Positions 1 through 64,000 of a DNA stretch of 64,000 nucleotides are shown here, piece after piece. Below the pieces are notes generated by a model. It saw only the letters and a program-made list of their open reading frames with translations, did no database searches and had not been told where the DNA came from. A program made the position numbers and the translations under genes. Each line of letters opens with the position of its first letter. The first letter of the stretch is position 1. Source of the DNA: Desulfoscipio geothermicus (GTDB taxonomy: Bacteria; Bacillota; Desulfotomaculia; Desulfotomaculales; Desulfallaceae); assembly GCA_016841905.1 (NCBI GenBank), contig JAENYF010000008.1:1-64000 (forward strand), given 5' to 3'.

Positions 1-754
1 CCTCGCCGACGCTGGCCAGCCAGCCGGCGAGCCAGGCAGTTTTACCTCCGGGGAGCAATATTTTCAGCCACTGGCCGTTTACTTCGTTGACCGTGTATTT
101 TTGGCCTTTACTCACCTGGCCGACAATACCGTAAGACGTGCCGGGCCCCGAGCGCAGATTGACGTTCGCAGCGGTTATCGTGGCCTGCTTGACTTTGCCC
201 GTATTGTTTTGGCTGCCCGGAGCACCCTGCTGAACCGTTGCTTGTTGACCGGAGGATTTTTGTATTTGCACCAGCCAGCCTGCCAACCAACCGGTACTAC
301 CACTGGGCAGCCTAACTTTCACCCAGTCATTGGAAACCGACAGTACTGGAAGTTTAGCATTTGCATTGACCTTACTTACCACCAAATAGCTTGTCCCTGG
401 ACCACTGCGAACATTTACCGAATCGGACTTGACCACGGCGTAACTTGTTGGTGTATCGGCTACTGTTTTAGCTTGTACCAGCCAGCCGGCAATCCAGCCC
501 TCGGTGCTTCCTACTTTTATTTTGTACCAATCGCCGCGCTTATCAAGGGCGGTATACTTCTGCCCATTCTGTACATTGGCCACGATGGTGGTGTTAGTAT
601 CCGGTCCGCCACGCACGTTGATGTTGCTGCCGCTAACAGTCAGCTGGGTGGATGCGGGAAGAGCTGAGGGTATAAGCAGTAGTCCGGCTGTAAGCAGGCA
701 GGATATAACCAGTGCTTGTATTATCTTCTTGTGCCAGTTACGATGCTTTTGCAT
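1..754 (-). CDS. Secreted multi-SH3b-domain protein, 5' part only
   Basis: The frame is open from the ATG at 754 to the window edge, so the C-terminus is missing. The product starts with a basic N-terminus and a hydrophobic segment (about residues 10-33) that looks like a signal peptide. Three bacterial SH3 (SH3b) repeats follow, each with the N-[VI]-R-x-G-P motif and a G-W-[IL]-A-G-W-L ending, at about residues 37-95, 105-165 and 190-250, joined by Q/T/S-rich linkers. Such repeats bind cell wall and usually sit in front of an amidase or peptidase domain, which would lie outside this window. GAGGAAA about 8 nt upstream supports 754 over the in-frame ATG at 769. The enzyme type cannot be told from what is visible. 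Confidence 0.75.
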   Translation of the reverse strand, partial: MQKHRNWHKKIIQALVISCLLTAGLLLIPSALPASTQLTVSGSNINVRGGPDTNTTIVANVQNGQKYTALDKRGDWYKIKVGSTEGWIAGWLVQAKTVADTPTSYAVVKSDSVNVRSGPGTSYLVVSKVNANAKLPVLSVSNDWVKVRLPSGSTGWLAGWLVQIQKSSGQQATVQQGAPGSQNNTGKVKQATITAANVNLRSGPGTSYGIVGQVSKGQKYTVNEVNGQWLKILLPGGKTAWLAGWLASVGE

Positions 755-974
755 TACAAGTTTCCTCATTTCCAAAATATTATCTTTTATAGGATCTGAT
801 TCAACAAAAAACTTATAATACCTGTTTGGGATGTCTGTTTATCAAGTGCTTAAATATGGATAATCTAAAGACGCATAAAAAAGTCGTTATGTTCCCAATT
901 AGGCAAAAAAAATGGATAGTATGCCTTTTCCGGCTGCATAATAAAAGTAATTATTAACGATGGGGGAATACGCT

Positions 975-2087
975 ATGGATAAGCTAAAAGTAGGAATTAT
1001 TGGCACGGGCCTGGCCTTTGCGCGGCTGCATTATCCCGCTTATCAGGAGCTGTCTGATAAGTATGAAATCGTGGCCCTTTGCGATCCTGAGCCGGAGAAA
1101 ATCCGCCCCTGGGCTGAGCGGCTGGGATTGGGAGATAATAATATTTACACAGATTATCGTCCCATGCTCTGGCGGGGTGATATTAATGTGTTTGATATTA
1201 TGGTGCCTATTGAAGATAATTTCCGAGTCACTGAGGATGTGGCCAGAGCTGTAGCCCACCAGCACGGCCGGGCGATTATTTGCGAAAAACCACTGGCGGC
1301 TAATTATGAACAGGCTAGAGCTCATGCTGAGCTGCCACGCCGCTATGGGGTGCCCATTATGATTGCCGAAAATTACCGTTATAGTGAGGAAATTAATATC
1401 ATCCGTGATATGGTCAGGGAGAAGAAAATAGGTGAGCCGGTTTATTTCATTAATAACCGGGTGACTTGTTTCCCTGAGGAGATGCTGAAAAATAATTTTG
1501 CCCGGACGGAATGGCGCCAACACCCGGCATTTGCAGGCGGCGTGATTATGGATTCCGGAGTACACGATGTAGCCGCCATGCGACACATATTCGGTGCCAT
1601 TAATAAGCTACAGGCCTTTGGGGTGCCCCAGCACAACGATTTTGCTCCCTATGCAGTACTTAATGTAAACCTGCGTTTTCACAGCGGTGTAACCGGTCAG
1701 TTCAGTTTTTACAGCGCCGGCAAGGAAATGCAGCGCCCGCTGATTGGACTACGTATATTTGGCAATACAGGAATGATTTACCTTGAGGAAAGTGATTGCG
1801 GCACAATTAATGTATCACTTAACGATGGACGGTCAGAGCGAGTCCACTACCGCCCACAGCGTGGTTATTATAATGAGCTGCTGAACTTGCATAACGCTTT
1901 GTCAGGAAGGGAAACAATTTCCGTCACACCGGAAATGGAGTACGGGGATGTCAAGACGATTTTAGATATGCTGCGCTCGGCTAAGGATGGCAGTATTGTT
2001 GAGGTGGACAGCACTAGTAGTTATATCCCCGCTTATCGCCCCAACTACCAGACTCAGTTCGAGTTTCACCCGGTTACCTGGCATTAG
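975..2087 (+). CDS. Gfo/Idh/MocA-family NAD(P)-dependent oxidoreductase
   Basis: The product (370 aa) has an N-terminal Rossmann fold with the G-x-G motif in IIGTGLAFARLH right after the start, and the family signature EKP (ICEKPLA) near residue 105. The alpha/beta C-terminal domain carries the usual G-G-V-I-M-D-x-G-x-H-D motif. Members oxidise or reduce sugars, inositols or related polyols. The substrate cannot be deduced and no sugar pathway genes are adjacent. The start at 975 follows GGGGGA by 8 nt; an in-frame ATG at 960 lies within the leader. It converges with the next gene and their stop codons overlap by 4 bp. Confidence 0.85.
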   Translation: MDKLKVGIIGTGLAFARLHYPAYQELSDKYEIVALCDPEPEKIRPWAERLGLGDNNIYTDYRPMLWRGDINVFDIMVPIEDNFRVTEDVARAVAHQHGRAIICEKPLAANYEQARAHAELPRRYGVPIMIAENYRYSEEINIIRDMVREKKIGEPVYFINNRVTCFPEEMLKNNFARTEWRQHPAFAGGVIMDSGVHDVAAMRHIFGAINKLQAFGVPQHNDFAPYAVLNVNLRFHSGVTGQFSFYSAGKEMQRPLIGLRIFGNTGMIYLEESDCGTINVSLNDGRSERVHYRPQRGYYNELLNLHNALSGRETISVTPEMEYGDVKTILDMLRSAKDGSIVEVDSTSSYIPAYRPNYQTQFEFHPVTWH

Positions 2088-2749
2088 CGTTCAAAGCCCT
2101 GCTGCATCCGGCTGCCGGCCCGGATCAGGTCACTATCGCGGGTCAGCGGTACGCTGACATCCAGGTGTCCGGCAATAGATTCAACAATCGCCCCGTCTAC
2201 CAGTATCTGCACTTGTTCGATACTGCTGAACTGGGTTAAGGTATTCACTATTGAATAAACCGTAGTATTTTCCGACCCTGACCCACCGCTGTGGTTGGCA
2301 ACCAGCTCTTGGCTGAAATTTACGGTGCACAACCCGTCCTGAATGTTTATATCCAGCAATTGGGTGCGGTCTGGTATGGTAGCGCCTAAACCTTGATTGC
2401 ACGGGCCCTGGCATAACTCATGTATAGCCTGCCGGGCTATACCGGCTGTTTTGTTTATGGTCCGCTGTTCGGCCTGTAAGTAACCGTCGGCATCAGCAAA
2501 GTAGAGCACAATTGTAGTTGTTGCTCCTCCAGCTGGATTAGGAGAGGTTGTGGCGCTGGGCGCAGCCTGGTCTGCCGCGGTGCTAGAGGGTGCCTCCTGT
2601 CCACTGCCTGCTGTTTGGTTATCAACCGCGTTATTTAGCGTTGGCGGTTGTTTGGATGTGAGCTCTTGGCCTTCACCAGCACAGCCGGAGGAATACATAA
2701 CTACCAAAATCAGGGTCATGTAGATAAAGAATTTGATGGCCGCCTTCAT
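2084..2749 (-). CDS. GerMN-domain lipoprotein
   Basis: The protein (221 aa) has a hydrophobic N-terminus ending in a lipobox-like S-S-G-C, so it is probably a lipoprotein. A Ser/Thr/Pro/Ala-rich linker of about 60 residues follows, then one GerMN domain: L-Y-F-A-D-A-D-G, E-x-R-x-I, GP-x(4)-L-x-x-x-IP and a closing V-x-I-L-V-D-G. GerMN domains occur in the spore germination protein GerM and in cell-wall-associated lipoproteins of spore formers. The ATG at 2749 follows GAGGAGC; the longer reading frame from 2782 has no ribosome site. A role in sporulation or germination is likely by family but not shown here. Confidence 0.8.
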   Translation of the reverse strand: MKAAIKFFIYMTLILVVMYSSGCAGEGQELTSKQPPTLNNAVDNQTAGSGQEAPSSTAADQAAPSATTSPNPAGGATTTIVLYFADADGYLQAEQRTINKTAGIARQAIHELCQGPCNQGLGATIPDRTQLLDINIQDGLCTVNFSQELVANHSGGSGSENTTVYSIVNTLTQFSSIEQVQILVDGAIVESIAGHLDVSVPLTRDSDLIRAGSRMQQGFER

Positions 2750-2901
2750 ATTTACATAGCTCCTCTCGTAAAGTTTGTCCATATATGTTTATGGGCTTGG
2801 CCACGGGTTTATGACAAGAATACGCAGTAGTATATGATAAAAATCTACGTTCAGTCAATATTGTTAAATTACAAAGTTTAAGTCTGACCCTGGAGGAAAC
2901 T

Positions 2902-3888
2902 ATGGCTAAACATTTAAAGGCTAACTATGCTGTATTATTGACCACCGGATGCATATTCGCCGCTGTAATCGTTGTGCTAATGGTTCTTAGCACAAGGCCA
3001 GTCCAGGCAGCAAAGAGTGCTGCACCCGGTTGTCCTTATTACCAAACGGAGCAAGAGGTAGAACGAGAGTTAACGGCTACTGAACCGGCTCTTAAAGGTG
3101 ACGATGTAATCCAAGTTCAAGAACGCTTGAAGCAATTAGATTTTTACCATGGGGGGATTGACGGTGTCTACGGGCCGGCTACCATAGCAGCAGTGATAGA
3201 ATTTCAAAAATCCCATGGCCTTGAGCCTGACGGCGTAGTGGAGGAATTTGTCTGGCAGGAACTTGACCAGGCTCAGTTTGCCTGGGGAGCAAACGAAAAA
3301 ACACCTCCTCCGCCTGGCGAAGTGAGCATAGTTGTAGATACCTACCGGCGCAAGTTGACGGTCATGTCGGATGGTGAACCGTATAAGCAATACCCGGTGG
3401 CGCCGGGTAAATATAAAACTCCCACGCCAATAGGTAATTTCAAAGTGCTGCGCAAGGCCGTCCACTGGGGTACAGGCTTTGGCACCCGCTGGATCGGGCT
3501 GACAGTACCCTGGGGTACCTATGGGATTCACGGCACCAATAATCCCGGGGCAATTGGCAGCTATGCCAGCCACGGTTGTATCCGGATGAATAACCATAAT
3601 GTCGAGGAGATTTATCCCTGGGTTAAGCCCGGCACTCCTGTAACACTAATCGGCAACCCGTTTCGCTACCAACCAAGTCAATACCGAACGATGAGGCGGG
3701 ATGAGCGGGGTGGTGATGTGATGGAGATACAACTGCGCCTGCAGCGATTAGGCTACTACACCGGCCCCATTGATGGTATTTGGGGCGGAGGCATGGAAAG
3801 GGCTGTGTTGCAGTTTCGTGAAAACAAAGGGCTAGCCAAGGATAATGCAGTTGACTATGCAGTTTACCAAGCTTTAGGCTTGCAGTAA
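2902..3888 (+). CDS. L,D-transpeptidase (YkuD) with two peptidoglycan-binding domains
   Basis: The 328-aa protein has an N-terminal membrane segment (residues 10-30), a peptidoglycan-binding type 1 domain (about 62-115; V-Q-x-x-L-x-x-L-x-F-Y-x-G-x-x-D-G-x-x-G), a YkuD catalytic domain (about 140-245) and a second peptidoglycan-binding domain (about 270-325). The catalytic signature H210-G-T-N...S-H-G-C226-I-R-M is complete. Such enzymes make 3-3 crosslinks in peptidoglycan, outside the membrane, and are common in spore formers. The start is set by TGGAGGAAACT. The gene stands alone and is followed by a strong terminator. Confidence 0.92.
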   Translation: MAKHLKANYAVLLTTGCIFAAVIVVLMVLSTRPVQAAKSAAPGCPYYQTEQEVERELTATEPALKGDDVIQVQERLKQLDFYHGGIDGVYGPATIAAVIEFQKSHGLEPDGVVEEFVWQELDQAQFAWGANEKTPPPPGEVSIVVDTYRRKLTVMSDGEPYKQYPVAPGKYKTPTPIGNFKVLRKAVHWGTGFGTRWIGLTVPWGTYGIHGTNNPGAIGSYASHGCIRMNNHNVEEIYPWVKPGTPVTLIGNPFRYQPSQYRTMRRDERGGDVMEIQLRLQRLGYYTGPIDGIWGGGMERAVLQFRENKGLAKDNAVDYAVYQALGLQ

Positions 3889-3937
3889 CTTAACCGGTTC
3901 TGCATTCCACCAAGGTTGATTGGGCATGTAACAATAT

Positions 3938-3966
3938 AAAAAGGCCTTTTGCATAGGCCTTTTTTT
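3938..3966. terminator. Bidirectional intrinsic terminator
   Basis: AAAAGGCCT and AGGCCTTTTTT form a hairpin with an eight-base loop. It has T-runs in both directions and lies between the convergent L,D-transpeptidase and APC permease genes, so it probably ends both transcripts. Confidence 0.85.
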
Positions 3967-3981
3967 GAACCATTAATGCTG

Positions 3982-5349
3982 CTAATCAAATCTAGTCTTC
4001 TCACCGGACACCGGTCGCCGGCGAGGTCTGGTCGTAGTCTTTTTTTCCTGGTAGCAGAGCTTAAGCTTGGGCACTACCACTTTTACATACCAGGTGCAGA
4101 GCAACAGGCCAAGGGTAATATATAACAGAACAATGGGGAAACTGGCAAAAACAGCCATAGCCAGGCCAGTGAATACTACCGCGCAAATGCTCGGGATAAT
4201 GTAACCGCCCGGTATGAGGTAGGGGCGGTCTGCCTCAGGCATTTTTTGGCGTAGCCTGATCACCGCCAACCCGGCCAAGGCATAGATAATACTCTCCATT
4301 GCTGCAGCCATATTCACCAGCATCAAGTACCGTTGTGTCACCAACACGACAATAGAAATAGCCAGGCCGATAGTAAATATGGTTAACACGGCTGTCCATG
4401 GAGTAAAAAATCGCAGGCTTATTTTGCTGAAAACCGGCGGCAGCACATGCTCTCGGGCTGAAGAATATACAAAGCGGGAGACGCTGATCAAACCAGCATT
4501 AAAAGTGGTAATGGAGGCCGCCAGGGTGATGGCTACCATCCAGGTTACCCCGGCCTCGCCCAGTATTCCGCGGGCAAAAAGCAAATGAGGTATGGGCGAG
4601 CCTGCCAGCACCTCACGGGGGGTCGTGGCCGTCATGGCTACAGTAAAAAGTGCGTAGGTAACACTTAAGATCCCGATAGCCAGCAGCATGCCCCTGGACA
4701 CTATGCGGTGGTGGGTTACTTCTTCAGTCAGCGGTGTCACCCATTCGAACCCTACAAAAAGAAAAACTCCTAGTGCGACTGCATTGACCAGCCCTTCCGC
4801 ACCACCTGTAGCCAGGGAGCCGGTAAGTTGAAAATCCGCTTTAAACAGGGCAATAACGGCAAAAGCCAACAGTGATAGGATCAGACTGTAAGTGAGTGCA
4901 TTTTGAAATCCACCGGCGATTTTAACACCCAGCAAGTTTATCACCGTCACGATGGAAAACATGGTCAGAATCCAAACCAGTGCAGGCACTGCCGGCCAAA
5001 CCTCACTTAAAACCTGGGCCAGCACGTAACTTTCCGCTCCAATCACGCCCATAATGACCACCATGTACAGCATGGATACGATAAGAGCCAGCTGCTCATT
5101 ATAAGCCCGGCTGAAATAAAGACGAATCCCTGCCGCCGAAGGAGTCATACCGTTTAATTCGCCAAAACAAAGGGCTGCTGTCATACACAGCAGCCCACCG
5201 GTTAAAATAGCCAGCCAGGCGGCGTCACCCGCCAAAAAACCGGCCACCTGTACTGCCGCAACAAAAGTTGAACTAGACAGCGTCAACCCGGCACTGGTGG
5301 CCACAATGGTACGTAGGGTGAGCACTTTTTTAAGCTGCAAGTCACTCAC
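3982..5349 (-). CDS. APC-family amino acid/polyamine permease
   Basis: The 455-aa hydrophobic protein has about twelve predicted membrane spans, the size and layout of the APC superfamily. The N-terminus carries the conserved helix-1 stretch around residues 10-35 (T-L-R-T-I-V-A-T-S-A-G-L-T-L-S), and a soluble basic tail (about residues 425-455) ends it. It should import an amino acid or amine by cation coupling; the substrate is unknown. The GTG start overlaps the stop of the upstream SCP2 gene (GTGAGTGA), so the two are translationally coupled. A TTG three codons in, with better spacing from GGGGTGAG, is an alternative start. Confidence 0.85.
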   Translation of the reverse strand: MSDLQLKKVLTLRTIVATSAGLTLSSSTFVAAVQVAGFLAGDAAWLAILTGGLLCMTAALCFGELNGMTPSAAGIRLYFSRAYNEQLALIVSMLYMVVIMGVIGAESYVLAQVLSEVWPAVPALVWILTMFSIVTVINLLGVKIAGGFQNALTYSLILSLLAFAVIALFKADFQLTGSLATGGAEGLVNAVALGVFLFVGFEWVTPLTEEVTHHRIVSRGMLLAIGILSVTYALFTVAMTATTPREVLAGSPIPHLLFARGILGEAGVTWMVAITLAASITTFNAGLISVSRFVYSSAREHVLPPVFSKISLRFFTPWTAVLTIFTIGLAISIVVLVTQRYLMLVNMAAAMESIIYALAGLAVIRLRQKMPEADRPYLIPGGYIIPSICAVVFTGLAMAVFASFPIVLLYITLGLLLCTWYVKVVVPKLKLCYQEKKTTTRPRRRPVSGEKTRFD

Positions 5350-5698
5350 CCCAAATCATCAGAGAAATAAAATCCAAACGCACAATATCGTCTTCAGACC
5401 CTTGAATCACTAGAGTACCATTCATATATGGTTCGGTAGGAGTAATATCGCCGTAAAATAAATCCGCAAGTGTCTCGCTGTCCGAGGTAACTACTAAATC
5501 AGGGTTTTGGTCTGACACGCCCTGAACCACTGCTAACTCTCCGTTTCGCAGGGTCATGATATGTTGGGAGTCTATATCGCTAGCTTTAATGATGATCACC
5601 CGGTTCCAGTCCCGGTTCATTAGCTCAAGCTTACTATTTTTTTTGTAGCCTTCACAAAAAGACTGTAAACTGGCTGATATTTCTTCGTGTGTTGCCAT
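5342..5698 (-). CDS. SCP2 sterol-binding-domain protein
   Basis: The 118-aa protein resembles stand-alone bacterial SCP2 domains: a helical start, the central W-N-R-V-I-I-I-K strand, L-V-V-T-S-D-S-E-T-L-A-D-L-x-x-G and the closing G-T-L-x-I-Q-G-S-E-D-D-I-V-R-L. SCP2 domains bind hydrophobic ligands such as acyl chains in the cytoplasm. The physiological ligand here is unknown. It is coupled to the downstream permease by an 8-nt overlap and lies 14 bp after the 5713-6630 gene, so the three form one operon. AGGATTTTTT lies upstream of its ATG. Confidence 0.75.
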   Translation of the reverse strand: MATHEEISASLQSFCEGYKKNSKLELMNRDWNRVIIIKASDIDSQHIMTLRNGELAVVQGVSDQNPDLVVTSDSETLADLFYGDITPTEPYMNGTLVIQGSEDDIVRLDFISLMIWGE

Positions 5699-5712
5699 AA
5701 AAAATCCTCCAC

Positions 5713-6630
5713 TTAATTATCCAATTCGATAATTTTCGGTTGGAAGTCCAGCTTTTTGATGATATCCAGATAATCCTCGGGAGTAATCTCGCTGCTGGGC
5801 TTACCTAATAGCGCCACCAGCACTCCCTCGATAACATTGGTACCAAAGGAGCGGCCTTCGAAGACCGGGGTAGTGGTCACCAGCCGTCCGGCACCGTTTT
5901 GCCGTAAAAATTCGACATCCGCAGCGGTGGTGGTATTAGTAATGATGGTTTGTCCGTTCAGTTTATCCGGCAGATAGCGTTTGATAAAGTGGAAGTCGCC
6001 GGCAATTATCTCAGCATCGTAGTAATACGGGGCGAATTTCTGCGCTTTTTCCTCATCCCTCGATTCCTGCTTCTCGCCGACGGGATAAAGCATATGGAAA
6101 GGCAACTGGGTCATTTCCGGCAATAGTTTAGCAGCCATTTCCTTTAGTTCTTGAAGCGTTTTAATGGGATAGGGTATACCTGCAGTGAAAATTAAATCAC
6201 CGTAGGTAACATCGCACTCAGCTGCTGCAAAAGCCTCGGCCATGCCAAACCGGTCCACTGCGCTAACCATGAGCACCCGGGTGCCCTTTTTAATAATATC
6301 GATATTTTGCAGTAAAAATGCAACTGTTTCCCGCTCAAGGGTATTTTTTAGACCGCTGCCGTCCACCACCGGGGTGCTTTTCACTGCCTCAATTAATTTT
6401 AAACCATCTTTAAAGGCATATCTTCTTTCGCCTGCATAGACATATACATCTATACCGCCCAGGCCGATGGCATCCACCTGCCCGTCCAACTGCTGCAGCT
6501 TGCCTATGGCTTCCTCAAAATCGCCGTTCACACCCAGGCGGCTGATCTCAAACTGTTCGCCAAGCAGTTCAACCTGCACCTGGTGGTCGCGCTTGGAGGA
6601 ACCCAGGCTAATACTGACCACTCGTTTCAA
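5713..6630 (-). CDS. Conserved protein resembling clostridial 'quinate/shikimate dehydrogenase-like' proteins
   Basis: This 305-aa protein is soluble, with alternating alpha/beta character and several glycine-rich strand-turn motifs (A-I-G-L-G-G-I-D near residue 55, T-N-T-T-T-A-A-D near 234). From memory, related proteins in acetogenic and sulfate-reducing clostridia are labelled quinate 5-dehydrogenase. I see no motif that proves this, so the function should be treated as unknown. The start is a TTG placed eight bases after GGGAGG. It is first in an operon with the SCP2 protein and the APC permease, which suggests a shared role in handling a small organic or amino acid ligand. Confidence 0.55.
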   Translation of the reverse strand: MKRVVSISLGSSKRDHQVQVELLGEQFEISRLGVNGDFEEAIGKLQQLDGQVDAIGLGGIDVYVYAGERRYAFKDGLKLIEAVKSTPVVDGSGLKNTLERETVAFLLQNIDIIKKGTRVLMVSAVDRFGMAEAFAAAECDVTYGDLIFTAGIPYPIKTLQELKEMAAKLLPEMTQLPFHMLYPVGEKQESRDEEKAQKFAPYYYDAEIIAGDFHFIKRYLPDKLNGQTIITNTTTAADVEFLRQNGAGRLVTTTPVFEGRSFGTNVIEGVLVALLGKPSSEITPEDYLDIIKKLDFQPKIIELDN

Positions 6631-6786
6631 AAGCAGGACCTCCCATCATCTCTCTAGGTGCTAATTTCACCCTACCATTGTAACCAATAAATGCAAAAAA
6701 AACAAGCTATACAGCTTTATGGCATCGATGTGTGTTTTAACAAAGCCGGCTTCGGCTGGGAATTAAGAGCAGAGACTGGCTTTGGG

Positions 6787-6957
6787 TTAAACAGTTTTTT
6801 GTTTTTGGGAGTCTTCCAGTACATCCACTGCTTCGTCATATGCATCGATGTAATCTGATTCCAGCACATTCAGCCATTCCGGGCTCAAAAAAGGTACTTC
6901 CTGCTCACTGTATATTTGTTCTGCAGCCCTGGCTAAGTCCTTCTGCTCATCATGCAT
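6787..6957 (-). CDS. Small acidic hypothetical protein (56 aa)
   Basis: A 57-codon frame starts at an ATG eight bases after a strong GGAGGAG site and ends in TAA at 6787. The product is very acidic (about a quarter Asp/Glu), with no signal peptide or membrane span, and is rich in helix formers. I do not recognise a family. It stands alone between the 5713-6630 gene and the MinD-like gene. The good ribosome site is the main support. Confidence 0.5.
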   Translation of the reverse strand: MHDEQKDLARAAEQIYSEQEVPFLSPEWLNVLESDYIDAYDEAVDVLEDSQKQKTV

Positions 6958-7108
6958 GCTTATTCTCCTCCGTTTTATAATTTAGAGTGGTTATTCTTGC
7001 CTATAGTTTGCCCCGAAATTTTTTAAAATCTCTTCTGCTTTTCCCATATTGTCTTTTCCGATTAGTATGGGGACGATATTATTGTGTGTATAAGATATTC
7101 ATGTGAAA

Positions 7109-7136
7109 ATAAAAATCGGTCGGTTTATACCGACCG
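7109..7136 (-). terminator. Intrinsic terminator after the MinD-like gene
   Basis: CGGTCGGT and ACCGACCG form a perfect 8-bp stem with a TTAT loop (7117-7136). On the minus strand it is followed by ATTTTTATTTT, as expected for termination of the gene ending at 7196. Confidence 0.75.
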
Positions 7137-7195
7137 CCTGAAAAACAAAATAGCGCTGTATTAATAACAGCTGCCTTAAATTACTTATAATTATT

Positions 7196-7951
7196 TTAAT
7201 CTATATTACACAATTTACCGGCAATATGACCGATTTCTTCGGTAAAACGATTGGAACGTTCCATTGTAAATATCTTGTCCTTACCCTTCTTTCCGCTTAA
7301 ATCTGGAAAATTGGGCAATACCCCGTAAAGTGATATTCCCAGTGCACCGCTTATCTCCAATGGGTCTTGTTCTGCATGGGTTGGATAGCGATTTAGCACT
7401 AACCCAAACTGATCCAGGCTGAATCCTTCGTCGATCAGCAATCGCACATGAGCTTCTGCGTTAGGCAAGGTGAAACCAAAAGGTTCGGCTACTAAAAGCA
7501 CCTTATCCATCCTGAGCAAAATATTTAGTGTATAGTCACGAACCCCCGCACTGTTGTCAAACACCAGCACATCATACGGAGCTTTTAGCAAATTGTGCAG
7601 CATAACATTAACACAGTTGAGCAACAGTGGGGAACCGGCTAAATCGACCATCGTGTTGCTGGCAAGTACCGGCAGCCCGTGGAAGCTCTGCACATAGGGT
7701 TGTATATCATCCCAGATATAGTTAATGTCCCAGTACGGTAAGCTCTCCAACCTCTTGAATATATCTGCTGCCCATATACCAATGTTGGGAGAGCTGTCCA
7801 AACCCAGCTTATCAGTTAGGTTTCCCTTGACCAGATCCATATCCACTAACAATGTACTGTGGCCCTGACGATAAAAATAACCGGCCAATTCCTTAGCTAC
7901 GGAGGTTTTGCCCGTTAATGGTGAATAACTATAAACTGCCACAGCTTTCAT
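7196..7951 (-). CDS. MinD/ParA-like P-loop ATPase
   Basis: The 251-aa protein has the SIMIBI/MinD layout: an N-terminal P-loop (S-P-L-T-G-K-T-S, residues 9-16), the L-L-V-D-M-D-L-V-K-G switch near residue 35, a D-N-S-A-G-V-R-D strand near 132, and N-R-Y-P late in the chain. The P-loop lacks the deviant KGG of true MinD and ParA, so it resembles the looser CpaE/CooC-type group. Such proteins partition or position cargo, or assist metal enzymes. No partner gene is adjacent. AGGGAGTGGTGAT sets the ATG start and a terminator follows. Confidence 0.75.
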   Translation of the reverse strand: MKAVAVYSYSPLTGKTSVAKELAGYFYRQGHSTLLVDMDLVKGNLTDKLGLDSSPNIGIWAADIFKRLESLPYWDINYIWDDIQPYVQSFHGLPVLASNTMVDLAGSPLLLNCVNVMLHNLLKAPYDVLVFDNSAGVRDYTLNILLRMDKVLLVAEPFGFTLPNAEAHVRLLIDEGFSLDQFGLVLNRYPTHAEQDPLEISGALGISLYGVLPNFPDLSGKKGKDKIFTMERSNRFTEEIGHIAGKLCNID

Positions 7952-8123
7952 ATCACCACTCCCTTATATAATAATTCACCGGGCATCTCCTTTCTCCTTT
8001 TAGCACATAAATAAAATGGAAATTAAATTGGGCTAGGAGCATCCACAAATACCGGCTTCAATAAACTTATTTCGTCATAATAGCGCAATGCTCTGAACAA
8101 AATACCATAATTATCTTTTCAGT

Positions 8124-8151
8124 CACATCTTTGGAATTAAAAACATAATAT
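8124..8151 (+). promoter_or_regulatory. Candidate sigma-E promoter of the cotJ operon
   Basis: CATAATAT (8144-8151) fits the sigma-E -10 pattern CATAnnnT, with a weak -35-like CACATCT 13 nt upstream. It lies about 45 bp before the first cotJ start. The cotJ operon is transcribed by the mother-cell factor sigma-E in Bacillus subtilis. The -35 match is poor. Confidence 0.4.
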
Positions 8152-8196
8152 GGTTAAGAGTTAATTATTGAAATAAGTGCAATGGAGGTATGCGTT

Positions 8197-8571
8197 TTGA
8201 ATAACAACGACGATAAAAAATTAGATCAGGCTAAGGATGCAGCGGCAACCGGTCTGGGACCGGTTCATAATAAGCCGGGCGCCGGCGGCCCGCCAATGTA
8301 TGGGCCATTTGACCCGGTGCCGGGTGATTTGCCGCCTTATCCAAGCCATCCAGGCTTCAGCCCAGGATACCCACCAGCTCATCCAGAGCATCCCGGAGGG
8401 CCTGCTTATCCCGGTTACCCTAATCAACCAGGTTTTGCCCCACCCTGCCAGGGCATGCAACTTGCCAGGGCTTATATCTGCATCCAAAGCTGGGGGAAGG
8501 TTAATTCCCCGGCTCGGGCCTTGGAAACAGGAACTTTGTTTCCTGAACTGTACCGGCCATACCCGTACTAA
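8197..8571 (+). CDS. cotJA: Spore coat-associated protein CotJA with a Pro/Gly-rich N-terminus
   Basis: The last 40 or so residues match the CotJA core: L-A-R-A-Y-I, then A-R-A-L-E-x-G-T-L-F-P-E-L-Y-R-P-Y. Before it lies a low-complexity segment of about 60 residues made mostly of Pro, Gly, His and Tyr, much longer than in the Bacillus protein. Spore coat proteins often carry such segments. GGAGG at 8184-8188 points to the TTG at 8197 rather than the ATG at 8182 that overlaps the ribosome site. It is first in cotJA-cotJB-cotJC, deposited in the spore coat from the mother cell. Confidence 0.85.
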   Translation: MNNNDDKKLDQAKDAAATGLGPVHNKPGAGGPPMYGPFDPVPGDLPPYPSHPGFSPGYPPAHPEHPGGPAYPGYPNQPGFAPPCQGMQLARAYICIQSWGKVNSPARALETGTLFPELYRPYPY

Positions 8572-8591
8572 TTGTTTGGAGGTGAATTAAT

Positions 8592-8849
8592 GTGGATAAT
8601 CGTAATCAAGCGCAAATGTTGTTACAAATACAACAATTAGAATTCGTAACCTTGGAACTAAATTTATTTTTGGACACTCACCCCAATGACCGGCATGCGC
8701 TGGCCATGTTTAACCAAGTACACAGGGATTTAATGCAAGCTTTGCGAAACTATGAGCAAATCTACGGTCCGCTGCTCAATTTTGGTTTTTCTCCAAATGA
8801 ACAGGATTGCTGGAAATGGACAGATAGCCCGTGGCCCTGGCAAATTTAA
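8592..8849 (+). CDS. cotJB: Spore coat protein CotJB
   Basis: The 85-aa protein matches CotJB along its length: an L-L-x-x-I-Q-x-L-E-F start, L-N-L-F-L-D-T-H-P-N-D, then L-x-x-Y-E-x-x-Y-G-P-L and the Trp-rich W-x-W-x-x-x-P-W-P-W end. The GTG start follows GGAGGTGAATTAAT. It lies 20 bp after cotJA and 32 bp before cotJC. In Bacillus the CotJ proteins depend on one another for coat assembly. Confidence 0.9.
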   Translation: MDNRNQAQMLLQIQQLEFVTLELNLFLDTHPNDRHALAMFNQVHRDLMQALRNYEQIYGPLLNFGFSPNEQDCWKWTDSPWPWQI

Positions 8850-8881
8850 GTACCCCAATTTAATGGAAAGGATTTGTGAAT

Positions 8882-9055
8882 ATGTGGGTTTACGAAAAGA
8901 AATTGCAAGTTCCCGTCCGGGTGAGCGCACCTAACCCCAAGCTGGCCAAATACGTGATTACACAGTACGGCGGACCGGAAGGTGAACTTTCCGCCTCCCT
9001 GCGTTACCTAAATATGCGTTATAACATGCCAACCGATATGGCCAAGGGGATTTAG
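8882..9055 (+). CDS. cotJC: cotJC, 5' part (gene split by an intervening element)
   Basis: This frame encodes the first 56 residues of the manganese-catalase-like coat protein CotJC (M-W-V-Y-E-K-K-L-Q, A-K-Y-V-I-T-Q-Y-G-G, G-E-L-S-A-S-L-R-Y-L-N) plus one residue and a stop from the inserted element. The break falls inside the stretch that in intact CotJC reads into L-T-D-I-G-T-E-E. The rest of the gene is at 16187-16591. Joining the two at their shared GCCAAGGGG restores one uninterrupted frame of 190 codons, the usual CotJC length. An AAAGGA-type ribosome site lies upstream. The intact start and frame argue against ordinary gene decay. Confidence 0.9.
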   Translation: MWVYEKKLQVPVRVSAPNPKLAKYVITQYGGPEGELSASLRYLNMRYNMPTDMAKGI

Positions 9056-9072
9056 TCTATGTTGATATGATA
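9041..9072 (+). other. Left attachment site (attL) of the cotJC element
   Basis: GCCAAGGGG (9041-9049) is repeated directly at 16178-16186. Seven bases inside the element follows CTATGTTGATATGATA (9057-9072), which is inverted at the other end (16154-16169). The repeat lies at the point where CotJC homology stops. Confidence 0.8.
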
Positions 9073-9109
9073 TAGTAACCTAATATTCTCATAATACATA
9101 GATTGTATT

Positions 9110-9223
9110 ATGAAACAGGAACAGCTTAACGTAGAACAAGAAAATATTATCAAGGCGCTTAAGGTTATTTATAAGATAGCTAAGCGGATTGTTGAAAATA
9201 CGGACAAGGCACCGCTAAAATAA
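9110..9223 (+). CDS. Possible 37-aa basic peptide at the left end of the element
   Basis: A 38-codon frame starts with ATG-AAA-CAG and ends in TAA. The product is Lys/Glu-rich and probably helical (I-I-K-A-L-K-V-I-Y-K-I-A-K-R-I-V in its middle). There is no convincing ribosome site, which weakens the call. It is the only plus-strand frame between the left attachment site and the convergent kinase gene. Small proteins near attachment sites sometimes act as recombination directionality factors, but no homology supports that here. Confidence 0.3.
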   Translation: MKQEQLNVEQENIIKALKVIYKIAKRIVENTDKAPLK

Positions 9224-9283
9224 ATCCCGGGTTTCTGAACCAGGGACATCCACTAACTATATGGTCATTGAAGCGAAATAATA

Positions 9284-10795
9284 TTAAATATTAAATCTTA
9301 CATAAAACGTTGTACCGCTGGAAGCAGTCTCTATATCTATTTTAGCATTATGTTTTTTGGCAATGTTATAGCATACAGCAAGTCCTAAACCTGTACCATC
9401 TTCTTTTGTAGTGAAAAAAGGCGTGCCGATTTTTTCAAGCACTTCAGGGGCTATCCCTTTACCGTCATCCTGGACAGCTAATACGATTTCCACACTAGTC
9501 ATAAATGTTTTTATTCTCATATTTCCACCAGGTGACATGGCCTGCAAGCCGTTACGTACAAGATTGAGAATTAACTGATTGATTTCTTCTTCGTCCAAGG
9601 GAATTTCTAAAACTTCTTCTAATTCATTATGTATGTACTTTCCGGAAACCATTGCATCCGCTTCTATTAAGGGGAGCAAGTTTTCAATTATTCTCTTAAG
9701 GCTTTGACTTTTTAATTCGATAAACTTATCTTTAGCTAGGGAAAGGTAATTAGTAATAATTGAATTTGCCCTGTCCAGTTCCTCTATCATTAAAGAAAAA
9801 TATTCATTATGATTAGCACACTCCTCCTTACCTGCCAAAACCTGTAGTAAGCCCCGCACAGTGGTCATCGGGTTCCTTACTTCGTGGGCAATGCCGGCAG
9901 CCAATTTGCCCACCGTATTTAGACGATCAATATAGGCCATATCCTTTTCAAGCCGTTTGATTTCAGTAATGTCTCTAAAATAAATAGACAACCCATCAAA
10001 AAATGGATACACATTTACCTCATAGAATGAGTGTTCCGAATCTGGAATTTCAATCTCAAAATGAACATTTTGCTTACTATTAACTGCTTCATTAAATTGA
10101 TCATAGAGTTTTGGAACAATATTTTTCGGTATCAAATCCCATATACTTCTTCCGATAAGTTCCTCGGGAGATTTATTAAATAATTGAGAAAATCGAACAG
10201 CTTCTTTATTAATGTAAGTCAATAACCAATTATTATCCACAGAAATAAATGCATCCGAAATGCTTTCTAAAATATTGGTAACCTTCTTATTAGATTCAAT
10301 TAACTTATCAGCAATTATTTTCCGTTGGTTGATTTCCACAAGCAGTTTCTGATTTGTAACTTGTAATTCTGAGGTTCGCTCTCGCACCAAGCTCTCAAGA
10401 TTTTCTCGATCTCGATAGAATTTTAAATATACTTCAATCTTTAATTTTAATGTATCCGGGTGAAATGGTTTGATAATATAGTCCGTAGCGCCAATTCGGT
10501 ATCCTTTAATCACAAATTCATTGGCCTGACTGATTGCTGTAATAAATATTATGGGTATATTTTTAGACTTATTTCTTTTTCTGATTAACTTGGCTGTTTC
10601 AAAACCATCTAATCCCGGCATTTGAACATCCAATAGAATTAGAGAAAAATCCTCTGCAAGGATTAACATTAAAGCCTCTTCCCCGGAACTTGCCCTAACT
10701 AAATTATATTGGGGGGACATTAATACAGCTTCTAAGGCCACCAAATTTTCCGGTCTGTCATCAACCATTAATATATTTATTTTTTTGTCACTCAT
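9284..10795 (-). CDS. Response regulator-PAS-histidine kinase
   Basis: The 503-aa protein starts with a receiver domain (about residues 5-125: M-V-D-D-R, L-L-D-V-Q-M-P-G phosphoacceptor near 56, K-P-F). A coiled linker and a PAS domain (about 165-280) follow, then a HisKA domain with G-I-A-H-E-V-R-N-P (His near 303) and a HATPase domain (N-L-V-R-N-G-L-Q-A-M, D-D-G-K-G-I, G-T-G-L-G-L). No membrane span is seen, so it is a cytoplasmic sensor. It is last in a three-gene minus-strand operon inside the cotJC element, 25 bp after cheR. CCGGAGGATCCAG sets the ATG start. All catalytic boxes look intact. Confidence 0.88.
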   Translation of the reverse strand: MSDKKINILMVDDRPENLVALEAVLMSPQYNLVRASSGEEALMLILAEDFSLILLDVQMPGLDGFETAKLIRKRNKSKNIPIIFITAISQANEFVIKGYRIGATDYIIKPFHPDTLKLKIEVYLKFYRDRENLESLVRERTSELQVTNQKLLVEINQRKIIADKLIESNKKVTNILESISDAFISVDNNWLLTYINKEAVRFSQLFNKSPEELIGRSIWDLIPKNIVPKLYDQFNEAVNSKQNVHFEIEIPDSEHSFYEVNVYPFFDGLSIYFRDITEIKRLEKDMAYIDRLNTVGKLAAGIAHEVRNPMTTVRGLLQVLAGKEECANHNEYFSLMIEELDRANSIITNYLSLAKDKFIELKSQSLKRIIENLLPLIEADAMVSGKYIHNELEEVLEIPLDEEEINQLILNLVRNGLQAMSPGGNMRIKTFMTSVEIVLAVQDDGKGIAPEVLEKIGTPFFTTKEDGTGLGLAVCYNIAKKHNAKIDIETASSGTTFYVRFNI

Positions 10796-10820
10796 CTGGA
10801 TCCTCCGGTTATAAATATAT

Positions 10821-11678
10821 TTATTTAAGTTTGCGGTAGATTTTTTCTTTTATATCAACATTATCATAGCAGTGAGCTACGTCTGAGAAGTCAAGTGTCT
10901 CCTTATTGCCTAAACCAAGAAATCCCTGAACGCATAAGCTGTCATAAAATAATTTATGTACTTTTTCTTGCAGTACTCTGTTAAAGTAAATTAAAACGTT
11001 TCTGCAAATTATTATATCGAATTCATTAAAGGATTCGTCACTAGCTAAATTATGCTGTGCATAAATAACTTTTCTTCCTAGACACGGTGTAAAGATGGCT
11101 TTATCATCTACCACTTTATAATAATCGGAAAATGACCTGGCTCCACCGGAATTTATATAATTCTGGGTATATAACTTCATTCTAGATAAGGGGAATACCC
11201 CTTGCTTGGCCTTATTTATTATTTTGTCGCTCATGTCGGTGGCATAGATCATTGTTTTGTCATGCAAGCCTTCTTCATATAAAAGAATAGCCATGGAAAA
11301 CACTTCTTCTCCACTTGCGCACCCTGCACTCCATATACGGATAATAGGTTTGTCTTTTAATACTGGCAGTATTCTTGTTCTTAAAGTTAAGAAAAAATCC
11401 GGATCACGAAACATTTCGGTAACATGAATACAGAAATCGGCAAATAACCTTTCCATTACCTGATAGTCATGCAGTACTTTTTCTAGTAAGGCTGATATAT
11501 TGCTTAAATTTTCAATTCTTATTCTGTGGCGTATTCTTCTGCGCATGGAGGAGTAAATATAGTTCCTAAAGTCATAGCCGTAAAGCTGGTAAATACCTTC
11601 AAGCAAAAGAGATATTTCGATTTTTTCCAGCTGCTCATCATTAAAAACTGGTTCCTCTGCTTCTTTACTTATATCCAA
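10821..11678 (-). CDS. CheR-type protein methyltransferase
   Basis: The 285-aa protein has the CheR layout: an N-terminal helical domain and a C-terminal SAM-binding fold with I-W-S-A-G-C-A-S-G-E-E-V-F-S (about residues 117-130) and F-D-I-I-I-C-R-N-V-L-I-Y-F near residue 225. CheR enzymes methylate glutamates of chemoreceptors. No receptor or CheB lies here, but CheR-like proteins are often co-encoded with hybrid kinases in stress-sensing modules. The TTG start follows AGGTGGTG. It sits between the two kinase genes, 13 bp from the upstream one. Confidence 0.88.
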   Translation of the reverse strand: MDISKEAEEPVFNDEQLEKIEISLLLEGIYQLYGYDFRNYIYSSMRRRIRHRIRIENLSNISALLEKVLHDYQVMERLFADFCIHVTEMFRDPDFFLTLRTRILPVLKDKPIIRIWSAGCASGEEVFSMAILLYEEGLHDKTMIYATDMSDKIINKAKQGVFPLSRMKLYTQNYINSGGARSFSDYYKVVDDKAIFTPCLGRKVIYAQHNLASDESFNEFDIIICRNVLIYFNRVLQEKVHKLFYDSLCVQGFLGLGNKETLDFSDVAHCYDNVDIKEKIYRKLK

Positions 11679-11691
11679 GTTGCTGCACCAC

Positions 11692-14390
11692 CTATCTATA
11701 TAACCAAACCTTTATTAAGGACAGAAGTTGCTTTAAGTTTACCGGTTTACTGATATAGTCAGATGCTCCAGCATTAATGCATTTTTCCCGATCGTACTTC
11801 ATTGCCTTGGCCGTCAGGGCTATGATGGGCAAGGTTTGATATTGAGGCATTTGACGGATATGTCTCATTGCCTCATAGCCGTCCATTTCGGGTAGCATTA
11901 TATCCATTAGCACTAGATCAATATCTGGGTTTTCCAGCAAGGTATTAATGCCATCTTTACCATTGACAGCAAATAATACATCCATCTTATGATTTTCCAG
12001 TAGAGCAGTTAGGGCAAAAACATTTCGCGGGTCATCATCCACTATTAATATTTTCCGCCCTTCCAGCGGCCCCTGGGGCTGCTCTGGTTCAGGATGATTT
12101 ACATCATCACTAAATTCTTCTTCCGAGCCTGCTGCTACCTCGCTTACTATTACGTCTTTAGTGGTATCATAAGCTACATTCAGCGGTATGAATAAGGTAA
12201 AAGTGCTGCCTTTACCTTCCTGGCTTTCTAGTCTGATAAAACCTCCCAGCAGCTCTGCTATTTTTTTGGAAATGGATAACCCCAAACCCGTTCCACCATA
12301 CTTGCGGTTAGTGGTTCCGTCTGCCTGCAGAAATTCTTCAAATATTATGTTATATTTTTCTTCGGGAATACCAATACCTGTATCGATAACCGAGATGGCC
12401 AGCATCGGAGTTGCTGAAGTTTGCATTGGCGCAACTTTGATTTGCAGCAGAACACTGCCTTTCTCCGTGAATTTAAAGGCGTTCGATAATAAGTTTTTTA
12501 GTATTTGACGTAGTCTTTGTTCGTCAGTGTAGATAACCTCCGGCAGGTCATCGGCAAGCTGTACGGAAAAGGCTATTTTTTTCGTTTGGGCTAACGGAAG
12601 AAAGTTGCGTTTAGCAAAGTCTTCTATAGCTTTTAGATGCACCTCAGCCGGGTGAACTTCCATTTTACCTGACTCTATCTTAGATAAATCTAAAATGTCA
12701 TTAATTAAATTTAAGAGATCCTTGCCGGAGGACATAATTGTCTCCGCATACTCAACCTGTTTAGCGCTAAGGTTACCGGCACTATTCTCAGCCAGTATTT
12801 GAGCCAGCACCAATAGACTGTTCAGTGGTGTGCGCAGTTCATGCGACATGTTGGAAAGAAAATCTGTTTTATACTGGGAGCTTAATGCCAATTGACGTGC
12901 TTGTTCTTCCAGAGAAAGTTTAACTTTTCCAGCTCAACTGTTTTTTGTTTAGAGTCTTTATGCTGTTCTTCAAGCTTTTCGTTAAAAGTTTATAATTCTT
13001 CCTGTTGAAGCTGTAGTTCTTCGGATTGGGTTTGCAGTTTTTCCGTGAATATCTGGGATTCCTTGAGTAGTTTTTCTACCTGCATATGATTGGCAATACG
13101 GTTGATGGTGATGCCCATTATGTTTAACACGCGGTGCAGGAATTCCTTGTGATTAGTGCTGAATTCGTCCAACGAGGCCACTTCTACTACGCCTAAGACT
13201 TGGTCGTTAAATTTAACGGGGAGAATAAGTATATTTTTAGGTGATGCTGTGCCCAGTCCTGAAGTTATCTTAATATAATTATCGGGGACTTGTTCAAGTT
13301 GTATTTCTCTGTTTTCTAACGCGCACTGTCCGACGAGTCCTTCTCCCAATTTAAAATCACGACTGTCAATCTGACTGCCGTCAAAGGCATAGGCTGCTAG
13401 TTTTTTTAGATATTTCTTTTCTTCTTCTCCTTCTATCATGTAAATAACTCCATATTTTCCGCCAACAATTGGTGTTATTTTAGTAATTAACTCATAACAA
13501 AAGATTTCTATATTTTTTACACCTTGAAACATTGTTGAAACTTCGCCAACACTTGATTTTAACCAGCTTTGTTCCTGGATTGCTTTGTTGTACTTTTTAG
13601 CCTGTTTAATCTGCTCTTCTAGAACACCGGTCATTTCGTTAAATGCCTTGGCAATCTGGCCAATTTCATCGTTGGCAGTTATATTTATACGGGGTAAATT
13701 GTCTGTTGCATCAAAGGATGTGATGCTGTTTATTACACCGGTTACTTTATTTATATCACCGGCAATTTTACGCATTGATATGAACATTACTCCTAAACCG
13801 ATCAGCACTCCAAATATGATCAGGGTTACGAATACCCGGATAGACTGCCTGTATGAATTTTCTGTCTGCTCAAGCGTATCATGCATAACTTGTTCTTCAA
13901 TTTCTACAATTTGATTTATTACTTGATATATTTCATCCCTATTTTTTTGAACATTGACTAATAACTCAATTGCTTCATCTTTTCTACCCTCTTTAACCAG
14001 GGTCTCAACTTCAATTTGAACATCATTAAAACTGTCATATAATAAATTTAACTTGGACACTAATTTACTAGTCTCATTTGATTTTACCAATTCATCCATA
14101 TCATTTAAGGCTAAAAATGTTTTTTCCCTTGAATCTTCTACATTTTGAATATCTTTTTCAATACTTACTATATCCATATCAAGCAAGATAAGATCCCTGA
14201 GATACCTGCTGGTACTACTAATCTCGTAGCGCACAATATTTGCTAAACGGACCTCTTCATAGTTATCCCGCACTACTTCGTCCATTTTATTTTTAAATTG
14301 GCTAACCATATTTAGGGAAGCTGCAGTAATAATTATTGCTGTAATTAAAAACAAACCAAAATCAATGTATAACTTATTTCTCAATTTCAA
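11692..14390 (-). pseudogene. Hybrid sensor kinase (TM-HAMP-GAF-HisKA-HATPase-REC), broken by a stop and a frameshift
   Basis: Two adjacent frames make one kinase. The upstream part (from about 14390) has two membrane helices around a helical sensor region, a HAMP segment, a GAF domain and a coiled coil. The downstream part (from 12891) has HisKA (M-S-H-E-L-R-T-P-L-N), HATPase and a receiver with L-M-D-I-M-L-P-E. They are separated by an in-frame TAA (12990-12992), after which the same frame continues with matching coiled coil (F-N-E-K-L-E-E-Q). About 70 bases on (12909-12920) one base is missing, after which L-E-E-Q-A-R-Q-L leads into the kinase domain. A TTG at 14390 after GGGGAGG is the likely start. 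Separate expression of the 3' part is possible but it has no clear ribosome site. Confidence 0.8.
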
Positions 14391-14516
14391 AGTGCCCGAA
14401 CCTCCCCATCCCATTTTATATATACTGAAATTTTGATAGGTTTACAAACTATAGTAGTAACCATAATTTTCATCCTCTCATTGATGGATAATGATTTATT
14501 TAAACAGCAGATTCTT

Positions 14517-14545
14517 TTTTACCTTCGGGAATAATGTATTATAAT
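14517..14545 (+). promoter_or_regulatory. Candidate promoter of the recombinase gene
   Basis: TTTTAC (14517-14522) and TATAAT (14540-14545) are 17 bp apart, resembling a sigma-A promoter about 100 bp upstream of the recombinase start. Nearer the gene, ATATT (14597-14601) and CATATCAT (14618-14625) resemble sigma-E elements, but with a 16-bp spacer and almost no leader. Which one is used cannot be decided by eye. Confidence 0.3.
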
Positions 14546-14644
14546 GTCGCAAACAAAAAATATCACATATGTACGGTTTTTTTTTGGTATTTGTTAATAT
14601 TATAGTATTAAGATATGCATATCATTGTTTTTAGAGGTGGCTTA

Positions 14645-16132
14645 ATGTCCAATCATAACTTAGTAGCTGCTTATGCGCGAGTATCAACTGAAGAACAGGC
14701 AGAACAGGGCCTTTCCATCCCTGCCCAAAAATCACGTCTTCTCGCCTACTGTCAATCACAAGGCTGGGAAATATTCGATTTTTATGTTGACGATGGATAC
14801 TCGGGAAAAAACCTTGAACGCCCTGCCATAAAACGACTTATTGAGGACGCTAAAAATAAAGTAATCGATATTGCCTTGGTCTTAAAGCTGGATCGTATTT
14901 CCCGCCGGCAAAAAGATGTGCTTTTTCTCCTGGAGGATGTATTTGAGACCAATGGTGTAGGGTTTAAATCTGTCACTGAATCATTTGATACAACTACCAG
15001 TTTCGGAAAGGCTGCCATCGGTATGATGGCTGTTTTTGCACAGCTGGAACGGGAAACCATTTTAGAACGCACACGTATGGGCAAACTTGAGGCGGCACGG
15101 AAAGGCCGGTGGCACGGGGGCACTATATATGGTTATAGTTATGAACCAGGAACCTATATCCTCAAAATACGGGAGTCTGAAGCTAAGGTAGTTAGAGGAA
15201 TATATGATATGTACCTTGACCGCAGCTATGGCATAACCTCTATAGCTAACGACTTAAACGATAGAGGCGTCCCTGGACCGGACAACGGTCACTGGATTAA
15301 GCAAACTGTAAGCTATATCCTTAACAATCCCACTTACGCCGGATACTCAAAACATAAAGGCAACCTTTACGAAGGCATACACGAGGCCATCATCACAAAA
15401 GGACAATGGGAAAAGGCGCAAGTACTTCTTAAACAGCGCAGGGGAAAACACAACCATCGTCACCCTTCGCAAAAAGCATTGCTTGCCGGTATTATTTATT
15501 GTACTGAATGCGGAGCCCGGATGCGTAGTAAAATTGTTTGGCAGAATTATCCTCGTGAACCCAGAAACATTATGCACTATTACGTTTGTTATTCTCAGGA
15601 TGGCTCTGCCAAGCATATGGTCCGAGATAAAAACTGTAGTTGTGGTTACAAGCAAATGGAGGATATTGATAATAAAGTGATTGAAAGATTATATAAGTTG
15701 AGCTTCAATGAAAAATTGCTTGAAGGCATCATAAAAGAAGAACTATCAAAAGAAACCATTGACCAAAAGAATGCCATGCGCGGGCTGAATCAATCTCAAA
15801 AGGAATTGCAGCAAGTCAACAAATCATTAGATCGGTGGTATGAAGTATTTGAAAAAGGTGCTTTAGAGCCGGATGAGTTGACTGAACGGGTAAAGAATCT
15901 GCGGGCTAAACGTGAGCATCTGGAAAACTCCATCCGTGAGTGGGAAGAAGAAGTGAAGAAGGAAAAACAGCGGACTGCCAACGTAAAAGAGATACTTGAA
16001 ACAATGAAAAATTTTAGACTAATTTGGAATTCCGCTGCCCCGATTGAAAAACGAGATATTTTAATCAACCTTATCCAGGAGGTTCGCGTGAATAAGGCAA
16101 GTGAGGTAGCAGTTAAGTTTAATTTGTGGTAG
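14645..16132 (+). CDS. Large serine site-specific recombinase
   Basis: The 495-aa protein has the N-terminal resolvase catalytic domain (Y-A-R-V-S14-T-E-E-Q, with S14 the expected nucleophile; K-L-D-R-I-S-R; Q-L-E-R-E-T-I-L-E-R). It is followed by the 'recombinase' domain (about 150-265), a zinc-ribbon region starting C-T-E-C at 286-289 with later Cys residues, and a long Lys/Glu coiled coil (about 370-450). This is the layout of SpoIVCA and phage integrases that act with a 2-bp overlap. AGAGGTGG before the ATG at 14645 decides the start over an in-frame ATG at 14615. It reads toward the right end of the element and should catalyse the excision that rejoins cotJC. Confidence 0.95.
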   Translation: MSNHNLVAAYARVSTEEQAEQGLSIPAQKSRLLAYCQSQGWEIFDFYVDDGYSGKNLERPAIKRLIEDAKNKVIDIALVLKLDRISRRQKDVLFLLEDVFETNGVGFKSVTESFDTTTSFGKAAIGMMAVFAQLERETILERTRMGKLEAARKGRWHGGTIYGYSYEPGTYILKIRESEAKVVRGIYDMYLDRSYGITSIANDLNDRGVPGPDNGHWIKQTVSYILNNPTYAGYSKHKGNLYEGIHEAIITKGQWEKAQVLLKQRRGKHNHRHPSQKALLAGIIYCTECGARMRSKIVWQNYPREPRNIMHYYVCYSQDGSAKHMVRDKNCSCGYKQMEDIDNKVIERLYKLSFNEKLLEGIIKEELSKETIDQKNAMRGLNQSQKELQQVNKSLDRWYEVFEKGALEPDELTERVKNLRAKREHLENSIREWEEEVKKEKQRTANVKEILETMKNFRLIWNSAAPIEKRDILINLIQEVRVNKASEVAVKFNLW

Positions 16133-16153
16133 CAAATATTATTAACAATAATT

Positions 16154-16186
16154 TATCATATCAACATAGTCAATTACGCCAAGGGG
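16154..16186 (+). other. Right attachment site (attR) of the cotJC element
   Basis: TATCATATCAACATAG (16154-16169) is the exact inverse of the repeat at 9057-9072. After eight bases comes GCCAAGGGG (16178-16186), identical to the left copy. Homology to CotJC resumes immediately after the core. Confidence 0.8.
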
Positions 16187-16591
16187 GTGCTTACCGATAT
16201 TGGCACCGAGGAGCTTGCGCATATGGAAATAGTGGCCTCACTGGTATATAAACTCATCGAAGGTGCCTCAATCGAAGCCATCAAAGCCGCCGACTTAGGA
16301 GCCCATTATGCAGACCACGATCGTGCCCTATACTGGGAAAATGCTGCCGGGGTACCCTGGGTAGCCGCTTACGTTTCAGCTACCGGGGATCCGGTCGCCG
16401 ACCTGCACGAAAACCTAGCGGCAGAGCAAAAAGCCCGGGCAGTCTATGAAAACCTTATTCAATTATCAGATGACCCTCTGGTAACCGATGTGCTGCGCTT
16501 TTTAAGGGAGCGAGAAGTCGTGCACTACCAGCGCTTCGGCGAGACGCTAATGCACGTACAGGATTATATGGAGCAAAAGAAAATTTTTTAA
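16187..16591 (+). CDS. cotJC: cotJC, 3' part
   Basis: These 134 codons plus stop encode the remainder of CotJC: L-T-D-I-G-T-E-E-L-A-H-M-E with the ferritin-like E-x-x-H metal ligands, L-G-A-H-Y-x-D-H-D, N-A-A-G-V-P-W, and a second motif F-L-R-E-R-E-V-V-H. The first codon is GTG, but there is no ribosome site, and the sequence before it is element DNA. It is therefore not expected to be translated until joined to the 5' part at 8882. The reading phase after GCCAAGGGG is the same on both sides. CotJC belongs to the manganese catalase family of coat proteins. Confidence 0.9.
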   Translation: MLTDIGTEELAHMEIVASLVYKLIEGASIEAIKAADLGAHYADHDRALYWENAAGVPWVAAYVSATGDPVADLHENLAAEQKARAVYENLIQLSDDPLVTDVLRFLREREVVHYQRFGETLMHVQDYMEQKKIF

Positions 16592-16647
16592 TCGAATTCA
16601 CTAGGACAATAAGAATTAATATAAAAAATTCAAATGTTTGCGATGTT

Positions 16648-16690
16648 ATCCCATCTCACCGGAAATTTCGAGGTGGGATGTATTTTTTTA
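16648..16690 (+). terminator. Terminator of the cotJ operon
   Basis: ATCCCATCTC and GAGGTGGGAT pair (one G-T) around a 12-base loop, followed by a T-run, 57 bp after the cotJC stop. Confidence 0.85.
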
Positions 16691-16767
16691 TAATTTCAAT
16701 TAAATATACTAATTTACAGGGAAAAAGCATGGTATACCGGGCTGAAATACTGTATACACCAATCCCT

Positions 16768-17493
16768 TTATGTAATTTGCAGTAATATAAGCATAAGAGT
16801 TACAGCAGAGAAAAGCAACATCACCACATAGTCGGTCAAATTGAAATTCAGCCGCCTGAGATAAGTGCGCCGGGGATAAGCCCTGAATCCCCGGGCTTCC
16901 ATGGACACCGCCAGTTGTTGCGCTTTCTGCATCATCCCATAGATTAATGGGAAAAACAATTGGCGGTATATAGTCATTTTTTGCCCCCAAGGGACCTTCT
17001 TAAGCTCAATACCACGCAATTGAATGGCGGTAATCACATTAATCGCTTCTTCCCGAAAAATTGGTAAAAAACGAAGGGCTATAAAAACCATAAAAGCTAC
17101 TTCGTAAGGCACCTTCCACTGCACAAGACCCAGAATAAAATCACGGGAACTAAATGTGGTCAACAGCATAGCGGCTGCAATAACCACTATAATACGCAAA
17201 ACCACACTGCTCCCTACCAACAGGCCATTGTCGGTTACCAAGGGTACCGGGCCAACTGTCAGCAGCACATTGCCACCCGGTGAAAAAATGCATTGTATTA
17301 CAAAAAGTATTAACATAAGAGAAAGAAACGGTTTCAGGTATCCAAATACAGCACTTGGATCGAAACGAAAAATCAGCAATAGCACTATGGTTGCCGCGAG
17401 AACCAAGAGCAACCGGCCAGGAGTGTTATAAATTAAAGCTAAACAGGAAAGGCATATAACCATCACCATCTTGGTCCTGGGGTCAAGCTTCAT
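16768..17493 (-). CDS. ECF transporter transmembrane protein (EcfT/CbiQ family)
   Basis: The protein (about 241 aa from the chosen ATG) starts with L-D-P-R-T-K, the usual opening of EcfT/CbiQ. It has five or six membrane spans and the cytoplasmic coupling motif A-x-x-x-R-G (S-M-E-A-R-G-F-R-A near residue 205), where EcfT contacts the ATPases. It is the energy-coupling scaffold of a vitamin or metal uptake system. The start overlaps the upstream ATPase stop by 11 bp. It is the last gene of the riboswitch-headed minus-strand cluster. A longer frame to 17589 lacks support. Confidence 0.85.
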   Translation of the reverse strand: MKLDPRTKMVMVICLSCLALIYNTPGRLLLVLAATIVLLLIFRFDPSAVFGYLKPFLSLMLILFVIQCIFSPGGNVLLTVGPVPLVTDNGLLVGSSVVLRIIVVIAAAMLLTTFSSRDFILGLVQWKVPYEVAFMVFIALRFLPIFREEAINVITAIQLRGIELKKVPWGQKMTIYRQLFFPLIYGMMQKAQQLAVSMEARGFRAYPRRTYLRRLNFNLTDYVVMLLFSAVTLMLILLQIT

Positions 17494-18175
17494 AGCCGTC
17501 ATTTCCTTTGCGCTCATTACAAACTTGAATCCTGCCGTCGGCCATAAAAACAACCCGCTCTGCCAACCTGTTAACAAATGGGGCATCATGGCTGACCAAG
17601 ATCATGCCTCTACCCAACCTAGCAATTTTTTTTAAATAGTTTTCTAAAAGCTTTTTTCGATAAGCATCAAGTCCAATGGTGGGCTCATCAAGAATTAGAA
17701 ATTCTGGTTCATTGGCCAGCATGGCGGCTATTGCCAGGCGTTCTTTTTCCCCCTGGCTTAAATGCAAAGGAAAGTCATTCCGGTAGTCGGTTAATTCAAA
17801 ATAATCAAGGTAGAACTTAATTCTTTTCTGCACCGTTTCCGGATCACAACCCCGGTTGGTTAAACCGAAACCGATTTCCTCGGCCACGGTGCTGCAAAAA
17901 AGCAGCAGGTCCGGTTTTTGGAATACATAACCAATCCTGCTTCCAATTTCCGCCAGAGAATAATCCGTTAAAGGGCGCCCCGCCAGATAGATTTCTCCTT
18001 CAGTTGCCTTCAATATCCCGATCATCAGCTTGGTCAGAGTAGTTTTGCCACAGCCGTTAGGGCCGGTGATAGCCGTTATTTCTTCTTTCTCAAAATTTAA
18101 GTTTATCCCTGTCAGGGCAGGTTTCATTTTCCGGGGGTAAGAGAAGGTTACCTGCCTCAGTTCTAAATATGCCAC
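17483..18175 (-). CDS. ECF transporter ATP-binding protein (EcfA type)
   Basis: The product (230 aa) is a complete ABC ATPase: Walker A G-P-N-G-C-G-K-T-T, Q-loop V-F-Q-K-P-D, signature L-S-Q-G-E-K-E-R, Walker B L-I-L-D-E-P-T-I-G-L-D and the switch H in V-S-H-D. The Q-loop sequence F-Q-K-P-D is typical of the CbiO/EcfA group. Only one ATPase gene is present, so it probably works as a homodimer. GGGAGGAAAACC points to the GTG at 18175; an ATG at 18199 overlaps that site. Confidence 0.88.
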   Translation of the reverse strand: MAYLELRQVTFSYPRKMKPALTGINLNFEKEEITAITGPNGCGKTTLTKLMIGILKATEGEIYLAGRPLTDYSLAEIGSRIGYVFQKPDLLLFCSTVAEEIGFGLTNRGCDPETVQKRIKFYLDYFELTDYRNDFPLHLSQGEKERLAIAAMLANEPEFLILDEPTIGLDAYRKKLLENYLKKIARLGRGMILVSHDAPFVNRLAERVVFMADGRIQVCNERKGNDGYEA

Positions 18176-18258
18176 CGGTTTTCCTCCCTCCAGCACCATA
18201 GCCGGTCAGAATGCAACAGCCTCCAGCCTGTGTCATCTCTTTAATAAATTCACTTGCA

Positions 18259-18840
18259 TTAACTGCACTCATCCTCAGGTGTCTCCAAGTTCCGTTTGGG
18301 GAATTTCCTAAGCTGCTGCGCAATTTTAAAAGCAATGAGTCCGCCTAATCCGCCGGAAAGAGCGGCAGTACTTATACTTAATACTAAAGGAATTGCAGGT
18401 AGACGGTAGTAAACATAATTTACTATAGCAGTGCCGGCAATGTTACATAACACACCTGCCAGAAAAGCACAGGGCAAGCAGCAAACCCGGTGGCCAATAA
18501 GGAATAGTCCCAGGTCCGCAAGAATGCCCGGTGCAGTATAGCTCAGCAAGCTCAACACACCTTGCGAGCCGACCATGCCGGTAGCCGTCACCATGATGGC
18601 CTGAATAAAGCCAATTAAGGTCATCGTACCTCTTTTACCGGTAATTCCAAATCCCAAGACCAGCCACATCATATAGAAACCGCCCGCTAGAGCTCCCCCG
18701 GGAAATAAGAACGCTCCGGAAATAATATGAGCCAGGGGGGCTATTATTGGTTTGATAGCTATTCCCAGAGCGGACATCATAGCAATAATGATTAAATCAT
18801 AAATAGTAAATCTATCCAAAAATTTTTGCCAAAACCCCAC
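18259..18840 (-). CDS. ECF transporter substrate-specificity (S) component-like membrane protein
   Basis: The 193-aa hydrophobic protein has about six membrane spans and the Ala/Gly-rich character of S components (I-I-I-A-M-M-S-A-L-G-I-A, G-A-L-A-G-G-F-Y-M). It lies directly upstream of the ATPase and EcfT genes, the usual S-A-T order. The substrate cannot be read from the sequence; candidates are vitamins, metals or pterins. A Cys-rich patch (V-C-C-L-P-C) about two thirds along is unusual. The GTG start follows GGGGTGAAAA. Confidence 0.75.
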   Translation of the reverse strand: MGFWQKFLDRFTIYDLIIIAMMSALGIAIKPIIAPLAHIISGAFLFPGGALAGGFYMMWLVLGFGITGKRGTMTLIGFIQAIMVTATGMVGSQGVLSLLSYTAPGILADLGLFLIGHRVCCLPCAFLAGVLCNIAGTAIVNYVYYRLPAIPLVLSISTAALSGGLGGLIAFKIAQQLRKFPKRNLETPEDECS

Positions 18841-18855
18841 ACATTTTCACCCCGT

Positions 18856-19137
18856 TTACTCTTTGGTCAGCATGAAAAACTGCCCCGTATTGGGATCTTT
18901 ATAAACCGTACCCATCTTTTCATAAAGCTGGCCCTGCCCCTGGGTTTCGATCAAATCATTGCGAATATCTGTATTTTGGGTCACTTCCTGACCCTGCTCC
19001 AGATTAACCCGTTCACTCGTTAAGCCCAGGTCAACGTTCCAGTTAATGACCAAAGAAAGCATTAGACCACAAGCAAACACCAGCATGGCATCTACAATAT
19101 TGATCACACCCTCTAATGGATTAACATCTTCATGCAT
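18856..19137 (-). CDS. DUF2149-like membrane protein
   Basis: The protein (93 aa) opens with N-P-L-E-G-V-I-N-I-V-D-A-M-L-V-F-A-C-G-L, a single membrane helix with an acidic residue, followed by a soluble tail ending in a G-T-V-Y-K-D-P-x-T-G motif. This fits DUF2149, whose genes typically sit beside MotA/TolQ/ExbB genes and may play the ExbD part. The chosen ATG overlaps the end of the ExbB-like gene by 8 bp. The function of the family is not known to me. Confidence 0.7.
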   Translation of the reverse strand: MHEDVNPLEGVINIVDAMLVFACGLMLSLVINWNVDLGLTSERVNLEQGQEVTQNTDIRNDLIETQGQGQLYEKMGTVYKDPNTGQFFMLTKE

Positions 19138-19801
19138 CCTGAGTCTTCTGTTCCTCAATCCCCCGTTCACAAGCAATCACCTCCAACAAGCTTTCCAACA
19201 AAGCTTCAAGAGAACTCAGGTAATCATCATACCACCTTTTCCGCAGTTTGGAGATGGCAAAGGCTACACCGCCCGACGCCAGGCCGGCAACAGTAGCATC
19301 AAAGGCAGTAAGTAGAGAATCAGCCAGTGTTTTGGTATCACCCTGACCAAGAGCAATTAAGCCCGGTCCCAGTGGAATCAGTGTAGCCATTAATCCGAGC
19401 ATGGGACCCAGACGAGTCACCAGGTCAGTTCTGTTGGTTATTTTGATATAATGCAGTTCCTCACCGGCAAGCAGCCGGCGCGCCAAGGCCTGCAAGGAGG
19501 AGGCGGGCAAATTATTGTGTTTGATCAGTTCAACAAGAACCGCTTTTTGGCGCCGAAACAGGCAGCTCTGATTAATTTCATCCATGATTTCCCCGGCATC
19601 TTCTCTTTGAAAGGATTCAAGCAACTCCGGCACATTAATTTTTACCCTGCTTCGTCTTATTAAGGCTTCCGCCACTAGACCGCCCAGTTCGATCACTACC
19701 AGAGCCAGAAAAAGAAGCAAGATAGCAATAGTAGGTATTAATAAACCGGATGAAATAGTATGCATCGTATCTTTTAGCGGCATCAATATATCAATTGTCA
19801 A
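19130..19801 (-). CDS. MotA/TolQ/ExbB proton-channel family protein
   Basis: The 223-aa protein has three membrane spans (about residues 18-40, 120-145, 160-180) and the family region with T-R-L-G-P-M-L-G-L-M-A-T-L-I-P-L-G-P and the final helix F-D-A-T-V-A-G-L-A-S-G. Such proteins form proton-driven motors with an ExbD or MotB partner, here probably the DUF2149 protein. Energising outer-membrane uptake makes no sense if the cell lacks an outer membrane, so the motor must do something else. The TTG start follows GGGAGG and overlaps the upstream stop. Confidence 0.85.
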   Translation of the reverse strand: MTIDILMPLKDTMHTISSGLLIPTIAILLLFLALVVIELGGLVAEALIRRSRVKINVPELLESFQREDAGEIMDEINQSCLFRRQKAVLVELIKHNNLPASSLQALARRLLAGEELHYIKITNRTDLVTRLGPMLGLMATLIPLGPGLIALGQGDTKTLADSLLTAFDATVAGLASGGVAFAISKLRKRWYDDYLSSLEALLESLLEVIACERGIEEQKTQDA

Positions 19802-21078
19802 TTAGCTACCTCCCTTGCATATTCCATGTAGATTTTTCCTGATCCAAAAAGAAATAAGACCACAAATAATACAGCCGCATAAGTATCCAACGTGTTTTGC
19901 TTCTCTATCTGTTGCAAAGGCACGGCATCGGGCGACATCTCAAACACACGCCAGGGTTGATTTCCAGCCTGCTCAGGGGGGTTACCCTTGGCTTCTGAAA
20001 TTGCGTCACTGGTATCCTTATTTGCCAGATGCTGCCGGTTATCTTCAGCCGCCGGCGGCCCGCCAGGGTTTTCCGTTCCATCATTTTCATGAGAACCGAC
20101 TCCGGCGGAAGCAGTAATCTCCTGACCTTGACCATTCACAACGCAGGTGGCCGTTAAACCGCCTACAACAGTACTCACTGTAATGGTAGCCGTGCCCGGG
20201 CCGACAATTGTTACCTGGCCGGTTTTATCCACCGTAGCAACATCAGGATCGCTGGAACTCCAGATTACACTTTTGTCCGTAGCATCGTACGGGGCTACTG
20301 TGGCTGTCAACCGTACCGTACTGCCAACTTTCTGATTGATATTACTCTGGTCCAGTGTGATCTCCGCAGGCGGCATGCCCCCCAGCATTACTTCTATAGC
20401 ATGTACCCACTTGACAGACTGGGTCGCAGTTTTTGTATCGGGATCAGCCTGACCAAATAATAACCTGAACCTGGTCGAGGTATCATAAACACTAAAATCA
20501 GGTTCGGTTACATACCGCTGCCAATTGTCCTTGTACGCTATAATCGGATCAACCCGATACGCTCCATACACTGCCTCAGCTGTAGACGTACCTTTTTCAT
20601 AATCCCAACCTGCAGCCAGGTTGGGGTAATAAAACCGCGGTGTATCCAGAAGGTATGTTTTGTCCAAACACTGATACCATCCACTCTTAATATCGCTGGA
20701 ATAAAAATATAATTTTTGTACAGAATTGACATCGATACCGGCGTCCTCCAATAAATCGGTTAGTTTAACCCCGGTAGCCGCATCCACACACACTGCATTC
20801 ATGCTATCAATGAAATTGTAAGCCTGTTTTACCTGCGGCAATTTATCAAAGTCACTGAGGGTGTAGACCTTTTTCGTGTAGTAGGGCCCACCGAAATAGC
20901 CAACCTTGATCGTTAACGTGTCAGCCGGTACTCCTTGTACACCTGTGCCGCAGCCAGTGGTACTTGCTATTCCCAGCCCGGCAAAACCCAGTAGGCCAAG
21001 CAACACAATCAGCACCAGCATAAGGACGCCTGCTATCCATTGTCCGGGTTTAAAATAATTTAAACCTCTCAAATTCAT
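19798..21078 (-). CDS. Membrane-anchored surface protein with a molybdopterin-oxidoreductase-like domain and a Big_2 Ig-like domain
   Basis: The product (about 426 aa) has an N-terminal hydrophobic anchor, a domain of about 190 residues with R-F-Y-Y-P and L-L-F-G-Q motifs shared with four other proteins of the cluster, and a Big_2-type Ig-like domain (K-V-G-S-T-V-R-L-T-A-T-V-A-P, V-I-W-S-S-S-D-P-D-V-A-T-V, G-T-A-T-I-T-V). A Pro/Asp/Gly linker and a C-terminal membrane helix (about 400-420) complete it. Anchoring at both ends suggests it spans the wall beside the ExbB/DUF2149 pair, with whose gene it overlaps by 4 bp. Confidence 0.75.
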   Translation of the reverse strand: MNLRGLNYFKPGQWIAGVLMLVLIVLLGLLGFAGLGIASTTGCGTGVQGVPADTLTIKVGYFGGPYYTKKVYTLSDFDKLPQVKQAYNFIDSMNAVCVDAATGVKLTDLLEDAGIDVNSVQKLYFYSSDIKSGWYQCLDKTYLLDTPRFYYPNLAAGWDYEKGTSTAEAVYGAYRVDPIIAYKDNWQRYVTEPDFSVYDTSTRFRLLFGQADPDTKTATQSVKWVHAIEVMLGGMPPAEITLDQSNINQKVGSTVRLTATVAPYDATDKSVIWSSSDPDVATVDKTGQVTIVGPGTATITVSTVVGGLTATCVVNGQGQEITASAGVGSHENDGTENPGGPPAAEDNRQHLANKDTSDAISEAKGNPPEQAGNQPWRVFEMSPDAVPLQQIEKQNTLDTYAAVLFVVLFLFGSGKIYMEYAREVAN

Positions 21079-21105
21079 TGCTCCACACTCCACTTTGCCA
21101 AAATA

Positions 21106-22587
21106 CTACTGTAATCTTTCATACAAACGTAAAATCATAGATGCCGCCTCAGCCCTGGTAGTGTTTGATTTGGGAGCAAAAGTGTTATTACTCATTCCAT
21201 TAATTATTCCGCAGCTTACTGCAAGTGCTATATCTTGTCTTGCCCACAATGATATGTCACCTTTATCTATGAATTTGTCAATTGATTCACCAGTTATGGC
21301 ATGGGACAAATCTTTAGTGGATGCCTTTTTTAGGGCCCGGGTAATGATTACAGCTATTTGTTCTCTGGTTATGTTTTCATCCGGAGCAAAAGTAACATCA
21401 TTAATACCCATAACTAAACCTGAATTAACTGCCGCCGCAACATAGTCATGATACCACACGCCTGCAGGCACATCTTTAAAGGGCAGGACTATACCCTGAT
21501 TATTAATTTCAATATTCAATGCCTTAACCAGCCATTGAGTGAACTGAGCTCGGGTTATTTTCTCAGCAGGCTTAAATTTCGGTGCGGTTTTATCTATAAA
21601 ACCTTTATTTACCATAGTGTTGATAACATTTTTAGCCCAGTGGTTTTCCAGGTCAATAAAATGAATCACATTGTCTTCTATATTCTCATTACCGGGGGCA
21701 GACGTTTCTGTATGATATTGAAAAGTTTTTACCTCGCTGTCCAATTTGCCAAAACCAATTATTCTTGCTTTAATTGTTGTATTACCATTAACTGGTATCG
21801 GCTTATTCATCTCTTCCGGTCTAAAGCTGGGGTAGCTGATATTGAATATATGACTTCCATAAGTAGGTTCATTTCCGTCAAGGGTATAGTAAATCATGAC
21901 ATTATCTGAGATATCTTCCGATTTATTAAGTGTTACTTTGGTACCCGGGTCAACCAAACCGGGTGAGGGATCGGCAGATGGCGCTTCCCATTGCTGCAGT
22001 GGCCCTGTAGTTACTTCAATAACTCCGCTTTTTAACATTTCCTGAATCATGACACAGTCACCACCGGTCGGTTCATTCGGTGCACACTGGCCGAAGCATA
22101 ATCTTCCATTTGAATCATTCAAAGCAATTATCGTTTCCACCGCTACTTTTCCTTTTTCGCTGCGCAGGGGTGGCCATTCTACACAATCGCCCGGATTTTC
22201 ACCATCAGGAAAATAATACCTGGGCTCGTCGAGCAACTGTGCTCTGGTAAAATCCATATGCACAAACTTGCCACCTGAAGGCCTGAATATTAGCAAGGCG
22301 GCATCATCTTTTAAGCCCGCAACATCTAAAATGCTTTTAAGCGTCGGCCCGGTAAGATCCTTAAAAACTTTTAGGGACGGCCAGTGATTGTATCCTGAAT
22401 AAGAATAAGTTTTTTGCGGCAGAGCTTCTAAATCGGCCATAGTGAACTGCACCTCTTTCTTCACTCCGTCGCCTTTTACTGTTAACACCACCGTTTCTGC
22501 CGCGCTAGACACTTGCGGTGCAGCCATAATTAGTAATCCAGCTATAATACATAGCCCCACCAAGCCGGTAATAAATTTTTTAAGCAT
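21106..22587 (-). CDS. S-layer-homology surface protein with a molybdopterin-oxidoreductase-like domain
   Basis: The 493-aa protein has a signal peptide (A-A-P-Q-V-S-S-A-A-E). A domain with the paralogous motifs follows (V-K-G-D-G-V-K-K-E-V-Q-F-T, L-E-A-L-P, R-Y-Y-F-P-D, L-C-F-G-Q), then a chitobiase-C-like/Fn3 segment (I-Y-Y-T-L-D-G-N-E-P-T) and three SLH repeats at the C-terminus (about 320-490). SLH repeats attach the protein to wall polymers. The first 300 residues closely match the 33581-35233 protein. GAGGTGAAGATTA precedes the ATG. Confidence 0.85.
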   Translation of the reverse strand: MLKKFITGLVGLCIIAGLLIMAAPQVSSAAETVVLTVKGDGVKKEVQFTMADLEALPQKTYSYSGYNHWPSLKVFKDLTGPTLKSILDVAGLKDDAALLIFRPSGGKFVHMDFTRAQLLDEPRYYFPDGENPGDCVEWPPLRSEKGKVAVETIIALNDSNGRLCFGQCAPNEPTGGDCVMIQEMLKSGVIEVTTGPLQQWEAPSADPSPGLVDPGTKVTLNKSEDISDNVMIYYTLDGNEPTYGSHIFNISYPSFRPEEMNKPIPVNGNTTIKARIIGFGKLDSEVKTFQYHTETSAPGNENIEDNVIHFIDLENHWAKNVINTMVNKGFIDKTAPKFKPAEKITRAQFTQWLVKALNIEINNQGIVLPFKDVPAGVWYHDYVAAAVNSGLVMGINDVTFAPDENITREQIAVIITRALKKASTKDLSHAITGESIDKFIDKGDISLWARQDIALAVSCGIINGMSNNTFAPKSNTTRAEAASMILRLYERLQ

Positions 22588-22654
22588 TAATCTTCACCTC
22601 ATTAGCGTATTCACAAAGACCGGCAACATATGCCCCAACAACAAGAACAGCTAT

Positions 22655-23227
22655 TTACTGTAATTCCAGGCTCACCAACCAATTGGTAATGTGCTGCCCG
22701 GTTTTGTCGCTGCCCATAATCAGTTGTAAGCTTCCCTCTCCACCTGCTTTTGTTTTTAATGGCTTGCCGTAATCAGCATAAGCAATAAACACATTATCCG
22801 GCTTTAGAACTTCAGACATTTCCAGCACCTGGCTATAATAATCTACACCCCTGGTAATGACTTTGTTATATTTTTGGGTCAGGCCGGGATCAATGCTGTT
22901 CAAAATACTCAAAAGCGATGTACCGGTAAATTCGTGCTCACTGCTTTCAGCACTGTTGTTACCGGGATTATTACCACAACTGCCATCACAATTGGATTGA
23001 ACGACCATTTTCTTTTCTATGACCGGCAGTTTTTGAAGGTCGGCTATGGTAAAACTACCCAATGTTGTATCACCGGCTGTAATTACCAGCGTTCCTTCTT
23101 GCGGCCCGCGGTTATAATAATTTAGGAACAAGAAAACAACAACCACCAGTCCCAACAGCACAACTCCTAAAACAAACCATATGGGGGTCTTAATGCCTTT
23201 ACTCCCATCAACTTTGGTTTCATCCAT
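22655..23227 (-). CDS. Membrane-anchored small relative of the molybdopterin-like surface domain
   Basis: The 190-aa protein has a short acidic N-terminus, one membrane helix (about residues 15-36) and an extracellular domain with the family's start (F-T-I-A-D-L-Q-K-L-P) and fold pattern (G-T-S-L-L-S-I-L-N). A Cys/Asn/Gly loop (C-D-G-S-C-G-N-N-P-G) is inserted, and the FGQ motif is replaced by L-I-M-G-S-D. It therefore looks like a divergent membrane-bound member of the paralogous set. TGGAGGCAATAAA precedes the ATG. The function is unknown. Confidence 0.65.
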   Translation of the reverse strand: MDETKVDGSKGIKTPIWFVLGVVLLGLVVVVFLFLNYYNRGPQEGTLVITAGDTTLGSFTIADLQKLPVIEKKMVVQSNCDGSCGNNPGNNSAESSEHEFTGTSLLSILNSIDPGLTQKYNKVITRGVDYYSQVLEMSEVLKPDNVFIAYADYGKPLKTKAGGEGSLQLIMGSDKTGQHITNWLVSLELQ

Positions 23228-23323
23228 TTTATTGCCTCCAGGATTATCTACTATCAGCCTGTAAATTCCATCCTTGAAAATCTAAGATCTACCGGCTGAA
23301 AAGGTTAAATATAATTAAGCTAA

Positions 23324-23353
23324 GGTTCGGGAGGAGATAACTCCTTCCGAACC
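23324..23353 (-). terminator. Strong hairpin after the phosphatase gene
   Basis: GGTTCGG-AGGAG and CTCCT-CCGAACC pair through 12 bp with one mismatch around ATAA. On the minus strand it lies 18 bp after the phosphatase stop but is followed by only a weak T-run, so it may be a partial terminator or an RNA-end stabiliser inside the cluster. Confidence 0.55.
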
Positions 23354-23371
23354 CAAAACCTATTTAATTTA

Positions 23372-25108
23372 TTAATTATTAGAGGTAATATCAAAACTAA
23401 ATTTCTGATAAGGCTCATCAATAGGTACATTAGCCTCGTCAAAAACATAGACGTCAACATAAATTTTACTGCCGACCGAAATGCTATCAGGCAAGGTAAA
23501 ATCAGCGTAGACATCAGCTCCAGCCTTGGGAATATCAAGCTTTAGACTGGATATTCCCAAGGATTCGCCGCCACAGTCCGCCGCAGCGTCGTTTCCACTG
23601 CGCAGCTGGAACACAGTCACAGCTTTTTGCTGCGTGCTGGTATTATTATTAAGGTGGGCCTGCAGGCGGCAATATCCCTGCGCAGAAACGGAAGTTATCT
23701 CTTGATACGAGCTGTTTAGAAGCTTGGCACTGCTTACTGTTACTTGTGCGGTCATACTGCTGCCTTTATTGATCTTATACTCATCCACAACATTGCCTTC
23801 CGCATCCCTGGTAGTCATCGTTAAAACATCGCCGTCAATGTTTAATAATGTATAACAATTCATATTAGTTAATACTTTGGCGATGTAATCGTACTGTTCA
23901 GGATTAATGTAAAACTTGTTACCCGCATTGCCCATTAAGTAAGTAATCCCATCCGTTGGGTTTTCCTGGATTTGGCCTTCATACATAGGATAGGTGCGCA
24001 TATACATATGCTGGTGCCCAACAAGTGCCATATCCACTCCGTTACTTTCCAGTACCGGCACCCAGCATTGCCTTAAAATCTCAGCCTGTGCATCGTCTCT
24101 ACCGCTATAGGCCGTATAAGGAGGTACATGGAACATAACAAATTTCCACTTTTTGCTGCTGTTTTGCAGATCACTTTCCAGCCATCTAATACCGGCCTGG
24201 TAAGCATCGCCTTCACTGCCCATCAAGCTGCTGTCCAACACAACAAAATGGGCATTGCCATAATCAAAAGAATAGTGTCGTTCTTCATATCCTGCCGGTC
24301 CGTTTTGGGGTAAAGCAAAATATTTAAAAAACAGGTCCGAATCGCTACTTTCATGATTACCTGCGACAGGCATTAATGGAATCTGCTCAAAAATACCGGC
24401 TGTCGCACTAAATAACTCCGACCAATGTTCCTGGTTGCTTGCATCATCAACTATATCACCAGCTTGCAATGCAAATTTTATATCTGGATAAATTGCGCGG
24501 GCTTGCGCCAAAAGCTGTTGCCAGACACCGGCGCTGGCATCGTTATAGCCGGCATGCACGTCACCCATAAACATAAAAGTAAAATTATTCGTTTCAGTCG
24601 CTGTGGTAAAAGTAGCCGGTTCACTCCAGCGGCCGTTCGTACCAACGCGGTAGACATAGGTAGTACCCGGCTGTAAATTATTCAGCTCCACCTCAAAGTG
24701 GTTATAACCTGCATATAACTCGGTGCAAACAGCGTCTTTCTCCAACGCGCCGCTAAAGTCGGCTGAATAGGCATCTTCCTGCATATATTGAATTTTTCCG
24801 CCAGCCATGCCATATCCTCCCCAGGACACAGTCTGTGTCGTCTGGGGGTTAGCAGTCCAGGTCAGGACAAGCTGGTCAGGCTGGACATAAACTTGTGAGG
24901 CAACGGTTGGGGATGTTTGCAGTGCTTCATCACAACTTGCACCAGCACCGTATACCTGCGAGGCAACAGTTGGGACAACCTGCGAACCGGGGTTCGGCTG
25001 GACAGGAGTTTGACCAGCTAACCCCTGTCCAGTTAAAACTAAGCCGGCTACAAGCATAAAAACCAATAACACGCCCAGCTTTTTCAGCCGGACATTTTTC
25101 TTAGCCAT
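23372..25108 (-). CDS. Secreted purple-acid-phosphatase-like metallophosphoesterase with a shared C-terminal module
   Basis: The protein (578 aa) has a signal peptide, an N-terminal Fn3-like domain as in purple acid phosphatases (L-x-W-T-A-N-P-Q-T-T-Q-T-V-S-W-G, Y-R-V-G), and a calcineurin-type domain with all metal motifs: G-D-V-H, G-D-I-V-D-D, G-N-H-E, H-V-P-P-Y and G-H-Q-H. Its last 120 or so residues are the module also found in the proteins at 25169, 27234 and 33581. The N-terminus contains a duplicated P-T-V-A-S-Q-V-Y. AAAGGAGAAGACT selects the ATG at 25108. It should hydrolyse phosphoesters outside the cell. Confidence 0.85.
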   Translation of the reverse strand: MAKKNVRLKKLGVLLVFMLVAGLVLTGQGLAGQTPVQPNPGSQVVPTVASQVYGAGASCDEALQTSPTVASQVYVQPDQLVLTWTANPQTTQTVSWGGYGMAGGKIQYMQEDAYSADFSGALEKDAVCTELYAGYNHFEVELNNLQPGTTYVYRVGTNGRWSEPATFTTATETNNFTFMFMGDVHAGYNDASAGVWQQLLAQARAIYPDIKFALQAGDIVDDASNQEHWSELFSATAGIFEQIPLMPVAGNHESSDSDLFFKYFALPQNGPAGYEERHYSFDYGNAHFVVLDSSLMGSEGDAYQAGIRWLESDLQNSSKKWKFVMFHVPPYTAYSGRDDAQAEILRQCWVPVLESNGVDMALVGHQHMYMRTYPMYEGQIQENPTDGITYLMGNAGNKFYINPEQYDYIAKVLTNMNCYTLLNIDGDVLTMTTRDAEGNVVDEYKINKGSSMTAQVTVSSAKLLNSSYQEITSVSAQGYCRLQAHLNNNTSTQQKAVTVFQLRSGNDAAADCGGESLGISSLKLDIPKAGADVYADFTLPDSISVGSKIYVDVYVFDEANVPIDEPYQKFSFDITSNN

Positions 25109-25168
25109 AGTCTTCTCCTTTCTCACTTCTCACTACTCCGAAAGGGCAAACCGATTAGTTTTTGTATT

Positions 25169-25645
25169 TTACGGTGCTACTTTAAAACTAGTGTTATGGT
25201 GGGAATTAGCCAGCGGTTGCTGGTCATTCCATCCGTCCCAGACAAAAACATCAACATACACTGTTCCGCTCAAGCCATCTGGCAAAACATAATCTGTCGT
25301 GACAGCTGAGCCCGTTACGGGAATACCGGATGATACTGCTACACAGTTCAGTACCTTACCACCGCTATCGGCCGTCGCTGCATTGCCGTTCCTTACTTGA
25401 ACAATTACTAATCCATCAGTTATCGCCTGACCGTTATTGTCTATTTGGGCCTGAATACGATATCCGCATTGCTTAGCTACGGTTTGTATCTCTTGATTGT
25501 TTAAGGGATTAATTATCCTGACACTGCTAATGCTAAATTCGTTAATAGGCTCTGCCGAAGCTGTTGCTGCAGCAGTGATATTTGCCATCACTAACACCAT
25601 GGCAAGCGTAAACATGAGCATCCTTCTTGCCATATTATTAATCAA
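25169..25645 (-). CDS. Secreted protein consisting of the shared C-terminal module
   Basis: After a signal peptide the roughly 158-aa product is almost entirely one copy of the 115-residue module shared across the cluster: I-S-S-V-R-I-I-N, G-Y-R-I-Q-A-Q-I, L-V-I-V-Q-V-R-N-G, and the hallmark Y-V-D-V-F-V-W-D-G-W. That it exists alone shows the module folds on its own. GGAGGGGG fits the TTG at 25645 best; the ATG at 25633 is possible. The function is unknown. Confidence 0.65.
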   Translation of the reverse strand: MINNMARRMLMFTLAMVLVMANITAAATASAEPINEFSISSVRIINPLNNQEIQTVAKQCGYRIQAQIDNNGQAITDGLVIVQVRNGNAATADSGGKVLNCVAVSSGIPVTGSAVTTDYVLPDGLSGTVYVDVFVWDGWNDQQPLANSHHNTSFKVAP

Positions 25646-25685
25646 GTGCACCCCCTCCTTTTCATCATTGCATATACAATATTTG

Positions 25686-27188
25686 CTAATGGGGGTTGAT
25701 TGCTGCATTAACAATGTTAACTACGTCCATCACGTTAACATCGCCGTCACTGTTTGCATCAGCGGCATAAAATTCGTCGGGGTTGGGCTGTATCTTGCCC
25801 AGAACAATGTTCACTGTTTTTACTACATCCAGGACGTTCACAACACCATCATTATTAACATCTCCTTTGAGCACCAAATCAAATGCCCGCTTCACGGTAG
25901 CGGTATAAATCTTGACAGTACCGTCTTCCGCGGTTACCTCCACGGTGACCGGGTTATCGCCCACGGCAAGGCTGTCCACCGTCCGTGCAGTGCCGCTTGT
26001 TGCCGCCGTTCCGTTAATTTTCAGTGTTGCTTTGCTGTCTGCAGTGATGGCCGTGATATTCACGCCGGTCACATCATTGGGCACATCCGCCGCGTAGGTT
26101 GTAACCGCCGGGTCAAAAGCCGGGGTCAGATCATAACCCGCTAATGCCAAACCGCTCAAATCAGCATTACTGCTTAGCATGGTGAAAAGATTAAGCCCGG
26201 CAGGAATGCTGCTGTTGTAATTAACATCATCCCTGGACCAACCCGTGAGGCTTCCGTCCGTTTGTAAAGCACAAACAGTTTCGTTTGTAGGCGCGCCGGA
26301 TATGGCTTTAATACCGGATAATTCGTTAAATGAAGTTATTTCACCCGTCATACATACACCTTGAACAGTACCGTCAGCAAATACAGCAGCAGATACCTTA
26401 ATTCCACCCGTAATAGCCCGTACGTTTGATAACGAGTCAACAAAAGCCTGATTGCTTGTTACATGAGAAGAATAACCGCCTATCGCTACCGTGCCGTCTT
26501 TCTTCAAAGCCAGCCAGTGTATTCCTCCCGCTGCTATCGCTACCACATTTCCATCCAACCCTGCCGGCTCATTGGTGTCTCTTCCCCAAACAGTAATGTT
26601 TCCTGCATCATTAAGGGCCACGGCATAGTTATTATTGATAGCCATTGCCACCACATTGCCTAGACCTTCAGGTACGATATCAACATTTCTAGTATTACTA
26701 CCCCAAACAACAACCTCGCCGGCCTCTGTGACTACTGCAGACATATTGCCGCCTGCTGCTATTGATTTTATTGTTAAGCTCTGCACATCAGTGGGGATGG
26801 TATATGGGGACGGATTAAAATTTTGATCCAAAACGCTGCCCCAACCAACTATTGTGCCATCCTCTTTTAACGCCAGCGTAAAACCAGCTCCTGCCGCCAA
26901 GGCCTTGACTCCGCTCAGTCCCGCCGGCACATTCAGCTGTCCGTAGGTGTTATCACCCCATACTTCCACTGTCCCATTTGCCTTAACGACGGCTGTATGC
27001 GGTAATTCATTAGCCACACCAACCGCCATTTTAGACGCATATTGCGCATAGTCGCTGGCGGCGTAAGCTTCCGGGGTTTGCGGTAGGGGATTGACTTCCT
27101 CTGCCAAACCGATAGGTATACAGGTAAACATCAACGACAAACAAATTAATACCGACAAGATCCTTTTAATCCGTTTTACTCTTTGCAT
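25686..27188 (-). CDS. Secreted RCC1-repeat protein with a cadherin-like domain and type I dockerin
   Basis: The 500-aa protein has a signal peptide, then repeated blade units of the RCC1 type (D-G-T-V/I-x-x-W-G, L-A-L-K-x-D-G-T) over about residues 55-330, then a cadherin-like beta-sandwich (about 345-430: Y-A-A-D-V-P-N-D-V, V-T-V-E-V-T-A-E-D-G). The C-terminus has two calcium-binding dockerin repeats (G-D-V-N-N-D-G-V-V-N-V-L-D-V-V and the matching A-N-S-D-G-D-V-N-V-M-D-V-V). A dockerin predicts docking to a cohesin, and no cohesin is visible in the window. AAAAAGGAGTGTTGACAA precedes the ATG. Confidence 0.85.
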   Translation of the reverse strand: MQRVKRIKRILSVLICLSLMFTCIPIGLAEEVNPLPQTPEAYAASDYAQYASKMAVGVANELPHTAVVKANGTVEVWGDNTYGQLNVPAGLSGVKALAAGAGFTLALKEDGTIVGWGSVLDQNFNPSPYTIPTDVQSLTIKSIAAGGNMSAVVTEAGEVVVWGSNTRNVDIVPEGLGNVVAMAINNNYAVALNDAGNITVWGRDTNEPAGLDGNVVAIAAGGIHWLALKKDGTVAIGGYSSHVTSNQAFVDSLSNVRAITGGIKVSAAVFADGTVQGVCMTGEITSFNELSGIKAISGAPTNETVCALQTDGSLTGWSRDDVNYNSSIPAGLNLFTMLSSNADLSGLALAGYDLTPAFDPAVTTYAADVPNDVTGVNITAITADSKATLKINGTAATSGTARTVDSLAVGDNPVTVEVTAEDGTVKIYTATVKRAFDLVLKGDVNNDGVVNVLDVVKTVNIVLGKIQPNPDEFYAADANSDGDVNVMDVVNIVNAAINPH

Positions 27189-27233
27189 TTGTCAACACTC
27201 CTTTTTGCGTTTCAGGTTCTTTACACTTATCAT

Positions 27234-29966
27234 TTATTGTTCTGTTACGGTAAAACTCAAATTCTGGCTTGGGTTGGCCCGGGGCACCATGGTATCCCAA
27301 CCGTCCCAAACAAATACATCCACGTAAGCTTGCCCGCTTAAGCTATCCGGCATGGTAAAATCTATGCTGACCGCTTTACCGTCAACCGGAATTTCACCTG
27401 CAAGCCCGACACATTCCAGCACCTGACCGCCGCCGGCAGCAGTGGCGCCGTCACCGATGCGCACCTGCATGATCACCAGTCCATCTTGTGGAGCGCAGTA
27501 ATTGTTGGCTATATTGGCGTTAATGCGGTAGCCGCCTTGGCCGGCCACGGAAGTGATGCTCTGGCCCGACGAGTCGAGCAGTTCTACCTTGTCCACGGCA
27601 AAATAGTGCCCGGACAATACATTAAGCCTTTCCAGCATCTGATTGACCGGTTCCACATATTCTGTATTCTCGCTAAAATATTTGAGAGTGCCGTCCCGGT
27701 AGATTATCGTGTTATCCGATATGGTCAATACGTTGGTCTCAGCGGCCAGCTCCTCGGCGTATCTAGTATAATCACCCCAAGTCACGACTGTACCGTCCGC
27801 CTTGACGGCCAAACCGCCGGCACATACGGCGGCCACATCATGTAAGCCAACCGGTACATTCCTATTGCCACAGGAATTATTACCCCAGACTACCACCGTG
27901 CCGTTCCCTCTTAAGGCTATGCAACCTGCACCGTTAACACAGATATCTACCACGTTATTTAAGCCCGGCGGTACGTCCCGCTGGCCGCAATCATTATTCC
28001 CCCAGGCCACCACCGTACCGTCATTTCTTAAGACAACGGAACAATCACCACCTGTAAAAATACGGGCCACGTCAGTCAAACCGGCCGGTACGTCGCACTG
28101 GCCGTAATCGTTATTGCCCCAGGCCGCCACCGTGCCGTCCTCCTTTAGAGCCAGGCAGTGGGAAGATCCCGCCGCTATGGCTTTAACCCCGATAAGATTT
28201 TCCGGCACGTCACACTCGCCGTTATAGTTACCACCCCAGGCCACCACCGTGCCGTCTTCTTTTAAAGCCAGACAGTATTGGCTATAAGCATCGATAGCCT
28301 TAACATTGCTTAAGCCTTCCGGCAGATCGCAGGCGCCATCCCGGTTATCGCCCCAAAACACTACCGTGCCGTCCTGTTGTAAAGCCATTATAAAATACGC
28401 TGTAACCTTGATTGACTTAACGTTGTTTAAACCTTCCGGCACATCAGCTTGGCCATGATAATTTTTAGGGTCATATACTTTTACAGTACCGTCCATATTT
28501 AATACGGCATAGCCTAAGCTGATAACCTTAGCGGCGGCCTGGACATAGTCGCTGGCGGCATAAGCAGCCGGGGTCTGGGGAATATTGGGCGCCGGACCGC
28601 TATATGGGGGCGGGTCGTCCGCAAAAAGGTTCAGTCCCTGGGGTACGTCACATTCACCTTCACCCCAGACCGTAACCGTGCCGTCCTCGTTTAAGGCCAG
28701 CAGGGAAGCATCATTACCGCTGCTAATGGCCAATATTTCCCGGTCCAGCTCCAGGGGAACGCTTAAATCTTCATTTTTGTTATAATAATCATTACCCCAG
28801 ACGGCCAGGCTGTCGTCCCACTTGAAGGCAACTGCATGGTTTGCACCCAAAGCAATAGCCTTAACATATTGCAAGTTAAGATTTTCAAACTCTTTACCAT
28901 TAAAGTCTGTTCCCCAGATCACTAGGGTGCCGTCGGCCTTCAAAGCCATACTGTAATAGTGAGCAGCGGCTATTGCCACCACATGATCCATCCCGACGGG
29001 CACGTCACACTGGCCGAAACCGTTCCACCCCCAAGCTACCACCGTGCCGTCCGCTTTGAGGGCCAGCATATGCCTGGTGCCGCACTCGATATCCACTACA
29101 TCGCCGGCTTCATTCAACCCCGCCGGCACGTCGCACTGGCCGTAATCGGTTGGTTGGCCCCAGACAACCACCCTGCCGTTCATGGTCAAGGCGGCGGAAA
29201 AATCTTGGCCGGCAGAAATATCAACCACATCACTTAGTCCGTCCGGTACATTGCTCTCACCTTTCCTGCCGCCCCAGGCAACAACAGTGCCGTCCTGTTT
29301 TAAAGCCAGGCTATGCCTGTTACTGGCGGCCACAGCGGTGACACTGTCCAGGCCGGCCGGGACGTTACACCCGCCCTCAGCATTATTGCCCCAGGCGATA
29401 ACGGTGCCGTCCTTCTTTAAGGCCAGATTAAGCTCGCCTGACGCCAACCGGCGGGCATATGCGGCGTACCCGCTGGCCTGGTAGGCCTGAGGGGTCTGGG
29501 GCAGGGTATATTCGCCGCCGACCCGTTTGACATGGAGAGTGTAGGTTAACTGGCTGCCGCTTTCAGCCGTTACCTTAATCGGGATGAGATTGTCGCCCAC
29601 CGCCAAATCCCTGCCGTAAACCGCCGTAGCGACACCGGTTGATGCCGGTATTCCGTTGATTTCAAGGGTGGCCTTATCGCCGGCGGGCTGCGCGGTGATA
29701 CGCACTTCTTCCGCCCCGTAGGCCACATCAATTATGCCCTCAGTCTGTGTACTGCTGAAGGCGGGATAGATTCCGCAGGAGATTATGTTTTCTTTCCCGT
29801 CCTGATATACCACGCTTTCCACGGTCAGGCCGGCAAGGGTGCTGTCGTTATAGACGGTATCAGTCACCGACGATGGGGACAGTTCAGTTGTTTCCTCCGC
29901 CCAGGACGCCGGCAGCGAGCCGAGCAGCATGACCAGACATAGGAGCAGCGAGAAAATCTTTTTCAT
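27234..29966 (-). CDS. Large secreted RCC1-repeat (beta-propeller) protein
   Basis: The 910-aa protein has a signal peptide, a cadherin-like beta-sandwich (about 35-150), then two blocks of RCC1-type units separated near residue 470. Each unit reads roughly as D-G-T-V-V-A-W-G-x-N-x-x-G-Q-C-D-V-P-x-G-L. At least twelve units are seen, enough for two propellers. The last 115 or so residues are the shared module ending Y-V-D-V-F-V-W-D-G-W. The repeat DNA is also similar, so the array has probably grown by duplication. AAAGGAAGAGAATTCC fixes the ATG at 29966. Binding rather than catalysis is likely. Confidence 0.85.
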   Translation of the reverse strand: MKKIFSLLLCLVMLLGSLPASWAEETTELSPSSVTDTVYNDSTLAGLTVESVVYQDGKENIISCGIYPAFSSTQTEGIIDVAYGAEEVRITAQPAGDKATLEINGIPASTGVATAVYGRDLAVGDNLIPIKVTAESGSQLTYTLHVKRVGGEYTLPQTPQAYQASGYAAYARRLASGELNLALKKDGTVIAWGNNAEGGCNVPAGLDSVTAVAASNRHSLALKQDGTVVAWGGRKGESNVPDGLSDVVDISAGQDFSAALTMNGRVVVWGQPTDYGQCDVPAGLNEAGDVVDIECGTRHMLALKADGTVVAWGWNGFGQCDVPVGMDHVVAIAAAHYYSMALKADGTLVIWGTDFNGKEFENLNLQYVKAIALGANHAVAFKWDDSLAVWGNDYYNKNEDLSVPLELDREILAISSGNDASLLALNEDGTVTVWGEGECDVPQGLNLFADDPPPYSGPAPNIPQTPAAYAASDYVQAAAKVISLGYAVLNMDGTVKVYDPKNYHGQADVPEGLNNVKSIKVTAYFIMALQQDGTVVFWGDNRDGACDLPEGLSNVKAIDAYSQYCLALKEDGTVVAWGGNYNGECDVPENLIGVKAIAAGSSHCLALKEDGTVAAWGNNDYGQCDVPAGLTDVARIFTGGDCSVVLRNDGTVVAWGNNDCGQRDVPPGLNNVVDICVNGAGCIALRGNGTVVVWGNNSCGNRNVPVGLHDVAAVCAGGLAVKADGTVVTWGDYTRYAEELAAETNVLTISDNTIIYRDGTLKYFSENTEYVEPVNQMLERLNVLSGHYFAVDKVELLDSSGQSITSVAGQGGYRINANIANNYCAPQDGLVIMQVRIGDGATAAGGGQVLECVGLAGEIPVDGKAVSIDFTMPDSLSGQAYVDVFVWDGWDTMVPRANPSQNLSFTVTEQ

Positions 29967-30092
29967 GGAATTCTCTTCCTTTCCCGGTTTCGTGCCAATC
30001 CAATAAAGACAAATTTGATAAAATGATGGGCCGCAGCATCTTGCGGTCAATCTAACTGGTTTTTATATCCGCTTCATTCATTAAGCCGGGGA

Positions 30093-30671
30093 TTAATTTG
30101 TAATTAAATTAATCTCGCTGATGGATGAAACAAAGTTGAGAATGGTGTAATCATTAGGATTTGTCTGACCATAAAAATTTCTTAGGCAATTGTTGGTGCT
30201 TAATGAACCGCCAAGATTCCCATATTGGGTGGCAATTATAGCCGGTACTGTAGTTATACCTGGATCGTTTAGATCTTCAGGATCAGGATAATAGTAGCGT
30301 GTGGTGTCCAGCAAAGAGCTTTTACTGAGTGTTACCGAGTAGTTATCGGAAGCGGTTATCTCAATGCTGACAACATCGTCAAGGTCATATAGCAGCTGAT
30401 TTGTTAAAGCATCATTAAAAACCTGTTCCATTTCCGGCCCGGAGGCGGTGTAATACCGATACCGGCTATGACAATCATCATAAGTTGAATAGTCATGTGA
30501 AGCAGTTGTGTTAAATGCATTTAACTGCGTGGAGGTATACGACTCCAAATTGCTGTCATTCAGTTTAACGGTTACGGAAGTGGTATCCGCAAAAGCTGCT
30601 GCACTAGTCAAACAGATGACTAAAGACATAACAAACAATATGCTCAATAATTTTATGCTTTTCATTTTCAT
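30093..30671 (-). CDS. Small secreted molybdopterin-like-domain protein
   Basis: The 192-aa protein is a signal peptide followed by a single copy of the cluster's paralogous domain. It keeps the markers L-D-T-T-R-Y-Y-Y-P-D, the P-A-I-I-A segment and N-F-Y-G-Q-T-N-P, but lacks SLH or Ig domains. No catalytic cysteine of the sulfite-oxidase type is evident. GGAGGGTTTTTA precedes the ATG. Confidence 0.7.
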   Translation of the reverse strand: MKMKSIKLLSILFVMSLVICLTSAAAFADTTSVTVKLNDSNLESYTSTQLNAFNTTASHDYSTYDDCHSRYRYYTASGPEMEQVFNDALTNQLLYDLDDVVSIEITASDNYSVTLSKSSLLDTTRYYYPDPEDLNDPGITTVPAIIATQYGNLGGSLSTNNCLRNFYGQTNPNDYTILNFVSSISEINLITN

Positions 30672-30735
30672 TAAAAACCCTCCTTTTTTTTCTGCTGCGG
30701 CCCAAAAGAAATCTTAAAACCCAACACGGCAAATA

Positions 30736-33534
30736 TTAAGCTTTATCCTCTTCAGCTTGATTATTATCTGTTGCCTGATTTTCCGGTTGATTATTGCTGA
30801 TAAAATTGACGTATGTTAGAAACCGTTTTAATATAGCTGCGCTTTGAGCCCGGTCGGCATTGGTTTGCGGTGAAAAATCTCCACCTGGCATACCATTGAT
30901 AATGCCGGCCTTGGCGGCCAGAGCTACATCCTGGGCTGCCCAGGAGGCAATTTCTGACTGGTCCTTAAACTGGGCCAACTGCCGGGCCTGCTCTTCAGCG
31001 GGTAATGTATCCTCTTTACCGGCTACCCGGGCTGCCCGCATAATCATGGCGGCCATTTCCTGCCGGGTGATGTTGTTACCGGGTTTAAAGAGGCTACCTT
31101 CATAACCGCCGATAATATTTTCCTGCGTGGCTGCGGCAACACTACCGGCGTACCAGTCTGAAGCTGTCACGTCCTTAAACCGGCCTTCTTTTAATTTGCC
31201 TTCTTCCAGACCCAAAGCCCTGACCAGCAGGGCGGCAAATTCAGCCCGGGTAATGTTGCTGCCGGGCGCATAGGTAGTGGCGGTTTTGCCGGAGATCAAT
31301 ATTTTATTAGCCAATAATTCAATATCCTCTTTGGCCCAGTTATCCTGAATGTCGGTAAAGGTCTTGTTGGACTGCAAAACAGTATATAAACTATTGGTCC
31401 GGTTCAAAATAACCGCTATATTTTGGCCGTCCCTGGTTTCAAACCGCGTAGGCAAAGGTTGGAACTGTTCTTGCGTCTCATACCACACGACACCTGTGGC
31501 CTGTCCGGCATTGAAATCGCCGTTCAGGGGGATTTCCCGCTCAACATAGGTTTTTCCGAAGGAATTATAGGTTACTTTTTTACCGCTGGGAGTGGTGATT
31601 TCTACGCGGAATTCGACCGGGTCAGCCACTATTTTTTGATCGTCCCGGATATTGGCAGCAAGTTTGTTTTTATCCTCATCAGTTGCTTTGGAGATATAAA
31701 TTTGCATGTTTAGTTCTTCCGTTTTGACACCTAATTCGGAGGCTATTTTATTAAGATCAAGGGAATTTAAAGGTAGGGTGTAATAGCCGATAGTGCTATT
31801 TATGCCTATCAACATCCCTTTTTCTTGGGCTTTTTGCAGCACTGCAGCAGGTACTTCAGTGATCACTTCATCCACATCGGCGGTAGAAGTAACCGCCAGA
31901 CTGCTACCTTGTATTCCGTTTTCTATGTCCTCCAGGGTGCCTGCCAGTAAAATGATTTTCTCACCTATGCGGCCATTTTCAAGGGTTAACTCTTCTTTTC
32001 TGATGTTATTTTCATCAATCATTTGTTTAACAATACCACCACCGGACCCCACTGGAGCCCCTTGCACTCCTTTAACCGTAAACTTAAAGGTAACAATGTC
32101 ACTATCTATTTGCCCTCGCCCGACAGCTTTGGCTTTAATGGTGGTGTTTGCATTCACCGGAATCGGTTCGTTTAATTCCGGAATGTGACCGCTAACATTA
32201 TAAATCTTGCTGTTCAGGGTCGGGTTACTGCCATCGGTGGTATAATAAATTATTGCTCCCGCTTTACCCTCTAGGACAATTTTTGAACCATTTTCTACTT
32301 CACCGCCCTGGGTGGCAACTTTTTGATTGGAACCGGGAGCGATAATTTTGGCCGTCGGTTCGGACCACTGACCTGGAGAATTGGTCGATACGGTAATGCT
32401 ATTTAAGTATTTGACAAAACCCAAAAGAGTTTGCTCTGTTTGAGCGCGCTGGCCAAAACATAGCACCGGTGTCTCACTGCCGGTCATACTGCCAAAATTA
32501 GAAGACCCTTCCGCCCGTTTCAGGGCAATTAACGGCTCTACTGGTGTTTGACCGGGGAATTTGTAACATGTTTGATTAAATAGTTCATCAACCGTAAATT
32601 CAGCCCTATACCCGTCAGTAGCCCTAAAAGTAATTTTTTTAGCTGCTCCCCACCGCATCCCGGCTTTATCCAGCAAGGTCCGCAACGGTACACCTTCGGC
32701 AGCCACAAATAAATCTTGAGGCCAGTCATTTGTCGCCGAGAATAATACTCTTTCCTGATTCATTGCTGTAAGCTCTTTAAGGGAAAAGGAGATTTCTTTG
32801 GCCACTCCGTCTCCTCTAATAAAAAGATCATCATCGGGGTCAATCCCTCCCGGACCACCGGGGGTTCCCCCTCCTGTTGAAACTACCGCAAATTGATAAG
32901 TTTGAGCTGCAGCCAGTCCGTCCCCGGTAACTACAATGGTATAATCACCCGCAACTGCATTGGCTGCCAGGGTAAAACGGGTGGTAAAATTACCGTCAAC
33001 CACCGGCGGCTGGGCTACATAAACCCGCCCGTTTTTGCTGTTGCGGACGCAAATAGCAATCGCATCGGTTCTTTGGGCCGTGCCGGCTATCTCCACTATG
33101 GCTCCCGGTTTGAATTCCTGCCCCGCGGAGGGTTTTGTCAGATCTAGGGCAGCTCCACCGGCACTTCTCACCTCAAACTGGTATGTTTTTATTTCCGGCA
33201 AGCCTAAACTACCGACATTAATTGTATATTGCCCTTCATCCGCCGCAGGATTGAGGGTAAAACAGGTGCTAAAGGCGCCACCTTGCACCTGGGGCTGGGC
33301 CGTAAATATCAGTACACCTTGTTCATTACGCACGGCTATCGATACCTCGGCTAATCCCAGGGCTGTGCCGCTAATTTCGACAGTATCTCCAGGTTTGTAT
33401 ATTTGATGGGCACCGGGAGAACTCAGACTCACTTGAACATTATCAGCTGCGTAACAAACGCCGAATATCCACAAGAATATCGCCAGCATCATCGATATAC
33501 CTAATAGATGCCTTCTTATCTGTATAAACTTCAT
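30736..33534 (-). CDS. Large SLH surface protein with paired Ig-like domains and a molybdopterin-like domain
   Basis: The 932-aa protein has a signal peptide and two Ig-like repeats (about 30-125 and 130-220), each with Y-K/F-K-P-G-D/A-x-V-E-I-x-G-T-A and V-R-N motifs. The paralogous oxidoreductase-like domain follows (about 240-390; I-R-G-D-G-V, L-C-F-G-Q), then a chitobiase-C-like segment, a region of about 260 residues of unknown fold, and three SLH repeats (about 735-915). It is the largest wall-anchored member of the cluster. AAAGGAGAATTT selects the ATG at 33534. Confidence 0.85.
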   Translation of the reverse strand: MKFIQIRRHLLGISMMLAIFLWIFGVCYAADNVQVSLSSPGAHQIYKPGDTVEISGTALGLAEVSIAVRNEQGVLIFTAQPQVQGGAFSTCFTLNPAADEGQYTINVGSLGLPEIKTYQFEVRSAGGAALDLTKPSAGQEFKPGAIVEIAGTAQRTDAIAICVRNSKNGRVYVAQPPVVDGNFTTRFTLAANAVAGDYTIVVTGDGLAAAQTYQFAVVSTGGGTPGGPGGIDPDDDLFIRGDGVAKEISFSLKELTAMNQERVLFSATNDWPQDLFVAAEGVPLRTLLDKAGMRWGAAKKITFRATDGYRAEFTVDELFNQTCYKFPGQTPVEPLIALKRAEGSSNFGSMTGSETPVLCFGQRAQTEQTLLGFVKYLNSITVSTNSPGQWSEPTAKIIAPGSNQKVATQGGEVENGSKIVLEGKAGAIIYYTTDGSNPTLNSKIYNVSGHIPELNEPIPVNANTTIKAKAVGRGQIDSDIVTFKFTVKGVQGAPVGSGGGIVKQMIDENNIRKEELTLENGRIGEKIILLAGTLEDIENGIQGSSLAVTSTADVDEVITEVPAAVLQKAQEKGMLIGINSTIGYYTLPLNSLDLNKIASELGVKTEELNMQIYISKATDEDKNKLAANIRDDQKIVADPVEFRVEITTPSGKKVTYNSFGKTYVEREIPLNGDFNAGQATGVVWYETQEQFQPLPTRFETRDGQNIAVILNRTNSLYTVLQSNKTFTDIQDNWAKEDIELLANKILISGKTATTYAPGSNITRAEFAALLVRALGLEEGKLKEGRFKDVTASDWYAGSVAAATQENIIGGYEGSLFKPGNNITRQEMAAMIMRAARVAGKEDTLPAEEQARQLAQFKDQSEIASWAAQDVALAAKAGIINGMPGGDFSPQTNADRAQSAAILKRFLTYVNFISNNQPENQATDNNQAEEDKA

Positions 33535-33580
33535 AAATTCTCCTTTCATCTTCCAAACAAAAGAAGAGTGCTAAATAATT

Positions 33581-35233
33581 TTATTCAATATCAAAGCATA
33601 ATGTATGGTTAGCCTTTCCCAACGGGTTATGACTACTGCAGTTATCCCAGACAAAGACATCCACATAGGCTTTTCCACTTATATTAGCGGGCATGGTAAA
33701 TTCAGCCTCTGCCTGGCCACCCTCAACACCTACCACTGTTCGAGCGGCAACGAATCCCACAACAGCACCCCCGGTAGTAACGGTTGCCCCTTCCCCATTG
33801 CGTACCTGAATAACCAGCAAAGCGTTCTTGTCTGCATTCACTTTGTTATCAAAACCGGCTTTAATAGAATATCCTCCGCCGGCTGCAACAGAAGATATTT
33901 CCTGGCCGTTATGGTCCAGCAATTTAACACTGCTGATAGTTATTTCATCGTCGATATTAATCAATCTGATAGTTTTGACATGCTTTATAATATTACCGGT
34001 TAAATCACTATCACTAAGATCTCGTAAAATTTGAATATCGGCAATTTCCTCACCATTTACTTCATAAGCCAATAGGCACCGCTGGTTTTTTAATTCCTGG
34101 ACCGTACCGGCCTCAATTGTTTCACCGCCGGCTGTAATAAACTCAACGCCCCACCTGCTGGAAACATTAAGTTGCTCGAGCAGTGTACCTAAAAGCACAC
34201 CCTTGCCAGTCAGAGTAACAGTTTGTCCCTGCTCGGAAAACTGGTATTGCCCCTCAGCCGGGGTCATGCTTTTTAATGTTTCCACCGCATAGCTAACCGG
34301 ATTACTTAACCCGGCTCCTTCAATGGTACAGGCTAACGCCCCTAAGTTATATTCAAAGGTTACGACCTCACTGTCCAACTTACCAAAGCCAATCGCCTTT
34401 GCTTTAATGGTTACATTTCCGTCAATTGGTACCGGTGCGTTTAATTCCGGTTGAAAATAAGGGTAGCTAATATTGGCTATGATACTTCCACACGTAGGTT
34501 CGGTGCCATCCAGGGTATAATAAATGATAGGTCTGGTATTGGTACCATCCCCGTATTGTAATTTTACTTTCGTACCGAGAACTACTGTGCCCGGGGCGAT
34601 ATCAACGTTCGGCGCTTCCCACTGCTCCAGAGACCCTGTGGTTACTTCAATGCTCCCTCCCGTACACACAGCATCAAGCATTAGACTTTTACATACAGTT
34701 GGCTCAAGAGGCGACCGCTGCCCAAACAACAGTTTTCCATCTGCCAAATTTAAAGCCAGCATAGTTTCAACCGGTATTCTCCCTTCCTCACTGCGCTCAG
34801 GCGGCCAGCCTACCACATCACCGGGATTCTCTATATCGGGGTAATAATACCGGGGAATGTCCAGCAACTGTTCTCTGGTATAATCGCTATAAATACCGCG
34901 ATGTTCTTTGATCCTGATCAATTGGGCATTGTCCTTTAAACCGGCTACGTCTAAAATGGTTTTAAGCGTTGGGCCTGTCATATCTTTAAAGATGTTTAGG
35001 GCAGGAAAACGATTATAGCCGGAATAGGTGTAAGTTGCCTGCGGCAGGGCTTCCAGATCGGCCCAGGTAAACTGCACTGTTTTTTCGACCCCGTCACCTG
35101 TTACTGTTAACGCTATTGGCTCGGCCGCGTTAGAAATCTGCGGTGCAGCCAGGACAAAAAAGCAGGCAATAAAACATAACACCGCCAGCCCGGCCAGTAG
35201 CTTGCGCAAGCTTAAATCTCGGAAATTTTCCAT
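33581..35233 (-). CDS. Secreted protein with two molybdopterin-like domains and the shared C-terminal module
   Basis: The 550-aa protein has a signal peptide, a first oxidoreductase-like domain (V-T-G-D-G-V-E-K, R-Y-Y-Y-P-D, L-L-F-G-Q), a chitobiase-C-like stretch (I-Y-Y-T-L-D-G-T-E-P-T) and a second, diverged oxidoreductase-like domain (about 300-425). The 115-residue module ends the chain (Y-V-D-V-F-V-W-D). It has no SLH repeats, although its first 300 residues closely match the SLH protein at 21106-22587, so C-terminal modules were swapped between paralogues. AAAGGTGAATAACGC precedes the ATG. Confidence 0.8.
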   Translation of the reverse strand: MENFRDLSLRKLLAGLAVLCFIACFFVLAAPQISNAAEPIALTVTGDGVEKTVQFTWADLEALPQATYTYSGYNRFPALNIFKDMTGPTLKTILDVAGLKDNAQLIRIKEHRGIYSDYTREQLLDIPRYYYPDIENPGDVVGWPPERSEEGRIPVETMLALNLADGKLLFGQRSPLEPTVCKSLMLDAVCTGGSIEVTTGSLEQWEAPNVDIAPGTVVLGTKVKLQYGDGTNTRPIIYYTLDGTEPTCGSIIANISYPYFQPELNAPVPIDGNVTIKAKAIGFGKLDSEVVTFEYNLGALACTIEGAGLSNPVSYAVETLKSMTPAEGQYQFSEQGQTVTLTGKGVLLGTLLEQLNVSSRWGVEFITAGGETIEAGTVQELKNQRCLLAYEVNGEEIADIQILRDLSDSDLTGNIIKHVKTIRLINIDDEITISSVKLLDHNGQEISSVAAGGGYSIKAGFDNKVNADKNALLVIQVRNGEGATVTTGGAVVGFVAARTVVGVEGGQAEAEFTMPANISGKAYVDVFVWDNCSSHNPLGKANHTLCFDIE

Positions 35234-35287
35234 GCGTTATTCACCTTTCCATTTATTAAATGGTAATGGTAGTCAAGTTATCTTTCT

Positions 35288-36103
35288 TTATTCTTTAAAT
35301 TTAATTATAAAAAGCTGCTGATCATCGGTATTAAAAAAATCATCATCTGTTATTGGCTGCTTTGCTGTGATTATCAGACTGCTGCCGTCCTTTTCCCAAA
35401 TGCTTTGTTGTAGCTCATGGGTTTCGTTATATCTAAAGCGCGGGGGATTGGCCAGGCGAGCATTGCTTAAACCCTGTAGCACATCGGCCAAGCACGGTGA
35501 ACCGTTTACCGTTACCTTTAACTCTTTTGAATTGAGCTGACCAAAATAATCATCAGCTATTAGAGCCATGCGCACGCCCAGCAATAATTGGTCACATTTT
35601 TCCTGGTGGTGGAGTAAAGCCTGTTTCATGAAAATTTGTTGACGCATTTCTCTTTTTAATGGGCGAATATATGGCGTAACCGGGGAGAAAACGATTTCTT
35701 GCTCATAATAGGGTTTTATATCCAGCACTGGGGTTTCATTTATAGCATCCAATCCACTAACCCAAAGAAGGTTGTCTTTAACTTGCTCCAAACGGACCAG
35801 TGACAAGGCAATAGGATTGGGGCGGCCATAGGCACGCAGGCTAAAAACTCCATATTCAGGAAGGTTGGAATTAACCTTCCCGGGTACGACTTTCAAAGTG
35901 TCTCGCGGTGCCTTGTGAAACCACATCTGAATCCAAAGATGCGAGTTTTTCTCAATTCGCAATAACCCGTCCTTGTATTCGGGAAATATTTCGATCTGGG
36001 AGGTACCTCCCCCAATCGGCACATTGTCCAAGGCCTGGAAATCAGATCTAATAATCCCTATCGGTTTTAAAGTAATAATGCCTGTTTCATTACATACTGA
36101 CAT
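35288..36103 (-). CDS. TsaA/TrmO-domain protein with an FmdE-like C-terminal domain
   Basis: Residues 8-140 match the TsaA (TrmO, YaeB-like) domain: P-I-G-I-I-R-S-D, the H-L-W-I segment, R-P-N-P-I-A-L-S and L-D-I-K-P-Y. The remaining 125 residues resemble FmdE of formylmethanofuran dehydrogenase clusters (Q-L-L-L-G-V-R-M-A-L-I, a Cys in G-S-P-C-L-A-D-V), but the first H-G-H-x-C-P motif is degraded to H-H-Q-E-K-C. TrmO methylates t6A in tRNA. FmdE-like domains are linked to Mo/W enzymes. It is the only cytoplasmic protein among the surface genes, which supports a Mo/W theme. AAAGGATGTTCCTAA precedes the ATG. Confidence 0.7.
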   Translation of the reverse strand: MSVCNETGIITLKPIGIIRSDFQALDNVPIGGGTSQIEIFPEYKDGLLRIEKNSHLWIQMWFHKAPRDTLKVVPGKVNSNLPEYGVFSLRAYGRPNPIALSLVRLEQVKDNLLWVSGLDAINETPVLDIKPYYEQEIVFSPVTPYIRPLKREMRQQIFMKQALLHHQEKCDQLLLGVRMALIADDYFGQLNSKELKVTVNGSPCLADVLQGLSNARLANPPRFRYNETHELQQSIWEKDGSSLIITAKQPITDDDFFNTDDQQLFIIKFKE

Positions 36104-36138
36104 TTAGGAACATCCTTTCTCAGCCTTTTATTCAACTA

Positions 36139-37515
36139 CTAATTCAATGCATTAACAATAACTGTCACTGCCTCCGCTCTGGTGGCACCTGCCTGGGGCC
36201 GGACGGTGTCGTCGGGATAGCCATTAATAATTCCGTGCTCCGTAGCAGCGGCCATAGCTTCCCTAGCCCAGCTGGAAATGCTGCTACTATCGGCAAACTG
36301 CGTATCCCTTGCTGCCGGTGTCAGCTTTGCGGCCTTAACGATCATTGCGGCCATCTGCTCCCGGGTGATCAGGTCATTTGGACCAAAGGTATCGGCGTCA
36401 TAACCGCTGACTATTCCGTTGGCAGCTGCAATAGCTATGCAATCTCCAGCCCAGTGGCTGGCTGTATCTGCAAATTTTTTACCGCCATTCGAAGACGACA
36501 ACTTGAATGCATTTACCAGCACGGTGGCAAATTCGGCCCGGGTAATGGATTTGTTCGGCTTGAAACTGCCATCCGGATAGCCGCTTATGCAGCCCATAGC
36601 CACTAGTTTGTTAATGTTGTCATATGCCCAATGGCCGGTAATATCATTTAATGCTACAGCTATTACCTTGTCAGTATTAACTACATCTTTCTTATCTGCT
36701 ATTACGGCAAATTTTGTGAAATGGTTCACCTGCATCGTTATGGTATTTCCAGAAACAGTGCCTCCGAGATTAACCCACTTGCCCTGGCTATCATCGTAGT
36801 AGTAAATCGCCGGAGTCTCATCTGGACTGATTAATGCGAGATCAAAGCTAAGTGTTATAGTTACATTTTTGTCAAAAGTATAGCTATTCTTGCCATCCAC
36901 GCTGAATTCATATACAGTGCCGACAAGCTTGAAACCCGCAGGAACATCTGGAGGGTTGGTTACCTTTTGGACTTTTACCTCCACTCTGCTGGTACCTGTC
37001 AGCGAGTAGGCGGGTATTTCAATTGTAGCTTCACTGCCCAAACTTATTGTGCCGCCCGCGCTGGGAGTGACTGTAGCCTTCCCGGTTGTTGAAGTAACTG
37101 CATGAGATATTGTACCGCCACCGCCACCGCCGCCATTAGAACCGCCATCATTGCTGCTCTTATCTACCTTAAAAGTGAAATTAACCGGCGCAGGTAATTC
37201 TTTGGCGCCAATATCGATCGTATATTGACCCTCCACTGCGTCGTCATTAAGTTGAAAGACAGTGGAAAAAGCACCGTTTAACACAGGCGGCTGAGCCGCA
37301 TATGCAATACCGCCTGCGGCATTGCGCACTATAATAGTAACCTGCGTAATATCTTGCGCATTACCGGTAATTTGGATGTTATCTCCAGGTTGGTAATTTT
37401 GAGAAGGAACCGGTGTGTCAAGACTGACTGATGGTCCATTGGCTTCAGCAAAAGAAACTCCCATGTATAACAAGAAGATAACCGGAGCTAATAAAACACA
37501 GAATAGCTTTTTCAC
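36139..37515 (-). CDS. SLH surface protein with an Ig-like domain, first gene of the cluster
   Basis: The 458-aa protein has a signal peptide, one Ig-like domain of the type found in the 30736 protein (Y-Q-P-G-D-N-I-Q-I-T-G-N-A, V-R-N-A-A-G-G), a Gly-rich linker and a beta-rich middle part resembling ZU5-like surface domains (I-P-A-Y-S-L-T-G-T). Three SLH repeats (about 285-455) end it. It lacks the oxidoreductase-like domain. AAGGATGG suggests the GTG at 37515, with the ATG at 37524 an alternative. It lies about 290 nt after the riboswitch terminator. Confidence 0.8.
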   Translation of the reverse strand: MKKLFCVLLAPVIFLLYMGVSFAEANGPSVSLDTPVPSQNYQPGDNIQITGNAQDITQVTIIVRNAAGGIAYAAQPPVLNGAFSTVFQLNDDAVEGQYTIDIGAKELPAPVNFTFKVDKSSNDGGSNGGGGGGGTISHAVTSTTGKATVTPSAGGTISLGSEATIEIPAYSLTGTSRVEVKVQKVTNPPDVPAGFKLVGTVYEFSVDGKNSYTFDKNVTITLSFDLALISPDETPAIYYYDDSQGKWVNLGGTVSGNTITMQVNHFTKFAVIADKKDVVNTDKVIAVALNDITGHWAYDNINKLVAMGCISGYPDGSFKPNKSITRAEFATVLVNAFKLSSSNGGKKFADTASHWAGDCIAIAAANGIVSGYDADTFGPNDLITREQMAAMIVKAAKLTPAARDTQFADSSSISSWAREAMAAATEHGIINGYPDDTVRPQAGATRAEAVTVIVNALN

Positions 37516-37800
37516 AAGTACCATCCTTTTTTGTAAATTACATTAGAAATTAAATTATAGTTATAAAAATACGTAAAACCGGAATGCTGCTTAGAAAACT
37601 TGCACCTTCTTTCTTATTCTTTCTAAATAAATCCGGATTTTACCACCTCCAAATTAATTATTGCTCTCCTAAAATTCACCACTTCATATTTAAGAGCTCA
37701 CCCCATTGCAAGTGGGCCTTGCCTACGGATTACTTTCCAACCGGTTATTCGACAGATTTCTTAAAAGTTGGGGGGTCTACTTACTGCCGCATAAAAACAT

Positions 37801-37842
37801 AAAAAAAGACCTCAGTCTTAACCAAGGCTGGAGGTCTTTTTA
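37801..37842 (-). terminator. Terminator (probable attenuator) upstream of the surface cluster
   Basis: On the minus strand AAAAAGACCTC and GAGGTCTTTTTTT pair with inner CAG/CTG pairing, followed by seven T. It lies about 30 nt after the riboswitch-like element and 285 nt before the first gene, so it can stop transcription in the leader. An A-run on the other side means it could also work on the plus strand. Confidence 0.7.
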
Positions 37843-37869
37843 AAAATAGATAAACAGTAAATGGTTAGT

Positions 37870-37996
37870 TACATAACCATCCTGATATTAGATGTAATGC
37901 CCCTTTCCAACCATGGGAGGCTGATCTGTTTCCAGATTAACCCTTAAAGGCCTTTTGCCATGACTAAGTGTTTTAGACAAGAAGACTCGGAGCTAA
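37870..37996 (-). promoter_or_regulatory. Candidate molybdenum/tungsten-cofactor (Moco/Tuco) riboswitch
   Basis: The minus strand shows, in order, CATGG (37962-37958), a short A/G segment, a GAAA-capped hairpin ATCTG-GAAA-CAGAT (37937-37924), GCCTCCC (37921-37915), CCATG pairing back with CATGG, and GGAAAGG (37908-37902). GCCTCCC followed by a closing strand and GGAAAGG is the conserved core I recall from the E. coli moaA Moco riboswitch. The long P3 arm of that RNA is absent, as in variants proposed to sense tungsten cofactor. A terminator hairpin follows. Confidence 0.6.
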
Positions 37997-38229
37997 ATTA
38001 TAAAATTATATAAAATTCATTTTTTTTATTCTATGCCAAACTTTAATATTTGGTCAAGTTAAATTTTTCTATTATATTCGACATTATTCTACATATTATT
38101 ACATAATTAATAACATCCTACATGGTTAATTAAAAAATACTTCCCGCTTTTCAAAAAGTCTAATGCATGCCCCTTAATTGACCCCTTACGCATTTAAAAA
38201 AATATCTCTGTCAGCGGATCCATGCCAGC
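37997..38229. other. AT-rich intergenic DNA
   Basis: The stretch between the riboswitch-like element and the nucleotidyltransferase terminator is AT-rich and has no plausible gene. It probably holds the promoter for the surface cluster, but I could not pick one with confidence. Confidence 0.5.
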
Positions 38230-38268
38230 AAAAAGCTAAGCTGCCGCTTAACACGTGCAGCTTAGCTT
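38230..38268 (-). terminator. Terminator of the nucleotidyltransferase gene
   Basis: AAGCTAAGCTGC (38233-38244) and GCAGCTTAGCTT (38257-38268) form a perfect 12-bp stem. On the minus strand a T-run follows, 20 bp after the gene's stop. Confidence 0.85.
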
Positions 38269-38287
38269 ATGCAGTGAGCTACATCTA

Positions 38288-39136
38288 TTAATTTTGCAGT
38301 AGTTTTTCCGTTTCCGCAATCAGTTCTTGCAGTATCGCTATCGCCATACTTGTTTTATCCATGTCTGCGGAAATCAATGTGATTGCATAATCAACTTTTG
38401 GCTTGTAATTCGATGGTTTGATATTAAAACCATCTATCTTGGAGGCCGCCTTTTTCTCATTTAAGCAGTATTCTTCGTTCAGCGCAAAGATGACCTGGTT
38501 TAAACAGGCAATAGTGCGATAACAGCAGCCGGCGACATAAGTGATGTCATCCTTTTCCACATTGTCAGCGGCGTACATTAGCGAGTAATTTGCTTCAAAC
38601 ATGAAGTATTTTATAATGGCCTGCTGCGTCGCTTTAGGGTAAGTATTTGTTTTGGCTTTTAATTCGGCTATGCGATTGTTTGGATCAGCCAGTATTTTAC
38701 CAGTAGCTATTTCACCCATATACATGACATTAACAAAAGCATGGGGATGACCGGCATGGTAATGGGCCTCCACTTTACCTCTTAAACAATCATCAATTAC
38801 CTGTGAGACTTTTTCTACATCACGAAATACAAAATCAAAAAGATGTCCTTCAACCTCCAGCCACCCACCGCCGTTTACCCACGGACCCCATTCACCTAAG
38901 GAAGTAATTAATCCTTGCCTATGCTCATCATCAATATGGGCTGCTATTATACCTATATTCCGCACATTGAAACCAGCCGCTTCACTATAATAAATGCCGA
39001 TATCGATATCGGAAGTAATAGTTTCAGTGCCTCTAGCTCTTGAGCCCCCCAGAGCCACTCCCACAACTCCGGGTGCCTCTAATAATATATTGGCTACATC
39101 CTCTATAATCCTATCTAATTCATTTACAATATTCAA
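38288..39136 (-). CDS. Nucleotidyltransferase-domain protein
   Basis: The product (282 aa) has the polymerase-beta nucleotidyltransferase motif G-V-A-L-G-G-S-R-A-R-G, then S-D-I-D-I-G-I-Y-Y near residue 50, with a helical C-terminal half rich in Lys and Glu. Related proteins transfer AMP or other nucleotides to small molecules or proteins; aminoglycoside adenylyltransferases are distant relatives. The substrate is unknown. AGGAGGGAGG about 9 nt before the TTG at 39136 decides the start; the frame opens at an ATG (39181) with no ribosome site. Confidence 0.75.
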   Translation of the reverse strand: MNIVNELDRIIEDVANILLEAPGVVGVALGGSRARGTETITSDIDIGIYYSEAAGFNVRNIGIIAAHIDDEHRQGLITSLGEWGPWVNGGGWLEVEGHLFDFVFRDVEKVSQVIDDCLRGKVEAHYHAGHPHAFVNVMYMGEIATGKILADPNNRIAELKAKTNTYPKATQQAIIKYFMFEANYSLMYAADNVEKDDITYVAGCCYRTIACLNQVIFALNEEYCLNEKKAASKIDGFNIKPSNYKPKVDYAITLISADMDKTSMAIAILQELIAETEKLLQN

Positions 39137-39320
39137 ATACCGGTTCCTCCCTCCTATGATTAATGCTGAATCGAAAGTCATTTTTTAAAATTAGCGCCAT
39201 GATTAACAAAGCGAAAAATTCGTGGCGGTTAGCTATTGTATGTAAAAAATGTATTGCTGTCCGATACTGGTAACAATACCCTCCATATATCACTAGTATT
39301 GTTTCTGGCTATGAAAAATA

Positions 39321-39598
39321 TTAAAATGAGATACTTTCAAAATTTCCTTGCATATCCGCAATTTCAGCGACGCCGTCTTTAATATAAAAAATTCCAAGAG
39401 TTTGGCCGGTTTTTTCGTTGTACAGCTCTTCCATTGCCCCTTTCCATTGGCTGTACTGATTTCCACATTCGGGTTAGCTACGGTTTAAGCATATGACTGT
39501 TTGTGCTTACCCATACCGAAATATAATTTCCCTTCATATTCCATGAAAAAGCCGAAAGGCCTTACCCTAGGCTTATCCCCGTCTACCGTTGCACCATG
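39321..39598 (-). pseudogene. Remnant of a pyridoxamine-5'-phosphate-oxidase-family gene
   Basis: The minus strand encodes A-T-V-D-G-D-K-P-R-V-R-P-F-G-F-F, then M-E-Y-E-G-K-L-Y-F-G, then a TAA, then N-P-N-V-E-I-S, all typical of PNPOx-like flavin proteins. After G-K-G-Q-W about 40 residues are missing, and the usual end (E-E-L-Y-N...I-F-Y-I-K-D-G-V-A-E-I) continues in another frame to a TAA. No start codon remains. The gene is dead through at least three lesions. Confidence 0.75.
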
Positions 39599-39768
39599 AG
39601 CACCCCCAATAGTATTCCTAATTATGACTCTAGTATCAATTTTTTGGCTGGAAAAGTCAAGCCTGGGGATTTGTATACATGGTTCGGACTACCGGGAAAG
39701 CACAAAAGGATCGATAAGAGGCTTAGTAATCACCTTTTATCAATCCTTTATTATGCAATGCTAATGAA

Positions 39769-40095
39769 CTACTTTGTACCTGGACGCATCGGTTCAAAAG
39801 ATATAGTAACGAAATCCCATGCATTAGAACGTATATGAGATGTTTCAGTATAATATAATGTAATTTCAGAATCACTCGCCTTGGCGGATAAAGCCATTTG
39901 AAGTGCAGGAGCAAATGCCGGGTGGTTGCCAACAATAACTACTCTTTTTGTTTCAGGCGTATTTTTTATGACAGGTGCTAATTCATCCATATGAATAAAT
40001 AAATAAGCAGTACCAGATGAGTCTTCATTCCAAACACCCGTCACGGCTATATTGGTGATTTTACCCTTAACCCATCGTAATTTTGTGTCCGCCAA
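39769..40095 (-). CDS. Hypothetical protein (108 aa)
   Basis: AGGAGGGCGATTTAA precedes a TTG start, a strong initiation region. The soluble product has alternating beta/alpha character (T-K-R-V-V-I-V-G-N-H-P-A-F, S-E-I-T-L-Y-Y-T-E-T) but no motif I recognise. It lies beside the decayed flavoprotein gene, so this region may be losing genes. The function is unknown. Confidence 0.55.
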   Translation of the reverse strand: MADTKLRWVKGKITNIAVTGVWNEDSSGTAYLFIHMDELAPVIKNTPETKRVVIVGNHPAFAPALQMALSAKASDSEITLYYTETSHIRSNAWDFVTISFEPMRPGTK

Positions 40096-40589
40096 TTAAA
40101 TCGCCCTCCTTTTGCATATTTCGTTACTCTAGCCTAGTCTTTTTCTAGCTATGCATTTCATCAGTTAGGTAATCTTAACCCGGTAGATCGCTTCAAGACC
40201 AATTCTAATGTATAATAGCCTCACTGTCACTTCAAAATAGCGCGCGGATTCACCTCCACCACTTTAATTTGCATCTGACAACAGCATTTAGATTATGTGA
40301 TTACATTTATATTTTAGATTTAAACAAGTATAATTACAATGTAATAAATGGTATTTGGTGCATTATTTATACTATTATCAAAAATATTTTTAATTATATG
40401 ATAATATCAAATAATGTCGATTTAGGAGATAAGGTCATTACTTTCGTATTGTTTCGGTTCAGAGCTCTCGTTACAACTGCCTGAATATTTTGTCTTAGAG
40501 TTGGGAAAAAACTAATTTTATTATAAGTAAAAAAGAATAAATGCTTACGCGGTTCACATTTTTGATAACACTCAAAAAAAACTGCTAGC
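40096..40589. other. AT-rich intergenic DNA
   Basis: No gene is convincing here. The stretch is AT-rich (poly-A/T tracts around 40270-40420). A minus-strand GGAGGTGAATCC near 40250 precedes a short frame that lacks a start codon. The region probably holds promoters for the divergent genes at 40095 and 40635. Confidence 0.5.
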
Positions 40590-40592
40590 ATG

Positions 40593-40611
40593 CTCGGAGC
40601 GCACCTCCGAG
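40593..40611 (+). other. Hairpin in the leader of the TM1266-like gene
   Basis: CTCGGAG and CTCCGAG form a 7-bp stem with a five-base loop, 24 bp before the TTG start. No T-run follows, so it is not a terminator; it may affect translation. Confidence 0.4.
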
Positions 40612-40634
40612 GGCTATTAGAAAGGGGAAAAGCT

Positions 40635-40892
40635 TTGAACAGAGACATTTGCATATTCGGCATCCTGGTTGATGAAAGAACATGTCAAGCGCCTGAAGTG
40701 CAGGAGGTACTAACGAAACACGGGTCGCGCATTCTAAGCCGTAACGGCATACCGGATCCCGGCAGAGAGAGGGGAATTATCACTTTGACCATGCAGGCAA
40801 GTGATGAGGAAAGGATAGGCCTAGAGAATGACCTGAGCAGTATTAGCGGGGTCTATACTAAATCATTCTGTCTTGCAGAAGCTATTGAGTAA
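40635..40892 (+). CDS. TM1266-family iron-only hydrogenase system regulator-like protein
   Basis: The 85-aa protein fits the small ACT-like TM1266 family: an opening I-x-I-F-G-I-L-V-D, a central H-G-x-x-I-x-S-R-N-G-I-P, G-I-I-T-L-T-M and the final S-G-V-Y-T-K. Members are found next to [FeFe]-hydrogenase maturation genes, where a regulatory role has been proposed. No hydrogenase or maturase gene is in this window. AAAGGGG followed by the TTG at 40635 sets the start; the frame extends upstream to 40590 but through the leader hairpin. Confidence 0.75.
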   Translation: MNRDICIFGILVDERTCQAPEVQEVLTKHGSRILSRNGIPDPGRERGIITLTMQASDEERIGLENDLSSISGVYTKSFCLAEAIE

Positions 40893-41001
40893 ATAAAATG
40901 GTAGGGAATAGTCACAGATTTTGTGGGTAGATTCCTCATGAAATGCGACTTACATATTACGTGAGGGGCTTATTTAATCGAAATTGCTACCTAAAATAAA
41001 A

Positions 41002-41076
41002 TGGAGCGGAAGACGGGATTCGAACCCGCGACCCTCGCCTTGGCAAGGCGATGCTCTACCACTGAGCTACTTCCGC
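41002..41076 (-). tRNA. tRNA-Gly (GCC)
   Basis: The minus strand folds into a cloverleaf: acceptor GCGGAAG/CTTCCGC, anticodon stem CGCCT with loop containing GCC, T-arm GGGTTCGAATCCC, and an encoded CCA end. It is followed in the same direction by nothing recognisable before 40892. Confidence 0.95.
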
Positions 41077-41099
41077 AATTAATTTCAATTTGTTTATTG

Positions 41100-41176
41100 G
41101 CGGAGCTGACGGGAATCGAACCCGCGATCTTCGGCGTGACAGGCCGACATGTTAGACCGCTACACCACAGCTCCGC
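41100..41176 (-). tRNA. tRNA-Asp (GTC)
   Basis: The minus strand gives acceptor GCGGAGC/GCTCCGC, anticodon stem TCGGC/GCCGA with loop CTGTCAC (anticodon GTC) and T-arm CGGGTTCGATTCCCG. A full CCA does not appear to be encoded. It lies 23 bp upstream of tRNA-Gly on the same strand, so both are probably co-transcribed. Confidence 0.93.
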
Positions 41177-41360
41177 AAAAATAAGTCTTCGCAACAGCGA
41201 CATAAAATATCATACCAGCTTGTCTGCAATATGTCAAAGGTTTTTCTCGGAAATTAAGATAATCAGCAGCAAATATACCGGCGTTCTGAGTTGCTTAAAG
41301 CCGGCAAATATGTGTATTATTAAATTGCAAAGTTATTCAATCAAGGAAGGAATTACTAAT

Positions 41361-41843
41361 ATGGCTAAGAATAAAACCCCCATAACTCCTGCAATACGAC
41401 TGCTGCGCAATGAAAAGGTTTCTTTTGAGGAGCATACCTATGACTATGAGGACAGGGGCGGCACTGCAGTTTCAGCCAGAGAGCTGGGCGTTGACGAGCA
41501 TTCGATAATTAAGACATTGGTTATGGAGGACGAAAATAAGCAGCCTTTAGTTGTTCTAATGCATGGTGACCTTGAGGTTTCCACTAAAAAACTAGCTCGT
41601 CTGCTTGGTGTTAAAAATATAGTTCCATGCTCTCCTGAAACAGCCAATAAGCATACGGGGTACTTGGTGGGAGGAACCTCCCCCTTTGGTACCCGCAAAT
41701 CAATGCCTGTTTATATGGAGCAAACCATTGCCGAATTGCCAAAGATCTATATTAACGGCGGCAAGCGTGGTTTCCTGGTTATCCTTGATCCGCAGGATGT
41801 GATGCGCCTTTTGCAGCCAACCCTAATGCAGGTAGGCATATAA
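41361..41843 (+). CDS. ybaK: Cys-tRNA(Pro)/Cys-tRNA deacylase, YbaK/EbsC family
   Basis: The 160-aa protein has the YbaK layout: T-P-A-I-R-L-L near the start, an early H-T-Y-D-Y segment, the catalytic-type K near I-I-K-T-L-V, and G-Y-L-V-G-G-T-S-P-F-G-T-R-K followed by G-G-K-R-G-F-L-V. The family hydrolyses mischarged Cys-tRNA(Pro). AAGGAAGG ten bases before the ATG sets the start; the open frame continues upstream only through the tRNA genes. It is convergent with the sensor kinase gene, 2 bp apart. Confidence 0.9.
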   Translation: MAKNKTPITPAIRLLRNEKVSFEEHTYDYEDRGGTAVSARELGVDEHSIIKTLVMEDENKQPLVVLMHGDLEVSTKKLARLLGVKNIVPCSPETANKHTGYLVGGTSPFGTRKSMPVYMEQTIAELPKIYINGGKRGFLVILDPQDVMRLLQPTLMQVGI

Positions 41844-41845
41844 AC

Positions 41846-43261
41846 TTAAGCCTCATCGTAAAGAGGCAACAGTACTGTGAAAACACTACCGCCTTCAGAC
41901 CTGTTGGCGGCTACGATGAAGCCTCCGTGCCGATCAACAATCCAACGGGCAATAGACAGCCCTAGTCCGGAACCCTCCTGGCCGCGGGTGCTTTCACTGC
42001 GGTAAAAGCGGTCAAAAATGCGGTCTTCATCCCCTGGGGTTAACCCGGGTCCCTGGTCGGTAACAGCTATTTCCACCCACCCCTCCTTGGTTTTAGCAAC
42101 AGTTAGCCTCACTGTACCGCCCGGGGGCGAGTATTTAAAGGCATTGTCCAGCAAGATAAACATTAACTGGCTGAAATAATCGCTGTTTACTTGCACTTGG
42201 GCTTGGACTGGGTATTGTTCTTCAAAAATAAACTCCCGGTCGCCTGCTAGAAAGCGAGCTTTTCTTACTACTCCCTGGAGTAATTCCGCCAATAAAAAAG
42301 TTTCCTTTTCCGGCATGAATCCGGCGTCGGCTCGGGCTAATACCAGCAATTCTTCTACCAACCGGGTCAAGCGACGGGCCTCGTCGGTTATATCATTAAG
42401 CGCCTCTGCCATTAACACAGGGTCACCATCCCGCACCTTAAGCAGCAGCTCGGCGTTGCCCCTGATGGTGGTCAGTGGTGTGCGCAGTTCGTGGGAAGCG
42501 TCGGATACAAACCGACGCTGCAATTCATAGCTTTGCTGCAGTTGGTGATACATGGTTTCCAACCTTTTCAGCATGGCGTTTAAGGTGTCCACCAGCCGCC
42601 CCAGCTCGTCTGCAGGTCCATTATATTCGATGCGCCTGCTTAAATCGCTGCCAATTTCGATAGAGGCGGCTGTTTTAGTGATTTTATCCAGAGGCCTTAA
42701 AGCAGTCCGGCTTAATAACCATCCCAGCAGTGCGGCAAGGATTACTGATGTCGTACCTACCAGGGCAATAAAATAGCGCAAGCGGTTAAGCAGGTTATGA
42801 ACAGTGGAGAGTGCTCGTCCCACTTGCAGCAAACCCACCAAGTTTCCCTCAACCACCAGTGGTACACTGTACACCCTTATTTGCTGCCCGCCCGACAGCA
42901 CTGTTTCGTAAAAGCTTTTTCCCTGCAGAGCGCGTCTTAGCGTATATTCACCTAGTGGCAGGTATTGTCCACCCAGGTTACTGGAGCGGGAAACCACACG
43001 CCCCCTGGTATCAACTACCTGCAGGTATGTATCAGGTGTCGCAAACACATCTACGTCGGGCAGCACTAATTCACGCAGTGAAGATGGAGAACTGGTGACC
43101 TTAATAGATTTTACCAGCGATACAGCACGAGCGGCAATGCCTTCATCCACTTCTTTATATAGAGTGTGGGAAGTGGCAAACAGCAATACCACGGTGAGTA
43201 TAAGCAATACCAGGCTGAGCACCCCGGTGTACAGCAAGGTAAGTTTCGTACGCAGATGCAT
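41846..43261 (-). CDS. Sensor histidine kinase (HAMP, OmpR-type pair)
   Basis: The 471-aa protein has an N-terminal helix (about 8-30), an extracellular sensor domain of about 130 residues, a second helix (about 165-185), a HAMP domain (about 186-240), HisKA with D-A-S-H-E-L-R-T-P-L-T and a HATPase domain (D-N-A-F-K-Y-S, D-Q-G-P-G-L, G-S-G-L-G-L). Together with the next gene it forms a two-component system. Its position beside HtrA suggests envelope or protein-folding stress sensing. GGGAGCAGTGATCATTAA precedes the ATG. The regulator gene ends 7 bp upstream. Confidence 0.93.
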   Translation of the reverse strand: MHLRTKLTLLYTGVLSLVLLILTVVLLFATSHTLYKEVDEGIAARAVSLVKSIKVTSSPSSLRELVLPDVDVFATPDTYLQVVDTRGRVVSRSSNLGGQYLPLGEYTLRRALQGKSFYETVLSGGQQIRVYSVPLVVEGNLVGLLQVGRALSTVHNLLNRLRYFIALVGTTSVILAALLGWLLSRTALRPLDKITKTAASIEIGSDLSRRIEYNGPADELGRLVDTLNAMLKRLETMYHQLQQSYELQRRFVSDASHELRTPLTTIRGNAELLLKVRDGDPVLMAEALNDITDEARRLTRLVEELLVLARADAGFMPEKETFLLAELLQGVVRKARFLAGDREFIFEEQYPVQAQVQVNSDYFSQLMFILLDNAFKYSPPGGTVRLTVAKTKEGWVEIAVTDQGPGLTPGDEDRIFDRFYRSESTRGQEGSGLGLSIARWIVDRHGGFIVAANRSEGGSVFTVLLPLYDEA

Positions 43262-43268
43262 TTAATGA

Positions 43269-43946
43269 TCACTGCTCCCTCAAAGTATAACCTACACCCC
43301 GTACAGTATGGAGCAGTTTGGGTGCTTGCGGATCTTCCAACTTCTGGCGCAGGCTGCCGATATAAACCTCCAGCACGTTGGATTCGCCGGAAAAATCATA
43401 GCCCCAGATATGTTCCATGATTTGGTTGCGGGTAAGCACCTGGCGGGGGTGCTCCATAAAAAGTTTGATCAGTTCAAACTCCCGGGTAGTCAAGGGAATT
43501 ATCTCTCCGCCCCGCCGGGCCTCCCTTTTTTCCAAGTCCAAGGTTAAATCAGTAAAGGTTAACACAGGTTCTTTCCCTCGGCCAAGTATGCGCGCCCGGC
43601 GCAGCAACGATCTTACCCTGGCCAGCAGTTCCTCCAGCGCAAAGGGTTTCACCAGGTAGTCATCGGCGCCCACATCCAACCCCCGCACCCTGTCCGCCAC
43701 CTCGTCCCTGGCAGTGAGCATTAGAATTGGTACATCACTTTGCATACGCAACCTCCGGCACACTTCCCAGCCGTCCAGACCTGGCATCATTATATCAAGT
43801 ATAACCAGATCCGGCTTACACTGCTCTGCCTGGTGCAACCCGTCCTCACCGTTAAAGGCGATCAGGGCTTCATGTCCCTCAAAGGTGAGTACCCTTTGCA
43901 TCATGCTGGTAATCTTTTTATCATCATCAATAACCAGTATTCTCAA
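43269..43946 (-). CDS. OmpR/PhoB-family response regulator
   Basis: The 225-aa protein has a receiver domain (D-D-D near residue 8, L-D-I-M-M-P-G phosphoacceptor near 52, K-P-F) and a winged-helix DNA-binding domain (about 130-222: L-T-T-R-E-F-E-L, E-V-Y-I-G-S-L-R-Q-K-L, T-V-R-G-V-G-Y-T-L). It lies between htrA and its kinase gene, 22 bp after htrA, in an operon where it may control HtrA itself. Confidence 0.94.
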   Translation of the reverse strand: MRILVIDDDKKITSMMQRVLTFEGHEALIAFNGEDGLHQAEQCKPDLVILDIMMPGLDGWEVCRRLRMQSDVPILMLTARDEVADRVRGLDVGADDYLVKPFALEELLARVRSLLRRARILGRGKEPVLTFTDLTLDLEKREARRGGEIIPLTTREFELIKLFMEHPRQVLTRNQIMEHIWGYDFSGESNVLEVYIGSLRQKLEDPQAPKLLHTVRGVGYTLREQ

Positions 43947-43968
43947 CGCATCATCTCCCTGCGCCGGG

Positions 43969-45123
43969 TTATTTTTCGGCTAGAGTAACGGTTACAGTTG
44001 TCTGGGAGCCGTTTCTTTCCACCAGCAAAGTTATTTTATCGCCAACTTTTTTACTCTGAATAAAATCTGTTATATCACTAGCGTCGGTAATTTTTTGATT
44101 GTTAATTTTTAATATGACATCACCTTGTTGAAGTCCGGCTTTAGCTGCAGGAGAACCGGACATGACTCCGGACAGCAAAGCACCCTGGTTGCTTTTCGAG
44201 CCCAGCCGAGTGGCTAGATCACTGTTCATCGTCTGGATATATACCCCCATCCATGGGCGTGTTACTTTACCATCTTCAATTAAAATGTTCAGTACGGATT
44301 TTACAGTGTTGGCTGGTATTGCAAAGCCTATTCCCTGAGCACCGGCATTAACTGCGGTATTGATACCGATTACTTCTCCGGACAGGTTTAAAAGCGGACC
44401 ACCGCTGTTGCCCGGATTAATAGATGCGTCGGTTTGCAGCAGGTTTTTGTACTGCCTATCCTCAACTTGCACCGGCCGTCCTTTGGCGCTAATTACGCCG
44501 GTGGTTACTGTATGGTCCAGACCGTATGGATTGCCAATAGCGATGACCCATTCGCCTACCCGGATAGTTTGATCGTTGCCGAGTTTTAGGTAGGGTAATT
44601 TGCTGCCGGCACTAACTTTAAGCACTGCAAGGTCAAGCTCGGCATCCGAACCGATCATCTTAGCGGCCAGCGGCTTTTCCTGGCCAGTTAAATAGACATT
44701 AATTTCATTAGCCCCACTCACCACATGTTCATTGGTTAAGATATAACCATCTTCACTAATAATGAATCCCGAGCCCATACCCTCGGAAACATTTGATTTC
44801 TCTCGATAAGGGCTTTGTGAACCGAAGAATTCACGGAAAAATGGATCGTTAAAAAACGGGTCGGCGTAACGGGTAGTAGTCCTGATTAGAGTTTCAATTT
44901 TCACCACTGAAGGGCTGGTTTTATCAACTGTGTCTGCGATTATGTCGGTGCCTACCGGTGAAACAGCAGATTTCACTACTGTACCTGTGTTAGCCGCGAC
45001 TGCTTCCGAATCATTGCTGCCATTAGAAAAGCTGAGGAATATTCCTCCCAGCAGAGCCGCTTCCAGTACCAGTGCTCCTAAAATTGCAAGCAGCGTAGTC
45101 TTCATTGATTTTTCCTTGAACAT
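43969..45123 (-). CDS. HtrA/DegP-type serine protease with a PDZ domain
   Basis: The 384-aa protein has an N-terminal membrane anchor (about residues 10-32), a trypsin-like domain with catalytic triad H133 (T-N-E-H-V-V), D164 (E-L-D-L-A-V) and S240 (N-P-G-N-S-G-G-P-L), and one C-terminal PDZ domain (about 290-380; A-G-L-Q-Q-G-D-V-I-L). HtrA proteases degrade misfolded proteins at the outer face of the membrane. TGGAGGGGATCTATA precedes the ATG at 45123. It leads an operon with a two-component system. Confidence 0.94.
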   Translation of the reverse strand: MFKEKSMKTTLLAILGALVLEAALLGGIFLSFSNGSNDSEAVAANTGTVVKSAVSPVGTDIIADTVDKTSPSVVKIETLIRTTTRYADPFFNDPFFREFFGSQSPYREKSNVSEGMGSGFIISEDGYILTNEHVVSGANEINVYLTGQEKPLAAKMIGSDAELDLAVLKVSAGSKLPYLKLGNDQTIRVGEWVIAIGNPYGLDHTVTTGVISAKGRPVQVEDRQYKNLLQTDASINPGNSGGPLLNLSGEVIGINTAVNAGAQGIGFAIPANTVKSVLNILIEDGKVTRPWMGVYIQTMNSDLATRLGSKSNQGALLSGVMSGSPAAKAGLQQGDVILKINNQKITDASDITDFIQSKKVGDKITLLVERNGSQTTVTVTLAEK

Positions 45124-45212
45124 TATAGATCCCCTCCAGATTTTTTCTCTGGTATAATTCTTTCAGATCAACCTTAAAAGATACTGAAGTAAAGTTTAAA
45201 AATTTTTAATCT

Positions 45213-45827
45213 TTACTTCAGTTCTTTAATTAACAATTCTCCCATCGGCAGGCGGGGCCTCGGTGCAGGATCCTGATCGGCATAACCTACCGGGATTAAC
45301 GCCAGCACATCTATATTTGCACCCAGTCCTAATATTTTTTTTACACTGTTTTGATCAAACATCATCACCCAGCATGTGCCCAGCCCCAGGTCAGTAGCGC
45401 GCAACACTAATTGCTGAGCAGCCACCGCGCAATTGATTGAAACATATTCTCGGATTTCGTTTGCATCCAATACCCCACGCTGCTTCCAGTATTTATCGCC
45501 ATCACTAAAATTTAAATCTACATCAGCAAAAGCTCCGGCCCTGGTTAATTCCTTAATGCGCTGCGGTTTATGCTGCTTATAGGTATTCAGGTCAACACAA
45601 CACGCAATTACCACAGGTGCAGTGGCCACAAAATTGACTGTGTGCCCCAGCAACTCCCGGCGTTTTTCCTCGCTTTTTATTATTACAAATCGCCAGGGCT
45701 GCAGGTTGGTTCCCGACGGTGCGAGCCTGGCCGCCTCAAGTAATTCCATGATTAGCTCGTCAGACACCGGTTCAGGCTTAAACTTGCGGATACTCCTGCG
45801 TTTGCGTATTACTTCCATAAATTCCAT
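45213..45827 (-). CDS. Nitroreductase-family FMN oxidoreductase
   Basis: The 204-aa protein has the family pattern: I-R-K-R-R-S-I-R-K-F at the start, A-P-S-G-T-N-L-Q-P-W-R-F (FMN site), and G-L-G-T-C-W-V in the last third. It should reduce nitro compounds or quinones with NAD(P)H; the physiological substrate is unknown. AGGAGGCTAATTAAT precedes the ATG. It appears to be transcribed alone, upstream of htrA. Confidence 0.88.
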   Translation of the reverse strand: MEFMEVIRKRRSIRKFKPEPVSDELIMELLEAARLAPSGTNLQPWRFVIIKSEEKRRELLGHTVNFVATAPVVIACCVDLNTYKQHKPQRIKELTRAGAFADVDLNFSDGDKYWKQRGVLDANEIREYVSINCAVAAQQLVLRATDLGLGTCWVMMFDQNSVKKILGLGANIDVLALIPVGYADQDPAPRPRLPMGELLIKELK

Positions 45828-45869
45828 TATTAATTAGCCTCCTATGCGTATTCTAAAACCAGTTGCGCT

Positions 45870-46259
45870 CTAGATATCTGCTTGTAGTTTGCTCACTACG
45901 GGCTTGTCCGCTTCGGCAAAATCATACAGGTGCAGCTCACCGGCTAACACCCATTTAAAATCACGGCAATCCAGGGCTTGAGCGGCTCCGGCGATTAGCC
46001 TGCACAAGTAGCAAAGCAAGATTATGTGTCGGTCGCCATAGTTGTGGGAGATGACATCAAATATTTTCATTACCTCTATGGAAAGCCCCAATTCCTCCTG
46101 TATTTCCCTGACAAGGCATTGTTCCGGCGATTCACCTGGTTCTAGTTTGCCGCCTGGGAATTCCCATTTGAGCGCCTGGTCCACGTTTTCCTTGCGTTGG
46201 GCAATTAAGATGTGGTCATTATGTTGAATTATAGCGGCTGTAACTATCAAAATTTGCAT
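45870..46259 (-). CDS. NUDIX hydrolase (MutT-like)
   Basis: The product (129 aa) has the complete Nudix box G-G-K-L-E-P-G-E-S-x(7)-R-E-I-Q-E-E-L-G and the MutT-like opening V-T-A-A-I-I. The family includes 8-oxo-dGTP and CTP pyrophosphatases. The ATG at 46259 has only a weak GGAAGGG 12-14 nt upstream, and an ATG at 46283 is open as well, so the start is uncertain. It lies between rubrerythrin and nitroreductase genes, fitting an oxidative-damage role. Confidence 0.85.
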   Translation of the reverse strand: MQILIVTAAIIQHNDHILIAQRKENVDQALKWEFPGGKLEPGESPEQCLVREIQEELGLSIEVMKIFDVISHNYGDRHIILLCYLCRLIAGAAQALDCRDFKWVLAGELHLYDFAEADKPVVSKLQADI

Positions 46260-46307
46260 GAAAATAGGTAGCATCCCTTCCATGGAATCAACTATTAAAC
46301 GAACAGA

Positions 46308-46350
46308 GTAATAAAAAAAACTGCTAACTCCTTAAAAAGGCCGGCAGCAG
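46308..46350 (-). terminator. Probable terminator after rubrerythrin
   Basis: On the minus strand CTGCT...AGCAG pairs around a GC-rich loop and is followed by eight T, about 45 bp after the rubrerythrin stop. The stem is short. Confidence 0.55.
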
Positions 46351-46394
46351 CTAATTTAACGGTGGGTACATACTGAATAGTTTTTCTTATGAAT

Positions 46395-46901
46395 TTAATA
46401 AATATTCTTAAACGATTTAGCCGGGGCACCACAAATAGGACATTTATCCGGTGCGTGATCCGCGGCTACGTAACCGCACACAGGACATAAGTAAAAGCCT
46501 TCAACTTCCAGATCTCCGCCGCCTTCCAGGGCTGCGAGTGCTTTTTTAAACAGCTCGGCATGTACCTTTTCAGCCTCGTTGGCTAAATTAAAACTTCTGC
46601 CGGCTGCAGTTTGCCCCTCTTGTTTAGCTTCTTCAATAAAGCCCGGATACATATCAGTGAACTCTTCCGTTTCACCTTCAATAGCAGATTTTAAGTTGTC
46701 CATTGTAGAGCCAACTTTTCCGGCTGTTTCAAAGTGTTTTAGTGCATGGATCGTTTCCGCCTCGGCAACTGTTTTAAATAACCGGGCAATCTTTTCTTTA
46801 CCTTCTTTTTCCGCTTTTTGGGCAAAAGCCAGGTACTTGCGATTAGCCTGGGACTCACCGGCAAAGGAAGCCATTAAATTATCATTGGTTTTTGTAGACA
46901 T
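46395..46901 (-). CDS. Rubrerythrin
   Basis: The 168-aa protein has a ferritin-like diiron domain (E-S-Q-A-N-R-K-Y and later E-x-x-H motifs: A-E-A-E-T-I-H, A-E-K-V-H) and a C-terminal rubredoxin-like site (C-P-V-C-G...C-P-I-C-G). It reduces hydrogen peroxide in anaerobes. It is downstream of a PerR-like gene on the same strand, so peroxide-responsive repression is likely. AAAGGAGATGCTAA precedes the ATG. Confidence 0.95.
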   Translation of the reverse strand: MSTKTNDNLMASFAGESQANRKYLAFAQKAEKEGKEKIARLFKTVAEAETIHALKHFETAGKVGSTMDNLKSAIEGETEEFTDMYPGFIEEAKQEGQTAAGRSFNLANEAEKVHAELFKKALAALEGGGDLEVEGFYLCPVCGYVAADHAPDKCPICGAPAKSFKNIY

Positions 46902-46991
46902 TTAGCATCTCCTTTTTCTATTTAAAACAATATTATTATTCTACCATATTTAGACATATTTTATCCTGTCAAATTACCGGCAAAATACTCT

Positions 46992-47408
46992 TTATTGATT
47001 GGACTCGTTACCTTTACTGCTGCAGCGTTCACACTCGCCATACAGGTATAGAGAAAAGTTGTTAATAATAAAACCGCCTATATGATTTGGGACAGGTATA
47101 TCCTCGAGAGCAATATCTAAATCGTAAACCTTTTGACAGTGGGTGCAAAGAAAGTGACAATGAGGTCGGGGATTAGGATCAAAACGTCGCCTCTGCGGAT
47201 CAATGCTTATTTCTTGAATCTCACCAACCTTGGCTAGAGCTTCTAGGGTATTATATACCGTGGCTGCAGATAAAGAAGGGTACTTCGGTTTTAATTCCTG
47301 ATATATTTCTTCTACCGAAGGGTGGCTGGTATTGCCTTCTAACAATTCCATTATGGCCATGCGCTGAGGTGTGGCCCTCAGGCCAAATTTTTTTAGTGTA
47401 TCAATCAT
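46992..47408 (-). CDS. Fur-family regulator, PerR-like
   Basis: The 138-aa protein has an N-terminal winged helix (R-A-T-P-Q-R-M-A-I, S-A-A-T-V-Y-N-T-L) and the metal-binding half with D-P-N-P-R-P-H-C-H-F and two C-x-x-C motifs (C-T-H-C, C-E-R-C) for structural zinc. The Asp and His spacing before the first C-x-x-C is as in PerR rather than Fur or Zur. It lies 90 bp upstream of rubrerythrin. An ATTGAGAGGTTTGCC leader contains the ribosome site. Confidence 0.85.
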   Translation of the reverse strand: MIDTLKKFGLRATPQRMAIMELLEGNTSHPSVEEIYQELKPKYPSLSAATVYNTLEALAKVGEIQEISIDPQRRRFDPNPRPHCHFLCTHCQKVYDLDIALEDIPVPNHIGGFIINNFSLYLYGECERCSSKGNESNQ

Positions 47409-47758
47409 GGCAAACCTCTCAATCTCTAACAGTGAAATATTTATGCACTATAAGATTAGTAGGCAATATTAGTTTATATTAAAAATAAAATAAAACTTGT
47501 TTTTTGTCAAGGTCAATAACTTAATTTATATTTATTATACATCAACTCTTTATTCTAGTGCAGTATTAATAGGTAGAAATACAAAAAAATGCGAAGTATT
47601 TCCCATAGGGAAGTCTCCGCACGAGGAAAGAAAACTTAAGTGTCATTATATATATACTATAAATAATATGTTTTTTCGAGGGTTAATATTATGAAATAAT
47701 ACTAATTTTTACATACAACTTATACCTTTAATAAAAATGGTTAGAAGTTAGTTTATAT
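47409..47758. other. AT-rich intergenic DNA between perR and the formate transporter
   Basis: This stretch is strongly AT-rich and contains a plus-strand open frame (47497-47694) with no ribosome site and no recognisable motif. It should hold the perR promoter and the end of the formate transporter transcript. I see no clear hairpin. Confidence 0.5.
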
Positions 47759-48652
47759 TTACGCTGATGCAGATGTATCTTGTTTGACTTCGGCTTTCTT
47801 TTTCAAGTAGATCATCCAGTAAATCGCGCCCACAAAAATACCGCCGCCTACTATGTTGCCAAGGGTTACCGGAACCAGATTATTTACGAAAAAGGTTCCA
47901 TAGCTGTACAGTGCGGTAACTGCTTCCGGAGTCATTTTTAGAGCTGCTGCAGCCGCTTCAGGATTGGCGCTGGCTATGGTAATGCCCATAGGAATAAAGA
48001 ACATGTTGGCAACACTATGCTCAAAACCGCTGGATACGAAAGCCATGATCGGGAAGAATATAGCAAATATTTTTCCGATGATGTCTTTAGCGCCGGTTGC
48101 CATCCACACAGCCAAACATACCAACCAGTTACATAAGATAGCGCGAAAGAAGGCCTGCGTCCAGGTTAGAGTCAATTTACCCTTGGCAATAGCTAATGCT
48201 TTGCTGCCTTGAGCGGTTATTGCCAGTGCACCGGTTGTTGCGTCGGGGGCAATCCAGTAGTTACTGTAAAAAATAATATAAACTAATAAGATCGAGCCGA
48301 TGAAGTTGGTAACGAAAACCACAGTCCAGTTGTAAACCAAGCCGCCCCAACTGGACTGGCCATTCATTGATGATGCCATACATGCCATATTATTACCGGT
48401 GAAAAGTTCTGCACCGGCAATAACGACTAACATCAGTCCTACAGAAAAGCATGCTCCAAACAGGAACTGACCAATGGCCGACCCCGGAGCAGGATCCATA
48501 GAGCCAATTTTAGTCGCCAAGTTAGCTCCGAAGCCAATGTAGACTCCAGCTAAAATTCCTAACAGTACTAATTTAGTAAATGCCATTTCCGCTTTGGTTT
48601 TACCAGCATTACAAATGGCAATTGCTATTTCAGCTGGCGATTGAAAATTCAT
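47759..48652 (-). CDS. Formate/nitrite transporter (FocA family)
   Basis: The 297-aa protein has six membrane spans and family motifs: P-A-E-I-A near the start, G-I-L-A-G-V-Y-I-G-F-G, the pore-loop region L-F-T-G-N-N-M, and N-W-L-V-C-L-A-V-W-M. These make symmetric pentameric channels for formate or nitrite. The location directly downstream of a formate dehydrogenase operon indicates formate. AAAGGAGTGTAAAAG precedes the ATG. It lies 70 bp after fdhA on the same strand. Confidence 0.92.
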   Translation of the reverse strand: MNFQSPAEIAIAICNAGKTKAEMAFTKLVLLGILAGVYIGFGANLATKIGSMDPAPGSAIGQFLFGACFSVGLMLVVIAGAELFTGNNMACMASSMNGQSSWGGLVYNWTVVFVTNFIGSILLVYIIFYSNYWIAPDATTGALAITAQGSKALAIAKGKLTLTWTQAFFRAILCNWLVCLAVWMATGAKDIIGKIFAIFFPIMAFVSSGFEHSVANMFFIPMGITIASANPEAAAAALKMTPEAVTALYSYGTFFVNNLVPVTLGNIVGGGIFVGAIYWMIYLKKKAEVKQDTSASA

Positions 48653-48722
48653 CTTTTACACTCCTTTCATTTCACCCATTCTCATGCTCTATATCAAAAA
48701 ACTATTCTCTTATCTCTAGAAA

Positions 48723-51425
48723 TTATATCTTTTCAACTATGGCTGCAGAAACTTTGTATTCAGGTATCTTAGCCGTAGGATCTAAAAATTCCGAGCTGGT
48801 TAGCAAGTTAGCCGGAGTTTCTGTAAAATGGAAGGTTGTAAAAATAACCCCGGGAGCAATCGTGTCAGTCACTTTAGCTTTCATTTCCAACCTGCCGCGG
48901 CGGGTTGATACACTCACCATGTCATCGTTTGCAATACCCAATGCGTTAGCCTGTTCCGGATTGACTTCCAATTCAGCTGTGGGTACGTGCTCATTCAGTG
49001 CTGAGGCACGGCGAGTCATGGTACCGGTATGGTAGTGGAACAAGCTGCGACCAGTGGTAAGCCTTAAAGGATAATTTTCGTCAGGCAGCTCACCAGGAGC
49101 GATATAATCTATCGCGGTAAACGCGCCTAGACCACGGCTGAAGTTACCGTCTTTGTGCAGGTAAGGTGTACCCGGATGCTCTTCTGTCGCGCACGGCCAC
49201 TGTAAACCGCCGTTCTCAATGCGCTGGTAACTGATCCCGGCATAGGAAGGGGTAAGTGTGCGAATTTCTTCAAAGATTTGCTCGCTATTATCGTAATTCA
49301 TGGGATAACCCATCCGGGTAGCAACCTCGCACAGTATTTCCCAGTCAACCCGAGCTTCGCCTGGTGCTGATACTGCTTTGCGAACCCGCTGTACTCTTCT
49401 TTCCGTATTGCTGAAGGTGCCGTCCTTCTCCGCAAAGCAAGCGCTGGGTAAAACCACGTCAGCGCACTTGGCGGTTTCAGTGAAAAAAATATCCTGTACT
49501 ACCACAAAGTCAATTTTTTCCAGGGCGTCTTCTACATGTACCAAATCAGGATCACTCATCATTGGATTTTCACCCACGACATAGAGGGCTTTAATATCTC
49601 CATGATGTGCCTTGTTAATTACTTCCGTTAAAACCAGACCATTTTGGCTTGGGAGAGATACTCCCCAGGCTTGTTCAAATTTTTCCTGAGTGGCATCATT
49701 AGTTACAGCTTGGTAAGCGGTAAATACGTTAGGCAAGCCACCCATATCACAGGCTCCCTGCACGTTGTTCTGGCCTCTTAAGGGGTCTACCCCAGTGCCG
49801 GGACGACCGATGTTTCCGGTAAGCATAGCCAAGTTGCAAACTGATTTAACGTTATCAGTACCTGTGCGGTGCTGGGTAAGTCCCATGGCGTAACAAATGG
49901 CTGAGTTGCCGCTTTCAGCATAAAGCCGGGCTGCTTTGCGAATATCTTCGGCCGGTACACCGGTGATGGGCGCTACAAATTCAGGGGTATACTTGGCAAC
50001 CAAAGCCGCCATTTCTTCAAAGCCCTCGGTATGTTGGGCAATGAAATCCAGATCAGCCAGTCCCTCACTGATGATCACGTTCATCATCCCGTTTACCAGA
50101 GCGACGTCTGAACCGGGCAAGTGCGGTAGGTAGACATCGGCAATTTTGGCCAGATCAGTACGGCGTGGGTCAGCCACAATTAAACGAGCCCCATTTTGCA
50201 GGACATTCTTCTTAATTTTCATACCAATTACCGGGTGATTCTCGGTAGTGTTGGAACCGATCACGAATATACAATTAGCGTCTTTTTCTAATTCGCCAAT
50301 GGAATTAGTCATTGCTCCGCTTCCGAATGCTGCCCCCAGACCGGCGACAGTGACGGAGTGTCAAAGACGGGCGCAATGGTCCACGTTATTAGTGCCAAGT
50401 ACGGCACGAGTAAATTTCTGGGCAATATAATTTTCTTCATTGGTAACCCGGGCAGACGTAAATACAGCCATACTATCCGCCCCGAATTCTGTTTTAATCT
50501 CACCCAGACGTTTAGCTACCAGGTCCAGCGCTTCATCCCAGCTGGCTTTTCGAAATTCACCGTTTTCCTTGATCAAGGGCGTTGTTAAGCGCTCGGGGGA
50601 GTTAATGAAGTCCCAACCAAAACGTCCCTTTACGCAAAGAGCACCTTTATTCACCGGGCTTCCAGTATCTGTACGATTTGAAGTCACGCCCACTACGCGG
50701 TCATCCTTAACATTTAGCTCAAGTGTACAGCCGGTACCACAATAACTGCAGGTAGTAAGAACTTTATCAACTTCATAAGACCGGCCCAGTCCTGCGCTGA
50801 CTTTACTGGTTAGGGCTCCTGTCGGGCATACCATCACGCACTGCCCGCAGAAAACGCAAGGGGAATCGGTCAAATTGCCGTCAAAAGCAGTGGATATTTT
50901 GGCATGGTGGCCGCGATTCTCGACGCTGATGGCACGGACAATGGAAATATCTTCACAGGCCCGGACACAACGGGTGCACATAATGCATTTGTTATAATCA
51001 CGCTCAAAAAACGGGTTTGGGTCATTAATAGGATAATTGGTTGGTTCACCATAATTGAAACGGCTTTCCTTAACCCCGTATTGATAACAGTAATCCTGCA
51101 ACTTACAGTTGCCATTTTTTTCACATACCTGGCAATTGAAATTATGGCGGGCAGACAACAGTTCCAGAATAACCTTGCGAGCAGCCACTATTCCCGGACT
51201 TTCGGTTTCTACAACTATTCCGTTTTCGGCCGGCGCAACACAGGATGCTGCATACAAGGGACGTCCTTTTATTTCCACCAAACACATGCGGCAGGAACCG
51301 GCCAAGCGCAAATCAGGGTCGTAGCAAAGGGTCGGGATGGGAATTCCGGCTTGCTGGCATGCTTCCAGAATAGTACTGCCTTTCGGGGTCTGAACTTCTT
51401 TGCCGTTAATTGTTAAAGTTATCAT
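48723..51425 (-). CDS. fdhA: Selenocysteine formate dehydrogenase catalytic subunit FdhA
   Basis: The frame is split only by one in-frame TGA (50361-50363, codon 355) in D-H-C-A-R-L-U-H-S, the place of the active-site selenocysteine. With it read through, the protein is 900 aa. Order of domains: 2Fe-2S (about 1-75), NuoG-like Cys/His motif (C-Q-V-C-E-K-N-G-N-C), two 4Fe-4S clusters (C-I-M-C-T-R-C, C-V-F-C-G-Q-C), a cluster-binding C-S-Y-C-G-T-G-C of the bis-MGD domain, and a C-terminal guanine-dinucleotide-binding domain. It reversibly oxidises formate to CO2 using Mo or W. It forms a complex with the two following NADH-module proteins. An upstream AGGAGGGTATAAA sets the ATG. Confidence 0.95.
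50318..50363 (-). other. SECIS element for UGA readthrough in fdhA
   Basis: Just after the UGA the minus strand can form a hairpin TGTCGCC/GGGCAGCA with a loop containing GGTCTG. The GGUCU apical loop is the recognised SelB-binding feature of the E. coli fdhF SECIS. It lies within the coding frame. Confidence 0.75.
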
Positions 51426-51440
51426 TTTATACCCTCCTTT

Positions 51441-52667
51441 CTAGTTTAATTGCAGCCGAGCTTGGTATTCAGGGTAAAAATGCTTTAGTGTAGTTAAGAT
51501 TGGTGAAGGAGCTGCTTGCCCTAAACCGCATAGGCAGGCTTTTTCCATAACCTGAGACAGGATGGTAAGGTTCTCGATATCCTGCACTGATGCCTGGCCC
51601 TGATTAATTTTTTTCATGATTTCGTAAGCACGGAAAGTGCCTTCCCGACAGGGATTGCATTTACCACAGGATTCATGTTCAAAGAACTTGGCAATGCGGG
51701 TCGTGATATCAACAATGTCTCTGGTTTCGTCCATAACAAATACCGCCCCAGTCCCCAGGGTGGCCCCAATACCGCGCATCGAATCAAAATCAATGGGGGT
51801 ATCGAGTAGTGATTCAGGAATAAAGCCGCCTGAGGTTCCGCCCACCTGCACCGCCTTGAATTTCTTGCCTTCCTTGATGCCGCCTCCGAAGTCATAAATG
51901 ACTTCCCGTAAAGTAGCGGTGGTTGGAACTTCAATAGATACCCGGTTAGTCACATCACCTGTAAGAGTTAATACTTTGGTGCCCGGGTAGTTTGGTGCCC
52001 CAATGGCCGCAAACCATTCGGCACCGTTAAGGACAATTGATGGAAGATTGGTAAACGTTTCAACATTATTAACTACAGTCGGCTGAGCCCACAAGCCTGC
52101 CACGCCTGGAAATGGCGGTTTAATCCGTGGTTCACCTCGGTGGCCTTCGATAGATTCAATGAGCGCTGTCTCCTCACCGCATACATACGCGCCACCGCCC
52201 ATGCGCACTTCGATGTCAAAATCACCCAAAACACCTTTACCGCGGGCCTGGTCAATAGCTCGGTTCAGCAAATCTACTACGTAGGGGTACTCACCACGGC
52301 AATAGATGTAACCCTGTTTCGAATTGACAGCATGACCGCAAATAGCCATGCCCTCAAGCAGCGACTGGGGGTCCTTTTGCACGATGATGCGGTCCTTATA
52401 AGTACCGGGTTCGCCTTCATCAAAATTGCAGACCACATAAGACACAGGGGCATCAGCAGGCGCAAAGCTCCATTTTAATCCACAGTTAAAAGCGGCTCCG
52501 CCGCGGCCTCTCAGGTTGGACTTTTTTATTTCAGCAATTAGATCCGGACTTGACATTGAGCGGGCTTTTTCAAGGCCTTGATAACCGCCGGCCAGCAAGT
52601 AGTCTTCAATTTTTTCCGGATCAATCAAGTCTGCATTGCGCAAAACTATTCTTTTTTCCTCAATCAA
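51441..52667 (-). CDS. NADH-dehydrogenase-like subunit of formate dehydrogenase (NuoF family)
   Basis: The 408-aa protein matches NuoF: G-R-G-G-A-A-F-N-C-G-L-K-W (FMN), G-A-G-A-Y-type motif G-G-G-A-Y-V-C-G-E-E-T-A-L (NADH), and the 4Fe-4S motif S-C-G-K-C-N-P-C-R-E-G-T with a distal Cys (C-L-C-G-L-G). It lacks the N-terminal thioredoxin-like and C-terminal ferredoxin extensions of hydrogenase diaphorases. It should carry electrons between FdhA and NAD(H). It lies 16 bp upstream of fdhA. Confidence 0.92.
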   Translation of the reverse strand: MIEEKRIVLRNADLIDPEKIEDYLLAGGYQGLEKARSMSSPDLIAEIKKSNLRGRGGAAFNCGLKWSFAPADAPVSYVVCNFDEGEPGTYKDRIIVQKDPQSLLEGMAICGHAVNSKQGYIYCRGEYPYVVDLLNRAIDQARGKGVLGDFDIEVRMGGGAYVCGEETALIESIEGHRGEPRIKPPFPGVAGLWAQPTVVNNVETFTNLPSIVLNGAEWFAAIGAPNYPGTKVLTLTGDVTNRVSIEVPTTATLREVIYDFGGGIKEGKKFKAVQVGGTSGGFIPESLLDTPIDFDSMRGIGATLGTGAVFVMDETRDIVDITTRIAKFFEHESCGKCNPCREGTFRAYEIMKKINQGQASVQDIENLTILSQVMEKACLCGLGQAAPSPILTTLKHFYPEYQARLQLN

Positions 52668-52692
52668 TTATATCCCGCCCTTCTATAAGTAT

Positions 52693-53139
52693 TTACTTGC
52701 ACAGGGCTAACACCGCGGGTACCTGCTCGGGACTCATGTTAAGATAAGGTACGTTGTTGATCGTGATGACCGGGGTGGCCTGACACTGTCCTACACACTC
52801 GGTAAGTTCCAGAGTAAATTTCCCGTCTGCAGTAGTTTCACCGGCCATAATTCCTAAGGCTGCTTCAAAAGCTTTAATCAAAGCCTCGGCACCGGCGACG
52901 TGGCAGGGTGCACTTTCGCACATCCTGATGATATATTTGCCGCGTTGCTCAACAGATAAATAGGAATAAAACGTTGCTACACCGTAAGCCTGGGCTTCCG
53001 AGACACCGAAAGTACTGGCTGCAGTAGCAATGGTCTCTTCTGGAAGGTAATTGTATTCTTTTTGCACAGCATGATATGCTTCGATAATTCCGCCGGGTTT
53101 ATCCCGATAAGATAAGATGATGTCTTTGATGGTCGACAT
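52693..53139 (-). CDS. Thioredoxin-like 2Fe-2S subunit (NuoE family)
   Basis: The 148-aa protein is a NuoE homologue: an N-terminal helical half (Q-x-E-Y-N-Y-L-P) and a thioredoxin-like half with the four cluster cysteines (C-E-S-A-P-C and, about 40 residues on, C-V-G-Q-C-Q). With the NuoF-like protein it forms the NAD-linked module of the formate dehydrogenase. It is the first gene of the operon. AGGAGGTGAAATA precedes the ATG. Confidence 0.93.
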   Translation of the reverse strand: MSTIKDIILSYRDKPGGIIEAYHAVQKEYNYLPEETIATAASTFGVSEAQAYGVATFYSYLSVEQRGKYIIRMCESAPCHVAGAEALIKAFEAALGIMAGETTADGKFTLELTECVGQCQATPVITINNVPYLNMSPEQVPAVLALCK

Positions 53140-53486
53140 TATTTCACCTCCTTATGCATATAATTGTGACGCAACCTTGTAGTTTCAATTAACAAATATA
53201 AAGACTATGTTTATTAAAATTTTTAAAACGATTTTTTTGCTATTCCCTAATTTATCAACATTAAAAAGTTATGATATGTCATAATTTTTCAACTGATTTT
53301 TGAATATAAACTTTTATGTCATAATATTACCACACTACTTATGGAGAAAATGGTGTTATTTGTCGACTGATTTTATTTTTTTATCAATAAATTCGCAAAT
53401 GCAATATTATTAATAATTAGACGAACAAGAATAAACCTTGGTTCAAAGATCCTTAATCTTATCTTAAAACATTGAACGATTATTAA
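53140..53486. other. Upstream region of the formate dehydrogenase operon
   Basis: This AT-rich stretch has no gene. It must contain the promoter of the formate dehydrogenase operon. No molybdenum-cofactor riboswitch like the one at 37.9 kb is visible here. Confidence 0.5.
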
Positions 53487-53530
53487 ATAAAAAAACCTAC
53501 ATACGTTTTTACGAAATTTGTATGCAGGTA
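53487..53530 (-). terminator. Terminator of the thioesterase gene
   Basis: On the minus strand ACCTGCATAC pairs with GTATGTAGGT around an A/T-rich loop and is followed by seven T, 45 bp after the YbgC-like gene. Confidence 0.75.
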
Positions 53531-53574
53531 GACTACATTTAATACATATTTTTATGTGGTATCCTGTTGCATCT

Positions 53575-53958
53575 TTATGCTTTAAGGACCTGTAAAAGCT
53601 CTTCAGGCAACCGTATGGGTATCCTTTCCGGACCTACACATGCTAATTTAACTTTACCTTCCACGAGCAGTTTCCCGTCATTAGCCCGCAGAACCCGGTG
53701 AGCAAGTGTAAAAGAGGCTTTACCGATTTCCAGTACGTCAGTTTCCACGGTAAGCAAATCGTCCTGCCACGCCGGGGCGCGGTAATTAATCTCCACGTGT
53801 ACAACAGGGAAAGCTATACCTCGTCGGGCCATTGCCGCAACCGATAAACCCCGGTTTCGCAGGTATTCGGTCCTTCCTCTTTCAAAGTATTTTAGATAAT
53901 TTGCATAATACACCACGCCGCCTGCGTCAGTGTCCTCGTAATAAACTCTAATTTCCAT
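53575..53958 (-). CDS. YbgC/FadM-family acyl-CoA thioesterase
   Basis: The product (127 aa) is a hot-dog thioesterase: the Y-E-D-T-D-A-G-G-V-V-Y-Y-A-N-Y motif with the catalytic Asp, then F-E-R-G-R-T-E and V-x-I-N-Y-R-A-P-A. The family cleaves short-chain or aromatic acyl-CoA thioesters in the cytoplasm. GGGGGGTATCTTT selects the ATG at 53958 over a longer frame. It lies alone downstream of the export operon. Confidence 0.9.
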   Translation of the reverse strand: MEIRVYYEDTDAGGVVYYANYLKYFERGRTEYLRNRGLSVAAMARRGIAFPVVHVEINYRAPAWQDDLLTVETDVLEIGKASFTLAHRVLRANDGKLLVEGKVKLACVGPERIPIRLPEELLQVLKA

Positions 53959-53974
53959 AAAGATACCCCCCGGC

Positions 53975-54003
53975 AAAACCCCCGGCGCCAAAACCAGGGG
54001 GTT
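53975..54003 (-). terminator. Terminator of the export operon
   Basis: AACCCCC and GGGGGTT pair around a GC-containing loop. On the minus strand GGGGGTTTT follows, 44 bp after the last permease gene. The same G-run supplies the ribosome site of the thioesterase gene. Confidence 0.65.
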
Positions 54004-54046
54004 ATTTTATTTTATTCAAGCAAAGTCCAGCACCGGATAACAATGT

Positions 54047-55252
54047 TTAATCTAAAAGGTTCTTCTTAGGATAAGTACTGCCGCTGTTTACTACCAGCCC
54101 CCCCTCTGCTGCCGGGTTCCGACGCTTCGTAAAAGTTACTGCTAAAAATAAAGTAACTGCGGCCATGCAGCTCATAATGATAATGGTAATAGCCAGGTAG
54201 TTAGCACCCAGGTCCTTTAATGTAACCCAGCGTAAACCTTCAGCCATCCAAGTGAAAGGCATAAGTTTGCCCAGGCCATAGAGTAACGCCGGCATATGGG
54301 TGCCGGGCCATGTGTACCCGGAAATAAAGAACAGGGGAATCGACATCAGCATTAGATAACGCGACACCTGCAGAGAATTGGGCGCGTACAGCGAAATGAC
54401 AAACCCCAGCGAGGTAATAATCATGTTGAAGAGCAACCCCAGCAAAAGTATCAAAGCCAGTGAGCCTTCAAGCTTGACATTTATAAACCGGGCGGCCAGC
54501 CATAATAATAAACCATAGTTAAAGAAGTTGACAATAAAATAAGGCAGAGCTTTGCCCATAAAAATTTTCCACTGGGGCAAAGCGGCACACAGATACTGGA
54601 GCCAGGTATTCCGTTCTTTTTCCCTGGTGATCGTGAGTCCAATACCCAGCAGGCCAATCTGGTGCAAGATTATAATAATCAAACCGGGAAAGATAAAAGT
54701 GCTGTAGCTATAGTTTGGATTATACCAAACCTGCGTCGTCACCGAAACGCTGTCCATGACGCTTTTTATCTCTTGCTTGCTCATACCCAGCCCGCCGAGA
54801 TAGGCAGCAGTATGCTCTGCACTGAAGGTATTTAGCACCAGCTGGAAAAATCTTCGGGTATTATAGCCATAAATCAGGTTGGAACCATCATATACGGTTA
54901 AAATTTGGGTCAGCTGGTGCTGAGCTAACCTTTGGGAATAGTCCTCCGGGATTACCACCCCGGCCCGGACCGTTCCGTTTTTCATCCCTTGCTCCAAGCC
55001 GGCATAGGTGTCAACCGAAGGGATTACCCGGAAATCATTACTATTCTCAAAAGCCGAAATAATGGCACGGCTTTCCGCGGAATGGTCAAGATTAACAATG
55101 CCAAGCGGCACCTGCTGCAGAATGCTGGAGGCATAAATCAAGCCCAACAGCGATGCATAGATTAAGGGCACGACAAATACCACCAAAAAAAGAATCCGGT
55201 CTTTAAATATATGTACAACCTCGTAATAGGCTATATTCAGAAGCTGTTTCAT
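54047..55252 (-). CDS. ABC-2 type export permease
   Basis: The product (401 aa) has a first membrane helix (about 20-42), a long extracytoplasmic domain (about 45-175; L-G-I-V-N-L-D-H-S-A-E-S) and five C-terminal helices, the layout of YhhJ/YbhR-type ABC-2 permeases. It ends in a soluble tail. AGAGGTGTTTGCC selects the ATG at 55252. It is last in a five-gene operon with a second permease, an ATPase and an HlyD adaptor. The exported substrate is unknown. Confidence 0.9.
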   Translation of the reverse strand: MKQLLNIAYYEVVHIFKDRILFLVVFVVPLIYASLLGLIYASSILQQVPLGIVNLDHSAESRAIISAFENSNDFRVIPSVDTYAGLEQGMKNGTVRAGVVIPEDYSQRLAQHQLTQILTVYDGSNLIYGYNTRRFFQLVLNTFSAEHTAAYLGGLGMSKQEIKSVMDSVSVTTQVWYNPNYSYSTFIFPGLIIIILHQIGLLGIGLTITREKERNTWLQYLCAALPQWKIFMGKALPYFIVNFFNYGLLLWLAARFINVKLEGSLALILLLGLLFNMIITSLGFVISLYAPNSLQVSRYLMLMSIPLFFISGYTWPGTHMPALLYGLGKLMPFTWMAEGLRWVTLKDLGANYLAITIIIMSCMAAVTLFLAVTFTKRRNPAAEGGLVVNSGSTYPKKNLLD

Positions 55253-55264
55253 GGCAAACACCTC

Positions 55265-56419
55265 TTATCTGAAACGCGCTTGAAAACAGTGCGTGAACAA
55301 AGCAGCCAGGCCATAGCAGAGCACCGCCATCATACCCAGTACCAAAAAATAGCGGCTCATCATTTCCCAACCCGGGTTTTTTAGAACAAAATAGTTGATT
55401 CCCTGAAAAAACCAGGTTTGGGGAAGAACCCAGGCCACCGGCTGAAACCACTGCGGCATGGCTGCAATGGGCCAGGTGAAACCGGAGATCACAAAGGACG
55501 GCAAAGCGACCACCATCCCAAAACGTGATGCGTCCACCGCATTACTGGAAAAACTCGAGATCAGTGTACCCAGGCTGTGTAGGGAAATAGCGAATATCAG
55601 GGTAAACAGCAGGAAAGTAATGATTCCACAGTTAAGGGGCAGTTTAAAGATCACAAAAGCCAGGTAATAGACCGGCAAAATGAGCAGCATAAAAACGCCA
55701 ATATGAACAATAGACTTGCTGAAAAAAAGTTTAAACGCAGACAGCCCGGAAGCCTTTATCTGCAGCCAGCTGCGGACACCGTTTTCGCCAACGATATTCA
55801 TGCAGGAAGCCAGCATGCAGCACTGCTGCCAGATATTAAGGACTAAAGCCAGCACGAGAAAATAGGCGTAGTTTAAAGTGGGATTAAACCAGGCTTCTTC
55901 CCGGAATTCGATGGATTGGTAGGCTTCCCTGGCTTGGTTCGGTTGCACTCCCCGGGCGATTAAGGTTTTAACCCCTACCTGGGCCCCCAGAGTTCTGGTG
56001 ACCGTTAAAACCGCACTTGCCGCATTCGTTGCATAAGTAATGTTGGCTCCGTCAATTACCACCGCCACCCTGGTCTGGCGCTGCAAAGCAATATTTTTAG
56101 CATAATTTTCCGGGATAACGACACCGACCATCACCTGTCCCCTTTTAACCAGCTCTTCAAGCTGCTCGAAGTTATCGGGATAACAGGCGATTTCTAAGTC
56201 TTGAGTATTCCTCAACTCAGCAATAACTTGCCGGCTGGCCACGCTTTGATCCAAGTCAACCACCGCCGTGGCAATATGGTCAATCCTAGGGTGGCTGTAT
56301 ATACCCACAAACAAAAACAGCCCCAGCAGCGGCCCGATCAGCAGAATATAGCGCAAGCCTTTGTCCCGCCACATGTAAAATAACTCACGCTTCATAATAG
56401 CCAGGCATTGTTTAAACAT
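55265..56419 (-). CDS. ABC-2 type export permease
   Basis: The product (384 aa) has the same layout as its neighbour (V-V-D-L-D-Q-S in the extracytoplasmic domain near residue 60, then five C-terminal helices), so the two likely form a heterodimer. The ATG at 56419 overlaps the ATPase stop codon in ATGTTTAA, which indicates translational coupling; a GTG at 56431 is less likely. Confidence 0.9.
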   Translation of the reverse strand: MFKQCLAIMKRELFYMWRDKGLRYILLIGPLLGLFLFVGIYSHPRIDHIATAVVDLDQSVASRQVIAELRNTQDLEIACYPDNFEQLEELVKRGQVMVGVVIPENYAKNIALQRQTRVAVVIDGANITYATNAASAVLTVTRTLGAQVGVKTLIARGVQPNQAREAYQSIEFREEAWFNPTLNYAYFLVLALVLNIWQQCCMLASCMNIVGENGVRSWLQIKASGLSAFKLFFSKSIVHIGVFMLLILPVYYLAFVIFKLPLNCGIITFLLFTLIFAISLHSLGTLISSFSSNAVDASRFGMVVALPSFVISGFTWPIAAMPQWFQPVAWVLPQTWFFQGINYFVLKNPGWEMMSRYFLVLGMMAVLCYGLAALFTHCFQARFR

Positions 56420-57119
56420 AATAGCTATCACTCTGTTCTGCGTATAATTTTACCTGCCTCTGCCATTCAGCCCGGGCAGTCTGCGGCTCAAAAACTATCA
56501 GCTTCCCGTTCTCCAGCCAGCCAACCTTGCTCAGCTGCTCACAAAAGTCAATATTACTGAAGCCAAAGACACAAGTGCCGCCCTCAGCTTGGAATTGCCG
56601 CAGCTCCCTTAAAATGAGGCTGCGTGAGTATAAATCAAAATCCTTAATGATTTCATCGGCAATCAACAACTTGGGCCGGTTAAGCATGGCACAAGCCAGG
56701 GAAAGCCGTTGGAAGCTGCCCATTGTCAGCAGAGTAACGGGCTCAGCCAGTAAATCCTTTAATTCATAACGTTCGATCATTTGATATACATCAGCCCGAG
56801 ATGCCTTTTTTAAAGCGGCCATAAAGTCAAGATTTTCAACCACGGTCATATCCAGAAACAAGCTTTTCTCCTGGGTGACAAGACCCAAATCGCGTTTGAA
56901 CTTTTCGAATTTCTTGATATTGTAACCCAGCACTTCCACCTGGCCGGACTTATACCGGTCTACGCCGGCCAAAATATGTAACAGCGTTGTTTTGCCTGCT
57001 CCCCGGAGGCCAAACACGCCAAAACTCTCACCCGGTAGTACCTCAAAGGATAGCCCATTGAAAAGTACTTGACGACCGATTTTCTGCACCAGATTCCTGA
57101 CCGTAATTATAGGCTCCAT
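56412..57119 (-). CDS. ABC transporter ATP-binding protein with a degenerate signature
   Basis: The 235-aa protein has Walker A G-L-R-G-A-G-K-T-T and Walker B L-L-I-A-D-E, so nucleotide binding is plausible. The signature, normally LSGGQ, reads T-M-G-S-F-Q-R, and the switch His is replaced (F-G-F-S-N-I-D). This suggests weak hydrolysis or a partner ATPase. It lies between the adaptor and permease genes, 3 bp from the adaptor. Confidence 0.85.
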   Translation of the reverse strand: MEPIITVRNLVQKIGRQVLFNGLSFEVLPGESFGVFGLRGAGKTTLLHILAGVDRYKSGQVEVLGYNIKKFEKFKRDLGLVTQEKSLFLDMTVVENLDFMAALKKASRADVYQMIERYELKDLLAEPVTLLTMGSFQRLSLACAMLNRPKLLIADEIIKDFDLYSRSLILRELRQFQAEGGTCVFGFSNIDFCEQLSKVGWLENGKLIVFEPQTARAEWQRQVKLYAEQSDSYYV

Positions 57120-57122
57120 AAC

Positions 57123-58190
57123 TTAATGTTCCCCCTCAATGAGCTTAACTCGGGCGGTCATACCTGTCTTCAAGGCCAGATCATCATTGGGCACATTGAT
57201 CTTAACCTTAAAACTGCGGATATCATGTTCGTACTGGTCATCAAGGGCTTTTTTGACCGCAAATTCACCTGCCTCGTTGATTAAAACCACCTTACCCTTA
57301 AAGACTCGCTCCGGGAAGGCATCGGCAGTGATTTCAGCGGTTTGATTCAGCTGGACACGGCCAATCTTTCGCTCGCTAAGATAAATGTTAATATAAGGGT
57401 GTTTCATATCGGTAATTTCAAACACCGGCGTACCGGCATTGAGCATTTCTCCCGGTTGGAGATATTTCTCAGTAATATAGCCGGATAAAGGGGCTAACAA
57501 ATGGGTGTTTTTCAGATATACCTCTGCTTTTTGGACGGCACCACCGGCTTGCTTGACTGCTCCCTGGGCAGCCTGGTATTGAGATTGGGCCAGCGAGACG
57601 TTAAGCTTAGCTGCTAAAGCCTGGTCAAGACCGGCTTGGGCTTCCTGCAGCTTGCTTTGGGCCAGGTCATAAGCATTAGTGGCATCATCCAGATTTTTCT
57701 GAGGCACAGCCCCGTTTTCAAATAAGGCTAAAGCTCGCTCGTAGGCTAGCTTGGCGTCTTTAACCCCTATTTCTGCCTGACCCACTTTAGCTTGTAACTG
57801 GTTAATCGTACTCTCTACTTGTTGACTGGTCAGGGAAACCGAATCTGCTGCTTGATTGGCCTGGGCTACCGCTGCATCATAGGCCCCGCGTGTAGTAACC
57901 ACGTCAGAGCTGATCTCCTGCGCTTCTAAAGAAGCTATTTCCTGTCCGGTTTCAACTTGGCTGCCTTCATCTACCAATACCATATCCAGTTTACCGGGAA
58001 TCTTGAAAGAGGCCAGAACAGTCGTGGCCTCAACTGTTCCCGTTGCAGTCAGACTCTGGCGTTCACTATCCAAGGCGACCTGTTGCTCATAGAAGTAGCT
58101 GTAGAAAATGAGCACACCCGCAGCAATAATGCTTAAGAAAAGGATAAAAATGAGTCCTTTCTTAAAATTAATTTTGCCTAAGGCATCCAT
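57123..58190 (-). CDS. HlyD-family membrane fusion protein
   Basis: The 355-aa protein has an N-terminal helix (about 12-32), a lipoyl half-motif (L-V-D-E-G-S-Q-V-E-T-G-Q), a long coiled coil of Ala/Gln/Glu repeats (about 90-215), the second lipoyl half (L-L-A-P-L-S-G-Y-I-T) and a beta-barrel end (A-E-I-T-A-D-A-F-P). In a monoderm cell it would extend substrate export through the wall. AGGAGGCCATTTTA precedes the ATG. It is the first structural gene after the regulator. Confidence 0.92.
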   Translation of the reverse strand: MDALGKINFKKGLIFILFLSIIAAGVLIFYSYFYEQQVALDSERQSLTATGTVEATTVLASFKIPGKLDMVLVDEGSQVETGQEIASLEAQEISSDVVTTRGAYDAAVAQANQAADSVSLTSQQVESTINQLQAKVGQAEIGVKDAKLAYERALALFENGAVPQKNLDDATNAYDLAQSKLQEAQAGLDQALAAKLNVSLAQSQYQAAQGAVKQAGGAVQKAEVYLKNTHLLAPLSGYITEKYLQPGEMLNAGTPVFEITDMKHPYINIYLSERKIGRVQLNQTAEITADAFPERVFKGKVVLINEAGEFAVKKALDDQYEHDIRSFKVKINVPNDDLALKTGMTARVKLIEGEH

Positions 58191-58216
58191 TAAAATGGCC
58201 TCCTGTCATCATAGGG

Positions 58217-58882
58217 CTAAATAAAGAGCCCGTCAAAAATAAGGTTTAAAATATGCTGTAAGCAGGCTTCAAGCATTTCCTCGGAAAATATATCTTCCCG
58301 CCAGAGAGACTGCACGATTTTGCGCTGAGTAAAATAAGCAAGGCATAAGGCACGCACACTGAGAATCGCCTGGCGGATATCTATATCCGGCCTAATGCAA
58401 CCCCGCTCGATCCCATCCTTAATAAGATCGTCAAACTCCAATTCAATCAGATCAAAAAATTGTGGAAACAATTTACCGGTAAACCGGCCCACGCAGAGTG
58501 CTTCCCAACTGGTCAGCCGCACATAAGCCTCATTATCGGCTAAGAAATAAAAGTAAGCTCGAATAGCCCGGGCCACATTCACCTTGGGTTCGTCCGCTAA
58601 ATTAATGGCATTCTTGCTTAACGTGTATATTTTGTTATAGTTGTAACGCAGGACTTCCAGGTAGAGATTTTCTTTATTGCCAAAATAATGATAGAGCATG
58701 CGCTTATTAATTCCCGCTTGGTCGGCAATTTCATCTACCCGGGCTCCCTCAGGTCCCTTTTCGGCAAAGATACTTGTTGCAGCCTTTAAGATGCGAGCCC
58801 GGCTTTCCTCCGAGCGTTGTTCCCGGTTAGCTGCTTTGGGAGGGGTTATATGTTTATGTTGTCCTATTGGGTATCCCTCCAT
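58217..58882 (-). CDS. TetR-family transcriptional regulator
   Basis: The 221-aa protein has an N-terminal helix-turn-helix (about 22-70: R-I-L-K-A-A-T-S-I-F-A-E-K-G, G-I-N-K-R-M-L-Y-H-Y-F-G-N-K-E-N-L) followed by an all-helical ligand domain resembling the family's C-terminal region. It heads the export operon, which it probably represses, and a perfect inverted repeat lies 18 bp before its start. The ligand is unknown. Confidence 0.9.
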   Translation of the reverse strand: MEGYPIGQHKHITPPKAANREQRSEESRARILKAATSIFAEKGPEGARVDEIADQAGINKRMLYHYFGNKENLYLEVLRYNYNKIYTLSKNAINLADEPKVNVARAIRAYFYFLADNEAYVRLTSWEALCVGRFTGKLFPQFFDLIELEFDDLIKDGIERGCIRPDIDIRQAILSVRALCLAYFTQRKIVQSLWREDIFSEEMLEACLQHILNLIFDGLFI

Positions 58883-58900
58883 GTCTAGGAATTGAATATT

Positions 58901-58920
58901 AAGTAACTGGTTAGTTACTT
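58901..58920. promoter_or_regulatory. Putative TetR operator
   Basis: AAGTAACT-GGTT-AGTTACTT is a perfect 8-bp inverted repeat with a 4-bp spacer, 18 bp upstream of the TetR start. Its size and place fit autorepression of the export operon. Confidence 0.7.
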
Positions 58921-58979
58921 ATATTAAGGATATTTTAAACGGTACTTAATTATTATGTCAAGAAAATACTTGCTTTTCA

Positions 58980-59035
58980 GTACTTTAATCCTTAGCGCTT
59001 GCCATAAATATGGCAAGCGCTAAGGATTAAAGTAC
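58980..59035. repeat. Perfect 27-bp inverted repeat
   Basis: Arms at 58980-59006 and 59009-59035 are exact reverse complements separated by AA. It lies between the divergent TetR and biotin operons. No T-run follows either arm, so it is unlike an ordinary terminator. It could be an operator, a cruciform or a remnant of a small mobile repeat. Confidence 0.85.
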
Positions 59036-59039
59036 AACA

Positions 59040-59072
59040 AAGAGCCTTCCGGTGTGCAACCAAAAGGCTCTT
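59040..59072 (-). terminator. Terminator of the biotin operon
   Basis: AAGAGCCTT and AAGGCTCTT pair around a 15-base loop, 74 bp after the bioA stop, with T-rich sequence following on the minus strand. Confidence 0.75.
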
Positions 59073-59145
59073 AGGTAAAATTAATTCCGGTAACGGCCTA
59101 CTCTGTTACCCATTGCGCAAATCATTTTTTTCCGATTCAATGTGC

Positions 59146-60489
59146 CTAGATAATTGCTGTAATAGCGCCGGCACAGATATCTACTGCTTGCTCAATTTCC
59201 TCTTCGTTGATGATCAAGGGGGGATTAAAATACAGCACATTGCCCAACGGCCTTAAAATTAATCCACCCTCCAAAGCTTTTTTATAAATTTGGTAGCCCA
59301 TTCTAAGGTTTCCGTCAAAGCCTGTTTTCGCTTGCTTATCGGTAACCAGCTCCATGGCATTGATCAGGCCGATGTGGCGGATTTCACCCACGTTGGGGTG
59401 GTCCAGCAGTGCTTCGTTCAGCCGGTCGTTCAAATATTTAGCCCGAACGGCCGCTGTTTCCAAGATGTTATCTTCCCGCAGGATTTTCTGGACAGCCAGC
59501 GCTGCAACGCTCCCCAGCGGGTTGCCGCTGTAGGTATGACTGTGCATAAAAGCCTTGCCTTCGCTGTAGTCGGCGTAAAACGCATCGTAGAAGGCATCTG
59601 TGGTAATGGTAATCGAATAAGGCAGGTAGCCGCCGGTGAGCCCTTTGGATATACACATTATATCGGGGCTGACCCCGGCATGGTCACAAGCAAACATTTT
59701 GCCGGTGCGGCCAAAGCCCGTGGCGATTTCGTCCGCAATCAGCAAAACGTTGTACCGATCGCAGAGTGCCCGCAGTTTTTTCAGGTACAGCGCCGGGTAA
59801 ATGCGCATACCGGCGCTGCCCTGCAGCAGCGGCTCGACAATAATGGCACAGGTTTCTTCTGCATGCTCGTCAAAGGATTGCTCGGCGCGCTCAAAGCAAG
59901 CACAGTCGCAGTTGTCACGGCTCTGTCCGTAAGGGCAGCGGTAGCAGTCCGGGGCTTCGATGCGGATGGTTTCCATGAGCATCGGCTTATAAATTTTGGC
60001 GTACAGGTCCAAGGTGCCCACCGACAATGCACCGATGGTTTCGCCGTGATAGCCTTCGGTCAGGCACATAAACCGGGTTTTCTCCGGGTGGCCGGTCTGG
60101 TACTGGTACTGAAAGGCTAGTTTCAACGCGCATTCCACTGCCGACGAGCCATTGTCGGAAAAGTTGAATTTAGTCAGCCCCCTGGGGATAATCTCCATCA
60201 GCTGCTCGCACAGAGTAATGACCGGTTCGTGGGAGAAGTTGGAGAAAATAACGTGCTCCAGCTTATCCAGCTGGTTCTTGATGTATTCGTTGATTTTGGG
60301 GTTGCAGTGCCCCAGCAGGTTGCACCACCAGGAGCTGACAATGTCTATGTAAGCTTTGCCGTTAATATCGTATAAGTAGACTCCCTGGCCGTGGTCGATG
60401 ATGATTGGTTTGAGCTCCTCATAATCCTTCATCTGGGAGCAGGGATGCCAGATATATTGCAGGTCCTTTTCCACCAAGTTCATATTCAT
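59146..60489 (-). CDS. bioA: Adenosylmethionine-8-amino-7-oxononanoate aminotransferase
   Basis: The protein (447 aa) is a class III aminotransferase of the BioA type: I-W-H-P-C-S-Q-M-K near the start, W-W-C-N-L-L-G-H-C-N, G-Y-H-G-E-T, A-D-E-I-A-T-G-F-G-R-T-G and the PLP lysine in I-S-K-G-L-T-G-G-Y. It converts 8-amino-7-oxononanoate to 7,8-diaminopelargonate with SAM as amino donor. It is last in bioB-bioD-bioA. AGGAGGATGTGAACAGG favours the ATG at 60489 over a GTG at 60498. Confidence 0.95.
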   Translation of the reverse strand: MNMNLVEKDLQYIWHPCSQMKDYEELKPIIIDHGQGVYLYDINGKAYIDIVSSWWCNLLGHCNPKINEYIKNQLDKLEHVIFSNFSHEPVITLCEQLMEIIPRGLTKFNFSDNGSSAVECALKLAFQYQYQTGHPEKTRFMCLTEGYHGETIGALSVGTLDLYAKIYKPMLMETIRIEAPDCYRCPYGQSRDNCDCACFERAEQSFDEHAEETCAIIVEPLLQGSAGMRIYPALYLKKLRALCDRYNVLLIADEIATGFGRTGKMFACDHAGVSPDIMCISKGLTGGYLPYSITITTDAFYDAFYADYSEGKAFMHSHTYSGNPLGSVAALAVQKILREDNILETAAVRAKYLNDRLNEALLDHPNVGEIRHIGLINAMELVTDKQAKTGFDGNLRMGYQIYKKALEGGLILRPLGNVLYFNPPLIINEEEIEQAVDICAGAITAII

Positions 60490-60504
60490 CCTGTTCACAT
60501 CCTC

Positions 60505-61191
60505 CTAAGCGTACAAGGCGGCCAGCCGGCCAGCCTCCAAGTTGATTTCGACTGCATTTTCCTGCACCAGAGCAAGCACCGGGATACCGGTAAGCTCCTC
60601 AATCATTTTTTTGTTGTCCAATTCCATCGGGCTCCCGCAAAAATGATTTAAAATAATTCCCTTCACTGCGATATCGCGGTGGCGCATGTATTCTACAGTC
60701 AGCACCACCGCATTGATGGTGCCCAGCCCGGCATGGGCTACCAGGACCGTGCCCAGGTTTAATTCCTTGATTACATCCTCCAGAAATATGCGGGCCGAGC
60801 TGTCATAGCGGAGCGGGCACATAATACCGCCGCTGCCTTCCATTGTCAGGTAGTCGTGTTTAGCTGCTGCTTTGGCGTAAGCGGCTTTCACCACCGGCAG
60901 CTCCACTGGATTGCCCTCCATTTGGGCTGCCAGGTGCGGGGAAACGGGGTTCTCATAGATGTAGGTAACCAGGTTGGACAGGTCTTCGTCCAGACCGGCG
61001 ACCTGTTTCACGTAGCCGGCGTCGCTGGCCTGCAGCCCGGCTTTTGTTTTCTCCAGGCCACTGAGGGCGGCCTTATAATAACCTGCGTTGTAGCCGGCCT
61101 CACGCAGCTTTTTCACGATCAGGGCGGTGACATAGGTCTTGCCTGCCTCCGTACTGGTGGCAGTAACGAAAAGACCTTTAGCTTCAGGCAT
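60505..61191 (-). CDS. bioD: Dethiobiotin synthetase
   Basis: The 228-aa protein has the BioD P-loop (T-A-T-S-T-E-A-G-K-T near the N-terminus), the E-N-P-V-S-P-H motif and the M-E-G-S-G-G-I-M-C-P-L segment of the active site. It makes dethiobiotin from diaminopelargonate, CO2 and ATP. Its start overlaps the bioB end by 8 bp. Confidence 0.94.
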   Translation of the reverse strand: MPEAKGLFVTATSTEAGKTYVTALIVKKLREAGYNAGYYKAALSGLEKTKAGLQASDAGYVKQVAGLDEDLSNLVTYIYENPVSPHLAAQMEGNPVELPVVKAAYAKAAAKHDYLTMEGSGGIMCPLRYDSSARIFLEDVIKELNLGTVLVAHAGLGTINAVVLTVEYMRHRDIAVKGIILNHFCGSPMELDNKKMIEELTGIPVLALVQENAVEINLEAGRLAALYA

Positions 61192-62155
61192 CCCACAGCA
61201 CCGCCTTATAACCCAGCTCGTCTAACATTTGCATGTCCTGCTCAATGGTAATGCCTTCCGTGGTCAGCATATCACCGGAAATAGCGGCATTGGCGCCGGA
61301 CAAAAAACACTGCCGCCCCTTATCAACCAGCAGCCCGCGGCCGCCCGCCAGACGGATGGAGGCATTGGGTATTAGGAAGCGGAACAGCGCAACTATTCGG
61401 CACATTTCCTCGTTAGTTAACCGCTTGTTGTTTTCGTAGGGCGTACCCGGGATGGGGTTCAACAGGTTGACGGGAATGGACCGGACACCCAGCTCGCGAA
61501 GGTCCAGCGCCATGCCGATTCTATCCTCCATCGATTCGCCCAGCCCCATAATGCCGCCGCTGCAAACGTTTAGCCCGGCTCGCTGCGCAGCCCGGATGGC
61601 CGCAATTTTATCGTCATAGGTGTGGCTGGTGCAGACATTGGAAAAGTTCCTGCGGGAGGTTTCCAGGTTATTGTGGACTCTGCTAATGCCCGCTGCTTTC
61701 AGCCTGGCAAACTGCGCTTCATCTAACAGGCCGAAGGAGCCGCAAACAGCAATACCGGATATTTTTCGGATGGACCGGATGCTGTCACACACCTGGCCTA
61801 CCTCACCGGGTGACAATCTCCTGCCGGAAGTAACGATAGAATACCGCAGCACGCCCCGTTCCTCGTTGTAAACGGCCTGTTCCACGATTTTGTCCGTGTC
61901 CAGCAGCGGGTATTCCTCTATGGCAGTCCGGTAAAAAGAGGACTGCGCGCAATACCTGCAGTTTTCCGTGCATTTGCCGCTTTTGCCGTTGATGATGGTG
62001 CAGATATCAAAGGCGCTGCCGCAAAAATGCTGCCGGATTTCGTTGGCCGTTGCGCATAGCTCCGCCAGCGGCGCTTCGCATATTTCCAGGGCTTCGACTT
62101 TGTCAATTAATGCACCGGACAGTATTTTATTTTTAGTTTCTTTCAGTTTGAACAT
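61184..62155 (-). CDS. bioB: Biotin synthase (radical SAM)
   Basis: The product (323 aa) is a radical SAM enzyme with C-T-E-N-C-R-Y-C-A-Q-S, the G-x-I-x-G-L-G-E motif and the S-I-P-V-N-L-L-N-P-I-P-G-T-P segment typical of BioB. It inserts sulfur into dethiobiotin. The start is uncertain: ATG 62155 begins nearest the usual N-terminus, with alternatives at 62170 and a TTG at 62191. A BirA-type operator lies 59 bp upstream. Confidence 0.93.
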   Translation of the reverse strand: MFKLKETKNKILSGALIDKVEALEICEAPLAELCATANEIRQHFCGSAFDICTIINGKSGKCTENCRYCAQSSFYRTAIEEYPLLDTDKIVEQAVYNEERGVLRYSIVTSGRRLSPGEVGQVCDSIRSIRKISGIAVCGSFGLLDEAQFARLKAAGISRVHNNLETSRRNFSNVCTSHTYDDKIAAIRAAQRAGLNVCSGGIMGLGESMEDRIGMALDLRELGVRSIPVNLLNPIPGTPYENNKRLTNEEMCRIVALFRFLIPNASIRLAGGRGLLVDKGRQCFLSGANAAISGDMLTTEGITIEQDMQMLDELGYKAVLWDA

Positions 62156-62213
62156 GACTAAGTCTCTCATTTCCAATTTATTTATTAGCAATTATTACAC
62201 AAAAAAAAGTCTA

Positions 62214-62245
62214 TTGTCAACTAGTTATGTATCAAAGGTTAACAA
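62214..62245. promoter_or_regulatory. BirA operator upstream of bioBDA
   Basis: TTGTCAAC (62214-62221) and GTTAACAA (62238-62245) are inverted with one mismatch and a 16-bp spacer, matching the BirA pattern TGTWAAC-N15/16-GTTWACA. It lies just before bioB on the divergent intergenic stretch. Confidence 0.75.
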
Positions 62246-62425
62246 TTACCTTAAAGAAGTACAGTAAAGCTTACCCGTCTATGTATCCGGTTAATTCCAC
62301 CCAAATCACCAAGAATTCAACTTCAATTTCGTTACCAATACTAGTTATAACTTTTCAAATGTTAACCGCAATCAAATTTCAAGTTTACAATACTACTATG
62401 TTTTGGTAATATAAAAGCAAAAAAT

Positions 62426-62455
62426 CGTCAACCTTTCTGTGTTTTGTAGTTTACG
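62426..62455. promoter_or_regulatory. Second BirA-type operator upstream of bioF
   Basis: CGTCAAC (62426-62432) and GTTTACG (62449-62455) are inverted with one mismatch and the same 16-bp spacer, 39 bp before the bioF start. The match to TGTWAAC/GTTWACA is a base or two weaker than at the bioB site. Confidence 0.6.
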
Positions 62456-62494
62456 CTTTTAAATTTACCGCTAACCCGAAAAGGAGAGTTTTAG

Positions 62495-63664
62495 ATGGAA
62501 TTTATAAAAGAGGAGCTATCAAATCTCAAACAGAAGAATCTTCACCGCCGGCTAAAAACAATGAACGCTGCCCAATCCTCCAGAACTATGGTTAACGGGA
62601 AAGAATGTATTTTATTATCCTCAAATAATTACCTGGGGCTTACCGAACACCCGGAATTAAAAGCAGCTGCCAAGGAGGCAGTGGATTTCTGGGGGACCGG
62701 TTCGGGAGGGTCACGATTAATCACGGGAAATATGAGACTCCACGAAGAACTGGAGGAAACCATTGCCCGTTTTAAAGGCACGGAAGCAGCCATTGTGTTC
62801 AACACCGGCTACATGGCTAACATGGGAGCGATAACCGCACTGGTTGGCCGGGGTGACATTATTTTTAGTGATGAACTTAATCACGCCAGTATTATTGACG
62901 GATGCCGGCTCAGCCAGGCCAAAACTATAATTTACCCGCACAAGGACACCGGCGTCCTTGAAGAATTATTACAACAAAATAGCAGCAGTTACCGTCGTAT
63001 TTATATCATTACCGACGGAGTTTTTAGCATGGATGGCGACCTGGCTCCTTTACCCCGCTTAGTGGAACTGGCCGAAAAATACAATGCCTGGTTAATGGTA
63101 GACGATGCCCACGCTACCGGAGTAATGGGTCACCGGGGTTCCGGTACAGCCGAGCATTTTGGCCTGGAAGGTAGGATTCCTATTCAAATCGGCACTTTGA
63201 GCAAGGCCATCGGCAGTGCCGGAGGCTTTGTGGCCGGTTCTTATGGTTTAATTGATTACCTGAGGAACAAAGCGCGCAGCTTTATTTACTCGACAGCTCT
63301 CCCCCCGTCTGAAATTGCCGTTGCTTTGGCGGCCTTTAGAGTGCTGCGAACAAATCCGCAGATACGGAAAAGTCTGCATTTGAATGCTCATTACCTCAGA
63401 TCCGGGCTGAAGGAAATAGGTTTAACCATTCTAACTGAAGAATCACCGGTAATACCTGTATTAATAGGTGATGCCAGCAAAGCCGTACAAATGGCCCAAC
63501 AGCTGTTATCCCTGGGCGTTTTTGCTCCGGGCATCAGGCCGCCCACGGTGCCGGCGGGCATGAGCAGGTTGAGGGTTGCGGTAATGGCCACGCACACCCG
63601 GGATGATTTGGACAAAGCTCTGGCTGCCTTTGCACAGGCCGGGCAGGAGATGGGTGTTATTTAG
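62495..63664 (+). CDS. bioF: 8-amino-7-oxononanoate synthase
   Basis: The 389-aa protein is an alpha-oxoamine synthase: N-Y-L-G-L at about residue 45, G-S-G-G-S-R-L-I-T-G, D-D-A-H-A-T-G-V-M-G and the PLP lysine in T-L-S-K-A-I-G-S-A-G-G. Sequence alone does not fully separate it from glycine C-acetyltransferase (Kbl), but a BirA-type operator before it and the divergent bioBDA genes make BioF the better call. It condenses pimeloyl-thioester with alanine. AAAAGGAGAGTTTTAG precedes the ATG. Confidence 0.88.
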   Translation: MEFIKEELSNLKQKNLHRRLKTMNAAQSSRTMVNGKECILLSSNNYLGLTEHPELKAAAKEAVDFWGTGSGGSRLITGNMRLHEELEETIARFKGTEAAIVFNTGYMANMGAITALVGRGDIIFSDELNHASIIDGCRLSQAKTIIYPHKDTGVLEELLQQNSSSYRRIYIITDGVFSMDGDLAPLPRLVELAEKYNAWLMVDDAHATGVMGHRGSGTAEHFGLEGRIPIQIGTLSKAIGSAGGFVAGSYGLIDYLRNKARSFIYSTALPPSEIAVALAAFRVLRTNPQIRKSLHLNAHYLRSGLKEIGLTILTEESPVIPVLIGDASKAVQMAQQLLSLGVFAPGIRPPTVPAGMSRLRVAVMATHTRDDLDKALAAFAQAGQEMGVI

Positions 63665-64000
63665 CCTTTAAGACGATCTCGAGTTGAAAAGGCAATCGTC
63701 GAAGCGTATTTTTCTAATAATAACCCCGTGTTAATATCAACGTTGGCGCCCGTGTTAATGCTTATTTTGGCCATACCGACTGCCACCGGTCCATTAGCTA
63801 TTATTTTATACGCTAATTGTTTAGTGGCCGGCAGCAAATCTTCGGGATGTTCCACTACTTTATTGAGGAGGCCAATGGCTTTTGCCTCCCGGGCGCTGAG
63901 GATATCACCGGTAAATATCAATTCTTTGGCCTTGGCGCTGCCTACCAATCTTGGCAATCTCTGGGTACCGCCCGCCCCCGGGATGATGCCCAGGCCGGTT
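63661..64000 (-). CDS. Enoyl-CoA hydratase/isomerase (crotonase) family, C-terminal part
   Basis: The frame stays open to the window edge, so the start is missing. The visible 112 codons carry L-G-I-I-P-G-A-G-G-T-Q-R-L-P-R-L-V-G (oxyanion-hole helix) and A-x-x-A-x-x-I-G-L-L-N-K-V-V, the crotonase pattern. The last segment (F-S-T-R-D-R-L-K-G) stops some 12-16 residues short of the usual end. Its stop codon overlaps the convergent bioF stop by 4 bp. Confidence 0.85.
   Translation of the reverse strand, partial: TGLGIIPGAGGTQRLPRLVGSAKAKELIFTGDILSAREAKAIGLLNKVVEHPEDLLPATKQLAYKIIANGPVAVGMAKISINTGANVDINTGLLLEKYASTIAFSTRDRLKG

Follow-up and report, generated by a model that had tools for sequence, protein, structure and literature searches.

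A P3-less Moco-family riboswitch upstream of a surface-protein and ECF-transporter gene set in Desulfoscipio geothermicus

Described Moco-family riboswitches and the leader in the window

The closest described system is the Moco riboswitch family (RF01055). The class itself, its terminator platforms and its tandem arrays are already known, as are two P3-less RNAs that precede S. wolfei 'sulphite oxidase' genes (Regulski et al., 2008; PMC2408646). Aptamers without P3 were proposed to be Tuco sensors (PMC2408646), and the highest copy number on record in 2008, that of S. wolfei, stood at 15 or more (PMC2408646). A second point of comparison is PruR, a protein without the Mo-ligating Cys that binds small pterins in the periplasm (PMC13259868); a 2026 review states that the passage of pterins across bacterial membranes is unknown (PMC13259868).

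The locus described here lies in a window comprising the whole 64-kb stretch of D. geothermicus DNA that was analysed. It resembles the Moco family in its above-cut-off sequence and structure, the GAAA tetraloop of P4 and the terminator platform, and its genome shares the P3-less variant, tandem arrays and many copies with those of syntrophic Clostridia (S. wolfei has at least 15). In contrast to the family as described, the target is a surface/S-layer and ECF-transport operon, and this 3.1-Mb genome alone has 31 copies, roughly double the 2008 figure. The 'sulphite oxidase' RNAs of S. wolfei are likewise aptamers without P3 ahead of PF00174-type genes, whereas the PF00174 domains here lack a conserved Mo-ligating Cys, are found in or beside SLH/Fn3 surface proteins and belong to large operons. 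A literature search joining riboswitch, S-layer and tungsten or molybdenum found nothing relevant. The first-pass annotation regarded a link between Mo/W status and surface proteins as new; the surface target stands, but the link is not wholly new, since the S. wolfei targets were listed in 2008 (PMC2408646). What is new is the surface/ECF operon as a riboswitch target and the size of the regulon.

A covariance-model search of the window matched RF01055 (Moco/Tuco riboswitch) at 38004–37883 on the minus strand with 70.1 bits (E 7.2e-15), about twice the gathering score of 36 bits. The alignment spans model positions 1–135, the full model length, with the P3 positions deleted. The Moco/Tuco-like riboswitch without a P3 arm that the first-pass annotation had read on this strand, and proposed to check with the Rfam model, is thereby borne out, and the motifs it named (CATGG, the CTGGAAACAG tetraloop hairpin, GCCTCCCATGG and GGAAAGG) are all present. 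P4 is capped by a GAAA tetraloop (CUGGAAACAG), a mark of the Moco family, and the P3 stem is missing, as in the Tuco subtype. The element is a true P3-less member of the Moco riboswitch family. Its features are as follows.

38028–38057, minus strand: sigma-70-type promoter TTGACC-18-TAGAAT, a consensus match only (10/12), the region's best on the minus strand
37883–38004, minus strand: P3-less Moco/Tuco riboswitch aptamer (RF01055), with 92% identity to orthologous leaders
37902–37915, minus strand: CAUGGUUGGAAAGG, aptamer 3' segment and predicted antiterminator 5' half, pairing with the terminator 5' arm in a transcript ending at 37822
37826–37835, minus strand: ACCUCCAGCC, terminator 5' arm and predicted antiterminator 3' half, identical in three species while the loop varies
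37801–37841, minus strand: intrinsic terminator, a hairpin of -15.7 kcal/mol followed by a T run, with 81% identity in orthologues

The promoter-like site ends 24 nt upstream of the aptamer, and both of its hexamers are kept in the leaders of two congeners. The full element, from promoter through U-tract, occupies 38057–37801 (minus). The interval first assigned to it, 37801–37996, captured the element but not its bounds, as it starts within the U-tract and clips the first few aptamer bases; the terminator expected after the aptamer was found as a hairpin and U-tract that start about 41 nt past the aptamer model end. A scan of the leader for further riboswitches (Rfam families, E up to 1) returned, beyond RF01055, PyrR and STnc370, both sub-threshold chance matches, and a second riboswitch 3' of the terminator was ruled out.

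The full leader transcript folds as aptamer plus terminator, and the transcript ending at 37822 folds as the antiterminator, with P1 open and CAUGGUUGGAAAGG paired with CCUCCAGCC of the arm. The predicted control structure of the window leader thus adjoins the aptamer and is mutually exclusive with it, as in the Moco family. The cognate aptamer–terminator pairing amounts to -13.3 kcal/mol in the window leader and -14.3 in the orthologues. Across the 31 copies in the genome, pairing of each aptamer 3' end with the cognate terminator arm averaged -14.5 kcal/mol, compared with -11.6 for arms swapped in from the other copies; expected pairs numbered 10.2 and 7.2, respectively, and none of 20,000 permutations matched the cognate pairing in energy or in expected pairs. 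A narrower test using the GGAAAGG segment alone gave a weaker signal, and the wider 3' segment was used instead. The excess of cognate pairing would reflect the design of a transcription OFF switch, with both antitermination and the OFF direction supported by computation. When the cofactor is scarce, the aptamer 3' end would pair with the terminator 5' arm and permit read-through; once a Mo- or W-pterin cofactor is bound, this segment would be held in the aptamer, the terminator would form and the operon would be off. Overall, the element is probably a P3-less Moco-family OFF switch for a 17-gene surface/ECF operon, one of a regulon of about 31 switches, and the operon a capture system for cofactor starvation.

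The surface operon and its PF00174 domains

Seventeen minus-strand ORFs follow the leader from 37524 to 16768 with gaps of at most 144 nt, a spacing which by itself suggests one 17-gene transcript; no further strong terminator-like site was found on the minus strand in the part scanned, 18300–38290. The controlled surface/uptake gene set covers about 21 kb. The surface-protein cluster that the first-pass annotation placed under the riboswitch corresponds to this SLH-containing operon, and the Oxidored_molyb, FmdE and SLH domains it recognized downstream were all matched by Pfam. In full, the Pfam matches comprise SLH, TrmO_N with FmdE, Oxidored_molyb/Fn3_assoc, MG2/SLH, RCC1, cadherin-like, dockerin, purple acid phosphatase, Big_2, MotA/ExbB, PF09819, ABC ATPase and CbiQ.

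36139–37524, minus strand: S-layer protein (SLH x3; PF00395, E 1.4e-46) with an Ig-like N-terminus, the first gene of the operon
35288–36103, minus strand: TrmO_N + FmdE fusion protein (PF01980, PF02663)
33581–35233, minus strand: secreted protein with a degenerate sulfite-oxidase-fold (PF00174) region and Fn3_assoc/CHB_HEX by Pfam; Mo-ligating Cys not seen
30736–33549, minus strand: surface protein with MG2, CHB_HEX, a weak PF00174-like stretch and SLH x3
30093–30671, minus strand: 192-aa protein, no Pfam or NCBIfam match
27234–30050 and 25686–27188, minus strand: two RCC1-repeat/cadherin-like surface proteins, the second with dockerin
25169–25714, minus strand: 181-aa protein without family
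23372–25126, minus strand: purple-acid-phosphatase-like metallophosphoesterase
22655–23227, minus strand: membrane-anchored single-domain PF00174 protein (E 2.2e-9), of sulfite-oxidase fold and PruR-like size
21106–22587, minus strand: CHB_HEX + SLH surface protein
19798–21093, minus strand: Big_2 protein
19130–19801, minus strand: MotA/TolQ/ExbB-like protein
18856–19176, minus strand: 106-aa protein, no NCBIfam match
16768–18840, minus strand: ECF-type transporter with PF09819 membrane component, ATPase and CbiQ-like T component

A homologue of the TrmO–FmdE protein at another locus (L040) has an RF01055 of its own directly upstream. The ExbB-like protein (18856–19801, minus) has an ECF transporter and surface proteins as neighbours, in a genome of Gram-positive type, and the ExbB-like/ECF pair is conserved in two further genomes (G004, G005) and in Syntrophomonas.

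Across 20 aligned PF00174 domains, the Mo-ligating Cys of sulfite-oxidase-type Mo enzymes is not conserved, and many matches span just part of the profile; two conserved Cys of the 22655–23227 protein are located in an insertion. A sequence search of the PDB with a single PF00174 protein gave nothing useful, and the 20-domain profile recovers sulfite oxidoreductases (5.6e-11) and, at lower significance, PruR pterin-binding proteins (7kom, 2.6e-6). The model of the 22655–23227 protein, of moderate confidence (pLDDT 65), adopts a sulfite-oxidase fold, and its sole sound Foldseek matches are sulfite oxidases/dehydrogenases and PruR 7kom. On this model and their N-terminal hydrophobic segments, the PF00174 proteins combine the fold with absence of the Mo-ligating Cys and a predicted extracytoplasmic location. 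In these respects, found by profile and by fold, they are like PruR (7kom, 7kp2, 7kos; PMC13259868). Unlike PruR, to which they are distant (7kom, E 2.6e-6), they show no DcpA partner here and sit in Gram-positive-type surface proteins under a Moco-class switch.

Every one of the 40 PF00174 domains in five Desulfoscipio genomes has a same-strand RF01055 0.5–20.3 kb upstream, the strand space within 20 kb of a copy being 2–6%; the matches are clustered and the genomes related, and domain counts do not equal independent trials. Two congeners with just four RF01055 matches each have no PF00174. Outside Desulfoscipio, linkage was counted by hand within 25 kb, partial counts being lower bounds. It was seen for 2/2, 5/5, 4/4 and at least 1/3 domains in four Syntrophomonas genomes (G060, G061, G063 and G062, respectively), for the single Petroclostridium domain, immediately 3' of the switch, and for at least 6 of 10 in G046. 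Two cases count against the explanation preferred here: at least 2 of 12 domains are linked in a Dethiobacter MAG, and none of four in Pelotomaculum terephthalicicum, among the matches listed.

Regulon, conservation and ligand

The 3.08-Mb genome holds 31 RF01055 matches, 30 of them above the cut-off, compared with 4 to 26 per congener genome and a maximum of 26 among 60 relatives searched. P3 is missing in all 31 copies, with a short linker in its place (judged by eye and from sequence and length), and a terminator stands 3' of nearly all, mostly within a few nt of the aptamer. The copies are followed by genes for WtpA, TupA (two places), ModA, ModD, MoeA, MoCF proteins, a FecCD-type importer, Fe-S proteins, a CBS-domain sigma-54 activator and several surface-protein sets, and C74:74545 has a Mo/W-pterin oxidoreductase domain downstream on its own strand. 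Besides the surface operon, the regulon of about 31 switches thus takes in the uptake of tungstate and molybdate, MoeA, and Mo/W enzymes, which makes it very large for a single-ligand riboswitch. About eight units concern surface proteins, and cohesin and dockerin proteins are both among the members. Of the 17 SLH proteins, six have a copy at most 20 kb upstream on their strand, against an expectation of about one (binomial 4e-4); as these six come from three operons, the figure makes the evidence look stronger than it is.

Just past the window, two further RF01055 units on the same contig (L026; G000:C8:70189, 75932) precede a CCG Fe-S protein and SLH/cohesin surface proteins. Tandem RF01055 pairs with one terminator per aptamer precede a family-less 286-aa protein (L034, G000:C13:58015-58298), a CBS/sigma-54 activator (L030, C21:5536-5823) and a family-less 258-aa protein (L036, C33:19550-19838). 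At L021 (G000:C74:85785-85905), RF01055 lies about 1.8 kb upstream of the pantoate-beta-alanine ligase gene (panC) on the same strand, with two small ORFs between.

The leader and, mostly, the gene order are conserved in two congeners (G002 and G003), whose leader sequences are the same as in contigs labelled Desulfoscipio geothermicus MAGs. Identity to the orthologous leaders is 92% in the aptamer and 81% in the terminator, compared with 62–75% in the surroundings, and ACCUCCAGCC is invariant across three species. In a Syntrophomonas MAG (L088), orthologues of the window genes at 36139, 33581 and 30736 (54–58% identity) come after three RF01055 aptamers in tandem; each aptamer has a P3-like hairpin and a terminator of its own. 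This arrangement is the strongest evidence for selection on the association of switch and surface genes. Against the preferred explanation stand three genomes in which the ECF/PF00174 module has no RF01055 in the flank examined. Family membership, terminator, conservation and regulon are direct observations.

The ligand and the job of the operon are inferred. The ligand is left as Moco or Tuco because P3-less copies precede not only the tungstate binding proteins WtpA and TupA but ModA too, and P3-bearing ones precede formate-dehydrogenase-like and aldehyde:ferredoxin-oxidoreductase (AOR)-like genes in G002/G003, these genes being identified by eye. The absence of P3, rightly noted in the first-pass annotation, does not establish its reading as a tungsten-cofactor variant, given P3-bearing aptamers before an AOR-like gene and before the orthologous surface operon of Syntrophomonas. 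Aldehyde:ferredoxin oxidoreductase is usually a W enzyme. P3-bearing RF01055 copies lie before an AOR-like gene at L082 186-322 and L080 3685-3821, contrary to the rule that P3 denotes Moco.

Possible roles of the operon

The favoured role is capture of Mo/W or pterins at the surface, because PruR-like domains and an importer at the operon end coincide with OFF logic; no one operon gene demonstrates this role by itself. The operon would be induced by starvation, its products capturing oxyanions of Mo/W or (molybdo)pterins in the cell wall and handing them to the ECF transporter, with SLH-anchored PruR-like domains, the phosphoesterase, the ExbB-like protein and the transporter as the proposed parts. 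A broader claim, possible though doubtful, is that anaerobic Bacillota capture molybdopterin-like pterins or tungstate/molybdate at the cell wall through a system induced by Moco/Tuco riboswitches at low intracellular cofactor, a cofactor-salvage route not described before.

The main rival, which we consider unlikely, is that the operon replaces the functions of Mo/W enzymes: once the cofactor ran short and the formate dehydrogenases no longer worked, a surface apparatus would serve electron transfer or partner contact. The genera concerned are mostly syntrophs or anaerobes with formate dehydrogenases; a sister unit (C74:116910) encodes ApbE, FMN_bind and Fer4_5 proteins with PF00174 domains, in G061 and G062 RF01055 is followed by an ApbE-like protein (by eye) and a giant surface protein, and the regulon's cohesin and dockerin proteins would also fit. 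However, no flavin, heme or Fe-S electron carrier is among the Pfam matches of the window operon, which ends in an importer and so fits uptake better. It is less probable still that the surface proteins' PF00174 domains act as genuine Mo/W enzymes under ordinary cofactor-dependent control, as the family match, the sulfite-oxidase fold and the reading given to the S. wolfei genes by Regulski et al. (2008) would have it; the Mo-ligating cysteine is unconserved in the 20 aligned domains, many matches cover the profile partly, and an OFF switch would turn off a cofactor-using enzyme while its cofactor is present. A relict leader, or a small RNA ending at 37801, with no control past the terminator is very improbable: four copies (C74:79329, C88:6614, C47:2699, C47:6761) have no obvious same-strand gene directly downstream, but aptamer and terminator (92% and 81%) are conserved above their surroundings (62–75%), and three serial switches stand before the orthologous operon in another family.

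With surface capture as the preferred reading, the reach of a cofactor riboswitch is extended from cofactor genes to the cell surface, and a switch on surface/uptake genes points to a role for the cell surface in obtaining the cofactor or in replacing its functions. The 'sulphite oxidase' genes of S. wolfei may be of the same kind as the PF00174 genes here, and Cys-less surface PF00174 proteins may explain the exception noted by Regulski et al. (2008), for which this offers a reading. Cultured Desulfoscipio and Syntrophomonas would allow tests of the surface response to Mo/W limitation and of the salvage of external pterins or cofactor; among them, D. gibsoniae would bring RF01055/PF00174 islands of its own, provided that G005 represents this species.

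Elsewhere in the window, a formate-dehydrogenase-like gene at 48723–51425 (minus), without RF01055 in front, is interrupted by one in-frame TGA; a PF00384 match at 49317–50591 reads through it, and the codon probably specifies selenocysteine. At 41001–41843 (plus) and 41005–41174 (minus), two tRNA genes overlap the called start of an opposite-strand YbaK-type tRNA-editing ORF, the true start of which is probably further in.
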